Shown here piece after piece: positions 1 through 64,000 of a stretch of DNA of 64,000 nucleotides. The stretch comes from Carya illinoinensis (Eukaryota > Streptophyta > Magnoliopsida > Fagales > Juglandaceae): positions 31,425,385 through 31,489,384 of the forward strand of contig NC_056759.1 in assembly GCF_018687715.1 (NCBI RefSeq). Reading direction: 5' to 3'. The notes beneath the pieces are model-generated. The model worked only from the letters and a program-made list of their open reading frames with translations. It had not been told where the DNA came from and searched no databases. A program made the translations under genes and the position numbers. Within the stretch, counting starts at the first letter, position 1, and each line of letters opens with the position of its first letter.

Positions 1-227
1 TTAAATTAATAAGACTGGTCGAGTATTAATTATTTATATGCAGTACCCAAATATTTGGCTTATCAGTATTCTAGTATAGTTATATCGGCTAATCATTTCA
101 TTGGCAAGTTGATGCTCGTCCACAATTTATGTTACAAATTATTCAAACGTTGGCGTTTAAACCACATAGATTTGCATATTCTTTGGGTATGAGAATTAAG
201 TCTTACCGATAAATTGTCAAAAGTTGC

Positions 228-1025
228 CTATTCTGAGTCGGACTCAGAGTCGGTTGACTTGTCCTCATCATCTGAATACTCCCAATCACCATATGCATCT
301 CCAGAACCAGATGGAACCATGCTATCATCAATAAAATCTGGTGAATTTCTGTGTGCACCACCCGACTCCATGTGGTCTCGTGCATCAATATGGGTAGGTT
401 CTATATCAGTCCTACTAAGTGGAGTTGACACAGGACATGCATCACAATGCAAAAGTGGATAATCATATGATGACTCAATCTCTTGATAGGCATCATCGTC
501 ACTTGATTCACAATCATTACTGTCTAAAACCCTGTGCACTGGTGGAATGTCATACACATTCCTATTATTGTACTTCTGCTCAACAAACCAGTTCCCTTTC
601 GCCCTTATATCCCTAATGTAAAAACACTGGGAAGCCTGACATGCCAGCACATATGGTTCGTCCTTATACCAAGTCCTATTCATATTGACACTAGTTAAAT
701 GATCGTCTACCTGTACCCCTCGCCTTTTATCACCAACATCAAACCAATCAAAACTGAACAAGTACACTCTCCGACCTCCCATGTAGTGTAACTCTACAAC
801 ATCATTTATAACACCATAAAAATCTACATTATCAGTTTCTTGATCACCAGTTACCAACACTCCGGAATTTTGGCTTCGCCGGTGAAGTTCACGGCTCTTG
901 GTATGGAACCGTTTACCATTTATTATGCAGGCAGCATATGTTGCGACCCAACGGTTAGGACCGCAAGCTAACGCATACAAATCTGGGGACACATCAAGTG
1001 GGTTGTTGTTACGCTGGTCCACCAC
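228..1025 (-). pseudogene. CACTA transposase C-terminal exon, DUF4216
   Basis: The 265-residue reading frame has the DUF4216 pattern of the C-terminus of plant En/Spm transposon proteins: 'LYALACGPNRWVATYAACIING', 'RFHTKSRELHRRSQNSGV', a 'DFYGVINDVVELHY' strand and 'FDWFDV'. It ends in a long acidic, serine-rich tail. The ATG shown is probably not a real start; the preceding exon is best placed at about 1128-1241, with introns between. The frame is open throughout, so this exon is undamaged although the upstream transposase has stops. Role in the element is unknown; DUF4216 has no assigned activity. Confidence 0.75.
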
Positions 1026-1127
1026 CTACATGAATATCGGGGTAAATGGTGAACTTAAATAATCGATATACATTGTCATATGATGGTCGGGTATATTCTA
1101 AGTAGATAACTAGCAAGCTAACTTACA

Positions 1128-1241
1128 CATTGCTTGAACCAATTTGGAAACTCAGTTTGTTGCGTGCGATCAATAGAATTTGGGTTTGGCACCTTGCATT
1201 TGTCGTAGTGTTCCCTGCATTTGTAGCAAAGAAATGGGGGA
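1128..1241 (-). pseudogene. Small CACTA transposase exon between DUF4218 and DUF4216
   Basis: The minus strand reads 'REHYDKCKVPNPNSIDRTQQ' and then 'TEFPNWFKQ', the conserved linker (H-x-FP-x-WF) that joins DUF4218 to DUF4216 in En/Spm proteins. It is too short to stand out as an open frame and is flanked by AT-rich sequence that behaves like introns. Exact splice sites are not certain. Confidence 0.5.
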
Positions 1242-1321
1242 AACAAATTTAGTAAGTGTCCCACATTAAATGGTGAGGTAGTTTGTTGAAACATGGAAAG
1301 CAGGAGTTAGGTAATGATTGC

Positions 1322-2080
1322 TTACTCTAAATAGGGTCCAATCTCAATGCAGTTGTTAAGCATGTACCAAATGGCTGTTGTATGGAGTTTATCGTGTAAT
1401 TGCACACTATTAGCTATACCCAAGGGACGAAGTTTCTGGTTGAAAATTGTGAACCCATCTAGAGTCTCATCTTCTACACCATCAATGTTACGGTCCGGTC
1501 GATTAAACTTCGTCTCAACATCTTTGAGATACATTGAGCAAAATGTCAAACACTCAATGTGAACCCAGGCTTCCGCTATTGAACCTTCTGGATGTGCTTT
1601 GTTCTTAACATATCGCTTGAACTTGCCGAGATACCTCTCAAACGGGTACATCCACCGATATTGAATTGGACCGCCAAGAATAGCCTCACGGGGTAAATGG
1701 ACAGCTAAGTGGACCATAACATCGAAAAAAGATGGAGGGAAAATCATCTCTAGTTTGCATAGAATGGTGACGATATCAAGCTGGAGCTTTGATAGGCGAT
1801 TCACATCTACGGTTCGGGCGCACAACTCTTTGAAGAAACTACTAAGTTCAGTCAAAGCCAATGCAATATCCCTCCTTAAGAACCCCCCCACAGCAATAGG
1901 AAGTAGTGTTTGCAAGAAAACATGATGGTCATGGCTTTTGAGCCCAGAGATCTTGGAATCACGTACAGATACACAGTGCGTGATATTAGAAGCAAACCCA
2001 TCAGGAAATTTCACCTCAGCGAGCCACTCACAGAATTTATTCTTTTCATCTCCATGTAATGTGTATGATGCATGTGGCAT
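1322..2080 (-). pseudogene. CACTA transposase, DUF4218 segment
   Basis: The 252-residue frame carries the DUF4218 signature: 'SHDHHVFLQTLLPIAV', 'LSSFFKELCARTV', 'LQLDIVTILCKLEMIFPPSF', 'HLPREAILGGPIQYRWMYPF' and 'ERYLGKFKRYVKNKAHPEGS'. It continues in the same frame as the tnp2 segment and is separated from it only by a TGA at 2087-2089 plus two codons, so both belong to one former transposase. The 3' end at 1322 is probably an intron boundary, because the protein resumes at about 1241. Confidence 0.75.
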
Positions 2081-2086
2081 AATAGT

Positions 2087-3121
2087 TCATTCACCTTCAC
2101 GTTTCAGATGTAATTCCTTTCTAAACCCCAGGATCTCTAGGTCACGCCGTGAATTAGTGTTATCTTTTGTCTTGCCGGGGATGTTCATTAAAGTGCCCAA
2201 AATGTTCTCGGAAATATTCTTCTCAATATGCATAACATCTAGATTATGTCTAAGCCGCATTGTTGACCAATAAGGTAGTTGGAAGAATATGCTTTTCTTT
2301 GTCCAGTTCAACTCTTCTGCTGTGCGTTTTCTCTTCCTACAAGATTTTCCAAATTGAATATCTCCAAGCATTTGTAACTGAGTTATTAGATCTGCTCCTT
2401 CAACCAATGCTGGTGGCATGCGAAGATCTTCTTTACCGTTGAACAACCCTTTTCTCGTTCGCCAGATGTGATCGATGGGTAAGAGACGTCGATGTCCCAT
2501 ATAACAATGTTTTCTACCATACTTCAACCAGTTGGAATCTGTACTGGCATTGCAAGATGGACATGCCAATTTCCCTTTTATTGTCCACCCAGACAGATTT
2601 CCATAGGCTGAAAAGTCATTAATTGTCCACAACAATACAACATGTAACATGAACATTTCCTTAGTGGATGCATCATACGTAGGTACCCCATGTGCCCAAA
2701 GTTCTAGTAACTCATCAATTAATGGTTGCAAATAAACATCAATGTCATTCCCTGGTGATTTTGGGTCAGGGATAATGAGGGATGTCATAAAGAATGAATC
2801 TTTCATGCATAACCATGGCGGTAAGTTATACGGGACAAGAATCACTGGCCAAATGCTATAAGGTTTTGCCAGATTGTTGAAGGGATTGAACCCGTCACTT
2901 GCCAAACCAAGCCTGACATTGCGAGCATCCCTTGCAAACCAACTATGAGCTTGATCAAATGTCTTCCAAGACTCAGAGTCAGCTGGATGTCTCATACTAC
3001 TCTCATCGATGACCCTCTGCTCCTTATGCCATCTCATGTCACCCGCTATCTTGCTTGACACAAAGAGACGCTGCAATCTTGGCTTCAAGGGAAAATGACG
3101 AAGCACTTTTTGAGGGATCAC
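2087..3121 (-). pseudogene. CACTA transposase, tnp2 core (Transposase_21)
   Basis: The frame encodes the tnp2 core of plant CACTA transposases. Visible blocks are 'GDMRWHKEQR', 'ARNVRLGLASDGFNPFNNLA', 'YSIWPVILVPYNLPPWLCMK', 'WTIKGKLACPSCNA', 'KHCYMGHRRLL' and 'LRHNLDVMHIEKNISENILG'. It is in frame with the N-terminal segment above it (stop TGA at 3122-3124) and the DUF4218 segment below it (TGA at 2087-2089). No other lesion is seen, so the protein appears inactivated by two nonsense codons only. The apparent ATG directly after the first stop is unlikely to be a natural start. Confidence 0.8.
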
Positions 3122-3859
3122 TCATGACCCGTGTGTATTTGGCTTCCATCGCGACGCCTTACAGATAGGACACTCAGACAGATTACCATTTTCCTTCCAG
3201 AATAAGATGCAGTCATTAGGGCATGCATGTATTTTGTGGTACGTGAAACCCAAACCACGCTCTAATGTCCTTGCCTCCTCATATGATTGTGGCAATTCAG
3301 CATTAGGAAAGGCTGACCGCAAAAGGCTTAGCAGCATATCAAAAGACTTGATTGACCACCCACAAAGTGTTTTAATATGTAACAACTTCACTACGAAAGA
3401 GAGCTTTGAGAAATTTGTGCAACCCTCGAACAGAGGCCGTCGGGCATCCTCTAATAGTTGGTCAAAAGTTGAGTTTGGGGAGGATTGAGGTATTGCTAAG
3501 TGAGTTGGTGATGTGGTGTTGTCTTGAGGAGCATCTCGGAATGTGGCTGCCCGTATGTCATCAATGTACACATCTCCACTTTCAACCCCGGGATCGCCAT
3601 CATCGTCTATGGTGGGGAGTGTTTCCTCCTCCCCATGAAATATCCAGTGCGTGTAATTTGGATCTATCCCTTTTATAAACAAGTGGGACTCCACCTCAAG
3701 TATAGGCAAGAAGAGATTATTACAGCATATACAGCATGGACACCGAATGCGATCACTTCCCATGGCATGGTTTTGTGCCATTGTAAGGAAATTGCGTACC
3801 CCATCAGCGTAAGCAGGTGATAAAAGTCTATCACCAAAAGTCATCCAGCTTTTGTCCAT
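3122..3859 (-). pseudogene. CACTA transposase N-terminus with transposase-associated domain
   Basis: The frame starts 'MDKSWM', the usual first residues of plant CACTA transposases, so the ATG at 3857-3859 is likely the true start. Residues 1-85 form the transposase-associated domain with a cysteine cluster ('RCPCCICCNN') and 'HLFIKGIDPNYTHWIFHGEE'. A variable linker follows, then the start of the tnp2 region ending 'CPICKASRWK'. It stops at TGA 3122-3124 in frame with the tnp2 core. The element terminus is about 5 kb upstream. Confidence 0.75.
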
Positions 3860-4439
3860 CTAATAAAAAGAATGATGAATGAGTGGGTATGATATTGAAG
3901 TTATAATTATCATAAGGTAGGGCGGAGAAGTAACTAGCATGTGGAGAATAACTGGTTAGGGGGATAATAAGACAGTAGCACAAATTCTGTGAAAAACCTT
4001 TTCACAGAACTACATGTGTGACTCTTAGCATGAGCAGAATATATACTTTCAGAAAGAGCATCAATTATAAGGTAAGTACAGAAGTTATAAATTAATAGGA
4101 TCATGATGCAGAATGGGTGAAGTTGAGAATTTGTGAATGACCAATAATAGATTTGTTAAATGCTTGCTCCAGGAATTGTGAGCTTCTATCAATGGTCATT
4201 GTATGTGTAGAAGGGGTAAGGGATTGAGTGGTTGGCTGAGTTGTGTTACTTTTTTCTAAGGAAAGTAAGAGCAAAGATGACACACTTATCTATCCCAAAC
4301 TAATTAGCTCAGCATACCCAAATAAGTGGTTGTCATCCAATTCCGTAAAGAGAGGTATTAGAACAAAGGCTATCGGTTACCTATGAGAATTAGATACCTA
4401 ATGAGGAGAGTAAAGAATAAGTTTCATATTATTTTTCCA

Positions 4440-5250
4440 GAGTTGGTAAAAAAGCTATAATTCTATGAATACACATTGTGCCAACCAGGATAAATTAAGT
4501 GAATACTTTAAACTGTTAAAGAAGAGTATGTTGACACATTTGAGGATAATAATGAAATCTATGGTGAGGGCCTAGCTTAATATACAACTCATTTTATGTT
4601 AAAACCTTCACATCTAGGAAGGGTAAGAATCTATTAGATTATAATGGAGTTTCTAATAATATCAAAGAAAACTCTAGAGCTTATAGTAGAGAAAAGAGCT
4701 AAGTTAAGAAATACACTAGGGTCTCGAAGCACAAGATACCTTCGGATATACAATGTCGTGAGTGCCATGGTTTTGCAAAAAATTCACATTGAGTGCCCTA
4801 ATTAGAAGAGAACCTGAGATAGAAAGTGGGTCAGCTCATCCTTGAGTAATCACAGTTTGAGTAAACACTCTGTTACTGTGTCTTTGTGAGCTGGATGGAA
4901 AAAATGTTAATTCCATGACCTTTGCAGTTATCTATTGGAGATAACTGTGAGTCTAGTTGTAAGACCATGAAAGTCTGATTTGAAGCTAGCATATGAAAGT
5001 CTCTATGAGGGACAGGTCACGCAAGAAAAATATCAATATTGCAAATCTTAAGAAACTAGAGTAATGTAAGGGGAGGAAAAAAATACATCACCTAGATTAT
5101 TTATATGTTGCTTGTGAAAACATAAAATCTGATATTTCTATGTTCATTGGAACAAAGATAAATCGGTTAATTAGAGAAAGTAATTGTACAGGCACAGTAA
5201 AATTCGGCTAATCAGATTTTCTAGTAATACACTTAATATATATTGTTCTC
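4440..5250 (+). pseudogene. Very degenerate retrotransposon gag-like relic
   Basis: Translated fragments contain one zinc-knuckle-like run, 'IQCRECHGFAKNSH', at about 4752-4795, immediately followed by a stop and 'VP', resembling the C-X2-C-X4-H-X4-C knuckle of plant gag proteins. Upstream pieces such as 'EEYVDTFEDNNEIYGEGLA' also look gag-like. Frames are broken everywhere and no LTRs were found. It could be an old insertion inside the CACTA element; confidence is low because the match rests on one motif. Confidence 0.3.
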
Positions 5251-7650
5251 GGAAATCACCATCAACAAGTAGTCAATCTGGTTTTTGTTTATGTGACTGA
5301 TTGTACACATAGTTTTGGTGCATTTTGCATGAATTTTACTATCTATGGATAACACCAACAAAGTTAATATTTCCAAGCCATATGTACCACATCCTCCCAA
5401 GATACCTAGCTAATAAACTGACTGTGTAACTAGTTGCCATCTTTATTGTAAGATTGGGTATATTTGAGCTAATTTAAAGGTTGAACCCCCAAGGACACTT
5501 GAGCCCTAATTATTAAATAATGAGTTGAGTTTAGTCAAGAATATGAGTGACACATTTAATAGATTTCATGACTTATAAAAACTTATCTCGAACTCCAAAA
5601 CCTGCACATATATTACTTCAGAGAATTTGAGTTCCTAAAGTTGATGTCATTCTCCCGTCAAAGAAAGTGGTAATGGTCTTACGTACCTAGTATTAGGGAG
5701 ACACCACATGCCTAGGAGTACTCTTACTGCTTGATCATATATCCTAGTGCAGCATATAAGTTTTTAGATTGTGTGGTTAATTTTTCTTGTTTTATGTTTA
5801 TAGTGCGTATTTTGGCTTATTGAACTTTTGAATTCACAGTTACATTCACTTCTTTTCCATATACAAAAATAAAAAGACTGCCATTGAAAAGTGAAAGTTT
5901 GACTTCATATAATATTTAACCCATCATGAATATAATATCATTAGTGGGATTAATAGAGATACACTCAGTTAATCCTCTAACATGAAAAGGGTGTCATGTT
6001 ACAAATATATCAAATTTGTGAATTAAACCTAATTGACATTGCAGAGTTTCGAGTCTGAACCACACAAGACTTCAGAGTTTAGACAGCATAGGGCAAGTTT
6101 AGGAGTCTCTGTAATATGGATTAATCCCTTCCCCAAACCCAATTAGATAATGATCATGCATATCCACAACTCCACAACCCAATCAAACTGAAAACAGTAA
6201 CTTTTTATTATGAAAGTAGCATTTATGAAAGTAAACAAGTACTAATCAGAATTTTCTTAGTCTACGCTTACAGTTTCCTTACAATGTCAGGTGCATGCCT
6301 GCTTGCCGTCACCATCAAAAACCTACTTTGGGCTGGAAGTATATTTCTGTTCATTCATTTAGTACGCCTAGTAATTTTCTCTAAGGTGCTTCATTTTCAA
6401 GAAATAAATAATGTGCTAACTCAAAACTCTTTTTCATATGAAATGAGAAAAAACAGATTTCCATCAACCTTTTCATGCCATTTTCCTAAACTCCAAACTG
6501 GACACTGTCATCGTCTCCTTCACTTTCACAGTCACCTTTTCCTACTTTTATTTTTATTTTAAAGCATTTTCCTTTCGCATGGCCCACAACTCAAGTTTGG
6601 TACAAAGGTTAGGGTTTCATATTTGGTCCAAAGCAGCTCATATATATTCTATTTTTCTCTTCTTTGACACTTTCTAGCAGCAACATATAGGTCGATGCTA
6701 GTATATATGCTACTCTAACAGCGACATGCCAAGTACAATGCTAGTATATATGCTACTCGACATACTGTCTAATTAAGTACTTGATCTCTTGGTCAGCATA
6801 AATGCAAATCATATTTTATAACCCCTAAATGCCAACAACTTAAAAAAATATAATGAATAATGAGACTACTAAATTCCAAATGTACAAGTCTTGCACAGAT
6901 TTTATATTAAAAAGAAGTAGACTCAAGCAGAAAAAATCTATATGAAATTTACTTTCTTTGTAGGGTCTGGTATTTTACAAATGGCTGGTGACATGTTTGT
7001 GCAGTTAGTGCTTGTTCCTACCATTACTAAAATATAATTGCCCACTGAAAATCCTACAAAAATGCTAGTATGTTAGGTCCTGACATGGGTCCCGACAGAA
7101 TTTTTTCATAAGGAGTAAGCTGCATGCTCCACTTTACAAAGGTTAAAATCTTAGTTGTAAAGTATGAAAGAGGCATCAATAGGCGATCTACCTGTCTTCT
7201 GCTACATGATTTCCCAATAATTAATTTCTCAGTCCATGGGCTCTCGGTTATCTCGAATAGAATAAGATACAAAAGATTTCTAACATTCACTAATAGTTTT
7301 GGGGGATTAATTCAGCTTAAGATTTGAAAGTCAAAATTATTTTTCATTAATTTTAATAGTATGAATTTGGCACAGAAATTTGTTTATCAAATTTGATAGC
7401 TTTCAAGATGGCACCATTGAGAGACCGCATTACCACAACAAAAGTTCAGAAGTTCACTTGCCCAATGTGGTGAGAATGTAAAAGAACACAATAATATCAA
7501 CAGCCATTTTCGAAAGAAAGAAGTACAGAATGGTGAAGAAGAGGGTGGTTGATTAAAAGATAGGAATCAAAAGCAGATGAAGGGTAGACAAGAATCACGA
7601 GGAAACAGCAACATTATTAATGTAAGGAAAGAGTACGATTTCCATTTACT

Positions 7651-7651
7651 C

Positions 7652-7685
<34 letters not shown>
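7651..7685. repeat. TTA trinucleotide microsatellite
   Basis: About a dozen consecutive TTA/ATT units, likely length-variable between individuals. Confidence 0.9.
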
Positions 7686-8693
7686 GTAATAATGAAAGCA
7701 TTAAAATAAAATCAAGGATGCAAGAGGAGAGCATGTGGAACACAGCCGAACAAAAAGCCACTGGATATATAGACAACACAATGTGTATAGAAAGAAAATA
7801 AAATAAAAAATCATATAACGTGCAAAAGGTTTAAACCCCATTTGCAGTCGACATTTGCAGTTCTCCATTTTGGGGATTAATTCAGCTTACACTTACTCAA
7901 ATGCTTGCAGCAACAATAGAAAAAATTGGTACTTTAAAACTGATCAAGTAACTACATATAACAGCATTAACGGAAAAGGGCCACGCTTGTTTAGAAAATG
8001 CTCTGTTTTTCCAAACACTGGGAAGTTCAAATGGGTTAGTGTTATGATACTACCTCCAAATTTAGAACACCCCGTACAGGAAAAAAACTAAAATTCGTGC
8101 GAAAGGAAGAAGATGGGGGAGCATGGAAAAAATGTAGTGTGCAAACAAACAGGCAAGCTGTGAAAAACAACAATTAAGGCATGAAGGGGGAGCGACTATC
8201 ATCAATAAAGGGAGAAGAAAACATTATACCAGCTCAAACAAAGCCTGCCCTGAAAAGGTCTGCTCTTGTCGATTCGCCAAAATGAACCCAACACAGTGAG
8301 AAACCAGGCCGAATATACTAGCAATTTCTCTTCCAAACTCACCAATGGGTCTGAACTACTTGAAGGCAAACTTAGAAAGCCGCCGAGAAACACTAACTAG
8401 GGGGAGAAGGGGGTGGAATAAGAGACTCTGAAAAGGAAAATCGCCTCGTGTACGTGTGTGCGTTGTGAAATCTTCAAGCCGAGTGGTTAAACCAAGGAAA
8501 ATGGAGGGGATTTGCAGAAGGTAATTACCGAAGGTTTTGCAGATGATGGGTACGGAGTATGGTTTCGCCAAAGAGGAGTCGGGGGAATGATTTGGGAACT
8601 CCGATACTGTTTGGGGCAAAAGTGTTGGGGGGAAATAAATCAAACTTAGCTTATTTTCGCGCCTGACTTTATCCCGATGTATAATGTAACGCT

Positions 8694-8906
8694 ATAACAA
8701 GTTTTTTTTATTTGCAGCGCCATTTGTTGCCGAGACTATAGAAAAAATCGCTGCAATAAAAGTTCTAACCTCTCCCGCTCCCGAACGTTTTAATTAGCGT
8801 TGAATATATTGAGCGATGACAAAATCGCTGTAAATAATTATCATATGCAGCGAATTTATTCCCAGCAATTAAAAAAATGCTGAGAAAAGCACATTTTCTT
8901 GTAGTG
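8694..8906 (-). repeat. CACTA terminal and subterminal repeat region
   Basis: The outer 13 bases on the minus strand are CACTACAAGAAAA (8894-8906). Inside are repeated GCAGCG/CGCTGC words (for example near 8718, 8750, 8848 and 8856), the layout that in other CACTA elements binds the element-encoded TnpA-type protein. A target duplication cannot be checked because the opposite end is outside the window. Confidence 0.7.
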
Positions 8907-9160
8907 TATTAACAGTAAATATTGATGTGGAATGACCATGCATTAACAAGACCATTTTGAAATTAAGGACGAAGATACTGATGATGAGCAATGAGGTTCC
9001 AATTTCCAACCAAGTTGCATGCGTTGGCTTGGCTATACTACTACTCCGTCGACCCAACGTCTTGAAAACGTCTAACAAATTCTTTTATATGTGAACAAGT
9101 TCGAACTTTTCACGAGTTGTTTCATATAGATAAATAGATTATTTATATTTTATTTGATAA

Positions 9161-9555
9161 TTTTATCTACACTGTTGACAAATAAATTTTGACTTTTTAC
9201 TAATAACTTTAATTTATAGTTTATATATATTAATTATTAGATTCATAAATATTCAAACGACATGTTTAATATTAGTATTGAATCACATGATTTCTTCTAA
9301 TTTTGTAAATATTTTTATTAACTTTGGAGATAATTAATATTGTAAAAAATAAATACAAAATTATTCAAATTTAGACGAGGTTATATGAGTCGAGCTTATC
9401 TATATACAAGTCGTATTATTAATAACTAGTTATAATATATGTTAACAAACAACGCATTTAATAAATAAATTCAGCAAAATCAAGTTTTACGAGTCCATCT
9501 TGAGCTTCCTTTACGTTCGTCGATCATAATTTTATTTAAGGTAAAGAGAGAAGAG
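9161..9555 (+). repeat. Direct duplication, copy 1 (partner 12798-13195)
   Basis: Starts with the shared stretch 'ttatctacactgttgacaaa' and stays alignable for about 400 bp with the partner near 12798, including 'aaattattcaaatttagacg' and 'tttacgagtc'. Divergence is by scattered substitutions and small indels. No terminal inverted repeats or coding potential seen. Confidence 0.75.
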
Positions 9556-9952
9556 CTCAAAAGTAAAAGAATCGTAAGACCCATCTTCCAAGATTATTAG
9601 GAACATCAATGAAAAATATATCTTAGATATTAATTTTCATTGTTCTTAAATAATGTAAGAGCATAGAGGTTGTGATGGGTGAAGTAGTTCTGATTATATT
9701 AGTTAATCCATCATCTAACAATCTTTACGAAGATATCACTGATCGTCTTGACTCTTGGGAGGCACTAGACTTTGTCAAGCAAGAATAATGCCAGGAAGTT
9801 CCCCCAACAATAAACCTTTTTAAAAAGAATATGAACCCAACATGATTTGTGAGACTCGAATTTATGGCATCCATCTAAAAAGTAAAAGTAAAAGAATAGC
9901 AACAGTACCTATCTCCATGTTAAACAACAAAACTGGCACTTTGAATTACTTT

Positions 9953-10130
9953 AGATACAAAGATTCCTCCCCAAATCGCGTTTTATTTTTCAATCTTCTC
10001 CCCAAACTTTTTAACTTTTAACTCCAATCAATAAATTTTAAAGATTCAACAAATAAAGCAACTTTAATGAATAAACTTTGGCCCAAAGTATCCGCGTGGG
10101 TCATAATTACTTTAGATATTATATTTAAAT
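9953..10130 (+). repeat. Duplicated non-coding segment, copy 1 (partner about 11740-11895)
   Basis: Both copies contain 'caaatcgcgttttatttttc', then 'aaagattcaacaaataaa' and 'tactttagatattat'. The partner follows the solo LTR, so the LTR plus its AT-rich flanks lies between the two copies. No coding content. Confidence 0.65.
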
Positions 10131-10323
10131 ATTTATTTTCACTTAAGAAAAAATGTGAGCTTCCGTCCTAGTGGCCAGGTGCTATCAGATAACCTTGCCT
10201 TAGTAGTTATATAGTAATATAATTAAAATTAAATTTAATAATATATTAATATGAACTAATTATTATAAAATATTATATTTATATTTTAATGTATATAGAT
10301 TGATAATAATATTTATAAATATT

Positions 10324-11672
10324 TATTGAATCCAAGATTTTAAATTTCGTATAATTATATATCTATACATAAATTTTGATAATAATAAATAAATTCAGGC
10401 ATAAAAAAGTCTTAACCTCAAGTTTTTTACACAATAGAGTCAAGCACATCAAGAAACCAAGTATGAATAAGAAGGAAACAAACTCACATTAAAAGTCATA
10501 GAGTAATATTATACATCTTTTGAAAATTTTGAAATTAGGATTAAGACTCAAAATTAATATTTTATCATAAAGCATTAAAATATATTTTCTACATGTGCAT
10601 AAATATTTTGAAAATTAAATTTAAAAATTTTAGAAGATGATTGATTGTCATCATTCACATGTGCATAACATGATTAAAAGTTTGAATTTTTAAAATATTA
10701 AAGATAATTGATTGTCATTCTTCACATATACATGCTTTATTTGAATACTTTCAAAAGTGATTGATACTCTTTCTGACTTATGAAAGAGGTAGATGATTTT
10801 GTTTGAAAATTTTGAAAATGAAATAATATTCCTTTTGTCATATGCGAAAGGTAAAAAAAATTAGGTTAAAATTTTTGAAAAGTGAATGATGTTGTCTTTG
10901 ACAATTAAAAAAGAAAAAACTTTTATTTAAATTTTTGAAAAGTGAATGATGTTGTATTTGACAATTGAAAAAAGGAAACTTTTATGTGAATTTTTTGAAA
11001 AAGTGAATGATGTTGTCTTTGACATGTGAATCTTTTTAAATTTGAATATGAAATCTTATATACCTATAAATAGATTATTGGAGAGTTTTAAATTCACAAC
11101 ATCAAGAGCATATGCATATCATTGCAAGTTTTGCAACATTCATTCAAAACTTCCAATCTCTCTTTTATAAGCATTGAGACTTAATCCTTATTCATTTTGA
11201 GAGAAATATAGTTTGCGCTGCATTGTTCTTATTTTATTCATTAAAGAGTGTTCTTTGATAATTTACCCACTATCAACTCTTGTATCAGTAAAAGAGTGTG
11301 TATAACCCTTGTGCGTGTAGAAAGTATTCTATATAGGAAATAGTTGAATCACTACATGTAAAGTGATTGCAAGTGTAGAGGTGTTATATACAGATCCTTT
11401 GTACCGGTGCTGTTCAAAAGTGTAATATGTTTCTATCTTCGTCTGAAGGAGGTTGAACAGTAAATTTGGAGATTCTCAAGGAGTAACTTAAGGCGAGGAC
11501 GTAGGCAATGTGGCCGAACTTCGTTAATATACTTAGTTTGCTTTTCTATTACCATTGCTCTTTATATTTATTGTTGTTTCGTATTTTATTTATATTTTAT
11601 ATTGTGTATTTAATTTATTATTATTAATTTTTAAATACAATTCAATTCACTTTATTAGTCATCTGCGTAACA
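10324..11672 (+). repeat. Old solo LTR of the SIRE-type Copia family, opposite orientation to 17749-25774
   Basis: This is the reverse complement of the 1341-bp LTR of the young element, with many substitutions. Recognisable parts are 'gagtcaagcacatcaag', three copies of 'gtgaatgatgttgtctttga' (about 10880-11025), the TATA stretch 'acctataaatagat' near 11060 and the end 'tagtcatctgcgtaaca'. No internal region adjoins it, so it is a solo LTR left by LTR-LTR recombination. A clean 5-bp target duplication was not found. Its divergence marks it as much older than the full element. Confidence 0.75.
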
Positions 11673-12189
11673 AATTAAATTTATAATTATTTTTATTAGA
11701 ATCTAACAAATAAAAAGAATATGAGCCCGACGTGATTTGTTGAAGTAAGACTCTCTCCCAAATCGCGTTTTATTTTTCAATCAGCTTTAACTTAAAGTCC
11801 AATCAATAAAAGTTAAAGATTCAACAAATAAAACAGCTTTAATGAATAAATTTTGGCAGAAAGTATCAGTCATTATTACTTTAGATATTATTCTAAAATC
11901 CGACTCCACGCCAACTAATTTATAGAAGAGTTGGAGTTGGATTATTTTTTATTTTTTAATTAGAGTCAGAGTCGGAGTTGGAAGTGTCACCCAATCGACT
12001 CTAACTCTGAATCTGACTCAAATATTGTATATATGTTATAAAAATATATATTTATCTATATATTGATCATATATACTAATATACTTATATAACTAGAACT
12101 TATATATTTAAATTCAATAATATATTAGTATGAGCTAATTATTCTAAAATATTGTAATTATACAATAATATAAATAAAGTGATAATAGT

Positions 12190-12821
12190 ATTTGTAAACA
12201 TTATAATATTACTAACATACATAATCAAGTATAGAAATGGGTTAGACACTAGCATTGAGATAACTCTAATATAATAAGTTAATAATACATAATATTAATT
12301 TACTAAAATATAATAACATGTAACTAGATACTATAAAATTTAATCTATAATTAAATTAGAAATAAATTAAATATTAGTAAAAAAATATGTAATTAAACAT
12401 TATAATATGAGTCTAATTTATTAAAATATAATAACTTATAATTAGATATTTTGTTGATATTATTCAAAAGAGTTTTCATTATCTTTTTAGTAAACTTCAA
12501 ATTCAAGAGTCCACGAAAAGGTCTTCTTTAACAAAACTGTTAATTTATTTTTTATTTTTATCTTTATTTTTTATTTTTATTTTTTCAAATGACCTTTTAT
12601 AAGGCTTCACATTTCACTTATTACAAACATCTTTCTCACTCTCGCTCCATATCTGCTTCTCCGTCACCTCTCAAAACCAACTCAAGAAATTAAAGAGAAA
12701 AATGAAAATGCAATTCCTCCTTTCACTTGATCTGCTTCTGTGCCTCCTCCATGTCCATCCAACTCTGTCTGGCGGATACCTCCCCCTGGCGGATAAGTTT
12801 ATCTACACTGTTGACAAATAA
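12190..12821 (+). repeat. Duplicated promoter and 5' end of the LRR receptor gene
   Basis: Aligns with about 13385-13950, the sequence upstream of and including the start of the LRR receptor gene. Shared words include 'taatcaagtatagaaatg'-like DNA, 'ttttcattatctttttagta', 'ccttttataaggcttcaca' and the 5' leader 'aagaaattaaagagaaaaat'. After about 30 codons homology switches abruptly to the other duplication (9161-9555 family), showing a recombination breakpoint. Confidence 0.8.
12702..12821 (+). pseudogene. Truncated copy of the receptor N-terminus: 39-codon signal-peptide ORF
   Basis: An ATG in the same leader context as the downstream receptor opens a 39-codon frame. Residues 1-21 ('MKMQFLLSLDLLLCLLHVHPT') closely match the receptor's signal peptide. 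After 'GGYLPLADK' the frame runs into unrelated duplicated DNA and stops at TAA 12819-12821. A TATAAG element at about 12598-12603 lies at the same distance upstream as in the intact gene, so it could still be transcribed into a small secreted peptide message. Most likely it is a dead partial duplicate. Confidence 0.6.
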
Positions 12822-13754
12822 ATTGGGAATTTTTACTAATAACTTTTTATTGTTTATATATATTAATTATTAGACTCATAAATATTCAAAAGACATGTTT
12901 TATATTAGGATCGAATTACATGATTTCTTCTAATTTTGTAAATATTTTTATTAACTTTGGAGATAATTAATATTATAAAAAATAAATGCAAAATTATTCA
13001 AATTTAGACGAGGTTATATGAGTCGAGTTTATCTGTATACAAGTCGTATTATTAATAACTGGTTATAATTTATGTTAACAGACAACTCATTTAATAAATA
13101 AATTCAGCAAAATCAAGTTTTACGAGTCGATCTTGAGTTTCCTTTACGTTTTTCGATCATGATTTTGTTTAAGGTAGGGGGAGAAGAGCTCAAATGTCTG
13201 TTGCAATTAAAAAGAAGCCCCAATCGGCGGTAGATTGAAATTATCTTTTAGTTCATGAACTTGAGGTGATTTGTTTAAGATTAACTTACACATGTTTTTA
13301 TAAGATTAATTTTCTGTCGGAACTGGACCCATTGAATGTGAGACATGGATTTAGTTCCAATAGTAACGAGATCCAATCTAATAATATTTGTAAATATTAT
13401 AGTATTACTAATATACATAATCAAATATAGAAATGAATTAGACATTAGCATTGAGATAAGTCTAATATATTTAATAAGTTAATAACACAAAATATTAATT
13501 TATTAAAGTATAATAACATGTAATTAGATACTATAATATTTAGTATAAAAATATGTAATGAAACATTATAAATGAGTCTAATTTATTTAAATATAATAAC
13601 ATATAATTTATTCAAAAGAGTTTTCATTATCTTTTTAGTAAACTTCAAATTCAAAAGTCCACGAAAAAGTCTTCTTTAAAAAAACTGTTAATTTTATTTT
13701 TTTTCTATTTTTATTTTTATTTTATTTTATTTATTTTTTTATCAAATGACCTTT

Positions 13755-13760
13755 TATAAG
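13755..13760 (+). promoter_or_regulatory. Probable TATA box of the LRR receptor gene
   Basis: TATAAG in 'ccttttataaggcttcac', about 100 bp before the ATG, with a CT-rich leader between them. The same arrangement is preserved in the duplicated promoter about 1.16 kb upstream, which supports its identity. Confidence 0.45.
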
Positions 13761-13858
13761 GCTTCACACTTCACTTATTACGAACACCTTTCTCACTCTC
13801 GCTCCATATCTACTTCTTCGTTACCTCTCCAAACCAAATCAAGAAATTAAAGAGAAAA

Positions 13859-16546
13859 ATGAAAGTGCAATCCCTCCTTTCGCTTATGCTTCTGTGCCTC
13901 CTCCACGTTCATCCAACCCTCCACCTCCTATCGGAAAAGAGTGCCCTCCTCTCCGTCAAATCCTCCATCACTGATGACCCAGAATCATTTCTTTCTACGT
14001 GGAACGCCTCCACTAGCCACTGCAACTGGACGGGTATCACGTGCCACCCTTCCAGTCGTCGCGTGATCGCCCTCGATCTCTCAAACCTTCGACTCTCTGG
14101 TACTCTCTCCTCGGACCTGGCTCATCTCTGTTTCCTCTCCAAACTCTCCGTCGCCTTTAATGGGTTCTCCGGGGCCATCCCCGCCGAGCTCTCTTCCCTC
14201 TCTGACCTCCGCGTCCTCAATCTCTCATATAATCGCTTCCACGGCACCTTCCCCTCCCAGCTCTCCCTCCTCAAGAACCTTCAGGTTTTGGATCTCTATG
14301 ACAACTTCATGACCGGTGACTTGCCCCTGGCCGTCACCCAAATGCCCAACTTGCGCCATTTGAATCTAGGTTATAACTTCTTCTCAGGTCGGATAACGTC
14401 CCAGTTTGGGCAATGGAAATTCTTGGTATACTTGGATGTAACCCATAACAACCTCGAGGGTCCTATACCGCAGGAGATAGGAAACTTGACCAACCTCAGG
14501 GAGCTCTACATTGGAGGTTACAACAATAAGTACGAAGGTGGCATACCCTCGGAGATCGGGAACCTATCGGAACTAGTTCGTTTAGAAGCCATCGGCTGTA
14601 ACTTATCCGGTGAGATTCCAGCGTCGTTTGCCGACATGCCAGAGCTGGAGAAGCTGGATTTGTCGGAGAACAACTTTAGCGGGATCATTCCTCAGAGGCT
14701 GGGAAGGAATGGGAAGCTTCAGGTTCTTGATCTTTCATCGAATAATTTGACTGGGACTCTACCTCCTGATATGTGTTTTGGTAATCGGCTTGAGTTACTG
14801 TATACTGAGGAAAATTCATTGGTCGGTCCAATCCCGGACGCACTCGGGAGGTGCGAGTCGCTATTTGTAATCCGAATGCAGCACAACTTTCTCAATGGTT
14901 CAATACCAAGAGACCTTTTCCGTTTGCCCAATCTCACCGACGTGATGCTGCAGAATAACCGTCTGACCGGGAAGTTTCCCATTTTCTCGAGAAAAGATTC
15001 TAAATTGGAGGAACTAGATATTTCTGACAACAAGATTCAGGGGGAGCTACCTAGTTGGATCTGGAGACTTCCCCATCTTGAGAGTTTGAATCTTTCTCAT
15101 AATTGTCTAGAGACTCTAGATGTGAATTTAAACTCTCCCAACACTTCCCAATCCAGGTTGACAATCATAGACCTTCAATCCAACCAGCTCCAAGGGCAAC
15201 TTTCAACTCTCCCACTGCATTTTCGGTACACCAGGGAAATGGGGAGGCGCACTTTTTTCTCTGTTTCGAGGAATAAATTCGACGGGGCTATTCCTACATC
15301 ACTGTGCAATGCTACAATTCTATATGTTTTAGACTTGTCCCATAATCGCTTAACTGGCACGATTCCCCAATGCTTAATTGAAATGGGAAGAGTTTTAAGC
15401 GTGATGAATTTAAGGGGAAACAATCTTACTGGCATAATTCCTGACTCCTTTCCATTCAATTGTAATTTACAAAGTTTGGTTCTGAATGGAAATCAACTAG
15501 AAGGAGAGCTACCAAAATCCCTGGACAGGTGCAATGCAAACTTGGGGGTTTTGGACATCGGGAACAATCTCATTCAGGATACCTTCCCATGTTATTTGAA
15601 GAACATAGACACGTTGCAGGTCCTTATTTTGCGATCTAACCAATTTCATGGGTCTATTAATTGTCTTGACGCTAATACCACCTGGTCCAAACTTCAAATC
15701 TTAGACCTGGCCTCGAACCATTTTGTTGGAAAGTTTCCAATACGTTACTTTTCTAGCTGGAAGGCAATGATGGGAACCGAAAAGGAAATGGAAAGTAAGG
15801 GTGGATCTGATTCTATTGTAGCTGGTCCCAAATACCGAGGTTTTCCTTCCCCACCCTATCAAATTAGTGTAAATCTTACATTAAAAGGTCAAGATTTGGA
15901 GTTTGTGAAGCTCCTAGCTATCACAACCTCACTTGATCTGTCGTGCAATAGTTTTGACGGAGATATACCTAAAGAAATAGGAGAATTCAAAGTTCTATAT
16001 GCCCTCAACTTATCTCACAATGCTTTTACGGGTCAAATTCCACAAGCTTTAGGAAACTTGAGAGCTCTTGAGTCACTAGACTTGTCGAGCAACAAGCTCA
16101 TTGGAGAGATTCCTCTCCAACTTGCAGATTGTCTTACTTTCCTGTCAACCCTTAACCTTTCCTTCAATCAATTGGTGGGAAAGATTCCACAAATAAGGCA
16201 ATTTGCTACATTTTCGGAAAGTTCCTTTGAAGGAAACATAGGATTATGTGACTTTCCTATGAAAGAAAAATGCATACATGAAGAATTGAGACCTTCTGCT
16301 CCTCCATATTCTGGGAATTCAATTGATTGGGACTTTTTAAGTGTTGAATTGGGATTTGTTTTTGGCCTCGGAATTTTTATTGGACCTCTTATATTTTGGA
16401 CGAGGTGGAGGAAACGCTACTACAAACATGTCGACGATATTGTTTTTAAAATGTTTCCTCGGACATACATAAGAATAGAAAATTATCGAAGCGGAGGACA
16501 CAGGAATCAAGGACGGCAAGCACGTAAGAATCAAGGTGGGAGGTAA
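13859..16546 (+). CDS. LRR receptor-like protein, BAM-type N-terminus joined to Ve1/RLP7-type C-terminus
   Basis: Intact single-exon frame of 895 residues. It has a signal peptide (about 1-24), an LRRNT cap with paired cysteines C55 and C62, a long plant-type LRR array, a non-LRR island (about 635-684), further LRRs, a C-terminal cysteine cap ('GLCDFPMKEKC'), one membrane span (about 831-848, with spaced glycines) and a basic 47-residue tail without kinase. It is thus a plasma-membrane receptor-like protein that would need a partner kinase (SOBIR1-type in known RLPs). Residues 27 to about 374 read like BAM/CLV1 receptor kinases ('GTFPSQLSLLKNLQVLDLYD', 'NLTNLRELYIGGYNN'). From about 375 it reads like Ve1/RLP7 immune receptors ('GELPSWIWRLPHLESLNLSH', 'FPCYLKNI', 'LNLSHNAFTGQIPQALGNL'). 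Ligand unknown. The start is supported by the leader and TATA position. Family assignment is by eye. Confidence 0.9.
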   Translation: MKVQSLLSLMLLCLLHVHPTLHLLSEKSALLSVKSSITDDPESFLSTWNASTSHCNWTGITCHPSSRRVIALDLSNLRLSGTLSSDLAHLCFLSKLSVAFNGFSGAIPAELSSLSDLRVLNLSYNRFHGTFPSQLSLLKNLQVLDLYDNFMTGDLPLAVTQMPNLRHLNLGYNFFSGRITSQFGQWKFLVYLDVTHNNLEGPIPQEIGNLTNLRELYIGGYNNKYEGGIPSEIGNLSELVRLEAIGCNLSGEIPASFADMPELEKLDLSENNFSGIIPQRLGRNGKLQVLDLSSNNLTGTLPPDMCFGNRLELLYTEENSLVGPIPDALGRCESLFVIRMQHNFLNGSIPRDLFRLPNLTDVMLQNNRLTGKFPIFSRKDSKLEELDISDNKIQGELPSWIWRLPHLESLNLSHNCLETLDVNLNSPNTSQSRLTIIDLQSNQLQGQLSTLPLHFRYTREMGRRTFFSVSRNKFDGAIPTSLCNATILYVLDLSHNRLTGTIPQCLIEMGRVLSVMNLRGNNLTGIIPDSFPFNCNLQSLVLNGNQLEGELPKSLDRCNANLGVLDIGNNLIQDTFPCYLKNIDTLQVLILRSNQFHGSINCLDANTTWSKLQILDLASNHFVGKFPIRYFSSWKAMMGTEKEMESKGGSDSIVAGPKYRGFPSPPYQISVNLTLKGQDLEFVKLLAITTSLDLSCNSFDGDIPKEIGEFKVLYALNLSHNAFTGQIPQALGNLRALESLDLSSNKLIGEIPLQLADCLTFLSTLNLSFNQLVGKIPQIRQFATFSESSFEGNIGLCDFPMKEKCIHEELRPSAPPYSGNSIDWDFLSVELGFVFGLGIFIGPLIFWTRWRKRYYKHVDDIVFKMFPRTYIRIENYRSGGHRNQGRQARKNQGGR

Positions 16547-17486
16547 TGCTCAGTGCTGTCAGGTATGTCCCCAATTGATTTTTTGTTATGCAATTAAATA
16601 TTGTCCGAAGTGATGTATTATAAATTAGCAATGTTATTGAAATTCATAAGGCATGATCTCCAACATGGCAGGCTGCACAAAATATGAAATATCAGGAAGT
16701 AATATGGCCTCGATCCTCCCACCGTGTAGCAGAAAGCGTTATGGGGATGAAGCACAGGGCTTTGTACCCACAATTACATTTGTATAAGTTTTTAATAGTT
16801 TTGGCGTTACTTTATGTAAGAATTTAGTCTAATTTAGCAAAATATATGAAGCAACTTCTTCTGATTTGCATATTGGCCTATACGTAATACTCTGCACATT
16901 GAATTAGCTAACTTTCCACTATACCATTAAATTATTATTTCTTTTTTATTTATTTATTATTAATTCATCTCTTTATTAGGAGATAAAGTTGAGGGCAATC
17001 AAATTAAGGAAGAGAGAAAAAAAATATTAATATATTGTTTAGTTGTGCAACAGTGGTAGTCAATGCCAATGAAATTTGATCCATGATATTCTTTAAACTT
17101 TCACTACCTAAATATTTTACGAAAACCACTGCTGCTCTAAGTTGAGCGCGCAGCACTAAAGGCAGACTTGGTGTACCTATCAAGTTGGAACATTTCAGTT
17201 ATTATCTCGCGGAATATGTACATGACTGTCTTGGTTTTCAGCTACGGGATCCCAATCCAAATTCTAAACATAATTCATTAATCCATTTTTATTTATAGGC
17301 TCGGTTTCTCTCTAGTTCATATAAACACATATTAATATTTATGTCTAGAGTTCATCTATCTGTTGGGATACAATCATAAAGTTGACTGTTCATAAATTAC
17401 TTTAAGAACCATCATGCATCGCGTAAAACAATTCAGGAATTAGAATTACAGAAGGCCATATAACCACTTTTTGAACATCATGCACA
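16547..17486. other. Downstream spacer of the receptor gene
   Basis: AT-rich sequence with no convincing reading frame. The first 250 bp probably include the 3' untranslated region; a splice-donor-like 'ggtatgtcc' follows the stop by about 15 bp. Nothing else was recognised. Confidence 0.4.
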
Positions 17487-17748
17487 TTAGCTTCCTTAAC
17501 TAAACACGGTTTTGAGCAAAAGCTTTGCTTGATTAATCATGATCAAGCAGTCACATATTGTTTTCTCTCCAAATGCTATACATTACCCAACTGTACCTAA
17601 ACACACGAAATGGATGGACAACGTAGAGGCTTACCCCACTTTCACCCAATCTTTAAAAAATCTTAGGAGTGTAGTCGGTCCCCACTTTTTTTTTTTTTTC
17701 AAGTTTTAAAGTTTCTTATTTGTCTTATTGATGATCCTTAATCAGTTC

Positions 17749-19089
17749 TGTTGCCCAGATGACTAACACAAGAGGGGGGGTGAATTGAGTTGTATTAAAA
17801 AAAAATAACAATTATAAATCAAATATATAATATAAAATATAAACAAAATATGAAATAACAATAAATATAAGGAGTAAGGGTAAGAGAGAAGCAAACTCAG
17901 TATGTTAACGAGGTTCGGCCCCACTGCCTACGTCCTCGCCTCAAGCTACCCCTTGAGGATTCCCAAATTCACTATTCAACCTCCTTCAGGTGGAGATAGA
18001 AACCTATTACACCTTTGAACAACACCGCTACAAAGGATCCGTGTAGAACACCCTCTACACTTGCAATCACCTTACACGTGGTGATTCAACTATTCCCTGT
18101 GTAGAATACTTTCTACACACACAAGGGTTATACACACCCTTTTTCTGATACAAAAGCTGATAGTGGGTAGGTTATCAGAAAACACTCCTCAACGAGTGAA
18201 ATAAGAACAATACAGCGCAAGCTATATCTCTCAAAATGAACAAGGATTAAGGCTCAATGTTTAGAGAAGAGAGAATGAAAGCTTTGAATGAATGTTGTAT
18301 GCTCTTGGTGTTGTGAATGTGAAGCTCTCAAATGATCTATTTATAGGCATATGAGACTTCATATTCAAATTTAAAAAGATTCACATGTCAAAGACAACAT
18401 CATTCACTTTTTCAAAAAATTCAAATAAAAGGTTCTTCTTTTTCAATTGTCAAAGACAACATCATTCACTTTTTCAAAGAATTCAAATAAAAGGTTCTTC
18501 TTTCTCAATTGTCAAAGACAACATCATTCACTTTTTAAAAAAAATCAAACCTAATATTTTACTTTTGGCATATGACAAAATGAGCACACTTTCATTTTCA
18601 AAAAATTCAAACCTAATCTTTTACTTTTTGTATAAGTCTAAAAAAGCATCAATCACTTTTGAAAATATTCAAATAAAACATGCACATGTGAAAGATGACA
18701 ATCAATCATCTTTAATATTTTCAAAGTTCAACCCTTTAATCAAGGCATGCACATGCAAAAGATGACAATCAATCATCTTTCAAAATTTTCAAATTTAATT
18801 TTCAAAAATATTCATGCACATGTGGAAAATGTATTTTAATGCTTTATGATAAAATATTAATTTTGAGCATTAATCCTAATTTCGAATTTTGAAGAGATTT
18901 ACAACATTACTCTATAATTTTAATGTGAACTTGTTCCCTTCTTGCTCATGCTTGTTTCCTTGATGTGCTTGACTCCATTATGTAGACAACTTGAGCTTGA
19001 GACTTCTTTATTCTTTGAATTCATTTGTTATCATCAAAATCCATGTGTAGATTTATAATCACATGAAACTTGAAATCTTGAGTTCAACA
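17749..19089 (-). repeat. 3' LTR of the SIRE-type element
   Basis: 1341 bp, TG...CA ends, essentially identical to 24434-25774. It contains a TATA-like box (minus-strand TATAAATA at 18338-18345) and a roughly 62-bp tandem repeat in three copies (starts about 18386, 18449 and 18510). A 126-codon plus-strand open frame inside it is a low-complexity product of that repeat. Confidence 0.97.
18386..18570. repeat. Three-copy tandem repeat inside the LTR
   Basis: Units of 61-63 bp each contain 'tgtcaaagacaacatcattc' and 'ttcaaataaaaggttcttct'. The same array is in the 5' LTR (about 25071-25255) and, decayed, in the old solo LTR at 10324-11672. The solo LTR at 26561-27840 has one unit, which explains most of its shorter length. 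Confidence 0.85.
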
Positions 19090-19105
19090 ATCTCCCCCTT
19101 TTTGA
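19090..19105 (-). promoter_or_regulatory. Polypurine tract of the SIRE-type element
   Basis: Minus strand reads AAAAAGGGGGAGAT directly before the 3' LTR, the primer site for plus-strand DNA synthesis. Two more purine runs of the same kind lie further inside (about 19153-19160 and 19262-19275). Confidence 0.85.
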
Positions 19106-19481
19106 TGATGACAAATATTTGATAGAACTTGAAACCTATATTAATACTTAAGCTCCCCCTGAAAATATGCGTTAGTTTTTCAAGCAAAAGTATAAATATA
19201 ATTCCAAGCATATATAACAAGTTTAGCAATTTAAACAATGTTAATGTTCTAGTCTAACACTTCTCCCCCTTTTGGCATCATTAAAAAGGATCCGCAACAA
19301 GAAAATGGACTGAAGAAAACGATGCGTTTAATAGTCACTGTAGATAGTTGAAAAATGGAGCCGTCCGTGACCCGACAAGTGCTGCAAAGCCTCGAGGCCT
19401 AACTCTATGAATTTAATACGGCTGAAGATTTAAACAATCGCCTGATGTTGTTGACAAACGGGATTGAAGGCTCCGAGTTTC

Positions 19482-19488
19482 TATAAAA
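19482..19488 (+). promoter_or_regulatory. TATA box upstream of antisense ORF 1
   Basis: TATAAAA within 'tttctataaaaaaatg', 79-85 bp before the ATG at 19567 on the strand opposite to the retrotransposon genes. The second antisense ORF and its relative at 46298 have a similar box, which argues for a real promoter. Confidence 0.5.
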
Positions 19489-19566
19489 AAATGATCATTT
19501 TCATCTATCGGATGCCAAAAAAATAATCACTTCTTGACCTGAGTTCTGTTTTTCCACAACGATAGA

Positions 19567-20019
19567 ATGGCTGAGCAATTCTCTTCCACTAATGTTCCAG
19601 ACTTGAATCAGGAACCCTTGACGCATCAATCATCAATCTTCTCTCCTGAGGCCGTCAATACCATGATAGGAGCAGTGAACCGTTTTTCTAGTAAGGCTGA
19701 TTCTGAGATTATTGCAGAATCAAGAATGCTCAGTAATCAATATGCCGCCTCTGTTACGATCATGTCTCGAAGGTTAATGGCGAGGGTGAGTGAGATTGAT
19801 CATCTTAACATGCAAATATCTGAGTTACGACAGAAGCTTACTAATAAGGATAGTGAGAATAAAAGGCTAAAGCAAGAAAACCAAGAGTTGAAAAAATTTG
19901 CAGATTGGTATGCTCATGATCTGCAACCACGAATAGAAGAGCTGGAACGAGAAAGGGTTCAGATACAAGGTCAACATCGGCAGATAACAGCAGAGGTTCA
20001 TCGTTTACTAGAAAAATAG
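19567..20019 (+). CDS. Antisense coiled-coil ORF 1 carried by the SIRE-type element
   Basis: 150-residue open frame on the strand opposite to gag-pol, between the end of pol and the 3' LTR. No known enzyme domain is recognisable. Residues 12-17 are DLNQEP, an exact match to the plant EAR repressor pattern DLNxxP. Residues about 45-75 share a motif with antisense ORF 2: 'KADSEIIAE', then 'SRRLMARVSEIDHL', compared with 'KSDSDAIYD' and 'SQRLQAKNHEVEKL'. Residues about 80-150 form a strongly charged heptad-rich helix ('ENKRLKQENQELKK'), so a dimeric coiled coil is expected. A TATA box lies upstream and no signal peptide or membrane segment is present. Function unknown; a DNA- or protein-binding or repressor-recruiting role is only inference. 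Confidence 0.65.
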   Translation: MAEQFSSTNVPDLNQEPLTHQSSIFSPEAVNTMIGAVNRFSSKADSEIIAESRMLSNQYAASVTIMSRRLMARVSEIDHLNMQISELRQKLTNKDSENKRLKQENQELKKFADWYAHDLQPRIEELERERVQIQGQHRQITAEVHRLLEK

Positions 20020-20151
20020 GGACAATCTACTGTTAATCTCGCTGGCTTAGTAAGAAAACTTTTGACAATGTGTGTCCAGCATATCTTGTATTTCTTTTGA
20101 CTAAATAAGATTTGAAGAGAAAATAGTTTGTCTTATTCTTTATGCTATCTC

Positions 20152-20158
20152 TATAAAA
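20152..20158 (+). promoter_or_regulatory. TATA box upstream of antisense ORF 2
   Basis: TATAAAA in 'tatctctataaaatcagt', about 105-111 bp before the likely ATG at 20263. The context CTCTATAAAA is identical to the box upstream of the homologous broken ORF at 46298. Its position shows that the in-frame ATG at 20128, upstream of the box, is not the start. Confidence 0.5.
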
Positions 20159-20262
20159 TCAGTCCTGAAGTTCATCTAATCCGCATCAAGTTTTCATCTC
20201 ATCTCTATAACTCATTTGCATTCCTTCAGCATTCTCGTTTTAAGCCTTCTATTCTTTTCTCA

Positions 20263-20700
20263 ATGGCTCATTCTTCTAACATTTCTCTAGATCCATCCAT
20301 GAGGCATTCTGCATCTCAACCTCCTGTTCTTTCTGCAGCTACCATTGGTGCCATGTTGCAGCAAGAAAATAATAATCTGACTAATAAGTCAGATTCTGAT
20401 GCTATTTATGACTTGGTGAGTCTTGGAACTCGCTACTCTTCCTCTATTGTGGCTTTTTCTCAGCGGCTACAAGCCAAAAATCACGAAGTTGAAAAGCTCA
20501 AAGAACAAATTGTTGTACTTCAACAAATTGTTCAAGAGTCTCACACAAGGGAAGGAATCATTCGGCAGAAGAATAAACAGTTGAAATCTTTATTAGATTC
20601 TTCATTCCGCTTGCCGGTTCCCATGAATAAGAATGACATGATATTGTATGAAGAGAATGAGCGTCTCAAACATGAGGCTAAGAATCTCAAATTTATGTAA
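20263..20700 (+). CDS. Antisense coiled-coil ORF 2 carried by the SIRE-type element
   Basis: 145 residues from the ATG at 20263, which is chosen because it follows the TATA box and aligns with the start of the homologue at 46298; the frame is open further upstream to 20128. Residues 40-65 hold 'NKSDSDAIYDLVSLGTRYSS', followed by 'SQRLQAKNHEVEKLKEQIV', a coiled coil, and the C-terminal block 'ENERLKHEAKNLKFM'. The broken homologue in the Copia element at 41719-47578 keeps the same order of blocks and nearly the same length. It is also related to antisense ORF 1, so the two look like a tandem duplication. It ends 50 bp from the 3' end of pol, tail to tail. No known domain; function unknown. Confidence 0.7.
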   Translation: MAHSSNISLDPSMRHSASQPPVLSAATIGAMLQQENNNLTNKSDSDAIYDLVSLGTRYSSSIVAFSQRLQAKNHEVEKLKEQIVVLQQIVQESHTREGIIRQKNKQLKSLLDSSFRLPVPMNKNDMILYEENERLKHEAKNLKFM

Positions 20701-20749
20701 AAGTATTAAAAAAAATCTATCTCTATTTTTATTGACTCTGGTCTATCTT

Positions 20750-22681
20750 TTAAGAGATATTCATAGCATGCATCATACCTATTTCTCTTCTGATCATACA
20801 TAATCTATCTTCTGGTAAAGGTTTTGTGAAAATATCTGCTAACTGATCGTGTGTGTTTGTGAACTCTAACATTATATCACCTTTTTGCACATGATCTCGA
20901 AGAAAATGATACCTTATTTCAATATGCTTAGTTCTAGAATGTTGTATTGGGTTCTTTGAAAGATTTATAGCACTTGTATTATCACATTTGATTGGAATGT
21001 GATTATACATGAGTTTAAAATCTTCAAGTTGTTGCTTCATGTAGAGAACTTGAGCACAACAACTACCCGCAGCAACATATTCTGCCTCAGCAGTAGATAG
21101 TGCAACAGAATTTTGTTTTTTACTAAACCAGGAAACTAATGCATGACCTAAGAAATGGCATGCTCCACTAGTGCTTTTTCGATCTATTTTACAGCCAGCA
21201 TAATCTGCATCTGTGTAGCTGATTAGATCGAAAGATGTGTGCTTAGGGTACCATAACCCTAAGTTAATTGTACCACTAAGATATCTAAGAATGCGCTTAA
21301 CTGCAATTAAATGTGATTCTTTTGGAGATGATTGAAAACGTGCACATAAGCACACACTAAACATAATATCTGGTCTACTGGCTGTTAAATATAATAAGCT
21401 ACCAATCATACCTCGATATATCTTCGAGTCAACTGGCTTACCGGATTCATCTTTATCAAGTTTAGTTGATGGGCTCATTGGTGTTCCAATTTCCTTAGCA
21501 TTTTCCATCCCAAACTTCTTCAGTAATTCCTTAATATATTTTGATTGATTGATGAATGTCCCACTTTTTGCTTGCTTAATTTGCAATCCGAGAAAGAATG
21601 TAAGTTCACCCATCATGCTCATCTCAAATTCTTCCTGCATAGTCTTAGCAAAAACTTGACACATATTTTCATTAGTAGCACCGAATATTATATCATCAAC
21701 ATAAATCTGAATCAAAAGAATATCATCATTTTCATATTTAATGAAAAGAGTTGTGTCGATTTTTCCTCTTGAAAAACCTTTTTCAATCAAGAAACCACTG
21801 AGTCTCTCGTACCAAGCTCTAGGAGCTTGTTTAAGTCCATATAGTGCTTTTGTGAGTTTGAAAACATGATTTGGGGAAATATGATTTTCAAAACCTGGAG
21901 GTTGCTCAACATATACCTCTTCATTTATAAAACCATTTAAGAAAGCACTTTTAACATCCATTTGAAAAAGTTTGAAATCTTTATAACAAGCATATGCAAG
22001 TAGCATTCGAATAGCTTCTAATCTTGCGACAGGTGCATATGTCTCATCATAATCGATTCCTTCTTCTTGATTAAAACCTTGGGCTACAAGTCGAGCCTTA
22101 TTTCTAGTAATGACTCCAGACTCATCTTTCTTGTTTCTAAAAACCCATTTTGTTCCAATAATAGTATAATTTTTGGGTCTAGGAACAAGTGTCCAAACAT
22201 CATTTCTTTCAAATTGATTCAACTCTTCTTGCATAGCTAGAATCCAAGATTCATCAAGAAGTGCGTCATCAATATTTTTGGGTTCAATTTGAGATAGAAA
22301 AGCAGTATGATTACAAATATTTCTAAGAGATGATCGAGTACTTACACCTTGTGAAGGTTCTCCCAAAATTTGTTCCACTGGATGATCTTTCACAAATTTC
22401 CACTGTTTGGTTGCATCTTGTATTAAATTTTGATGATCTTTCCTGATGGCTCCATGTTGAACTTCCTCTATTGCTTTCTCTTTGTTGAGATTGAGACTTT
22501 CTGTGTTATTTATACCTTCAATTTTACATATTCCCACGATCTTCCCTTTCGAGTTGTCTCCAAATGTCACGTGTCCTTCTTCTTTAGATCTAAGATCAAA
22601 GAACTTAGTCTTGTCTCCCGTCATGTGTCTTGAACATCCACTATCTAAAAACCACTTATTTTTACTTGTGGATGACTTCAT
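20750..22681 (-). CDS. Copia pol: protease fragment fused to reverse transcriptase and RNase H, integrase deleted
   Basis: Open frame of 643 residues. It begins in the protease with '[14 protein letters not shown]' (catalytic DSG) and '[14 protein letters not shown]'. At about residue 53 it jumps to '[18 protein letters not shown]', the variable linker that normally follows the integrase. The zinc-binding and DDE integrase core is therefore absent, yet the frame is kept. RT follows with '[20 protein letters not shown]', '[12 protein letters not shown]', '[15 protein letters not shown]' and 'YVDDIIFGA' (YVDD active site). RNase H has '[17 protein letters not shown]' and '[10 protein letters not shown]'. 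Sequence style is SIRE lineage. The true translation start is unclear: gag ends upstream in another frame, so expression probably needs readthrough or frameshifting. Confidence 0.9.
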
Positions 22682-22739
22682 GCATACCTATAAAAACAAT
22701 TAAAATGATTTTTCTTGGTACCCAAGTTCTTTGGGTCCT

Positions 22740-24374
22740 TTATTTATTAGTATTAGAAGAAACAAGATTTTTAGGTACCCATATGGCCCTAATAGTCATT
22801 GTATGATTTCTTCTAATAGGACAAGTATGATAATTATGACCATTTCTATTACAAAAATTACAAATAGCATGTGACATATATGAAAAACTTGAATGATTAT
22901 AATAATATCCTTTTTTGACAAAATTATTTTTATGAAAAGAATTTTGAATATTAGTCTTTGAGGTAGAATGATTATCAAAGAAATTTTTATAAGGTTTGTA
23001 TTTTTGTTTTGGCATATATCCCAAACCTGCCTTGTCAAAAACACATCTTTGACTACCAAGAAGTTTTTCAAAATTTCTTTTTCCATTCGTAAAGTTTTCA
23101 ACAATATTTTCTAAATCGGTTTTCTTCTTATTCAATTCAAGATTTTCATCTTTCAAAATGATACTTTCTTTTCTTAAAATTTCAATTTCGTTTGTTAAAG
23201 AAGAATTTTTCTTTTTCAAAGCAGTATACTTTATACCCAATTTTTCAAATTCCTCATAAATCTCTTCTAAAACATTTTGCAATTCTTCATATGAAGGATT
23301 TTCAATATTATCAAGATTTGTTACCTCAATGTCATCTTTAGCCATAAGACAAAGATTTGCTGATTCTTCATTGCTTGCTTCACTATCTGAGCTACTTGAA
23401 TCATCATCCCATGTAGCTTTCATTGCTTTCTTGCCCTTGTTTCGATCTTTTTTTAGCAGAGGACAATCTGGCTTGATATGACCAGGTTTATTGCATTTAT
23501 AACAAATTAAAGTGTCGTTTTTACCTGAATCTTTCTTGGAAAACTTTTTGAAAGATTTCCTCGGAGGAGTTCTATTTTTCTTCAAGAACCTCTGAATTCT
23601 TCTTGTTATCATCGCAACTTCTTCATCTTTATCGTCATTTTCCTCATCTTCATCACTTTCACTTTCATGAGGAACAGCTTTAAGTGCTAAGCTCTTCTTT
23701 GGCTTTCCTTCTTCTTCTCCTCTTTTCAATGTGTACTCATGGGTGATAAGTGACCCGATGAGTTCATTGACTTCGAGCTTCTTGAGGTCTCTAGCTTCAA
23801 GAATCGCTGTAACTTTTGATTCCCAACGTTTTGGTAAAGAGTTGAGAATTTTTCTTACTATCTCCACCTTGGAATAAACTTTGCCAAGAGCTGTCAAGCT
23901 GTTTATGATGTTAGTAAAACGAGTGTGCATACTAGAAATAGATTCATCATCATTCATCTTAAACATTTCATATTCATGAGTAAGAATATAAATTTTTGAT
24001 TCCTTGACTTGCGAAGTTCCTTCATAAGTTACTTCCAAGTTATCCCAAATTTCCTTTGCCGTAGCGCAATTCATTATTCTATTAAACTCATTTCCATTAA
24101 GAGCATTATATAATAAATTCATAGCAGTTAAATTTAAAGTATAAAGTCTATCGTCTTCACGATCAAACTCTTCTTCTTCCTTTTTGACCTTTACTCCACC
24201 AACCACTTTTGTTGGAATATAAGGTCCATTTACAATACATTTCCATATTTCTCTACCTTGAGCTTGAAGAAATATTCTCATTCTAACTTTCCAGAATGAG
24301 TAATTATCTCCACAAAAGAGTGGAGGCCGACTACTAGATTGACCTTCACCAAATGAAGCTGCAATGTTAGCCAT
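22740..24374 (-). CDS. Copia gag polyprotein (SIRE type)
   Basis: 544-residue open frame, the first after the primer binding site. The N-terminal part is a UBN2-type gag domain ('NYSFWKVRMRIFLQAQGREI', 'IVRKILNSLPKRWESKVTAI'). Residues about 295-315 hold a CCHC knuckle ('CYKCNKPGHIKPDC'), followed by an acidic stretch and a coiled coil of about 80 residues ('EIEILRKESIILKDENLEL'). A second knuckle near residue 510 reads 'CNFCNRNGHNYHTC'. It should assemble virus-like particles and package element RNA in the cytoplasm. It ends about 60 bp before pol in a different frame. No stop or frameshift is seen, so the protein may still be made. Confidence 0.9.
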   Translation of the reverse strand: MANIAASFGEGQSSSRPPLFCGDNYSFWKVRMRIFLQAQGREIWKCIVNGPYIPTKVVGGVKVKKEEEEFDREDDRLYTLNLTAMNLLYNALNGNEFNRIMNCATAKEIWDNLEVTYEGTSQVKESKIYILTHEYEMFKMNDDESISSMHTRFTNIINSLTALGKVYSKVEIVRKILNSLPKRWESKVTAILEARDLKKLEVNELIGSLITHEYTLKRGEEEGKPKKSLALKAVPHESESDEDEENDDKDEEVAMITRRIQRFLKKNRTPPRKSFKKFSKKDSGKNDTLICYKCNKPGHIKPDCPLLKKDRNKGKKAMKATWDDDSSSSDSEASNEESANLCLMAKDDIEVTNLDNIENPSYEELQNVLEEIYEEFEKLGIKYTALKKKNSSLTNEIEILRKESIILKDENLELNKKKTDLENIVENFTNGKRNFEKLLGSQRCVFDKAGLGYMPKQKYKPYKNFFDNHSTSKTNIQNSFHKNNFVKKGYYYNHSSFSYMSHAICNFCNRNGHNYHTCPIRRNHTMTIRAIWVPKNLVSSNTNK

Positions 24375-24419
24375 AAGATCTTAACTCAAAAGATAGTTAA
24401 TCTTATAATAGAGCTCTTA

Positions 24420-24431
24420 GCTCTGATACCA
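24420..24431 (-). promoter_or_regulatory. Primer binding site of the SIRE-type element
   Basis: Minus strand TGGTATCAGAGC, two bases after the 5' LTR; complementary to the 3' end of initiator methionine tRNA, the standard primer of plant Copia elements. Confidence 0.95.
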
Positions 24432-24433
24432 AT

Positions 24434-25774
24434 TGTTGCCCAGATGACTAACACAAGAGGGGGGGTGAATTGAGTTGTATTAAAAAAAAATAACAATTAT
24501 AAATCAAATATATAATATAAAATATAAACAAAATATGAAATAACAATAAATATAAGGAGTAAGGGTAAGAGAGAAGCAAACTCAGTATGTTAACGAGGTT
24601 CGGCCCCACTGCCTACGTCCTCGCCTCAAGCTACCCCTTGAGGATTCCCAAATTCACTATTCAACCTCCTTCAGGTGGAGATAGAAACCTATTACACCTT
24701 TGAACAACACCGCTACAAAGGATCCGTGTAGAACACCCTCTACACTTGCAATCACCTTACACGTGGTGATTCAACTATTCCCTGTGTAGAATACTTTCTA
24801 CACACACAAGGGTTATACACACCCTTTTTCTGATACAAAAGCTGATAGTGGGTAGGTTATCAGAAAACACTCCTCAACGAGTGAAATAAGAACAATACAG
24901 CGCAAGCTATATCTCTCAAAATGAACAAGGATTAAGGCTCAATGTTTAGAGAAGAGAGAATGAAAGCTTTGAATGAATGTTGTATGCTCTTGGTGTTGTG
25001 AATGTGAAGCTCTCAAATGATCTATTTATAGGCATATGAGACTTCATATTCAAATTTAAAAAGATTCACATGTCAAAGACAACATCATTCACTTTTTCAA
25101 AAAATTCAAATAAAAGGTTCTTCTTTTTCAATTGTCAAAGACAACATCATTCACTTTTTCAAAGAATTCAAATAAAAGGTTCTTCTTTCTCAATTGTCAA
25201 AGACAACATCATTCACTTTTTCAAAAAAATCAAACCTAATATTTTACTTTTGGCATATGACAAAATGAGCACACTTTCATTTTCAAAAAATTCAAACCTA
25301 ATCTTTTACTTTTTGTATAAGTCTAAAAAAGCATCAATCACTTTTGAAAATATTCAAATAAAACATGCACATGTGAAAGATGACAATCAATCATCTTTAA
25401 TATTTTCAAAGTTCAACCCTTTAATCAAGGCATGCACATGCAAAAGATGACAATCAATCATCTTTCAAAATTTTCAAATTTAATTTTCAAAAATATTCAT
25501 GCACATGTGGAAAATGTATTTTAATGCTTTATGATAAAATATTAATTTTGAGCATTAATCCTAATTTCGAATTTTGAAGAGATTTACAACATTACTCTAT
25601 AATTTTAATGTGAACTTGTTCCCTTCTTGCTCATGCTTGTTTCCTTGATGTGCTTGACTCCATTATGTAGACAACTTGAGCTTGAGACTTCTTTATTCTT
25701 TGAATTCATTTGTTATCATCAAAATCCATGTGTAGATTTATAATCACATGAAACTTGAAATCTTGAGTTCAACA
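24434..25774 (-). repeat. 5' LTR of the SIRE-type element
   Basis: 1341 bp, the promoter-bearing LTR for the minus-strand transcript. A TATA box (minus-strand CTATAAATAG around 25023-25030) lies in its middle. One difference from the 3' LTR was noticed by eye. Confidence 0.97.
25023..25030 (-). promoter_or_regulatory. TATA box of the SIRE-type LTR promoter
   Basis: Minus-strand TATAAATA in the context 'atgcctataaatagatc'. The same sequence is conserved in the 3' LTR and in the old solo LTR near 11062. Confidence 0.5.
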
Positions 25775-26154
25775 AGTTCAGTCAAAACCATTCAGTCGGG
25801 TTGATATTTTCGATCCGAACCAAAATTAGTACACCCCTACCCTTATTATTACTTTTCTGAACACCTAAGCTTGCTTTTTTTTTTTTTTTTTTAATTATCT
25901 TCAAACATAACTCATTTACATATAGTTATTTATTTAAAGAAAATTTTTTAATTCGTAAGATGTTTAGATAATCCTGTATTTCAATTGGGTGATAATAGGG
26001 AACATAGGCAAAACCATAGAAGATTCTTTTTCAGGAGTATTGAAAACAGTAATAATTGGGAATTATTAAGCATTATAATTTTGTTTGGTGGTTGGATAAA
26101 GCCGGTCAAACAATGTTGACAAACATGGAGAGAAACGAGACGAAGTGTTTTGGT

Positions 26155-28002
26155 TAGGAGTATCAAATCGTGTTACAGGTTGTATTCTTGTCGTGTCAAA
26201 GCATATATATTATATCATATAAGTAAATACAAACTCAACCCATTATGCTTATCGTCTCGAAATATCAAATCCTAACATGACCCATTAACATAATGTGTTG
26301 TGTCGTGTCAATCTGTTTCAACCTATTTATATAAATGAATTGAATAATCTGAAATTAACTGGTTCAACTTGACTAAATTTAGTATAATTTTATATAAATG
26401 TTAAAATCATTATATCTATAAAAAATTATAAAACTAACTACAAGTCCAAAATTATAATCTAAACAATAAAAATATCAAAATTAAAATTCTAAAAATGTTA
26501 CATTTAGGTATAAGGATATAATGGTTATTTTAACTTTCTAAACGGGTCATAACGAATTATTGTTGCCCCGATGACTAATACAAGAAGGGGGTGAATTGAG
26601 TTGTATTTAAAAAAATAACAATTATAAATCAAATATACAATATAAAATATAAATAAAATATGAAACAATAATAAATATAAAGAGTAAAGGTAAGAGAGAT
26701 ACAAATTCAGTATGTTAATGAGGTTCGGCCTCACTGCCTACGTCTTCGCCTCAAGCTACCTCTTGAGGATCCCCAAATTCACTATTCAACCTCCTTCAGG
26801 TGGAGATAGAAACCTATTACACCTTTGAACAACATCGCTACAAAGGATCCGTGTAGAACACCCTCTACACTTGCAATCACCTTGCATGTGATGATTCAAT
26901 TATTCCCTGTGTAGAACACTTTCTATATGCACAAGGGTTAGACACATCATTTTACTGATACAAGAGCTGATAGTGGGTAGGTTATCGGAAAACACTCCTC
27001 AATGAGTGAAATAAGAACAATACAGTGCAAACTATAAGTCTCTCAAAATGAACAAGAATTAAGGATCAATGCTTAGAGAATAGAGAATGAAAGTTTTGAA
27101 TAAATGTTGTATGCCCTTGGTGTTGTGAATGTGAAACTCTCAAATGATCTATTTATAGGCATATGAGACTTCATATTCAAATTTAAAAAGATTTACATGT
27201 CAAAAACAACATCATTCACTTTTCAAAAAATTCAAACCTAATTTTTTTACGTTTTGCATATGACAAAAAGAGCATACTTTATTTTTCAAAAATTTCAACT
27301 ATAATCTTTTTACTTTTTGTATATGACAAAAAGAGCACACTTTACTTTTTAAAATTTTCAAACAAAATCATCTACCTCTTGCATAAGTCAAAAAAAGTAT
27401 CAATCACTTTTGAAAATATTTAAATAAAGTATGCACACGTGAAAGATGACAATCAATTATTTTTAATATTTTCAAAATTCAAACCTTTAATCATGTCATG
27501 CACATGTAAAAGATAACAATCAATCATCTTTCAAAATTTTCAAATTTAATTTTTAAAATATTCTTGCACATGTTGAAAATGTATTTTAATGCTTTATGAT
27601 AAAATATTAATTTTGAGTCTTAATCTTAATTTCAAATTTTCAAGAGATTTACAACATTATTCTATGACTTTAATGTGAACTTATTCCCCTTCTTGCTTTT
27701 GCTTGGTTCCTTGATGTGTTTGACTCCATTGTGTAGACAACTTGAGCTTGAGACTCCTTTATTTTTTGAATTCATTTGTTATCATCAAAATCCATGTGTA
27801 GATATATAATTATACGAATCTTGAAACCTTGGGTTCAACAGTTATAATATAAAACGGTTGACCCATTATCAACCCGTTAAACAATATGTCTTAACAGGTT
27901 AATCTGTTTTGACCCGAACCTATTAAAACTAAACCCAAACCCGCTATTATCGTGTCGTATGCATGTTGAGTTAACGGGTCGTGTCACATATTACCACCTC
28001 TA
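26155..28002 (+). mobile_element. hAT-like non-autonomous repeat interrupted by a solo LTR
   Basis: Same family as 38307-38929. The two halves (26155-26560 and 27841-28002) flank the solo LTR. The ends are 'taggagtatcaaatcg' and 'accacctcta'. Flanking 8-mers GTTTTGGT and ATTTTGGC each differ once from GTTTTGGC, the sequence at the empty site in the inverted-duplication partner (near 41654-41661, minus strand). This supports an 8-bp hAT-type target duplication. No transposase is encoded. Confidence 0.7.
26561..27840 (-). repeat. Solo LTR of the SIRE-type family
   Basis: 1280 bp with TGTTG and CAACA ends, clearly homologous to the LTRs at 17749 and 24434 but with scattered substitutions and one unit of the internal tandem repeat. 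Flanks ATTAT and GTTAT agree at four of five positions, as expected of a decayed target duplication. The internal region is absent. Confidence 0.85.
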
Positions 28003-28269
28003 ATTTTGGCATTATCACTGTTCAAAATTACCTTATCAACCTCCAAATGTTATAAGATTTACATATATTCCAGGGTTGGACCCAATGTATTGTATCGTAT
28101 TGTACTTTAGTGGGATCAACGGCTCACAATGACAGAGTAGGCTAATGAAGAAGAATAATAATAGGTGTACTACTCTACTATCACCCTTTTGCCGCTCCCT
28201 CCCCAAAAAGAGTTCGATACAACACAATCGCTATGGTAGGAAGGGTTGTCGTTAATGTGATAAGATTCT

Positions 28270-28498
28270 AGGTCTCGTTTGTTTTCAGAGGATGAAATAA
28301 GTTGAGATGAAAATTGAAAGTTAAATAAAATATTATTAAAATATATTCTTTTAATATTACTTTTGTATTAGGATTTTAAATAATTGAATTGTTTATTTTG
28401 TTTTGTATGAAGATTTGAAAAAATTATAATAATTAAATGCGATGAGATAAAATAAGATAAAAAATAAGATAAAAGATTTTGTGAAAGTGAAGTAGGCT
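28270..28498. mobile_element. MITE with 'gatgaaataagttgagatg' arms
   Basis: A roughly 230-bp AT-rich insertion absent from the paralogous arm, where the flanking sequence is continuous ('ggtaagaccatagg' on the minus strand near 41330). The same family occurs at 29290-29507, 29512-29712 and 39590-39880. Confidence 0.6.
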
Positions 28499-28544
28499 AA
28501 GACCATAGGACCCTTTAAGTGCAAGTGTCTTTTTTGGTGGTAAA

Positions 28545-29139
28545 TAGGGGTGCAAAAATAAATCGAAAAATCAGAAAACTGGTCCGGACCAAACCTGACC
28601 CGTTGGTTCAGTTCGACTTTTGACTGGTTCAGTCCAGAATGGGTACCTTCATTTTAAAAAATGGTCAAATTCAATCCGAAATTAATTTTACGTTTTCCAA
28701 CATCGGACTGGATCGGTTAACATATTATATATATATATATATATTATTAATTTTTAATATTATATATAATATATTTTATATTATATATAATTGTTTATAT
28801 ATAATTATGTATGAAATAATATATTATAATTTAAAACATAACATTTTAATATTAAACAAGAATATTTTTTAGATCATATGTTTTAAATATAAAATATATA
28901 TTAAATAATTTTATTGCCTAATAAATTCTCAATATATACTTTTTTTTATAAATATATTAGTAATACTAATATACTTAATATATTAAAACCGAAAAATCGG
29001 ACCGAACCGGTAAAACCAAAAATATCGGTTTAAGGGGTAACCGGTGCGTAATTAGTTTTAAAAAATACAAAACTAGCACTATCTATTTGGTCTTAGATTT
29101 TATTAAAAAACAAACCAAACCAAACCAGTTACACCCTTA
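28545..29139. mobile_element. hAT-like non-autonomous repeat with 'taggggtg' end
   Basis: Begins 'taggggtgcaaaaataaatc' and ends 'gttacaccctta', giving inverted ends TAGGGGTG/TAAGGGTG. The paralogous arm runs straight through ('ggtggtaacggagag' on the minus strand near 41295), confirming an insertion. The middle is AT-rich with TA repeats (28728-28745) and has no coding potential. Confidence 0.6.
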
Positions 29140-29289
29140 AGAGTAATGGAGAGCATCTTGTCATTTGGAAAGCAAGCATCTAGGTGGTAGGTCTTTATCA
29201 ACGTCAACACCGCTATTCGGCCCCTCTACTCTACTCAACACAACTCAAAGTTACTTATTTTAGCATCTCTCTTATGTTCATGACTAGAT

Positions 29290-29507
29290 CTAGTTTGTTT
29301 TCGTATATAAGATGAAATGAGTTGAGATTAAAGTTAAAAATTAAATAAAATATGATTATAATATATTTTTTTAATGTTATTTTTATTTAGTATTTGAAAA
29401 AGTTGAATTATTTATTTTATTTTGTGTAGAGATTTAAGAAAATTGTAATGATTAAATGAGATGAGATGAGTTGAGTTGAGATGGTTTGTGAAAACAAACC
29501 AGGTCGA
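29290..29507. mobile_element. MITE, second copy
   Basis: Starts 'agtttgttttcgtatataag' and ends with the repeated 'gagatgagatgagttgag' arm and 'gaaaacaaac'; the ends are imperfect inverted repeats of each other (GTTTGTTTTC). Confidence 0.55.
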
Positions 29508-29511
29508 TAAC

Positions 29512-29712
29512 AACGTTTGGTTTCCAAAAACTTTTTATCTCATTTCATCTTATCATTACAACTTTCACAAATTCTCACACAAAATATAATATACAATTTA
29601 ACTTTTTCAAATCTTAAAACAAAACTAAAATTAAAAAATTATATTATAATAATATTTTATTTAAATTTTACCAAAACATCTCATCTCATCTAATTTGTAT
29701 AATCAAATAGAA
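29512..29712. mobile_element. MITE, third copy, reverse arm order
   Basis: Starts 'gtttggtttccaaaaacttt' and ends 'catctcatctcatctaattt', the same family as 29290-29507, placed almost back to back with it. Confidence 0.5.
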
Positions 29713-29764
29713 CTACATAAGCTTCGGTCTGGCTGAAACAAACATGAGCACGTTTTACCCAGGT

Positions 29765-30195
29765 AGACAGTATTTGGCAATTTATCAACAAGTCTAAATT
29801 CGGACTAAAATTAAAGTTTTTAGCTAAAGTTCAAACTAATAAAGATAGGCTCTACATTAGACTAATCATCTAAAGTTAAAATAGTAATATAATATTATTA
29901 TTAATTTAAATAATAATTTTCAAATTTTTTTTTAATATTTAGCGAATACATTCTATATATTAATCAATAAAGAAAATTATTGTTTGTCAGTACATTAACT
30001 AAAAGTTTAATGAATAAAATAATGTTTGGTCCATGTACATTAACTAACCAAATTTGAAACAAGGGATAGAAATACTGTAGCTTAAAATTCAAGTTATTGA
30101 GCTTTGACTAGTTTAATGTAGACCAATTTTGATATAATTGGCTATAATTTGATGAGCCACTAGATTTTGCTAGCCAATATCAATGCTCTTAATAG
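29765..30195. repeat. Dispersed AT-rich repeat, copy 1 (partner about 39910-40380)
   Basis: Both copies start near 'gtatttggca/gtatttgcta' and share 'aaaattaaagtttttagcta'-like and 'aatagtaatataatattatt'-like blocks in the same order and orientation. Non-coding; each follows a MITE copy in the same order, suggesting duplication of a composite. Confidence 0.45.
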
Positions 30196-31080
30196 TGTTA
30201 CGATCAAACACTTCAGGTCTTAACTACCTATTTAATCTCGTTGATATATTTATAGTGAAATGATAAAATTATTACTAATTTGAATTAAAATATTTATAAT
30301 AATATTTAATAAAAACTTAAAACTAATAATAATAACTAAATGATTAAATTTATTATTTATGTCTCAAATTTACGATCGGTATGTTATCTTGTATGTCCCA
30401 AATTAATACTCAATTAAATTATAAAATCTCTTGTATGCCTATAATTTTGCAAGTATGTGACATCTCTAACCTACGGAAATGAGGTGTTACAAGTTCCATC
30501 TAATACACAGTCAATATGGAGTTTAACCCTCATAAGTAATAACTATCTCTATAGTCTAGCCACTCTATTTGGAATATTATTCATATTGTAATGTGGGGTT
30601 GAAGTGTTACGCAAGGTCCCACTCTTTCACAATGTGAACTAGGGAAGTGCCCATGAAAAAGCGGGGGGGGGGGGGGGGGGGTTTGGTGTGGAAATATACA
30701 ATAGTTGCGTCCTACTTTGTGGAGGCCCATAATCAGGTGGCCATAGGGTGGCTTGCTCGAGATCTGCCGTTATGTTGTACTTGCATGATTAAAAGGAAAA
30801 AGTTAAGGATTCGCTTGAAGCTCTTGCTTTAATTTTTTTATTTAATATTTAAGCAAATATTATTTAATATTATTATAATGTTTTTATAAATAAAATATTT
30901 AAAATTAATAAAAATATGATGTAAAAAAAATTAAAAAAAGTAAAATAAAAAATAGCCTAGCGAGACTGGGCGCTAGGGGATCTCTAGCATTGCCTTAATT
31001 AAAAAGGCAGTTCACCAATCCTAGGATTAGACAGTTAAAAATTCAATCAAAAAGCAAATTACAAAGGAGGACTATTTTCT
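30196..31080. other. AT-rich spacer with a 19-base G run
   Basis: No recognisable gene. A homopolymer of 19 G at 30663-30681 is the only unusual feature; such runs are often length-uncertain in assemblies. Confidence 0.5.
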
Positions 31081-32049
31081 TTATTAAAAAAGAAAAGATA
31101 AAAGCCATGAAATAGTGAGGGGAAACGGGTCAGGGGAGCTGCGTGGAAATCCCGTCCCGCGTGGTAAAATGTAAACGACGCCATTTTCATCTTTTCATTT
31201 CATTTTAGTTTTTTTTCATCTTGTTTAATCTTTCCACCGTCCTCCCCTTTTTAGTTCATTTAAGAGTTTTTCTCCATCTTCCATCCGATTACCACCTTCC
31301 CACTCGAAATCCCCATTTCCCCCATTTCCAGATCATCATATAATTGGTTCTCACTTGCTCACTCGTCTTCTCAAAGGGAATCTGATAGAATGAAAAATGT
31401 CATTGATTGAGAAACTAAAGAAAAATTTATGCCTGTAAGGATTTTCAAGAGTCCCATACTCGAAATCTACAGAAGTAAAAATGCTTATCACTCCACTATA
31501 AAAGTTCAAGTGATAAATCTGAAGAGATTCAACTTTACCATCATAATTCCCATCAATAATTTGACTGGAGTATGTAACACACCTCTAGTTATTTAAAGGA
31601 GAATAGACTCAAATTGCTCACTTCGAGGGGAGCATTTCCATAGAAGAAATGAAAAGAAGATGAGAGAAAGAAAATAGAATTTTTCTTTAACTTTCTAATG
31701 GATGAACCCTATAGCCCTTGGTTCGTACATAAAAAGATGACCCCTATATGGGCACGGGCTAACACAGTTAAAGGCATACAAGAAAATAAAACTAAGGGCA
31801 CAAGCCCACTAACTACATTGTAGTATAAATAACCTGCTAAATTACAATAAAAGCAATTGTAAATAGAATTAAACTGGCCCAAGGTCCATGGCCCAAGCCC
31901 TTCATTCGTGGACGGTGACAAACCATCCCCCATAGAAGCACCTTGTCCATGAGGTGGAGTATCCTTGCCAACAATTGTCCCACCACCTGGGTTAAAAACA
32001 AGAATTTTCTTTATACTCCCTATGACTCCCGCTTGTTTCAGTTTCTTTC

Positions 32050-32450
32050 TTTCCTCGAGGATCCTCTTCTCTTCTTCTAGCTGAGTGTCTTCTACGCCAA
32101 ACCATTCACAGGCTTGTGGGAGTTCATCTTGAGTGATGTATCCACTCGTTTCTTAGTCGAAGTGTGAGAAGGCTGCATGCCAATGATCCTCCCTCTAGAT
32201 CTTATTTAGATGGAGCAATGCTGCTATGAATTCCCTATAGTCTATGGTACCCCTGTTGTCAATCTATGCAGCTTGCATCAATCCACTAATTCTCTCTTCG
32301 AACAAGCTTTCGACAATGACTTTGACAGCCATTTTCTTTAACTTGTTCATGGCAGAAAATTGCTTCAAGCGAGTTATAACTACAAATTCAAGAGGCTTAT
32401 TCAAAGCAACACCATCAACTTGAACCCAAGGGTGACAAAGAACTTTATAA
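32050..32450 (-). pseudogene. Calcium-dependent protein kinase (CDPK) fragment
   Basis: The minus strand encodes the end of the CDPK kinase domain ('[12 protein letters not shown]'), the autoinhibitory junction ('[19 protein letters not shown]') and then EF-hand sequence ('IDNRGTIDYREFIAALLHLN', 'SGYITQDELPQACEWFG'). EF-hand 1 is missing: 'EERISGL' joins directly to 'MQAA', which normally begins about 35 residues later. Three in-frame stops interrupt the EF-hand part. No catalytic kinase core is present. It cannot encode a functional kinase; known CDPKs are about 500-600 residues. Confidence 0.8.
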
Positions 32451-32529
32451 ATCTCTCCTCTTTGACACAGTAATGGCTCAGAAGTTGGAATGCCAATGTT
32501 GACTGAAGTTGCAAGATTGTTTGCAATAC

Positions 32530-32750
32530 CCTCAACCATGTGAAAAATCTTGGACCTCGTTGAGTTGGTGCCTGTGGAAGAGGCTTCAATCCTCAAAGGA
32601 CCACCCCAATTTATTGTCCCAGCAGATACCGTACGTGAGGCCTTTTTTATTATGTACAGGAAGTGATTTTCCTGAAAATCATGGATTCATCAACGTTTCT
32701 ACCTGAAAGAACCATTCCATCTATATGAATCCCCACATGGTTTCTTTCTC
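32530..32750 (-). pseudogene. P1B-type copper ATPase fragment (PAA2/HMA8-like)
   Basis: Spread over shifted frames, the minus strand shows 'GRNVDESM', then '[12 protein letters not shown]', then '[20 protein letters not shown]' and 'SKIFHMVE'. In chloroplast copper ATPases these form the actuator-domain block just after the TGES-type loop; the glycine-glutamate part of that loop is altered here. At least one frameshift and a stop are present. Downstream it joins sequence leading into the CDPK piece within 90 bp, so it is a chimeric junction and not a natural gene order. Confidence 0.65.
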
Positions 32751-33144
32751 TTCCTCTATCAAAGGGCCAATGAGGTGGCATTATACCCATAAGCAAATCA
32801 TGTTAACATAATGTGCACAAGGAGGGGCCGAATGTCTTTCGACTCTTTCTCAAGGAATTTCTCTGCACAACGGTTCCAATAATCCCATGCCACTCAAAAA
32901 CAGCTCTATGTAACAATTTATCGAGCAACTGAGTAAATTTCATATCTACTAAAACTTGTGAAACCATGAGATTTTAGTATATTTCTCTTATCTACTAAAA
33001 CTAGCAAAACAATGAGATTTTTCTTATCTACTAAAACGGCAGCATGAATGCTTTTTGTTCCCTTTATCTCCCCGTACTCAGAACTCATTGTTCGACCAAG
33101 GGAATTTTTATACACCTTAGCAGCGTGACACCAAACGCCTAAAT

Positions 33145-33325
33145 GCTCTTCAACCATTTCTTTCATAAGCTTGAGTTTCTTTTCATGGTTAGTGGCAAAA
33201 TAATTTAGATAAAATAATGGCTTTCTTCCAGAAGTGACGATATCATCAATACTCATTGCAACCCAATCAATCCCAGTATTTTCATGGATTCCAGTTTAAA
33301 ATGCAAGCTTAAGTTTAGTTGCCGC
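33145..33325 (-). pseudogene. AIR synthase fragment (phosphoribosylformylglycinamidine cyclo-ligase, PUR5-like)
   Basis: Minus strand shows 'ATKLKLAF', a stop, 'TGIHENTGIDWVAMSIDDIV' and 'TSGRKPLFYLNYFAT', the highly conserved N-terminal block of AIR synthase of purine biosynthesis, in which plants usually read [28 protein letters not shown]-like. After the block the sequence no longer matches, so the capture ends there. It is too short and broken to be functional. Confidence 0.75.
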
Positions 33326-33439
33326 ACTATATTCTATAAGAAACTTTACCACCATAAAAACCCTGTGAGAATCTGAGAATCTTTGAAGGACATGAGACGA
33401 AAACGAAGCTCTGATGAGAATGGTTAAAAAAAAATGGAT

Positions 33440-33541
33440 CGATGTTCGAAGATGGGTGGTGTTGTCGATTCGAACTTACGCAGGCAAGTGTGACAATCTT
33501 GAGCACAAGTCTCCTCAGCCACTTCATCGAACAACTCCTGT
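33440..33541 (-). pseudogene. Unidentified captured exon
   Basis: One minus-strand frame reads 'ELFDEVAEETCAQDCHTCL' followed by 'RKFESTTPPIFEH', immediately after an acceptor-like 'cctaacag'. The composition looks like real protein, but I do not recognise the family. It lies between the CIA1 and AIR synthase pieces in the same orientation. Confidence 0.35.
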
Positions 33542-34169
33542 TAGGTCCCAAACACAGATATTACAATGCTAACGTAAATTGTTTTCTCTTCAGGTGAGAA
33601 AGTATCGCACAGTTTGGATAATTATTTTTTATGATCCTCATTGATAAGTCTTGGCTACTTAAATAAGCAGGCCCACGTACATAATGCCGACATAAAAGGA
33701 AAACTAGTAGCTAACAACTGGAATTCAAACACACGTAAAAATAGAGCATGCAAATACACGTAAAAACAGAGCATAACTAATGGAAATAAACTCTCAACTA
33801 CTGATGACCCATTCCACTTCTACACGATGAACCATTCCACTTCTGCATGTAAAACTCTTGACTGCCACGACCCAGTCCATTCCTGCATTGTTCTTCTCGT
33901 GCTTAATGGCCCCGTCTGCTGTCTACGTTGCATTCATGCTGCATGCAATGGTCTTTCACGTCCCAGCTCATCCCAAATATTTGGGATTTGGCTTTAGGCT
34001 TCTCTTAACTTACGTGGCCTATCAGCTCCCAAAGTAATTTTCCATTGCCCTCCACCAGCAATTACCAACAAAGTGTAAAAGACATCATATACCTAAAAAT
34101 TACCTTCAATAGTATGCTATCTCGATTTTTGGCAGAAATTGAAAATTGAGATAAGGTACATGTGCTTAC

Positions 34170-34650
34170 CACTGAGAGCATCTCCAACTTCTTCTATGGC
34201 TTCAGCTTCATCCTTAATGGTGTTATCGTAGCTACAAGGGAAGCAAACATCTTGAGTATGTCTCTGCAACACCGAAACACACTCGAACTCGTTGACAGGC
34301 TGCATTTCCCAAGTCCAAACCGATTCATCTCGGCCACACATTGCAAGAAACATCCTCGATGCCTTCCATGAAACAATGTTTACTTCATTCTCATGACCCT
34401 CTAAAGTGGAGACCCATTCTTAATCACCACCAACATTTTCCCAAATGGAAGCAGTGGCGTTGAAGCTTGCGGTATCCAATAGCTTCCCCGACGGTGACCA
34501 AGCCCAAGATCGGACGGTCCTACTGTAAGTGTTTTCTAGAATTGCCTTGCAGGTCCAAGTAGCAGATGGAGAGGGAGTGTGCTCCTAGATTCGGGCAGAC
34601 TTGTCGCCGCTACAGGAGGCAAAGGCGAGAGGAGTCCCAGTGCAAACAAG
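34170..34650 (-). pseudogene. CIA1/CIAO1-like WD40 protein fragment
   Basis: The minus strand gives consecutive WD40 blades typical of the cytosolic iron-sulphur assembly protein CIA1: 'TPLAFASCSGDKSARI', 'RTVRSWAWSPSGKLLDTASF', 'NATASIWENVGGD', '[20 protein letters not shown]', '[20 protein letters not shown]' and 'CSYDNTIK'. Two in-frame stops occur (one at a tryptophan of the first WD dipeptide). About 15 residues are missing before 'CSYDNTIK'. The fragment ends at a canonical donor (ggtaagc), so it was taken from genomic DNA and not from a spliced message. Not functional. Confidence 0.8.
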
Positions 34651-35110
34651 GGCTTGTGATTTTTGGAGTGCCAGGCTAAAGAAAGGTTGATGGGGTGAAA
34701 GAAAATGGAAAGGGACAAGGCTGTCGAAAGGAAAATGAGATTGAGGGGCAAACCAGAAAATGAAAGTGAGTCTTCGATTATTTCTGAGAATGGAAGAAGA
34801 ACTCGTATTTTGGGAGTGGTTTTTCGTGATGAGGATGAAGAGCTGCAGAGAGTGCGACGGTAATGAAAGAGGGAGGAGGGTGAGGAGCAGAGACAATGGA
34901 GGCCTATACCACCTGGGTCAAACTCCCTCCTGGCTCTCAGTTCGTCCCTTTCAACTGTGGGTGTGGAAGTTGGAGCAAGGTTTGAAACAAGGAGTGATTC
35001 TGTCGAAGACTCTGAGACTCTCCTACTATGATTAGAGCCGGCCACCTTAGAGACTACAGAAAATTCGACCAGGTTCTTCAAAGACTGAGATTTCACCATC
35101 AAGAATTGGA

Positions 35111-36769
35111 ATCTCTTCTATCACTACTGATTTTCCTTTTCCTCCTGTTGAATCTGTAGCCCCTTTCATTTGTTCCCTTACTTCGATAGCGTCCAAATTT
35201 CAAAGCTTCCCTATTTCCCGTTTTCATCTATGTTATGTTTATGTGTTTTCTTTTTCTTTTTTAAATTTAATATATCAGCCGATTTTCTCACAGTTTCGCG
35301 CCTCGGTTGCCCGTAGCAGTATTGTTCCTGAAAACATATAAAATCTTAATGTATTTACTATTAAGCTAAGCATTACTTATAACTGACAGCATTTAATTTA
35401 GTCGTGAAGTCCACGTATATGTTGTGTTTATTGTTTCAGTGCTTTACTAGCATAATTATATATCCTCTCGCCACATTCTTCTTTTTCTTCTTATTCTTCA
35501 ACATCCTCATGCAGGCACCATTATTAGCTAGCACGCTAAAATCAAACGTAGAAGAAGAAGATGACTACTGTAATGGCAAGGAGTTTTAAGATCAGATTCA
35601 TAAAACAGTTATTTTATCGGTGCATCTAATTCATGTATTCTATATATTTATTTTGTGTAGGTTGGAATTAAGTATTATTTTTTATTAGAAGAAGGGCAAA
35701 ACAGGAGAAGAAACTGTTCGATCATCTGAATCGTAAAGATCAAAGAGAGTCCGGATGGTAAGGAGGGAGGGACAAAGTCACAAAAGGAACACCACCCAAT
35801 ACATTAAATAGTAATTCATGTAACGTGATTTCTGAGATGTGGTGGGAATTAGAGCTTCGAGAATGGAGCTTGGGGGGTTTTGAAAAACTATGGTAAGTAG
35901 ATACAACCAGCGAATCTGTCTCCACCCAACTAATTAACTCTGTCCAACTTCCTAACCCCACTCCCCATAAAAACATATTACTAAACTAAACAAGAAGAGA
36001 TTATAAAAATTATTTGTGTCATCTCCTCCCTTCCCTCCCACCAAAATTAATAATCGTGTCACCCTATTTCATACTCTCACTATAATACAAAATTACAAAT
36101 TCTTAATGCTATCGGCCTAACTACGTCCAAACAAATATGGGCCCTTGATTCTAAATGTCAACACATGGGATGACGTTGATCCTTGGATTAGGAGCTGTTA
36201 GAAAAAATATTGTACTATATATATAATATATATAGTTCTCCACATTATGACACATAACATCTTTAAACTATCAAATAAAATCATAATATACATTTTACAA
36301 ATCAAAGAGGTTATCGTTTGAAGAGTTTCTATGAAACAGAGTCATCTTCATTGGCAAGGACTGACATTTTATTTGTGGAGTTTGGTTTATTTTTGTGATA
36401 GCCCAATTTGATAATATTACTCGACAAGAATTCGTTACAATTTTTTTGGTAGAATTTCCATGAGGCTTGGGCCATGGAGCGCATGCTTGGACCTATAAAT
36501 TTTTTACTCGTTTTGTGACTCGAGAAATCAGATAAAAAATTCGCTTGAGTTAAACTCAAGTTTGAGACGTTGCTCTAACGAATAAAACGATAATTGTAAA
36601 ATTATTATTTCCGTCATACAACTATAAAGCTTGTAGCTTTCCTTCCCCTTGATTCCCCAAGCTTGTAAGTTTTAATTTATTTTCATTAATAATATTTTGA
36701 AAGTTTCATTTCAATACTTCATACAACTATTTCCGTCATCACGTTCTTGAGCACAAAAGAAAATGGTTC
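35111..36769. other. Spacer with a dispersed duplicated segment
   Basis: No gene recognised. About 35925-36230 is duplicated near 58747-59085 (separate entry). The remainder is AT-rich with a TA repeat at about 36220-36235. Confidence 0.5.
35925..36230 (+). repeat. Dispersed direct duplication, copy 1 (partner 58747-59085)
   Basis: Shares 'aaactaaacaagaagagatt', 'gtgtcaccctatttcatact', 'tatgggcccttgattctaaa' and 'ttgatccttggattaggagc' with the partner, same order and strand. Copy 2 has about 40 extra bp. No coding capacity. Confidence 0.85.
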
Positions 36770-38172
36770 ATTCTTTTAAAGAAAAAGGATTTAAGTTTAT
36801 GCATATTGCTTCAGTTCAGATTGCTATCTGACCTTTAATTAGGAAGGGTATTAATGCTTTTGTTCTTTTATGTTTACGAGATGGTATATTCAAAAGGTTG
36901 ATGACAGTGTTTTAGGAGTAGTTCAAACTTCTCTTATGGAAGGACCTGTTCATTTTGATTGCTATCCTGATTTAACTGTTGATTTGTTTGATGATAATGT
37001 TTTATTTGTTTTAACTCTGAATATACTGACTTATGGCTTTGACATGGTAAAAGGTAGCAGACCTATTGCCTTAGTTTATCGGATTCACTGCCGAGTCTTA
37101 AGCACTAACCTTAAGCCAAAGGCTAAGATAAGTCTCCCAAGAACCAAACCCTTCTGATGCATAGCTCAACTTCAAATGCTAACGTCAGAACCCCTAAAAT
37201 GCTCTTCTAGAAAGATATTGACCTACTAGAAGAATGGATCCTTAAACAAGAACTTCCTCCTACTAAAGTTCTTTTAGAAGTCCCCAATCTTAGTTATACT
37301 CAGCAGTATCTTGATGGTACTGTAAAGATTTCTTTTGACCGACCTTCGATTACCAACGAAAGAAGAAATTCTTTTGCTGGTTCTAGATCCTCCTTCAATT
37401 AGGACCAAGATCTAAGAGATGATAATCTCAAAAGATACTTGAAGGATCATGAAAATCCTACTCGTCCGATCTTGATTAGGGAACTTCTTGCGAAGGAAAA
37501 TCCCTCTGTTTCAGATTTAAAGTTGAAAGGAATTTCAACTAATTTACAAGTTAATTCTGCTTATTATTCAACCAAGGACGATCTTAAGTCCAAGAGAAAA
37601 TCCATAAAGGAAGGAGCTGGAGAAGACATTGAGTCTTTATCTCCAACCACTTCTGATATGGTTGCTCCTGTTCATCACCAATTAATGGTGCTGGACAAAG
37701 CACTTGATATTGATATGGTTTCTCTGTTTAATGAGTTCAATTCAGCTGAAAACTGTAATAAGCAAAAAACTTATTATGTAACTTTTTCAGTTCTTGAGAA
37801 ACAGAAGATTCGAAGGAAATGGAAAGAAAGGATGTATGCACTCAACAAGCATATACTTTTTTTTTTTATTATTTCCTAGAAAATCAATATGCTTCAAAGG
37901 ACGATTCAAAAAACAGGTTTAATGTTTTAAAAACAAGTTTTACTAAAGAAGAAGGCAAGACTGTTGTTAAAACCAGCCACCCTCCTTTAGAAACCATCCT
38001 TGTTTCAGTGAAGGCTTCACCTTTTAAAATCTCGAATCCTGATCCAGAAAACAATGTTTTGTTTAAAACAAAAAAGATTATCGAACAAAACAATTCTGTC
38101 AACCAGACCTTCTATACAATAGGTCAACAACTTGACCGTATAAAGGAAAAAGTTGAAAAAACTGTTTTATAA
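36770..38172 (+). pseudogene. Endogenous pararetrovirus (Caulimoviridae-like) relic, movement-protein region
   Basis: Fragments in several frames resemble the movement-protein domain found in plant endogenous pararetroviruses, especially 'GPVHFDCYPDLTVDLFDD' followed by an 'IALVYRIH' motif (about 36940-37090). Further downstream are lysine-rich stretches like the region between movement and coat proteins in such polyproteins (37439-37879 and 37819-38172). Stops and frame changes occur at about 37155, 37400 and 37877. No reverse transcriptase or replication signal was recognised nearby. It is an inactive fossil; the family call rests on a few motifs. Confidence 0.5.
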
Positions 38173-38306
38173 AAACCTGCTTCAACTAGTTTAAAAATAG
38201 TTGAAAAACCTTTGATTATTTTAGCAGAGAACATGCAAAAAAGTTATTATAAACATATATATATATATATATGTATATATTTATTATAAGCAGTATGACC
38301 ATTTAG

Positions 38307-38929
38307 TAGGGGTGTCAAATCGTATTAACGGGTGTGTTCGTGTCGTGTCAAAACATGTATATTATATTATATAGCTCAATCCTAATCTGATCCATTAAAC
38401 TTATCGTGTCAAAATCTGAAACCCTAATACGACCCGTTAACATAACGGGTCGTGTCGTGTCAACTCGTTTTGACCCATTAGTAAATATTACGAAATAGGT
38501 TAAAATGATACAATATGACTATTTTCAAACTGTTTATATAAATTGGTTGAGTAAGCCCGAAATTAACCAGTTTGATCTGATTAAATTTAGCATAATTTTA
38601 TATAAATTTTAAAATCATAATATTTATAAAAATTATAAATTTAACTATAAGTCTAAAATTACAATTCAAATAATAAAAATATCGAAATTGAAATTCTAAC
38701 AATTTTACTTTTAAGTATAAGGGTATAATTGTAACTTTAACTTTCTTGACGTGTCATAACGGATTATAACGTGTCATAATGGGTTGACCCGTTATCAACC
38801 CGTTAAGTAATCGTGTCTTAACAGATCAACCCGTTTTGATCCAAACTCATTAAGACTAAATCCTAACCCGCTATTATCATGTTGTGTTCGTGTTGGGTTA
38901 ACGGATCGTGTAACATAATACCACCCCTA
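38307..38929 (+). mobile_element. hAT-like non-autonomous repeat with 8-bp target duplication
   Basis: 623 bp with inverted ends TAGGGGTG...CACCCCTA. Flanking 8-mers are CCATTTAG (38299-38306) and CCGTTTAG (38930-38937), one mismatch. Inside are repeated 'aacgggtcgtgtcgtgtc'-type words. The same family makes up 26155-28002. No protein is encoded. Confidence 0.8.
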
Positions 38930-39589
38930 CCGTTTAGCATCGTAAATTAACCTTACAGTAAATTTTGACATCCTCAAAATAATAAAATTTACTGTAGCTT
39001 CGCGAACGTAAATACATTGTTTAACTAAATCTTTATAGCCTATTTCTAGTTTTACTTTACTTTTGTACATCGTTTTTCACGACAGATTCCCCCTCCAATC
39101 TTGATATTGCAATCCGTTACCGATATTTCCTAAATAATTTTATATTTATCATCTTTATTTATATTTCTTTTATATATTTTGAAGAAATTTCTTCAATGTA
39201 AATAAATTACATATGAAATAACTTAAATGAAAAGTTGTCTTACATGTACTATATCATATGTTGGTTGAGCACACACCTTCTTTTCATTCTTTTAAATTAT
39301 TGTAATACATAATTCCTTTATTGAAAGTGGAGTGCTACAATTTGTTTTTTTTTTAAAAAAAATCTTATAAAAATTATAAATTTATAAATTAATATAATTT
39401 TATATGATTTGTTAGATCTATTTTAATAATAATAAAAAATTTACTTTAGAATCTAATGTGTCATATCAAGACAAACCAATTTGTTAATTTATTTTTATAT
39501 AATCTTTTTAAGGCTAAAACATTTTGAATACATGCTAGAGAAAAAAATATTGTCTTTGTCTATAACTTGTAACAAACTGAGGTTTAGGT

Positions 39590-39880
39590 TTGGTTTGGTA
39601 TCACAAACTTTTGAAATTATCTTATCTAATCTTATCTTATCTAATTACATCTCAACATCTAAATATTATTTACATAGATATATTTTTTACTTTTAAATTT
39701 TTAACTTTTTCATCTAATCATTATTTAATCATTAAAAATTTTTCAAATTCAAAAAAAGAAAACACAAAAAATAATTCAAAATTTTCAAAAATAAAAATTA
39801 TATTAAAAAAATTATATTCTAACGATATTTTATTCAACTATCAATCTCATCTCATTTCATCTACTCACCAAATATGATTA
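39590..39880. mobile_element. MITE, fourth copy
   Basis: Starts 'ggtttggtatcacaaacttt' and ends with 'ctcatctcatttcatctact', matching the family at 29512-29712. Interior is A/T-rich without coding signal. Confidence 0.45.
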
Positions 39881-39909
39881 GTCATGAACATAAGAGATAT
39901 GATGAAATA

Positions 39910-40380
39910 AAAGTATTTGCTATTGCCAAGTTCAAAATTTGACAAAAATTAGAGTTTTTTGTTAAAGTCAAAATCAATAGAGATATTAATTCATATTGGA
40001 CTAGTTATTTTAAAGTCAAAATAATAATATAATATTATATATTTTAATAATAATTCTTTTAATTTTAATTTTAATTAATATCTTGCAAATATACTCTATA
40101 TATTAATTAATAATTTAATTTTTACTTAAAATTATTATTTCTTAACTATTTTTTTTAATTTAATTATCTAACAAACATATTTGAGAGTATTTTAATCAAT
40201 AAATTAATATTTAAAAAATGAATAGTGGCCGATTAAATTAAAAAAAAATAAAAATATTGTAGCTCAAAAAGGTTTGGCTATTTCAATTAAGATCAATTTT
40301 GACATTTATATTTTTTAACTATAATATAACGACTCACTAGCATCTTTGAGCACTAGTAGTGACTTAGTTAAAGTTAAATT
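39910..40380. repeat. Dispersed AT-rich repeat, copy 2 (partner 29765-30195)
   Basis: Follows a MITE exactly as copy 1 does. Alignable blocks include 'gagttttttgttaaagtc' and 'aaaataataatataatatta'. Confidence 0.45.
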
Positions 40381-41194
40381 TTAGTCAAAGAATAATTAAA
40401 GTGTCAAATAAAGTGAAGTAATGGGCTCAACAAATGAACAATGTTTTTAACTTTAAATCATACGGTTGGCCAAATTTATTGTGCTGAAGGGGCTGACCAA
40501 ATATTTTTTTGGACTAAAAAATGATATTTCCGCTGAGTTCTTTCATGGGGTGTCCTTCAGGATCAGTTTTCTGTCTTCTGGCCATAAAATGTCATTGCTG
40601 CTCAAAACATCTCTTCCATTTTAGTTTCTTGTACAATGTATAAATTTGTTTTTATTGGATTTTGATGTCCACGTGGTCATTGATAAGGAAAAATCTAGTT
40701 GCAAGCATAACTGCGCACTAATATATACACAAATCTAATGTGATTGGTCAAAAAGTAGATTTTATTGAAACAGAGCTAATTTAAATTTTAAATATGAAGG
40801 AATTAGTATTGATATGCAGATTAGTATGCAATTTTACTTGTACGTAGCAAAACTCCATTGATAATTCTTATAATTCTATTGGTGTAGTATGCGACTGTTT
40901 TTAAATGATTTTCAAATTTTCGTGTTGCAATTTATTGTTATGTGAAAAGGATTCGGTTCCTTGCCAGAATTTCAGAATTTCACTTTTCCTTTCAGGATTA
41001 AGTTTTATGTGAAAATGAATTTTTATAATTAAAATAATAAAAAGTTAAAAATCAGAATGGTGAAAAATTTGTTGAATCTATTATTTATTATTGTAAAAAG
41101 TGATTAACTAAAATTTATAAAAGTAAATTTTTTAATCAAATTTTAGTTAAAATTTATTAAAACCATTACTAATACCATTAGTAGCTTTGAGTAG
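40381..41194. other. AT-rich spacer
   Basis: No coding region, repeat ends or RNA gene recognised. Confidence 0.5.
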
Positions 41195-41718
41195 TGTTGA
41201 GTAGAGTAGAGAAGAGGAGCCGAATAGCCGTGTTGATGTTGATAAAGACCTGCCAACTGGATGCTTGCTTTCCAAATGACAAAATGCTCTCCGTTACCAC
41301 CAGAAAAGACACTTGCATTTAAAGGGTCCTATGGTCTTACCACATTAAACGACAACCCTTCCCACGACATCGATTGTGTTGTGTCGACCTCTTTTGGGGA
41401 GGGAGTGGTAACAGCACTGCTTCGTCATTTTGAATTTCACCCATTTGATCTGCTTTTCTTTTCACTGGTTATTCCGGTCGGGACCATCATATTGCGTGCC
41501 TCTGCCTTCACCCTTCTTCATTAGCCAGCTCTGTCACTGTGCAGTGTGAGCCGCTGATCCCCCTACAATACAATACGATACAATTCTTTGGGTTGCATTA
41601 TATGTAAATCTCACAACATTTGGAGGTTGATAAGGTAATTTAACGGTGATAATGCCAAAACACTCCTTCTCGTTTCTCTCCATGTCAGTGAACATTGTTT
41701 GACCAGTTTTATCCAACC

Positions 41719-41898
41719 TGTAAACCAACTTATCATATTTAGCCGTCGTAATTGATCAAATCGTAATCGTTAATTAAGACCTCTGTACCCCTATATATAT
41801 GGGTATTTCTAAGTTCAAAATATTCAATCAATGAGAATGGCTCTCTCGCACTCTTTCTCTATCTTTGAAACTCTCTCTATTTTAATTGATTCACAACA
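41719..41898 (+). repeat. 5' LTR of the decayed Copia element
   Basis: 180 bp, 5' end truncated relative to the other LTR (TGTTGTAAACC there, cctgtaaacc here), 3' end CACAACA followed by the primer-site sequence. Confidence 0.8.
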
Positions 41899-41913
41899 CG
41901 TTATCAGCACGAT
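41899..41913 (+). promoter_or_regulatory. Primer binding site of the decayed Copia element
   Basis: 'cgttatcagcacgat' directly after the LTR. This variant occurs in several plant Copia lineages and pairs with an internal part of initiator Met tRNA, unlike the 3'-end site of the SIRE-type element. Confidence 0.6.
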
Positions 41914-41989
41914 TACTCTCCAATCTCTTCTCCCTCTAAAGATCTTCGTTTCTATGTTATCTGTATTGGTTATTTTGGATTCTTTGAAG

Positions 41990-43200
41990 TCTTGCATAGA
42001 GAGGGGTTTCTGTTGTATTTTACTCAGAAGATCCGAGCACTTCCCATACGCTGCAGATGCACCCACCGAGCAGCACCGGAGAGTGATGCTCCTGTCGCCG
42101 CTCCGACCTGAAACCGACCACTCAGTTGGAGTCGCTGAACGTGTCGGTGCCGCCGGCGTCGCATACGATATACTTGCAGACGCTATACAACGTGCAGGGG
42201 AGGGACCTTCACGGCCAGTTGCATGATCTTCTCTTTCTCATGGATCGCTGACGATGTCAATAGACGAGGAGATACCAGCTAGGCATTTCTTAAAAGCTTC
42301 GGAGGACAAAGGTTTTTGCCGAAGGCCCACTTCCATTCTCGTTGTTTCCGGCGAGTCCCAACCGGAGCTGGGTTCCCTTCTTGAAGCCATACAGGAACCG
42401 GAGACCCCATCGCCACAACGTTTCTCTTCCGATTTCGTTTATTGTTACCTCGGCTATAGTCTCACATGATTTTATTTTTCTCAAGAGCTACCTATCTATC
42501 CATGTTGTTATCTATCTATTAATCTTCTTCAGCTTTCCAGGGAAAAACCCAGCACAATCTATTGTCAAACGCGGCACAGAACTAGCGTCTTCCTCTCCGG
42601 GCAGTTGTGCAAGTTCTGTTCTTTGAGTAGCTTCAGCTTCGCAGGCCAGGTTTGTTACCAGCTACCAGTTCGTATTGAAAAAGCATATACATACACAATC
42701 CTTTGAGCCTTTTCCTGTTTGTTAATCTGCATGCGCACCTCCTGTCTCTGTGTTCGGAATAGATCTTTCACTTCTCTTGTGTCCTTGCCTTTTCTAGATC
42801 ATTATTTATTTGTTGTTTCTCTGATCAAGCATAGAGTTGAAAGTTTTACGTTTTATGGATTAGATCTTGTGAATCTTTTCTTAGTTGTCAGGAAGTTGCT
42901 TAAGCACCTGTTTTTGGTGCTCAAGGATGTTTATATATTTCTTTAAGAATTGGATTTCAAAGTCTATGTTGAGTCGGAAAGCGTCTTTGTTATTTGATGT
43001 ATAAGCAGGAAAGGTTTGGTTTCGTGTGATTCTCATGGCTGTATTTTTTTGAATTGGGTCAACTTTGGGATAGTTTTGGGGGTTTGAGAAAGTCCGTCTG
43101 ACAAATTATTAGTCGCGTTTCTGGTTCTCGCTTTGCGATCCTTGATTGTTAAGGATCTTTGTGATCATTGTTTTCTCGAGAGACAGAGGCCGGAATGGCA
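41990..43200 (+). other. GC-richer block of unknown origin inside the Copia element
   Basis: Just downstream of the primer site, about 42040-42460 is clearly richer in G and C than its surroundings and holds short open frames such as the 71-codon one at 42254-42469 and the phrase 'SHTIYLQTLYNVQGRDLHGQ' (about 42150-42215). The following 700 bp, rich in T and with 'gcaggccaggtttgttacc', resemble a plant gene leader and intron. None of it looks like Copia gag. It may be host DNA captured by the element or a later insertion; the source gene is not recognised. Confidence 0.35.
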
Positions 43201-44460
43201 CTACTGGATCCGCTGTAATGAAGCAAAACCAAATTCTGTGACCCATATGGATTCAATTCGAGTAGGCTGATAAACTAATTAGTAAAAGAACTAGCCCTGA
43301 TTAGTATATTACAATTATTGGAAAGAAGAAAGAAATATTGAACGAAGAGACCTTAAAATAATCACAGCCAACTGGAAGATGAGCTTGTGAATGTGGGGTA
43401 CATCAGATGGGTCAGCCAAGTGGATGAGGACAACGTAAATATTAAAGAAAGATAAAAAGTTTCAAATATGGCATGCCGTGGGGCCCTCAATGTGTGTGTC
43501 GGGTGAGATCACAAGCATGGTAAGGTCTTGGTTCAATGATTCTCTGAAAGTGCTGGAAGCCAATATTCAACACATTATCATTAGTCAAATATGCCAACCA
43601 TAAAAAGTTTCAAATATGGCATGCCAGCCATAAAAATTTTTATGTCGTGGCTCTTGTCAGAAATTAAAAAAAAAAAGAAAGAAAATAATAATAATAATAA
43701 TAGAAACCATTAGTCAAAATGACATGACAATTATAAAAGGACTTGTTTATTGAAGTTGTACGAAGGTTCTGATAATTATGAAGTTAGTGATCTTCAACTT
43801 AAGTAAGTTTTTAATATATTATTTACAATTGCTGAAGTGAATATTAATGATTATATTCATTATTATTACTTGATAAATTTTATATTTATTCACATAGTTT
43901 ACATATCAGTTATATCTAAGGTGAATTAAAATTTAGATAATTTACATTTCAGTTATATCTGTAGTAAATTTTTATTATCATAATTTATATACAAGTTCTA
44001 TTTACTTTTCTATATTTGTTATGAATTATTGATGATATATTTAAAATGAATGTCTCGAATGTGCTCCTGAAGTAGCAATATCGAGTGTGCTCTTGAAGTA
44101 GTAATATCAAATGCTACCAGCTTTCGGGCCAGAAGCCTGTATTGGAAAAGCTACCAGCTTTTTCTTTGAGATGATGTTATACAACTATTGAGTCAAATAT
44201 TATGATGCATCAAAAGTGATATGATTCAAAATATTTGTATTTTTTCATGATTATCTTGATCATCCAAAATGAATTACGATAAGTCGAATGATTTTCATAT
44301 GGACGTCCATAAAAGAACCAGAAGATTCTTTTACTATAAATACCACCAGAAGTGGAAAGAAAAGATTTGCTAGAAGCAAATAAAATAAAATAATTCGACG
44401 TTATCTTGATTATCATAGGTGAACTGGAAGTTTAGATGATAATTAAATTTTGGATGTAAT

Positions 44461-45660
44461 AAGATAAAAATGTCTCATATTCTAACTGCTAAAATTCCAG
44501 CAAGGATTGAAGTTCCCGAAGGACAATTAAGAAATTTAGCAGTCCAATGAACATAAGACATGTCTAAAGGCATGTGAGAATTATTGATACAAAAGATAGA
44601 GCATCTCAAAAGAGAAATGCATAAATAATTGGTGCTCTTGAAGAGATCATACCCACAAAACAAGCAATAAAGTCCATCTAAATTTTCTGTATAAAATTCT
44701 CCTATATAAACTCTTGAAGAGTATAAATCTCCTGAAGAGTGCCTCCTGAAGAGGTTTTTCATGAAAATGTCTTCCCTTGAAAAGGGACAGGTACTTGAAA
44801 ATAACAAGATCTCGATACATTTCATGAATAATGGAGAAATTATGGATAGAAATAAAATCGTTGTCGACAATGTATTTCCATATGAGATGACAATTGACAT
44901 TACCAGAAGTAATGGAGAAAGTGAATTAAGAACCGTCGAAGAATACCGACGTAAAATATTGGCCAAATTTGAAAGAAACAATTCTTGCAGAATTGATTCA
45001 CTAGTAAAATATGATGCATCGGGACTTATAGTCCAGACACCTAAAGAGGTGATGCTTGTTGAATGCCAGTGGGTGTTTATAGAAAGAAAATGAAAATGTG
45101 ATATATAAATCACGAGTCAGTTTCTCACAAACAATTCCTGCAGAATTGATATCACTAGTAAAATGTGATAAATATGGACTTGAAGTCCAAACATCTAAAG
45201 AGGTGATTTTTGTTAAATATTAGTGGATATTTATATACATGATAGAAAATGCCTGAAGCTTTTAATCTGAAAATGTGATATAGAAATCACAAGTTAGTTT
45301 CTCGAAGAAACAATATTGATATTCTTTTAAAGTGGTTAAAATCATATTGAGATTTTTATTAGCTTGAAAGTTACAGAGAGTTTGGATATGCATGATTAAC
45401 TGCATATTTATATGGATCATTGGATCATGATATATATATGAAAATCCCTGAAGGATAGAAAATGTCTGAAGCTTCTAATCTGAATACATCTAGAAATATG
45501 TATTCTATCAAATTTCAAAAATCCTTATATGATCTAAAGCAATCCAAACGCAAATGGAAACAAGTTATTATTGCAGTTTATATATATGATTTAAATGTCA
45601 TTGAGGCTCCAGAAGAGCTCATGAAAACTGCACATATTTGAAATATAAATCTGAAACCCT
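44461..45660 (+). pseudogene. Copia pol relic: linker and reverse transcriptase N-terminal part
   Basis: Translated pieces include 'LTAKIPARIEVPEGQL', 'VFHENVFP'-like sequence, 'ISIHFMNNGEIMDRNKIVVD' and 'VECQWVF', followed by repeated decayed RT pieces ('ESRSYIDMIENA'-like, 'SKKQYWYSFKVVK'). The longest open piece is 44761-45093 (110 codons). These are the linker between integrase and RT and the start of RT of a plant Copia. Many stops; not functional. Confidence 0.6.
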
Positions 45661-45869
45661 TGCGGTTTTAAGGGGAAGATGGATGATATTATTAATTCTG
45701 AAATACCATCTTTTAAATACAATTAGTATTTCCGATTCATATTACAGTTTTATATGAAGTGTGCATTATTAAAGAAGAAATAAAATAAAGCACACATAAC
45801 ATTTACCAGAAGATAGAAACACAAATATGAATATTTGTGAAATATTATTTTATTATCTTGAAGCAAAAA

Positions 45870-46298
45870 TTACAAAAATTTGAGGCACTTCGCCTCATTC
45901 TTTAAACGCTCTTGTTCTTCAAGAATCTGCATGGCATCCCTATCTAAAGAAGTGGGCAATTGAAAAGAAGATTTAAGCAAGGATTTTAAATTCCTATTCT
46001 CTTGCTTCATTGATTCTATCTTCATGTTGGACTCCAGAAGGAGTCGCTGAAGAATAGCAATATTCTCGTGGAGTTTGTCAACCCCACAAGTTTTAGATTG
46101 CAGTCACTGAGAAAATGCAACAATGGATGATGAGTATCAGGTACCGAGACTCACAAGCTCATAGATAGCTTCATTATCTGACTTATTAATCAGATCATTA
46201 TTGTATTGTATTATAGCACCTGTGGTAGAAACAGAAACAGCTGATGAACGAGGTGCATAATACCTTATATATTGGCCATGAGAAGATTGCTGAGCCAT
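45870..46298 (-). pseudogene. Broken homologue of the SIRE antisense coiled-coil ORF
   Basis: From ATG 46296-46298 to TAA 45870-45872 there is a 143-codon frame with only two internal stops, both TGA where arginine is expected by comparison with antisense ORF 2 (C-to-T at CpG would explain both). Shared blocks are 'NKSDNEAIYELVSLGT', 'YSSSIVAFSQ', 'ESMKQENRNLKSLLKSSFQL' and 'EEQERLKNEAKCLKFL', in the same order, and length is nearly equal (145 residues in the intact one). It lies inside the pol region of its Copia host, on the opposite strand, with its own TATA box. The open frame upstream of 46298 lies in the leader and promoter. Confidence 0.7.
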
Positions 46299-46450
46299 TG
46301 CAGAATAAGATTGCAAGAGAGATTGCAGAGTAATAATGCAGAGAGAGATTGCTGGATAAGAATGCAGAAAAAGATTGCAGAGTAAAAATGCAGTATGATT
46401 ACAGAAAAGTACAGAAGATGAGATGCAAATAAAGATGAGCTGAATATCTT

Positions 46451-46457
46451 TTTTATA
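46451..46457 (-). promoter_or_regulatory. TATA box upstream of the broken antisense ORF
   Basis: Minus-strand CTCTATAAAA, the same 10 bases as upstream of the intact antisense ORF 2, about 153 bp before the ATG. Confidence 0.45.
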
Positions 46458-46734
46458 GAGAAAATTATGACAAAGCATCTCTATTGCTTCACAGCATCTC
46501 TCGTGAAGCAAGAGAAAAGAGACGAGATATAGCATCATAGTTCTGCGGCGCTTGACAGCTACAGAAGAGTTGAAAATCCGCGGTGCTTGTCTGGTCTAAA
46601 AAGCTAGCCACCGTTTTTATTGAAAAATGAGATTAGCGGTTTAATATTGATGAATTCTTCACTAACTGTATTATTTACAAGAACTCTAGAAGAGCACAAC
46701 TCCAGAAGAGTAGTGAATTCAATATTAAAATGAT

Positions 46735-47150
46735 CTTGGATCAATATGGTGAATTTCACTATAAAGTCTTGAAGCACTTTTATATGGACAAAACTTATCC
46801 CCTGAGTACTCCAATGGTTGCTCGATAATTTGATGAGCAGAAAGATCCATTTCGTCCTTGTGAAGACGATAGAGAAATTTTTGGTCCTGAAGTACCTTAT
46901 CTCAGTGCAATTGAAGCTCTGAATATGTGATTATTTTATCAACATGGATCAAGTCCACAGTTAGTTGGATATATAGATGCGGGTTATCTTTCAGATCCAC
47001 ACAAGAAGATAATTGCAATTCGTGAGAAGAAAGTTGAAATTGATGTCAAGAAGATACGGTCAAGTAAATATTTGGCAGATTTATTCACTAAAGCATTACC
47101 AACTGCAACATTGGAATGCGGAAACTTGAAGACATATTATCATGCACTTT
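46735..47150 (+). pseudogene. Copia pol relic: RT C-terminal part and RNase H
   Basis: Plus-strand pieces read 'LSTPMVAR', 'DPFRPCEDDREIFGPEVPYL', 'SPQLVGYIDAGYLSDPHK' and 'SSKYLADLFTKALPTAT', the RT-RNase H hinge and RNase H end of a plant Copia. Stops and a large deletion (the middle of RNase H is missing). Confidence 0.7.
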
Positions 47151-47385
47151 TCAGGAGAAGTAATGTCTTGAAGACTTGTGCTGATTGTACTGTTTTTCCT
47201 TCGCTAAGGTTTTATCCCACTGGGGTTTCCTTTACAAGGTTTTAATAAGGCAATCTTAAAGCACTCGACGGTACATATCAATATTGTACTCTTTTTCCTT
47301 CACCATTGGTTTTTTCCCACAGGGTTTTTCTTTGGCAAGGTTTTAACGAGGCATATTCTTTAAATATGGTCATCCAAAGGAGAAG

Positions 47386-47578
47386 TGTTGTAAACCAACT
47401 TGTATTGTATGACCACATTTAGCCATCGTAATTGACCAAGTCGTAGTCGTCAATTAAGACCTTTGTACCCCTATATATATGGGTGTTTCTAAGTTCAAAA
47501 TATACAATCAATGAGAATGGCTCTCTTGCACTCTTTCTCTATCTTTGAAACTCTTTCTATTTTAATTGATTCACAACA
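47386..47578 (+). repeat. 3' LTR of the decayed Copia element
   Basis: 193 bp, TGTTG...CAACA, preceded by the purine run 'aaaggagaag' (47376-47385), a likely polypurine tract. Confidence 0.85.
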
Positions 47579-48275
47579 AATGCTTAATAATTCCCTATTA
47601 TTACTGTTTTCAATACTCTTGAAAAAGAATCTTATACCTATGTTCCCTATTATCACCATATTTAAATACTGGATTATCTAAACATCTTTCGAATAAAAGA
47701 ATTGCAATAAATGAATAACTATATATAAATGAGATATGTTTGAAGATTAAAAAAAAAAATCTTAGGTTTTTAAAAACAGTAATAATAAGGATAGGAGTGT
47801 AAGAATTTTGGGTGTGATTGAAAATATCAACATGATGGAATGGTTTTGATCGAACTGATTAAGGATGGTCGATAAGTCAAATTAAAAACGTGAAAAATTG
47901 AAAAATAAAAATAAATAAAAAAATAAACCCAAATTGAAACATCTCGATAGGACAAATCGAACGAACCAAAGCGGTTTGGTTCGATCTGATCCAAAGAATT
48001 TATCAATCTAGTCGGATCCGAACTGTTGGTGAGCCAAAAATTTTGGTTATGTTCAAAATTCTCTATCAAGATTGATTGGACCGACACCCCTTAGCTAAGA
48101 TTTTTTAAAAAAAAGGGTGAAAGTGGGGTAAGCCTCTACGTTGTCATCCATTTCGTGTGTTCCGGTTCAGTTGGGTAATGTGTAGCATTTGGAGAGAGAA
48201 AAACCATATGTGACCGCTTGATCATGATTAATCAAGCAAAGCTTTATTCATAACCGTGTTTAATTAAGGAAGCTA

Positions 48276-48849
48276 AAGACTTTTTTTATGTTCTTTTGGT
48301 GTCTTTTGGTTGTGTTGCAATGTGAATTGTCTACATGGTGACCTGAAAAACTAGACTGGTAAATAGTTTGTTTGACCCTACTACACACCAAAAGCAAAAT
48401 CAAATGATAATTAAGGTAGAAGCTGTAAAGAAAATTCTTAATAAAAAAAAGAGAGAAATGGGATCCAAAGTTTGGTTCAACTAAAGTAGTTTTTTGGGGT
48501 TAATTTCAAATTTTGTAGAGGATTTTGGTATCATCAATTCAACATGATTATGACAGTCAAACGTGTAGTCCCCAATTCACAAACTCGCCTAAAAGCTAAT
48601 TAAAATATATTTAAAAATAATAATTATTTTATAATTTTTTATATAATTATATTTTAAATTAAAAATATTTATATAAAACAATATCACTTTTATTAATTAT
48701 TCTGTAAAAATACTTAACATTTTAAGAACAAGACAGTTAAAGAATTTATAAAAAATAATTATACCTAATAAAAAGGACAGTCTAATCTTACATCTCCTCT
48801 GAACTAAAAGCCAATCAATCTATGTAGTTTATTTTCGAATCTTTATTCA
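48276..48849. other. AT-rich spacer
   Basis: No feature recognised beyond the end of the inverted duplication. Confidence 0.5.
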
Positions 48850-49091
48850 ATAGTACTTAGAAAGAATAATAAAAATCACACTCTCCAGGCCCCTCTTTCA
48901 CTCCCACTCTCCATCTACTTCTCTTCTTCTCTCTCAACCAAACCAAAATGCAACGCCAGCTGTAACTCATCTGGTGAGATACCACCAGAGATTAGCAGGC
49001 TCCAGAAGCTTGAGACTATTTTTGCAAGTAAATGCGCTCTCTGTGCCTTCGACCGTCGAGCTCGGGAACTCTGTGAGCTTGAAATCCTTAG
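48850..49091 (+). pseudogene. BAM-type LRR receptor relic with receptor-gene leader
   Basis: A CT-rich leader similar to that of the intact receptor ('ccatctacttctcttcttct', 'accaaaccaaaatg') is joined to an internal LRR piece. In one frame it reads 'NSSGEIPPEISRLQKLET' and, after a frameshift, 'LFLQVNALS' and 'TVELGNSVSLKSL'. These are LRR units of BAM/CLV1-type kinases, matching the units that appear to be deleted from the intact chimera near its residue 250. It is cut off by the hAT transposon at 49092. Confidence 0.6.
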
Positions 49092-49114
49092 CAGTGGCTG
49101 AGCCACGTTGGGGG

Positions 49115-49441
49115 TAATAGCACACCAGAACGTGCTGCACTACCTCATACCAGTCCGCTGCACTCATGCCCTGCCAGCTCACCTCAACAGAATTCTCAAC
49201 AGAATGCAAGGCCAAAACCGTGTGAGAATGATTCTGAAATTAGTAGAAAATGATTGTAGAAACATCTAGAATTTTCTGTAAAAATCCATTGGATTGTTCT
49301 CTCCTCTATAAATAGGATACAGCACCATGTATTACTTAATGTAGGAAAAATACTCTGTATTTCCAGATTTAGAATGATAGTCGCCCATAGAGGCATTTCT
49401 TCAAATGGCTTGTCTCTATTGCACAATATCATTCTCTAACA
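49115..49441 (+). repeat. 5' LTR of the Ale-type Copia
   Basis: 327 bp from 'taatagcacacc' to 'ctctaaca'. A TATA box, TATAAATA at 49307-49314, lies in 'ctcctctataaataggatac'. The minus-strand open frame in it is non-functional. Confidence 0.92.
49307..49314 (+). promoter_or_regulatory. TATA box in the Ale-type LTR
   Basis: TATAAATA about 190 bp into the LTR, the probable promoter for the genomic transcript; conserved in the 3' LTR. Confidence 0.5.
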
Positions 49442-49454
49442 TGGTATCACGAGC
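49442..49454 (+). promoter_or_regulatory. Primer binding site of the Ale-type Copia
   Basis: TGGTATCACGAGC immediately after the LTR, the initiator-Met tRNA site with one extra base compared with TGGTATCAGAGC. Confidence 0.8.
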
Positions 49455-49504
49455 TCCCTAGGACCACTGTCCGAATCCTCTTTTTTTTTTTTTTCTGGTC
49501 ATCC

Positions 49505-50737
49505 ATGGCTCCCCCTCCACCTCCGAATCCGAACCCTTCTCTCACCAATGCTGCTGCTCATCTTATTACAGTGAAGCTATCACATGATAACTTTCCTCTT
49601 TGGAAAGCCCAAATTCTTGCCTTTCTCAAAAGCTATCAGCTCTTTGGATATGTCGATGGGTCCGTTCCACTTCCTCCTTCTACCCTTGATGACAAACCGA
49701 ATCCTGCTCATAGTTCATGGCTCCTCCAAGATCAAATGATAATTTCTGCTCTCTACTCTTCCCTCACCGATACTGTCCTCTCTCAAGTAGTTGATTGCTC
49801 CACCTCTCAAGAAATCTGGTCTACACTTACCAATTTATATTCAGCCCAGTCTACCGCCCACCTCATGCAAACTCAATACCAGTTAGCTACTCTTAAGAAA
49901 GGTTCAGATTCGGTTTCTGCATATTTCCACAAAGCTCGCTCTCTAGCTTCTTCTCTTGCCTCTGCCGGTCATCCCCTTTCCTCTCATGAATTTATAGTCT
50001 ATTTATTGGCTGGGTTGGGGACCGATTATGAGTCGGTGGTCTCTTCTATCACTACCAGACCCGAACCACTCTCTGCCTCTCAAGTTTACAGTTACCTATT
50101 AAATCATGAATCACGGCTTGCACATCAAACTCAAACCACACTTTCCGCTGCATCCTTCTCTGCCAATTCCACTCAGTTTCGTTCTCTGTCCACTCCCTCA
50201 AACCGTGGTCGAGGTCGCACTTACCGTCGGGGACGTGGTGGTGTTCGCCCCTCTCCTCCTGGAGTCTCCAATTTCTTTTCCTCTCAAAATCAGAATAAAC
50301 CCACCTGTCAAATTTGTACCCGAGTCGGTCACTCCGCTTTCCAGTGTTATCATCGCTTCACTCATAATTTTCAGCCTCCACCACCTACATCTCTTTCAGC
50401 TAATTTCACTTCGGTTCCAGATTCTTCATCTAATTCTTGGTTTCCAGACTCCGCTGCCACAAACCATTTCACGTCGGATTTTTCCAACTTAAATCTGAAC
50501 TCCACTCCGTATACTGGGCCTGATCAAGTTCATATTGGCGATGGGTCAGCTCTTCCCATTCAGAACACTGGTGCTGGCATCCTTCCGACACCAACTGGCA
50601 AATTCCTTCTCCGACACTTGCTTCATGTTCCTTCAATTTCTAAAAATTTATTATCTGTTCGTCAGTTCTGTATTGATAACTCAGTTTTCTTTGAATTTAA
50701 TTCTTCTGGTTTTCTTGTGAAGGATTTTCATACCTAG
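49505..50737 (+). pseudogene. Ale-type Copia gag and protease, ending at a nonsense codon
   Basis: 410 residues starting from ATG 49505. The gag domain shows 'NFPLWKAQILAFLKSYQLFG', 'STSQEIWSTLTNLYSAQSTA' and 'LATLKKGSDSVSAYFHKARS'. A single CCHC knuckle reads 'CQICTRVGHSAFQC' (about residues 270-283). The protease region has 'SWFPDSAATNHFTSD', with DSA at the catalytic site, and ends 'LLHVPSISKNLLSV' and 'FCIDNSVFFEFNSSGF'. The TAG at 50735-50737 replaces the glutamine seen at the matching place of the related element at 59137-63955 (CAG to TAG). The frame continues directly into integrase, so this is one polyprotein with one lesion. Confidence 0.9.
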
Positions 50738-53700
50738 GAAGTACTTCTTCGGGGACCTATTAAGAATGGCTTATATGTGCTTCCAACAAATGAAGAGCTC
50801 ATTTCCGGATCTGCTGTTTTCAATCCACCTCAAGCTTTCATTGGCGAAAGGACAACTCCTCAAATTTGGCATTCCCGTCTAGGACATCCGTCTTCACGAA
50901 TCACCTCGCTCACTATCCGTCAAAATAATTTACCTACTACCTCTTCATCCCATTTTACTTCATGTACTGCTTGTTATCAAGCGAAATCTCACACTCTTCC
51001 TCATCCTCTCTCACCATCTAGATCAAAGTCTGCTTTTCAACTTTTATTTTTGGATGTTTGGGGACCAGCTCCTGTGCTATCCTCTAGTGGTTTTAGATTT
51101 TATTTTTCCATTGTTGATGACTTTACTAAATATATTTGGTGTTTTCCCTTACGTGCTAAATCTGAAGTTTCTACTATTTTTTTAGCCTTTATTAAATTTG
51201 TACAAAATACCTTTTCCAAAAATATCATTGCCGTTCAAACTGACTGGGGTGGTGAATTCCGTCCTTTCTCTTCTCTCCTTCTCAATCTAGGCATTTCACA
51301 TCGTATTACATGCCCTTATTCTCACGCTCAAAATGGTAGTGTAGAAAGACGTCATCGTCATATAGTAGAAACTGGGCTCTCTCTCTTAGCCCATTCCTCG
51401 GCCCCATCCAAATTTTGGGCTGAGGCCTTTCAAACTGCCACTTTTTTAATAAATAGAATGCCTACTCCTATTTTAAAAAATCTTTCTCCCTTTCAAGTTT
51501 TATTCAACCAACAGCCTGATTATAAATTCTTAAGAATTTTTGGATGTGCATGTTGGCCCAATCTTCGACCTTTTAACCGGTATAAAATGGATATGCGTTC
51601 TCAATTGTGTGCTTTTATTGGATATAGTTTAAATCATAAAGGATATAACTGTTTGCATATTCCTACTGGTCGAATTTATGTTTCTCGAGATGTACGATTT
51701 GATGAAACCTTTTTTCCTTTTTCTTCCTTACCTGCATCTGCTCCGTCCTTTTCTCAAATTGCTTCTCAAATCCCACACCCAGATCCACGGATGTCTTCTC
51801 CTGCGCAACACACCACTTCTTCTCCTCTTAATTCTACAAACTTCCCTCCTATCTCTTCGGCCCATCACTCTCCGGCCCACCCATCCCATGGGTCAACCCA
51901 TCCTTCAGCCCAAGAGACCCATACTAACCTACCCGAATCCCCTAATCCCACATCACCCGAAATCCACCTCTCGGATCCCTCATCTTCAACCTCACATACG
52001 CCGCCTCCTTCTCCTCTTATAGCTTCTCCTGCTTGTTCTACCCAACCGACCCCCTCTACTTCCAATCCTCATCAAAATTCTTCTATCCTCCAGCCCTCTG
52101 ACCCTCTACCCGAAGCCCTTCCAACTAATCCCTTTCCTTCATCAACTTCACCTACACCGAAACCCACACAACTCAGCACACATTCCTCACCTCCTGTCCA
52201 TCCCATGCTCACTAGATCTAAAACCCACACCTTTCGGCCTCTAAAACGCATGGATGGCACCATCCTTTGGCCTCCTCCCAAGCACTCCGCCTCTCTTTCT
52301 GAATCTACTCCCATTCCTGAAGAACCATCGTCTTACACTATAGCCTCCCAGTATTCGGTTTGGCGTGAAGCCATGGCCACTGAGTTCGAAGCTCTACTTC
52401 GAAATCACACCTGGGATTTAGTCCCTCCCTCTCCTCATCTGAACATACTCGGTTCAAAATGGGTTCTCAAAACGAAACGTCACGCGGATGGTACCTTAGA
52501 ACGTCGAAAAGCTCGACTGGTTGCTAAGGGATTTCATCAGCAAATCGGGTTTGATTATTCTGAGACTTTTAGTCCAGTAGTTAAACCTGTTACAATTCGT
52601 TTAATTCTCTCTCTTGCAGTGATACGGAAATGGCCTCTTCATCAATTGGACGTTCAGAACGCATTCTTGCATGGGGATCTCGAAGAGGATGTTTACATGC
52701 ATCAACCGACTGGGTTTGTGAATCCTGACTATCCTCATTTTATTTGTAAACTCAGAAAATCTATCTATGGTTTGAAACAAGCCCCTAGGGCTTGGTTTGC
52801 TAAGTTGAGTTCTCGGTTACTAGATTTAGGATTTCATGCTTCAATTTCAGATTCTTCTCTATTTATACTCTCTACTGCCTCTGCATCTATGTTTGTCTTA
52901 GTTTATGTTGATGATATTATTGTAACAGCCTCTCATACGTCTCTGATAAATGATTTTATTGATGCTCTGCGCCACTCATTTCCAGTTAAAGATCTAGGCA
53001 TGTTACATTATTTTCTTGGTATTGAGGTTTGTAGACATAATTCTGGTCTCTTTCTTTCTCAGCAACGATATATCTCTGATCTCTTACATCGCACAAATAT
53101 GCATCATTCCAAACCAGTGTCCACTCCTATGGCGACCTCCACCAAACTTACTGCAGTTGATGGTCCCTCTTTTGAGGACCCACAATTGTATCGTAGTGTG
53201 GTTGGAAGTCTTCAATACCTTTCTTTTACACGACCGGACATTTCATTTGCTGTTAACAAAGTTTGTCAATATATGCACTGTCCTCGTCTTCCTCATTGGC
53301 AAGCTGTGAAACGTATTCTTCGCTACCTTCGTCTAACCACTTCCTTTGGTCTATATTTCTCTCCTACTTCTTCTTTTCAAATCACTGCCTTTTCGGATGC
53401 GGATTGGGCAGGTTGCCCGGATGACAGAAAATCTACTGGGGGTTTTTGTATTTATCTTGGTTCTCACTTAATTTCCTGGGGTTCAAAAAAACAACCTACC
53501 GTTGCAAGATCCTCAACTGAGGCAGAATATAAGTCCGTGGCAAACACCACGTGTGAAATTCTTTGGTTACAATCTTTGTTAACAGAATTAGGAATTATTA
53601 TTTCTGATATTCCTACTTTATTTTGTGATAATCTTGGTGCTACTTACTTATCTGTCAATCCTGTTATGCACTCACGTATTAAACATGTTGACTTGGACTA

Positions 53701-54004
53701 TCATTTTATTCGTGATCGCGTTGCTGCAAAATCACTTGTGGTCAAGTTTCTTCACAGTAAAGATCAAATTGCTGATGTTCTCACTAAGCCACTCTCATCT
53801 GCTCGGTTTTCTCTTCTCCGATCAAGCCTCACCATCAAGATGGTCCCGCTTGTATCACGGGGGGATAATAGCACACCAGAACGTGCTGCACTACCTCATA
53901 CCAGTCCGCTGCACTCATGCCCTGCCAGCTCACCTCAACAGAATTCTCAACAGAATGCAAGGCCAAAACCGTGTGAGAATGATTCTGAAATTAGTAGAAA
54001 ATGA
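50738..54004 (+). pseudogene. Ale-type Copia integrase, reverse transcriptase and RNase H
   Basis: Open for about 1088 codons in the same frame as gag. The integrase zinc finger is 'WHSRLGHPSS' with 'CTACYQAK'. The DDE triad is visible in 'LDVWGPAP', 'VQTDWGGEFR' and 'NGSVERRHRH'. A proline/serine-rich linker follows. RT has 'LDVQNAFLHGDLEEDVYM' and 'LVYVDDIIVTA' (YVDD), and RNase H has 'SDADWAGCPDDRKSTGGF', 'SSTEAEYKS' and 'DYHFIRDRV'. All catalytic motifs are present, so apart from the upstream TAG the pol looks competent. The frame reads past the purine tract into the 3' LTR before stopping. Confidence 0.92.
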
Positions 54005-54192
54005 TTGTAGAAACATCTAGAATTTTTTGTAAAAATCCATTGGATTGTTCTCTCCTCTATAAATAGGATACAGCACCATGTATTACTTAATGTAGGAAAA
54101 ATACTCTGTATTTCCAGATTTAGAATGATAGTCGCCCATAGAGGCATTTCTTCAAATGGCTTGTCTCTATTGCACAATATCATTCTCTAACA
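53866..54192 (+). repeat. 3' LTR of the Ale-type Copia
   Basis: 327 bp, differing from the 5' LTR at one base seen (C versus T in 'gaattttctg/gaatttttt'). Preceded by GGGGGGA at 53859-53865. Confidence 0.92.
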
Positions 54193-54197
54193 GGGGG

Positions 54198-55456
54198 CAG
54201 GGGAGGCCATGGCCCCTCAAGAAATTTGAAAAAAAAAATGTATATGTTAATTTTTTTAATTTAATAAAATAACATTAATTTATTATGTATTGGCCCCTTG
54301 TCTAAAAATTATTTTGGCTCCTCCATAAAATTTAATCTGATATAAAAATGAAATAAATAAAACACATATCATATAAAATAAAATACATATTTTTATAATA
54401 AATAAAATTAAAAAAATCTAACTATAATCGGTAGTATTACTAACTTTTTTTCATTCTATAAAGCATTTCAATCTCCAAGTTATGGCTTATGACAATCTGC
54501 CAGACTGTCATTTACAGACTACATTTCCTTCGCACACGACACAACACCATATTTCACATCTCGTACTTCACATTTTGTTTTCTCCATTTTTCAACATCAA
54601 AACAAAGAAGAAAAGAAGCAGAAGCTTTACCTACTCTACTGTGAGGCGTGACCAATGACGAACCCATTTCCAGTTTCTTGATCTCCGGAGGACCAGAAAT
54701 CTTCTCAGTTTTCGTCTCCTCGCATGATCGCATCTCTCTCTCACAAGTTGGCAACCTCGCTCTCACTCTCACATTTCCAAACTCAAAAGGTTTGGCCCCT
54801 TTTGATTTTTGAAGCTTCCAGATAGTCAAAGAGTCTTTGGAACTTCGGCCCCTTTTGTCTCGACACTAGTTACTTTTTTCTGATCTTTTTTTTTTTTCCT
54901 AATCCTTGGCACTAGTTACTTATTAAGTTATTTAGGCCTCATGCCCTCACTCACAAAGTGACAAATTCACAATATTATTTATTTATTAGTTTAATAGATG
55001 AATGTTTTTAGTAGATTAATACTTTTATTTATTTAGTAGATTAATAATTTTTTTTTTCTATATAGTAAACTAACATTTTGCTTTTTAGTAGATTAAGAGA
55101 CGTATTTGATAGCCCTTACTATATTGCCAGTTCTCATCTCACGGTCCCACGGAGCACCATTTCCTTATACACCTTACTCTTTTATCTATATGTGGATATG
55201 TCTTTTTTCTGTAAAAAAATTTTATATTGGTATTAATCATGTTATATATATATATATATATTACATATATTAATTGTGTATAGTTGTATGTACGGATTTA
55301 AGTTGTTTTTTATATATATATATATATAGCATTATGTGTATTAATAAATTGTTTGATTTTAATTTGAGACTTTATTATTAAAATATCTATAAAGTTTATC
55401 TAAATTTCGAACTTTATTTTATATGTTTCAATTTGATTTTAAATTTAGGTTCATGA
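54198..55456. other. 5' non-coding part of the hAT transposon
   Basis: AT-rich with (TA)n runs at 55245-55262 and 55312-55327; no reading frame of note. Confidence 0.45.
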
Positions 55457-57907
55457 ATGATGTTTAAATTAAAAACTATCAACTCATTTTTCAAAAGAAA
55501 AAGAGTTTATCTTCTAGAAAATTCTTCAAAAATTTCAATGATTGAACCTGAGGAAAATCCTAATCTTAACTTTTCAATTTTGAAATCTGAAGGAATTCAT
55601 TTTACATCGTCAACAATTAATTCTAAAGAGATTGATATATCTTCTCTACAACGAGATCCGAGATTACGTTCTCCTATATGGGATTATCCAATCAATCAGC
55701 GTGATGAAATAATTAAGAAGAGCTTATTTAAAAATGGGTCCATATCAAGTACGTCTCTCAAAATATCCATTTTTTGGTTCTAAAAAGCATCCTCATCACT
55801 TTCAAGCTTCATGGATTGTACAATTTGGATCTTGGTTAGAGTATTCTCCATCAAAGGATGCTGCATATTGTTTACGTTGTTATTTTTTTTATAATGAAAG
55901 CATCTCAACGTTCTGGATGGGATGTATTTACTTTCCTGGGATTTAGAAATTTGAACAAGATTAATGATGGAAAACATTATGCCTTTTTTAATTATATTAG
56001 GGAGGATCCTTGTTTTTGTCATAATAATGCTGTAAAATCTTGTGAGTATTTATTAAAATAATCATAGTATATTGATAAAGTAATGAATGTACAAAGCTCT
56101 GAACAAACTCTCAACAATCGACTCTGAGTAAAAACATCTATTGATATTGTTTGATAGCTTACATTTCAAAGATGTGCCGTTAGAGGTCATGATGAGACCC
56201 TTAATTCAAAAAATCGAGATAATTTTCTGGAGATGCTTAAACTCTTGGTTTCATATAATGACAAGGTTGGAAAACTTGTTTTAGAAAATGCTCCTAAATT
56301 CTCAAAGTATACTTTACCCTAAATTCAAAAAGAGATTTTGGAAGTTCTTAGAAAGAAAGTAAGAAACAAAATTCGTGAAGATGCTGGGGATTCTCGATTT
56401 TGCATTATTGTTAATGAGGCACAAGATGAGTCTAAGAGGGAGCAAATGGCTATAATCTTGAGATTTATTGATGTTGATGGTTTTATACAAGAACGAATTT
56501 TTGATCTAATACATGTTAAAGACACATTGGCATTGACTCTAAAGAATGAAATATCCGCAGTTCTTTATTGTCACTGTCTTGATATTCAGAATATTCGTGA
56601 GTAAGGATATGATGGTACTAGTAATATGCGTGGTAAATTGAACGGGCTGCAAGCATTATTTTTTAAATATTGCCCATATGCATACTATGTTCATTGTTTT
56701 GCTCACCGATTATAGTTAGCATTAGTCGCTGCATCTAGAGAGGTGGTTTCTAGTCATAAGTTTTTCTCAAATTTAAACTTTCTTATCAATGTGGTAGGCG
56801 CTTCATGTAAACGTCATAATGAATTGCAAGCTGCTCATGCAAAACATATTGCACATATGATAGCCATTGATGAACTTGAAAGTGGAAAAGAAGCTAACCA
56901 AATTGGCACTATCAAACGAGCTGGTGATTCTCATTGGGGTTCTCATTTTTACTCTATTTGTAGTCTACTGTGAATGTTTGAAGCCACTTGCTCAGTGCTT
57001 GAAACTATAATAAAAGAAGGATCCACTTACTCTCAATGCAGGGATGCGAATGCTACTTATAAAATGATTACCTCATTCCAATTCATATTTACCTTACATT
57101 TAATGAAGAAAATCATGAGTATTACTGATGTTCTTTGTCAAGTTTTGCAGCAAAAATATCAAGATATTTTGAATGCCATGAATATGGTTTCTACTACAAA
57201 ATGACTCATTCAAAAGTTGAGAAATGAAGGTTAGGAAAATATGCTTGAGAATGTTGTCTCTTTTTTCAAGAAATTTGATATTGACATTCCAGAATTGAGC
57301 TCTCGTTATGTACAAGGTCATGGTCATCATCAACGAGATCACATTACGATAGAGCATCATTATCATTTTGAAATATTTAATACCACTATAGATTTTCAAA
57401 TGTAAGAGCTTGACAATAGATTTGGTGAAGGAACGACAAAGCTTTTAACCCTTAACTCAGCTTTGGATCCAAAGGATAAGTACAAATTCTTCAATATTGA
57501 TGATATATGTTGTCTTGCGGAAGAGTATTATTCTTTTCATTTTTCTGAGAATGAGAAAATCAATTTAAGGTTTCAATTGAAGCATTTTAAAGTTGATGTG
57601 CAATCCAAAGTTTCAAGATTTGAGATTAATTGCAAATTTATGTTGAAGATTGGTAGAGATAGAGAAATCAAAGATATACTATATTATTGATAGATTGATT
57701 CGTCTCATTTTGACTCTTCCAGTGTCTACAACAACCAGTGAACGAGCATTTTCAGCTATGAAGATTGTTAAAACAAGGCTTCGTAACAAAATTAAAGTTG
57801 AATTCTTAGCAAATAATTTAGTTGTCTATATTGAAAGAGAAATAGTTAAAAATTTTGATTTAGATTCAATACTTAATGATTTTGTTTGTTTAAAAGAACA
57901 CAAGTGA
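55457..57907 (+). pseudogene. hAT transposase relic (TTF-type zinc finger, DUF4371, hATC)
   Basis: Pieces in two or more frames follow the order of a plant 'zinc finger MYM-type 1'-like hAT transposase. N-terminal: 'SLQRDPRLRSPIWDYPINQR'. TTF zinc finger: 'FQASWIVQFGSWLEYSPSKD' with 'AAYCLRCYFF'. DUF4371: 'DAGDSRFCIIVNEAQDESKR', 'IDVDGFIQERIFDLIHVKDT' and 'KRAGDSHWGSHFYSICSLL'. C-terminal dimerisation: 'LILTLPVSTTTSERAFSAMK' and 'IVKTRLRNKIKVEFLANNLV'. At least five stops or frameshifts (about 55783, 56050, 56603, 56973 and 57204) inactivate it. It belongs to the surrounding hAT element. Confidence 0.85.
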
Positions 57908-58175
57908 CAATTTTAGACGCTCTGTATTTCTTTTGTTTAATATATTTGTATGAATATCTTTATATTATTTCAATGATATATTATTCTTGACATATCAAAT
58001 ACTTTATTAATGCATAAGTTTTATTAAATGTATTTTGTTTTTATTGTAAATGTTCCTATCAGATTATTTTATATCGTAAAAAAAAAATTGTGTAAAAGTA
58101 GAATAAAAAATATTTTATGTATATTGTTCTAGTTTTGTTTGGTCCCCCTAGAGTAAATTCCTGGCTTCACCACTG
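57908..58175. repeat. 3' end of the hAT transposon
   Basis: AT-rich 3' region ending in the inverted repeat 'ttcctggcttcaccactg' at 58158-58175. Confidence 0.65.
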
Positions 58176-58204
58176 GTGTTTGGTGTTCAAATTTAATTTA
58201 AACC

Positions 58205-58441
58205 AAGGCATGGCCGGCTTTGACTGCAACTGCTTACATAATACTAGCTGTGACTAGGCCTGGGGTCTTTTCCTCAGCTTGGAACATGGCTCAGTTGGAT
58301 GGATTGCTGGTCCAACTGCGATAATTTTGTTCTCCTTCCTTACTTGGATTGCCTCCATAATCCTCAGTGACTTCTATTTTTCACCTCATGACCCTGACAA
58401 GAGAAACCCCACTTACATGCACGTCATTCGATCCTATCGTG
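58205..58441 (+). pseudogene. Amino acid permease (AAP-type) exon relic
   Basis: One frame reads 'ALTATAYIILAVTRPGVFSS' and 'AWNMAQL'. After a one-base deletion the next reads 'GWIAGPTAIILFSFLTWIAS' and 'DPDKRNPTYMHVIRSYRG'. This is the first two membrane segments of plant AAP amino acid transporters, which usually have GVLSLAWxxAQLGWIAGP. It ends at a donor-like site (gtatgt at 58442), as a genomic exon would. No other exon was found downstream within 300 bp. Confidence 0.75.
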
Positions 58442-58746
58442 GTATGTAAATCCTATGAAATTTTTGGTTTTAGTTAGTGATCAAATTGATCATAAAGTGA
58501 TTGAGTGCTGTTGATGAAACTTAATTAAATTCAAAGAGTTTTTAAAAAACAAGTAATAATGAGCATGCAAAGAATAATCTTAGATTTAGCCCTTAATTTA
58601 TTTGGTTGTTTTTCAATGCGCCGGCCATACTGCAAATGTCAAGATATGGTGGGTAATTCAGTACTTAAGTCTTTTTGTGATTGCCAGTTTGGACACAGCA
58701 CAACATCCCAATTGATGGCATACGTTCGTTTGATAGATCTGATCTG

Positions 58747-59085
58747 ATCTCCACCCAACTCACTCTTTCCAACTTCCTAATCCCCACTCCCCATATAAAC
58801 ATATTACTAAACTAAACAAGAAGAGATTTTAAAAATAACCCTAGCCTCGATCTTCCACAACCATCAACCCTCTCATCCCCTCCCTTCCCTCCCACCAAAA
58901 TTAATAATTGTGTCACCCTATTTCATACTCTCACTATCATACAAAATTACAATTCTTAACGCTATCGGCCTAACTGCGTCCAAAGAAATATGGGCCCTTG
59001 ATTCTAAATGTCAACACATGGGATGATGTTGATCCTTGGATTAGGAGCTATTAGAAAAAACATTGTACCATATATATCGTTCTCT
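58747..59085 (+). repeat. Dispersed direct duplication, copy 2 (partner 35925-36230)
   Basis: Same sequence blocks as copy 1, plus an extra 'ccctagcctcgatcttccac'-containing insert. Lies just upstream of the minus-strand Ale-type Copia. Confidence 0.85.
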
Positions 59086-59136
59086 GCATTATGAATCATC
59101 TCGGCTAGGAGGGGTGACGAGCACTCCCTCTCTCCA

Positions 59137-59416
59137 TGTTAACGTAAACTAAATAGAGAGTGCACACAATGTATTCGATAAAATTCATCAACTAGAATTC
59201 ATCAAAAGAGAGCGTACGCATAGAAAGGTAATTCCGTCTCTACAGCTACATATTTTCTCTGAGTACTATTCAGTACTTATAGAATATCAAAACATTCTCT
59301 AGAATATGCTAAAGTAATCCTATTGGTCAGAATTGATGCTTGCATTCCTTTAGGATTTTGTTCTGGAAGATTCTAGTGAGGTGCTATTCTCTGAGGTAGG
59401 TGCATAGGCTCTAATA
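59137..59416 (-). repeat. 3' LTR of the decayed Ale-type Copia
   Basis: 280 bp, minus strand TATTAGAGCC to GTTAACA; preceded on that strand by 'atcacgatggga', equivalent to the purine tract 'atcacgggggga' of the intact element. Confidence 0.8.
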
Positions 59417-62400
59417 TCCCATCGTGATTCAAGCAAGACAGGGAGAAGACTGAGGCTTGAACGTAAGAGAGTAAAGCGGGCTAAAAAGAGTGGCTTAGTG
59501 AGAATATCTGCAATCTGTTCTTTACTTGGAACAAAAGAGACAGTGAGAGTTTTTTTAGCAACACGGTCTCGTACAAAGTGATAATCGAGATCTAGATGCG
59601 TAGTTCTTGAGTGTAAGACGGGATTAACCGAAAGATAAGTCACACCAACATTATCACATAACAAGTTTGGGGCATCAGAGATAAAAATTCCTAATTCTTT
59701 TAACAAGGATTATATCAACAAAGGTTCACAACCAGTGTTGGCAACAGATTTATATTCAGCTTCAGTGGAGGATCAGGCTATAGTTGGTTGTTTCTTGGAA
59801 CTCCATGACACTAAATGAGACCCAAAATATATACAAAAACCACCTGTCGACTTCCGATCATTTGGACAACCAGCCCAATCAGCATTTGAGAAAGTAATAA
59901 GTTTAAAGGTATGAGTAGATGAGAAGAAGAGACCATAGGAGATGGTGAGGTGAAAATAACACAATATGCGCTTGACAGTTTGCCAATGAGAATTACGGGG
60001 AGAGTGCATGTACTAACAGACCTTATTAACAGCAAATGAAATGTCAGGATGGGTAAATAAGAGGTATTGGAGACTGCCAATAACAATTCTGTAAAGTTAA
60101 GGATCTTCAAAAGAGGATCCATCAAGGGCAGAAAGTTTAGACGAAGATGACATTGGTGTGGACACTGGCTTTGACTCATGCATATTAGTCCGAGTTAATA
60201 AAGCAGAAATATAGCGAGATTGGGAGAGAAAAAGACCCGTAGCTATTTGACAGACGTGAATACCCAGAAAAAAGCAAAGATAACCAAGAACCTTTACAGG
60301 GAAAAACATGGACAGAAAGGAGATAAAGTCAGAAATAAGAGACGAATTTGAGGCAGTAACAATGATATCATCAACACATAAATGGAAGTAGTAGCAGAGG
60401 TAAATATAAATAGAGAGAAATCAGAAAGTGAAGGACGAAAACCAAGATTTGTGAGTTTAGAACTAATCTTTGAAAACCAAGCCCTAGGGGCTTGTTTCAA
60501 ACCATAAATTGATTTTTGCAATTTACAAACATAATGAGGGAAATCAGAATTAACAAACCTAGTTGGATGTTGCATGTAGACATCCTCCTCCAAGTCCCCG
60601 TGCAAGAAGGCATTATGTATGTCTAGCTGATGAAGAGGCCACCGTCTGGTCACTGCAATGGAGATCAACAGGCGCACGGTAACTGGTTTGACTACAGTGC
60701 TGAACATCTCCAAGTAGTCAACCCCAGCTTGTTGATGGGTGAGCCTTGCATCGCTCAATGGCTCCATCGGCAAGCCGTTTTGTCTTAAGGACCCAATTAG
60801 AACCTAGAAGATTTTGATTCAGATGAGAGGGGACAAGGGTCCAAGTTTAATTTTTGAGAAGAGCTTCAAACTCACTAGCCGTGGTAGCACGCCAGACAGT
60901 GAATTTGGAAGCCTCCGTGTATGAGCTTGGTTCATCAAGAATGGGGGAGGCTTTGGTTAAAGATGTAGAGTGTTTCGATGGTGGCCAAGGAATGGTCCCA
61001 TCGTGGCACCGTAGGGGTCGAGTAACTTGGGCTTTAGGCCAGGTAATCATGTGATGATTATTGGAGGAAGTAGGAAGAAGGGGAATTGAAGAGGCCATGT
61101 GAGGCAGAGGAGTTACAGGAGGCAAGGTTGACAGCGCATGAGAAGAACTGGAAGGGGATCTTTCTGTAGAGCTTATCTGGTGGGTAGGGTTAGGAGAAAG
61201 TGACTCATGGGCTTGAGTTTGTGAGGGAGTGACAGACGATGAGGAATTAGTTTGTGGGCTGGACTGGGCCGTGAAGTGAGGTGAGGAAGTAGAAGTTGAG
61301 AGATTAATGTGTGGGCTGGACTAGGCCGTGAGGTGAGGTAAGGAAGTAGAGGTGGCCTGTAGTGGAAGAGAAGGTGAGAAATTGGGTTGATGATGAGGGC
61401 TTGAAGAAGAGGGGGCATGATGGGAATAGTCAGTAGAAGAGGAAAAGGGAAAAAAAATTTCATCAAAGCGTACATCACGCGAAATGTAAATTTTTTTGGA
61501 GGGAATATGCAAACAATTATATCCTTTGTGATTAGAGGTGTATCCTAAAAATACACAAAGTTGAGATCTTACATCTAATTTGTGACGATTAAAAGGGCGA
61601 AGATTGGGCCAACAAGTCGAACCAAAAATACATAAAAATGAATAATCAGGAGGGGAATTAAAAAGAGCTTGAAAAGGATAAATGTAATGAAGAATATGAG
61701 TGGGCATTCGATTAATAAGAAAAACTGCAGTTTGGAAGGCATCAACCCAATATTTGGTAGGCATTGAAGACTAGGTTAGAAGAGAAAGCCTAGTTTCAAC
61801 AATATGGCGATGACGTCTTTCAATACTGCCATTTTGCTCATGAGAATATGGACATGTAATTCTGTGAGATATATCAAGATTTTGCAGAATGGCATGAAAG
61901 GGCAGAACTCGCCACCCCAATTAGATTGTATGTTAATTATATTTTCGGAAAATGTATTAATCACATATTTAACAAAAGATAAAAAAAAAAAAAAAAAAAA
62001 AATTTGTAGAGACATCAAATTTCGCATGTAACGAAAAAAACCAAATGTATTTAGTAAAATCATCAACAATAGAAAGATAATATCGAAAGCCACTAGAGGA
62101 CAGCACGGGCACAGGTCCCCAGACATCTAAAAATAATAACTGAAAAGGAAATGTAGAACAAGAAGATGAGGGTGGATGAGGTAGAGCATGTGATTTAGCT
62201 TGGAGACACGCCGAGCAAGGAGACTAGATAGAGGTGGCAGTGACAGGAAGGTTGTAATGTCGTATGGTGAAGGAGGTGTTACGTGAAGATGGGTGACCAA
62301 GTCCGGAATGCCAGATATGCGGTGTGGTTCGTTCACCAATGAAAGCATGCTGAGAAGGAAGAGAGACAGCTTGATCATCTAGAAGAACATACAAGCCATT

Positions 62401-63673
62401 CTTAACGGAGCCCTGAAGAAGTACCTCCTGGGAATGTAAATCCTTCACAAAGAAACCAGATGAGTTAAATTCAAAGAAAACAAAATTATCTAAGAAAAAT
62501 TGACGAACTGATAATAAATTTATAAAAATTAATGGAACATGAAGTAGTTGATGAAGGAGAAAATTGCCAGAGGGTGTCGGGAGTAAGCTAGATCTAGAGT
62601 TCTGAATAGCCAAAGAGGAGCCATCACCAATGGTTACTGATCAGGTCCCTGATAGGGAATGGAATCCATATTAAGTTTAGAAAAGTCCAACGTGAAGTGA
62701 GTGGAGGCAGCTGTATCTGGAAACCAACTATTAGAAGAAGTTGAGGAATTCAGAAAATTGTAAAAATTAGCAGTGAAAGATAAGGGAGGGGGAGATTGAT
62801 ATGCATGATCAAAGTGATGATAACAAGAGAGGACAGAGTGACCCACTCGGTGACAAAGCTGACAAGTAGGACGATTAGTCTATTGAGGAGAAAAGAAATT
62901 AGGAGAAGATGGACTGAAAGAACGACCACCCTGACCTCGCCTAAAGCCACAGCCACGACTACAGTTAGGTGGAGTGGAAGAAATTTGGTTTGTTAAGTGT
63001 GTAGTGGTGGAATTAGCAGAAAAGGAAGCAGCGAAGAGAAGAGACTGTGTTTGGTGATTAAGACGCGACTCATGATTTACAAGGAAACTGTAAACCTGCG
63101 AACTAGTAAGGGGATATGGTCGAGTGGTAATAGAGGATACCACCGACTCAAAATCTATCCCTAAGCCAGTCAAAGATAGATAAAGAATTCAGATTCTAGA
63201 AAAGGATGACTAGCGGCATTAAGAGAAGCTGACAACGCCTTAGCTTTGTGAAAATACATAGAAATAGAGTCGGATCCTTTTTTAAGTGTGGCCAGCTGAA
63301 ATTTGGTGTGCATAAGATGAGCTGTGGATTGTGCAGAATAAAGGCCATGGAGAGTTTGCCATATTTGATGGGAAGTAGAGCAATCCAAGACATGGGAGAG
63401 CACTGTATCGGTGAGAGAGGAGTTAATAGCTTACATGATTAATTGGTCTTGAAGGGTCCAGGAAGTATATTATGGGTTGGGGGCGTCATTGATGGTGGTG
63501 GGAGGCATGGGTAGGGTTCCATCAACATACCTAAAAATCTGATTTCCTTAAAGGAATGGAAGAATTTGAGCTTGCCAAAGAAGATAGTTGTCGGTGGAGA
63601 GTTTGATGGTGATGAGTTGAGTTGCAGAATTAGTGATAGAGGGATTAGGAGAAGTGTGTTTGGGTGGTGCCAT
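59350..63673 (-). pseudogene. Degenerate Ale-type Copia gag-pol
   Basis: From the ATG at 63671-63673 the minus strand gives gag ('LDCSTSHQIWQTLHGLYSAQ', 'LATLKKGSDSISMYFHKAK'), a spacer ('SRGCGFRRGQGGRSFSPS'), protease ('SNSWFPDTAASTHFTLDF'), the integrase zinc-finger area ('AFIGERTTPHIWHSGLGHPS'), the integrase core ('SNWGGEFCPF'), RT ('QLDIHNAFLHGDLEEDVYMQ', '[18 protein letters not shown]') and RNase H ('SNADWAGCPNDRKSTGGF'). The RT YVDD region is disrupted. Numerous stops and frameshifts; not functional. Its intact glutamine codon at the gag-pol boundary identifies the nonsense change in the related element at 50735. Confidence 0.85.
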
Positions 63674-63717
63674 GATGAATCGAAGAAGAAAAGGTGGACG
63701 TAAGTCCTATCGGGCTG

Positions 63718-63726
63718 CTGATACCA
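63718..63726 (-). promoter_or_regulatory. Primer binding site of the decayed Ale-type Copia
   Basis: Minus-strand TGGTATCAG followed by CAGCCC, directly after the 5' LTR. Confidence 0.8.
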
Positions 63727-63955
63727 TGTTAACGTAAACTAAACAGAGAGTGCACACAATGTATTCGATAAAGTTCATCAACTAGAATTCATCAAAAGAG
63801 AGCATACACACAGAAAGGTAATTCACTAGAATATGCAGTAGAATATGCTAAAGTAATCCTATTGGTCAGAATTGATGCTTGCATTCCATTGGGATTTTGT
63901 TCTGGAAGATTCTGGTGAGGTGCTATACTCTGAGGCAGGTGCACAGGCTCTAATA
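63727..63955 (-). repeat. 5' LTR of the decayed Ale-type Copia
   Basis: 229 bp, matching the 3' LTR except for a deletion of about 50 bp near 63827 and scattered changes. Confidence 0.8.
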
Positions 63956-64000
63956 CTCCATAACCATATTAGAGTCTTCTTTTTTCTTCTCCTCTTATAT

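Follow-up and report, generated by a model that had tools for sequence, protein, structure and literature searches.

In the window (the whole 64-kb stretch of Carya illinoinensis DNA that was analysed), a retrotransposon on the minus strand carries two intact ORFs, ORF1 and ORF2, which are read antisense to gag-pol and are located between pol and the 3' LTR (Table 1). Both ORFs, of 150 and 145 residues, had been described in a first-pass annotation made from the sequence alone, and their lengths, orientation and location were confirmed. Together they take up much of the 1,658-bp linker that separates pol from the 3' LTR.

The two LTRs of the element, each 1,341 bp long, differ from one another by 1 mismatch, which supports a recent insertion. 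The 5' LTR is followed by TGGTATCAGAGC, which we take to be the tRNA-Met primer site. At the other end, the polypurine tract (PPT) octamer AGGGGGAG begins 10 bp before the 3' LTR and is followed by AT/TG, and three identical copies of this octamer are present in the linker (19092, 19153, and 19263). An octamer followed by AT and TG in front of the 3' LTR has been described as a signature of Sireviruses (PMC2829016). In addition, Pfam matches of Copia type were obtained (Retrotran_gag_2, 8e-33; RVT_2, 1.1e-78). Based on the PPT octamers and the Copia gag and reverse transcriptase matches, the element is assigned to the SIRE lineage (Sirevirus) of Ty1/copia. No integrase domain was detected in either the gag or the pol ORF (Pfam, E up to 1), and the gap between these two ORFs is only 57 bp; therefore, this copy is a non-autonomous deletion derivative. 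The earlier description of a recently active element with near-identical LTRs is thus upheld as regards recent insertion, but has to be qualified by the lack of integrase in this copy.

Table 1. Coordinates of the antisense ORFs, their predicted promoters, and the associated retrotransposon features in the window
Feature	Position	Strand	Description
SIRE-type Copia element	25774 to 17749	-	8,026 bp
Target-site duplication	17744..17748 (left copy); 25775-25779 (right copy)		AGTTC
5' LTR	24434..25774	-	TGTTG...CAACA ends
gag ORF	22740..24374	-	Retrotran_gag_2, zinc knuckle
pol ORF	20750..22681	-	Pol_BBD piece and RVT_2
TATA-centred block before ORF1	19480..19506	+	TCTATAAAA-N12-TCATCT; predicted core promoter
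ORF1	19567..20019	+	150 aa, intact, antisense to gag-pol, predicted coiled coil
TATA-centred block before ORF2	20150..20177	+	TCTATAAAA-N13-TCATCT; predicted core promoter
ORF2	20263..20700	+	145 aa from ATG, intact, antisense to gag-pol
Terminal PPT octamer	19090..19099	-	AGGGGGAG and AT before the TG of the LTR
3' LTR	17749..19089	-	TGTTG...CAACA on the plus strand
TATA-centred block before ORF2'	46433..46459	-	
ORF2'	45870..46298	-	52.6% identical to ORF2, two in-frame TGA codons

The three longest ATG-initiated ORFs of the linker, on either strand, have 150, 145, and 44 aa. When the linker was simulated 2,000 times with a first-order Markov model, six of the simulated sequences had an ORF of at least 145 aa and none had a second ORF of at least 140 aa, which rules out ORF1 and ORF2 as chance ORFs. 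A sense env-like ORF is absent from the linker, in which the longest open sense stretch is 61 codons. Possible poly(A) signals (AATAAG at 20104 and ATTAAA at 20705) carry little weight because plant signals are loose.

ORF1 and ORF2 resemble each other at the protein level, with 29 of 107 aligned residues identical in BLASTP (27%, E 2e-10). Their Smith-Waterman score of 116 exceeded the maxima of both 2,000 plain shuffles (75) and 2,000 heptad-phase shuffles (93), and the match starts ahead of the coiled coil. Since all heptad-phase shuffles scored lower, the likeness exceeds shared coiled-coil composition, and generic coiled-coil resemblance was rejected as its cause. The shared motif K-S/A-D-S-x-x-I ... 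S-R/Q-R-L-x-A, noticed in the first-pass annotation, lies within this 107-aa alignment. At the DNA level, similarity has been lost (third codon positions differ at 89 of 135), which implies an old duplication. A tree of 15 sequences places ORF1 and its one relative at the tip of a long branch, separate from the included ORF2-like sequences (split support 100). By these sequence comparisons, ORF1 and ORF2 are old paralogues; the tandem duplication suggested before is therefore upheld as paralogy (E 2e-10, shuffles) and has to be dated back, with ORF1 now on a long branch. We also checked kinship of the two ORFs with the coiled coil of gag, which was rejected because the scores (49 and 41) were below the shuffle maxima (62 and 65).

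A protein search with ORF1 as a single sequence retrieved one cluster (99% identical), whereas the same search with ORF2 retrieved 12 clusters and a profile of both ORFs retrieved 21, including the ORF1 cluster. One cluster from the ORF2 search (P0013) is missing from the profile list, so that relatives of the two ORFs exist in 22 distinct protein clusters, one near-identical to ORF1 and 21 ORF2-like. Nine of the ORF2-like clusters have lengths of 142-148 aa and share 45-98% identity with ORF2; the remaining ones are shorter, partial, or different at one end. Relatives of ORF2 reach down to 45% identity across nearly the full length, and the frames of diverged relatives are intact. In the ORF2 group, an M-A start is conserved together with a core resembling SDxxAIYELVSLGTRYSSSIVAFSxRLQ and with a carboxy end resembling EAKxLKFM/L, from which the carboxy end of ORF1 differs. 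The named clusters are three, each a hypothetical protein of Carya illinoinensis (Juglandaceae). No Pfam or NCBIfam model was matched above its cut-off by ORF1, ORF2, or their relatives, in agreement with the first-pass annotation, which did not recognise the family. On visual inspection, P0013 and P0022 read through TATA-compatible sequence at their amino ends; their contigs seem to begin upstream of the TATA box and are therefore not evidence of transcripts. No relatives of ORF2 were found among 20 (viral contigs) and 79 (genome contigs) pattern matches.

The predicted model of ORF2 (mean pLDDT 80.1, pTM 0.38) contains helices at residues 25-40, 44-114, and 123-143, of which helix 44-114 is continuous, with pLDDT of about 95-98 across residues 51-100. 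Hydrophobicity at heptad positions a and d was above shuffles for ORF2 44-114 (0.006), ORF1 44-149 (0.0005), and ORF1 44-112 (0.017). Both proteins are thus predicted to be coiled coils, as had been proposed, ORF2 by helix 44-114 of the model and ORF1 by heptad statistics only. Neither a strong basic cluster nor a zinc site was seen in ORF1 or ORF2, and no DNA-binding domain was found above the Pfam cut-off (bZIP_1 was weak, 0.23). The Pfam names ZapB, CENP-H, and HAP1_N were dismissed as weak coil matches below every cut-off, as were the solved coiled coils 5fiy, 2x7a, and 1joc, which are weak matches to short coils. With regard to SMC-type domains, ORF1 scored 16.8 bits against TIGR02168 (cut-off 567), and ORF2 had none among the listed matches. 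Transposase_28 (PF04195), the domain of TRP28, was absent from the Pfam matches of ORF1 and ORF2 (E up to 1) and from those of the 19 members of set A4 (Pfam, 0.01).

A second relative, ORF2', is located elsewhere in the window. It was detected by tblastn at 46268-45873 (E 2.5e-39), with a start at 46298. On the strand opposite ORF2', short, weak, and collinear Copia pol remnants were observed at 45459-45638 (E 6e-4), 46637-46825 (0.11), and 46931-47242 (0.025), the latter two lying beyond ORF2' from the first; Pfam recognised no retrotransposon domain in four such stretches. We tentatively place ORF2' and its TATA region inside a Copia pol remnant on the other strand. The surroundings of ORF2' yielded neither a SIRE LTR nor SIRE gag or pol, and the idea that ORF2' lies within a SIRE fragment was dropped because 167 of 500 resamples scored at least as high as the corresponding pol-tail match. 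We also looked for a repeat at the boundaries of the ORF2' insert and found no convincing one. Within the predicted 5' leader of ORF2' (46291-46393), a 26-bp repeat is present four times.

The TATA boxes previously assigned to both ORFs are present, with TATAAA at 19482 (ORF1) and 20152 (ORF2). The distance from the TATA box to the ATG is 85 bp for ORF1, 111 bp for ORF2, and 159 bp for ORF2'. By itself TATAAA is frequent, with 171 occurrences on the two strands of the 64 kb, but the longer block TCTATAAAA-N12/13-TCATCT is rare: it occurs three times in the 64-kb window (19480, 20150, and 46459), before ORF1, ORF2, and ORF2' only, and not once in 40 simulated 64-kb sequences, its definition having been made after these three sites had been seen. 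A looser form, TATAAA-N11-17-TCATCT, occurs four times in the window compared to a simulated mean of 0.4, and its fourth site (36002) is unrelated. The upstream regions of ORF2 and ORF2' aligned with a score of 66, above the maxima of 300 plain shuffles (54) and 1,000 Markov resamples (60), with TCTCTATAAAA at the centre of the alignment; this comparison shows the two regions to be homologous. With the block left aside, the upstream region of ORF1 matched those of ORF2 (score 25, shuffle maximum 39) and ORF2' (28, reached by 263 of 1,000) at chance level. Another motif, CAAGNRCYGC, has just three copies in 64 kb, one ahead of ORF1 and two ahead of ORF2'; it was picked post hoc without a control and is not used here.

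An env-like sense ORF (eORF-3'F), reported in 74% of SIRE elements (PMC6317226), occupies the same place in the same lineage, whereas ORF1 and ORF2 have the opposite orientation and no sense ORF is found here. Because the two ORFs sit at the site of this frequent sense ORF, a standard SIRE element might simply have been rearranged so that its env-like gene became inverted. We regard this as highly implausible, given that the start and the carboxy end are constant among relatives, that the ORF2 lineage retains its own upstream TATA region, which is not expected of an accidental inversion, and that the predicted ORF2 structure is a long helix.

ORF2 and ORF2' were further compared over 140 codons, with stops and gaps dropped. 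The numbers of differences at codon positions 1, 2, and 3 were 40, 32, and 67, respectively, and dN was 0.342 and dS 0.904, yielding a dN/dS of 0.38 (bootstrap 95%, 0.22-0.60) for one pair of which one partner is broken. As judged from these substitutions, the ORF2 lineage is shown to have changed under purifying selection. Because ORF2' is now broken, part of its changes must be neutral, and the true constraint was probably stronger than 0.38 indicates. For this pair, the ratio is thus not near 1, the value that the first-pass annotation had set against its own proposal, and homologues, the other point that it had raised, do exist among the protein clusters.

This constraint bears on two other explanations of the pair. 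It is conceivable that ORF1 and ORF2 are passenger sequence, derived from a host or viral gene that the element captured, duplicated, and now carries without use. Such an origin would fit the decay of ORF2' and the single cluster retrieved by ORF1, and a functional role of the ORFs is something that we infer from sequence. We nevertheless consider it unlikely, since purifying selection has acted between ORF2 and ORF2', relatives in 22 clusters extend down to 45% identity over nearly the full length, and no host gene family was matched, the three named matches all being Carya hypothetical proteins. In the main alternative, the antisense RNA rather than the protein would be the functional product, pairing with genomic RNA or disturbing reverse transcription and limiting copy number in this way. 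The same predicted promoters would serve such an RNA, and regulatory antisense RNAs have been discussed for Ty1 and plant elements (PMC7264820, PMC12786077), but the codon-position differences (40/32/67 of 140 codons) and the dN/dS of 0.38 point to constraint on the protein, and diverged relatives keep intact frames. An RNA-only function therefore seems rather unlikely to us, although antisense RNA and protein functions could coexist.

Our preferred explanation, with a probability of about 0.6, is that ORF1 and ORF2 are related, conserved, and likely functional antisense accessory genes with predicted TATA promoters of their own, whose coiled-coil proteins would regulate the element in trans. 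A separate TATA promoter within the linker would drive each ORF, and the proteins would pair via the long helix, perhaps as partners of one another. These small coiled-coil proteins may then regulate the expression or the particles of the element in trans, much as has been proposed for GENE23 of Grande, the TRP28 proteins of Retand, and antisense proteins of retroviruses such as HBZ. Since antisense units of this sort would depend neither on the LTR promoter nor on splicing, the proteins could arise even with gag-pol silenced, and a copy without integrase, such as the element at 17749-25774, could still supply both of them.

Antisense genes between pol and the 3' LTR are likewise found in the aORF-3R class, which includes Grande GENE23, RIRE2, Retand ORF4, and PvRetro13 ORF2. 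Grande and RIRE2 are Gypsy elements. According to published descriptions, so are PvRetro13 and its 14 fellow families, with ORF2 lengths of 211-939 aa (PMC4093653), and Retand, in which 97% of clusters encode TRP28 (PMC11963269); for Grande GENE23, a promoter of its own has been reported (PMC7264820). The aORF-3R hosts are thus Gypsy elements that usually encode one longer protein, whereas the element described here belongs to Copia and carries a pair of short paralogues that do not match TRP28. Antisense ORFs are said to occur in most lineages (PMC12786077), and on that account an antisense ORF in a Copia element is not unheard of. In the parts of the literature that were searched, an antisense pair was not reported for SIRE elements or for any other Copia elements, which is not proof of absence; relative to that literature, the occurrence in a SIRE element of a duplicated antisense pair whose members each have a predicted promoter is apparently new. 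The survey that recorded the SIRE sense ORFs is described as counting only eORFs of at least 250 codons (PMC6317226), so ORFs of 145-150 codons would be missed.

Outside plants, HBZ and APH-2 of HTLV are likewise antisense genes near the 3' LTR, and the likeness to ORF1 and ORF2 is one of position. HBZ has a leucine zipper. It is described as a nuclear regulator (PMC11963269), and its promoter lies within the 3' LTR (PMC7264820), whereas the promoters of ORF1 and ORF2 are predicted inside the linker.

If the accessory-gene explanation is true, antisense accessory genes have evolved within a plant Copia lineage itself, namely two diverged paralogues under separate promoters, and these two small proteins make the role of antisense retrotransposon genes testable; such genes would be overlooked by surveys that apply a limit of 250 codons, as reported in PMC6317226. 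A more speculative extension, doubtful but not far-fetched, is that promoter and ORF form a regulatory module spreading between Copia lineages. In the SIRE element, duplication would have turned such a module into a coiled-coil regulator of two subunits, and a single module with its TATA block would lie in the pol remnant of another Copia element of the window, providing a Copia counterpart of retroviral antisense regulators that is kept and supplied even by integrase-less copies.

Several other features were observed in the window. Another Copia element in plus orientation (49110-54160) has long gag and pol ORFs and terminal repeats that are 99% identical over 300 bp; no relative of ORF1 or ORF2 was found within it. 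The LTRs of the SIRE element contain a 62-bp tandem repeat (18318-18627 and 25003-25312), which related LTRs have too. Two more LTRs of the same family, apparently without internal regions, are located at 26561-27840 (84% identical) and 10323-11672 (83%). The SIRE element is adjoined by an ORF for an 895-aa leucine-rich-repeat receptor-like protein (13859-16546).
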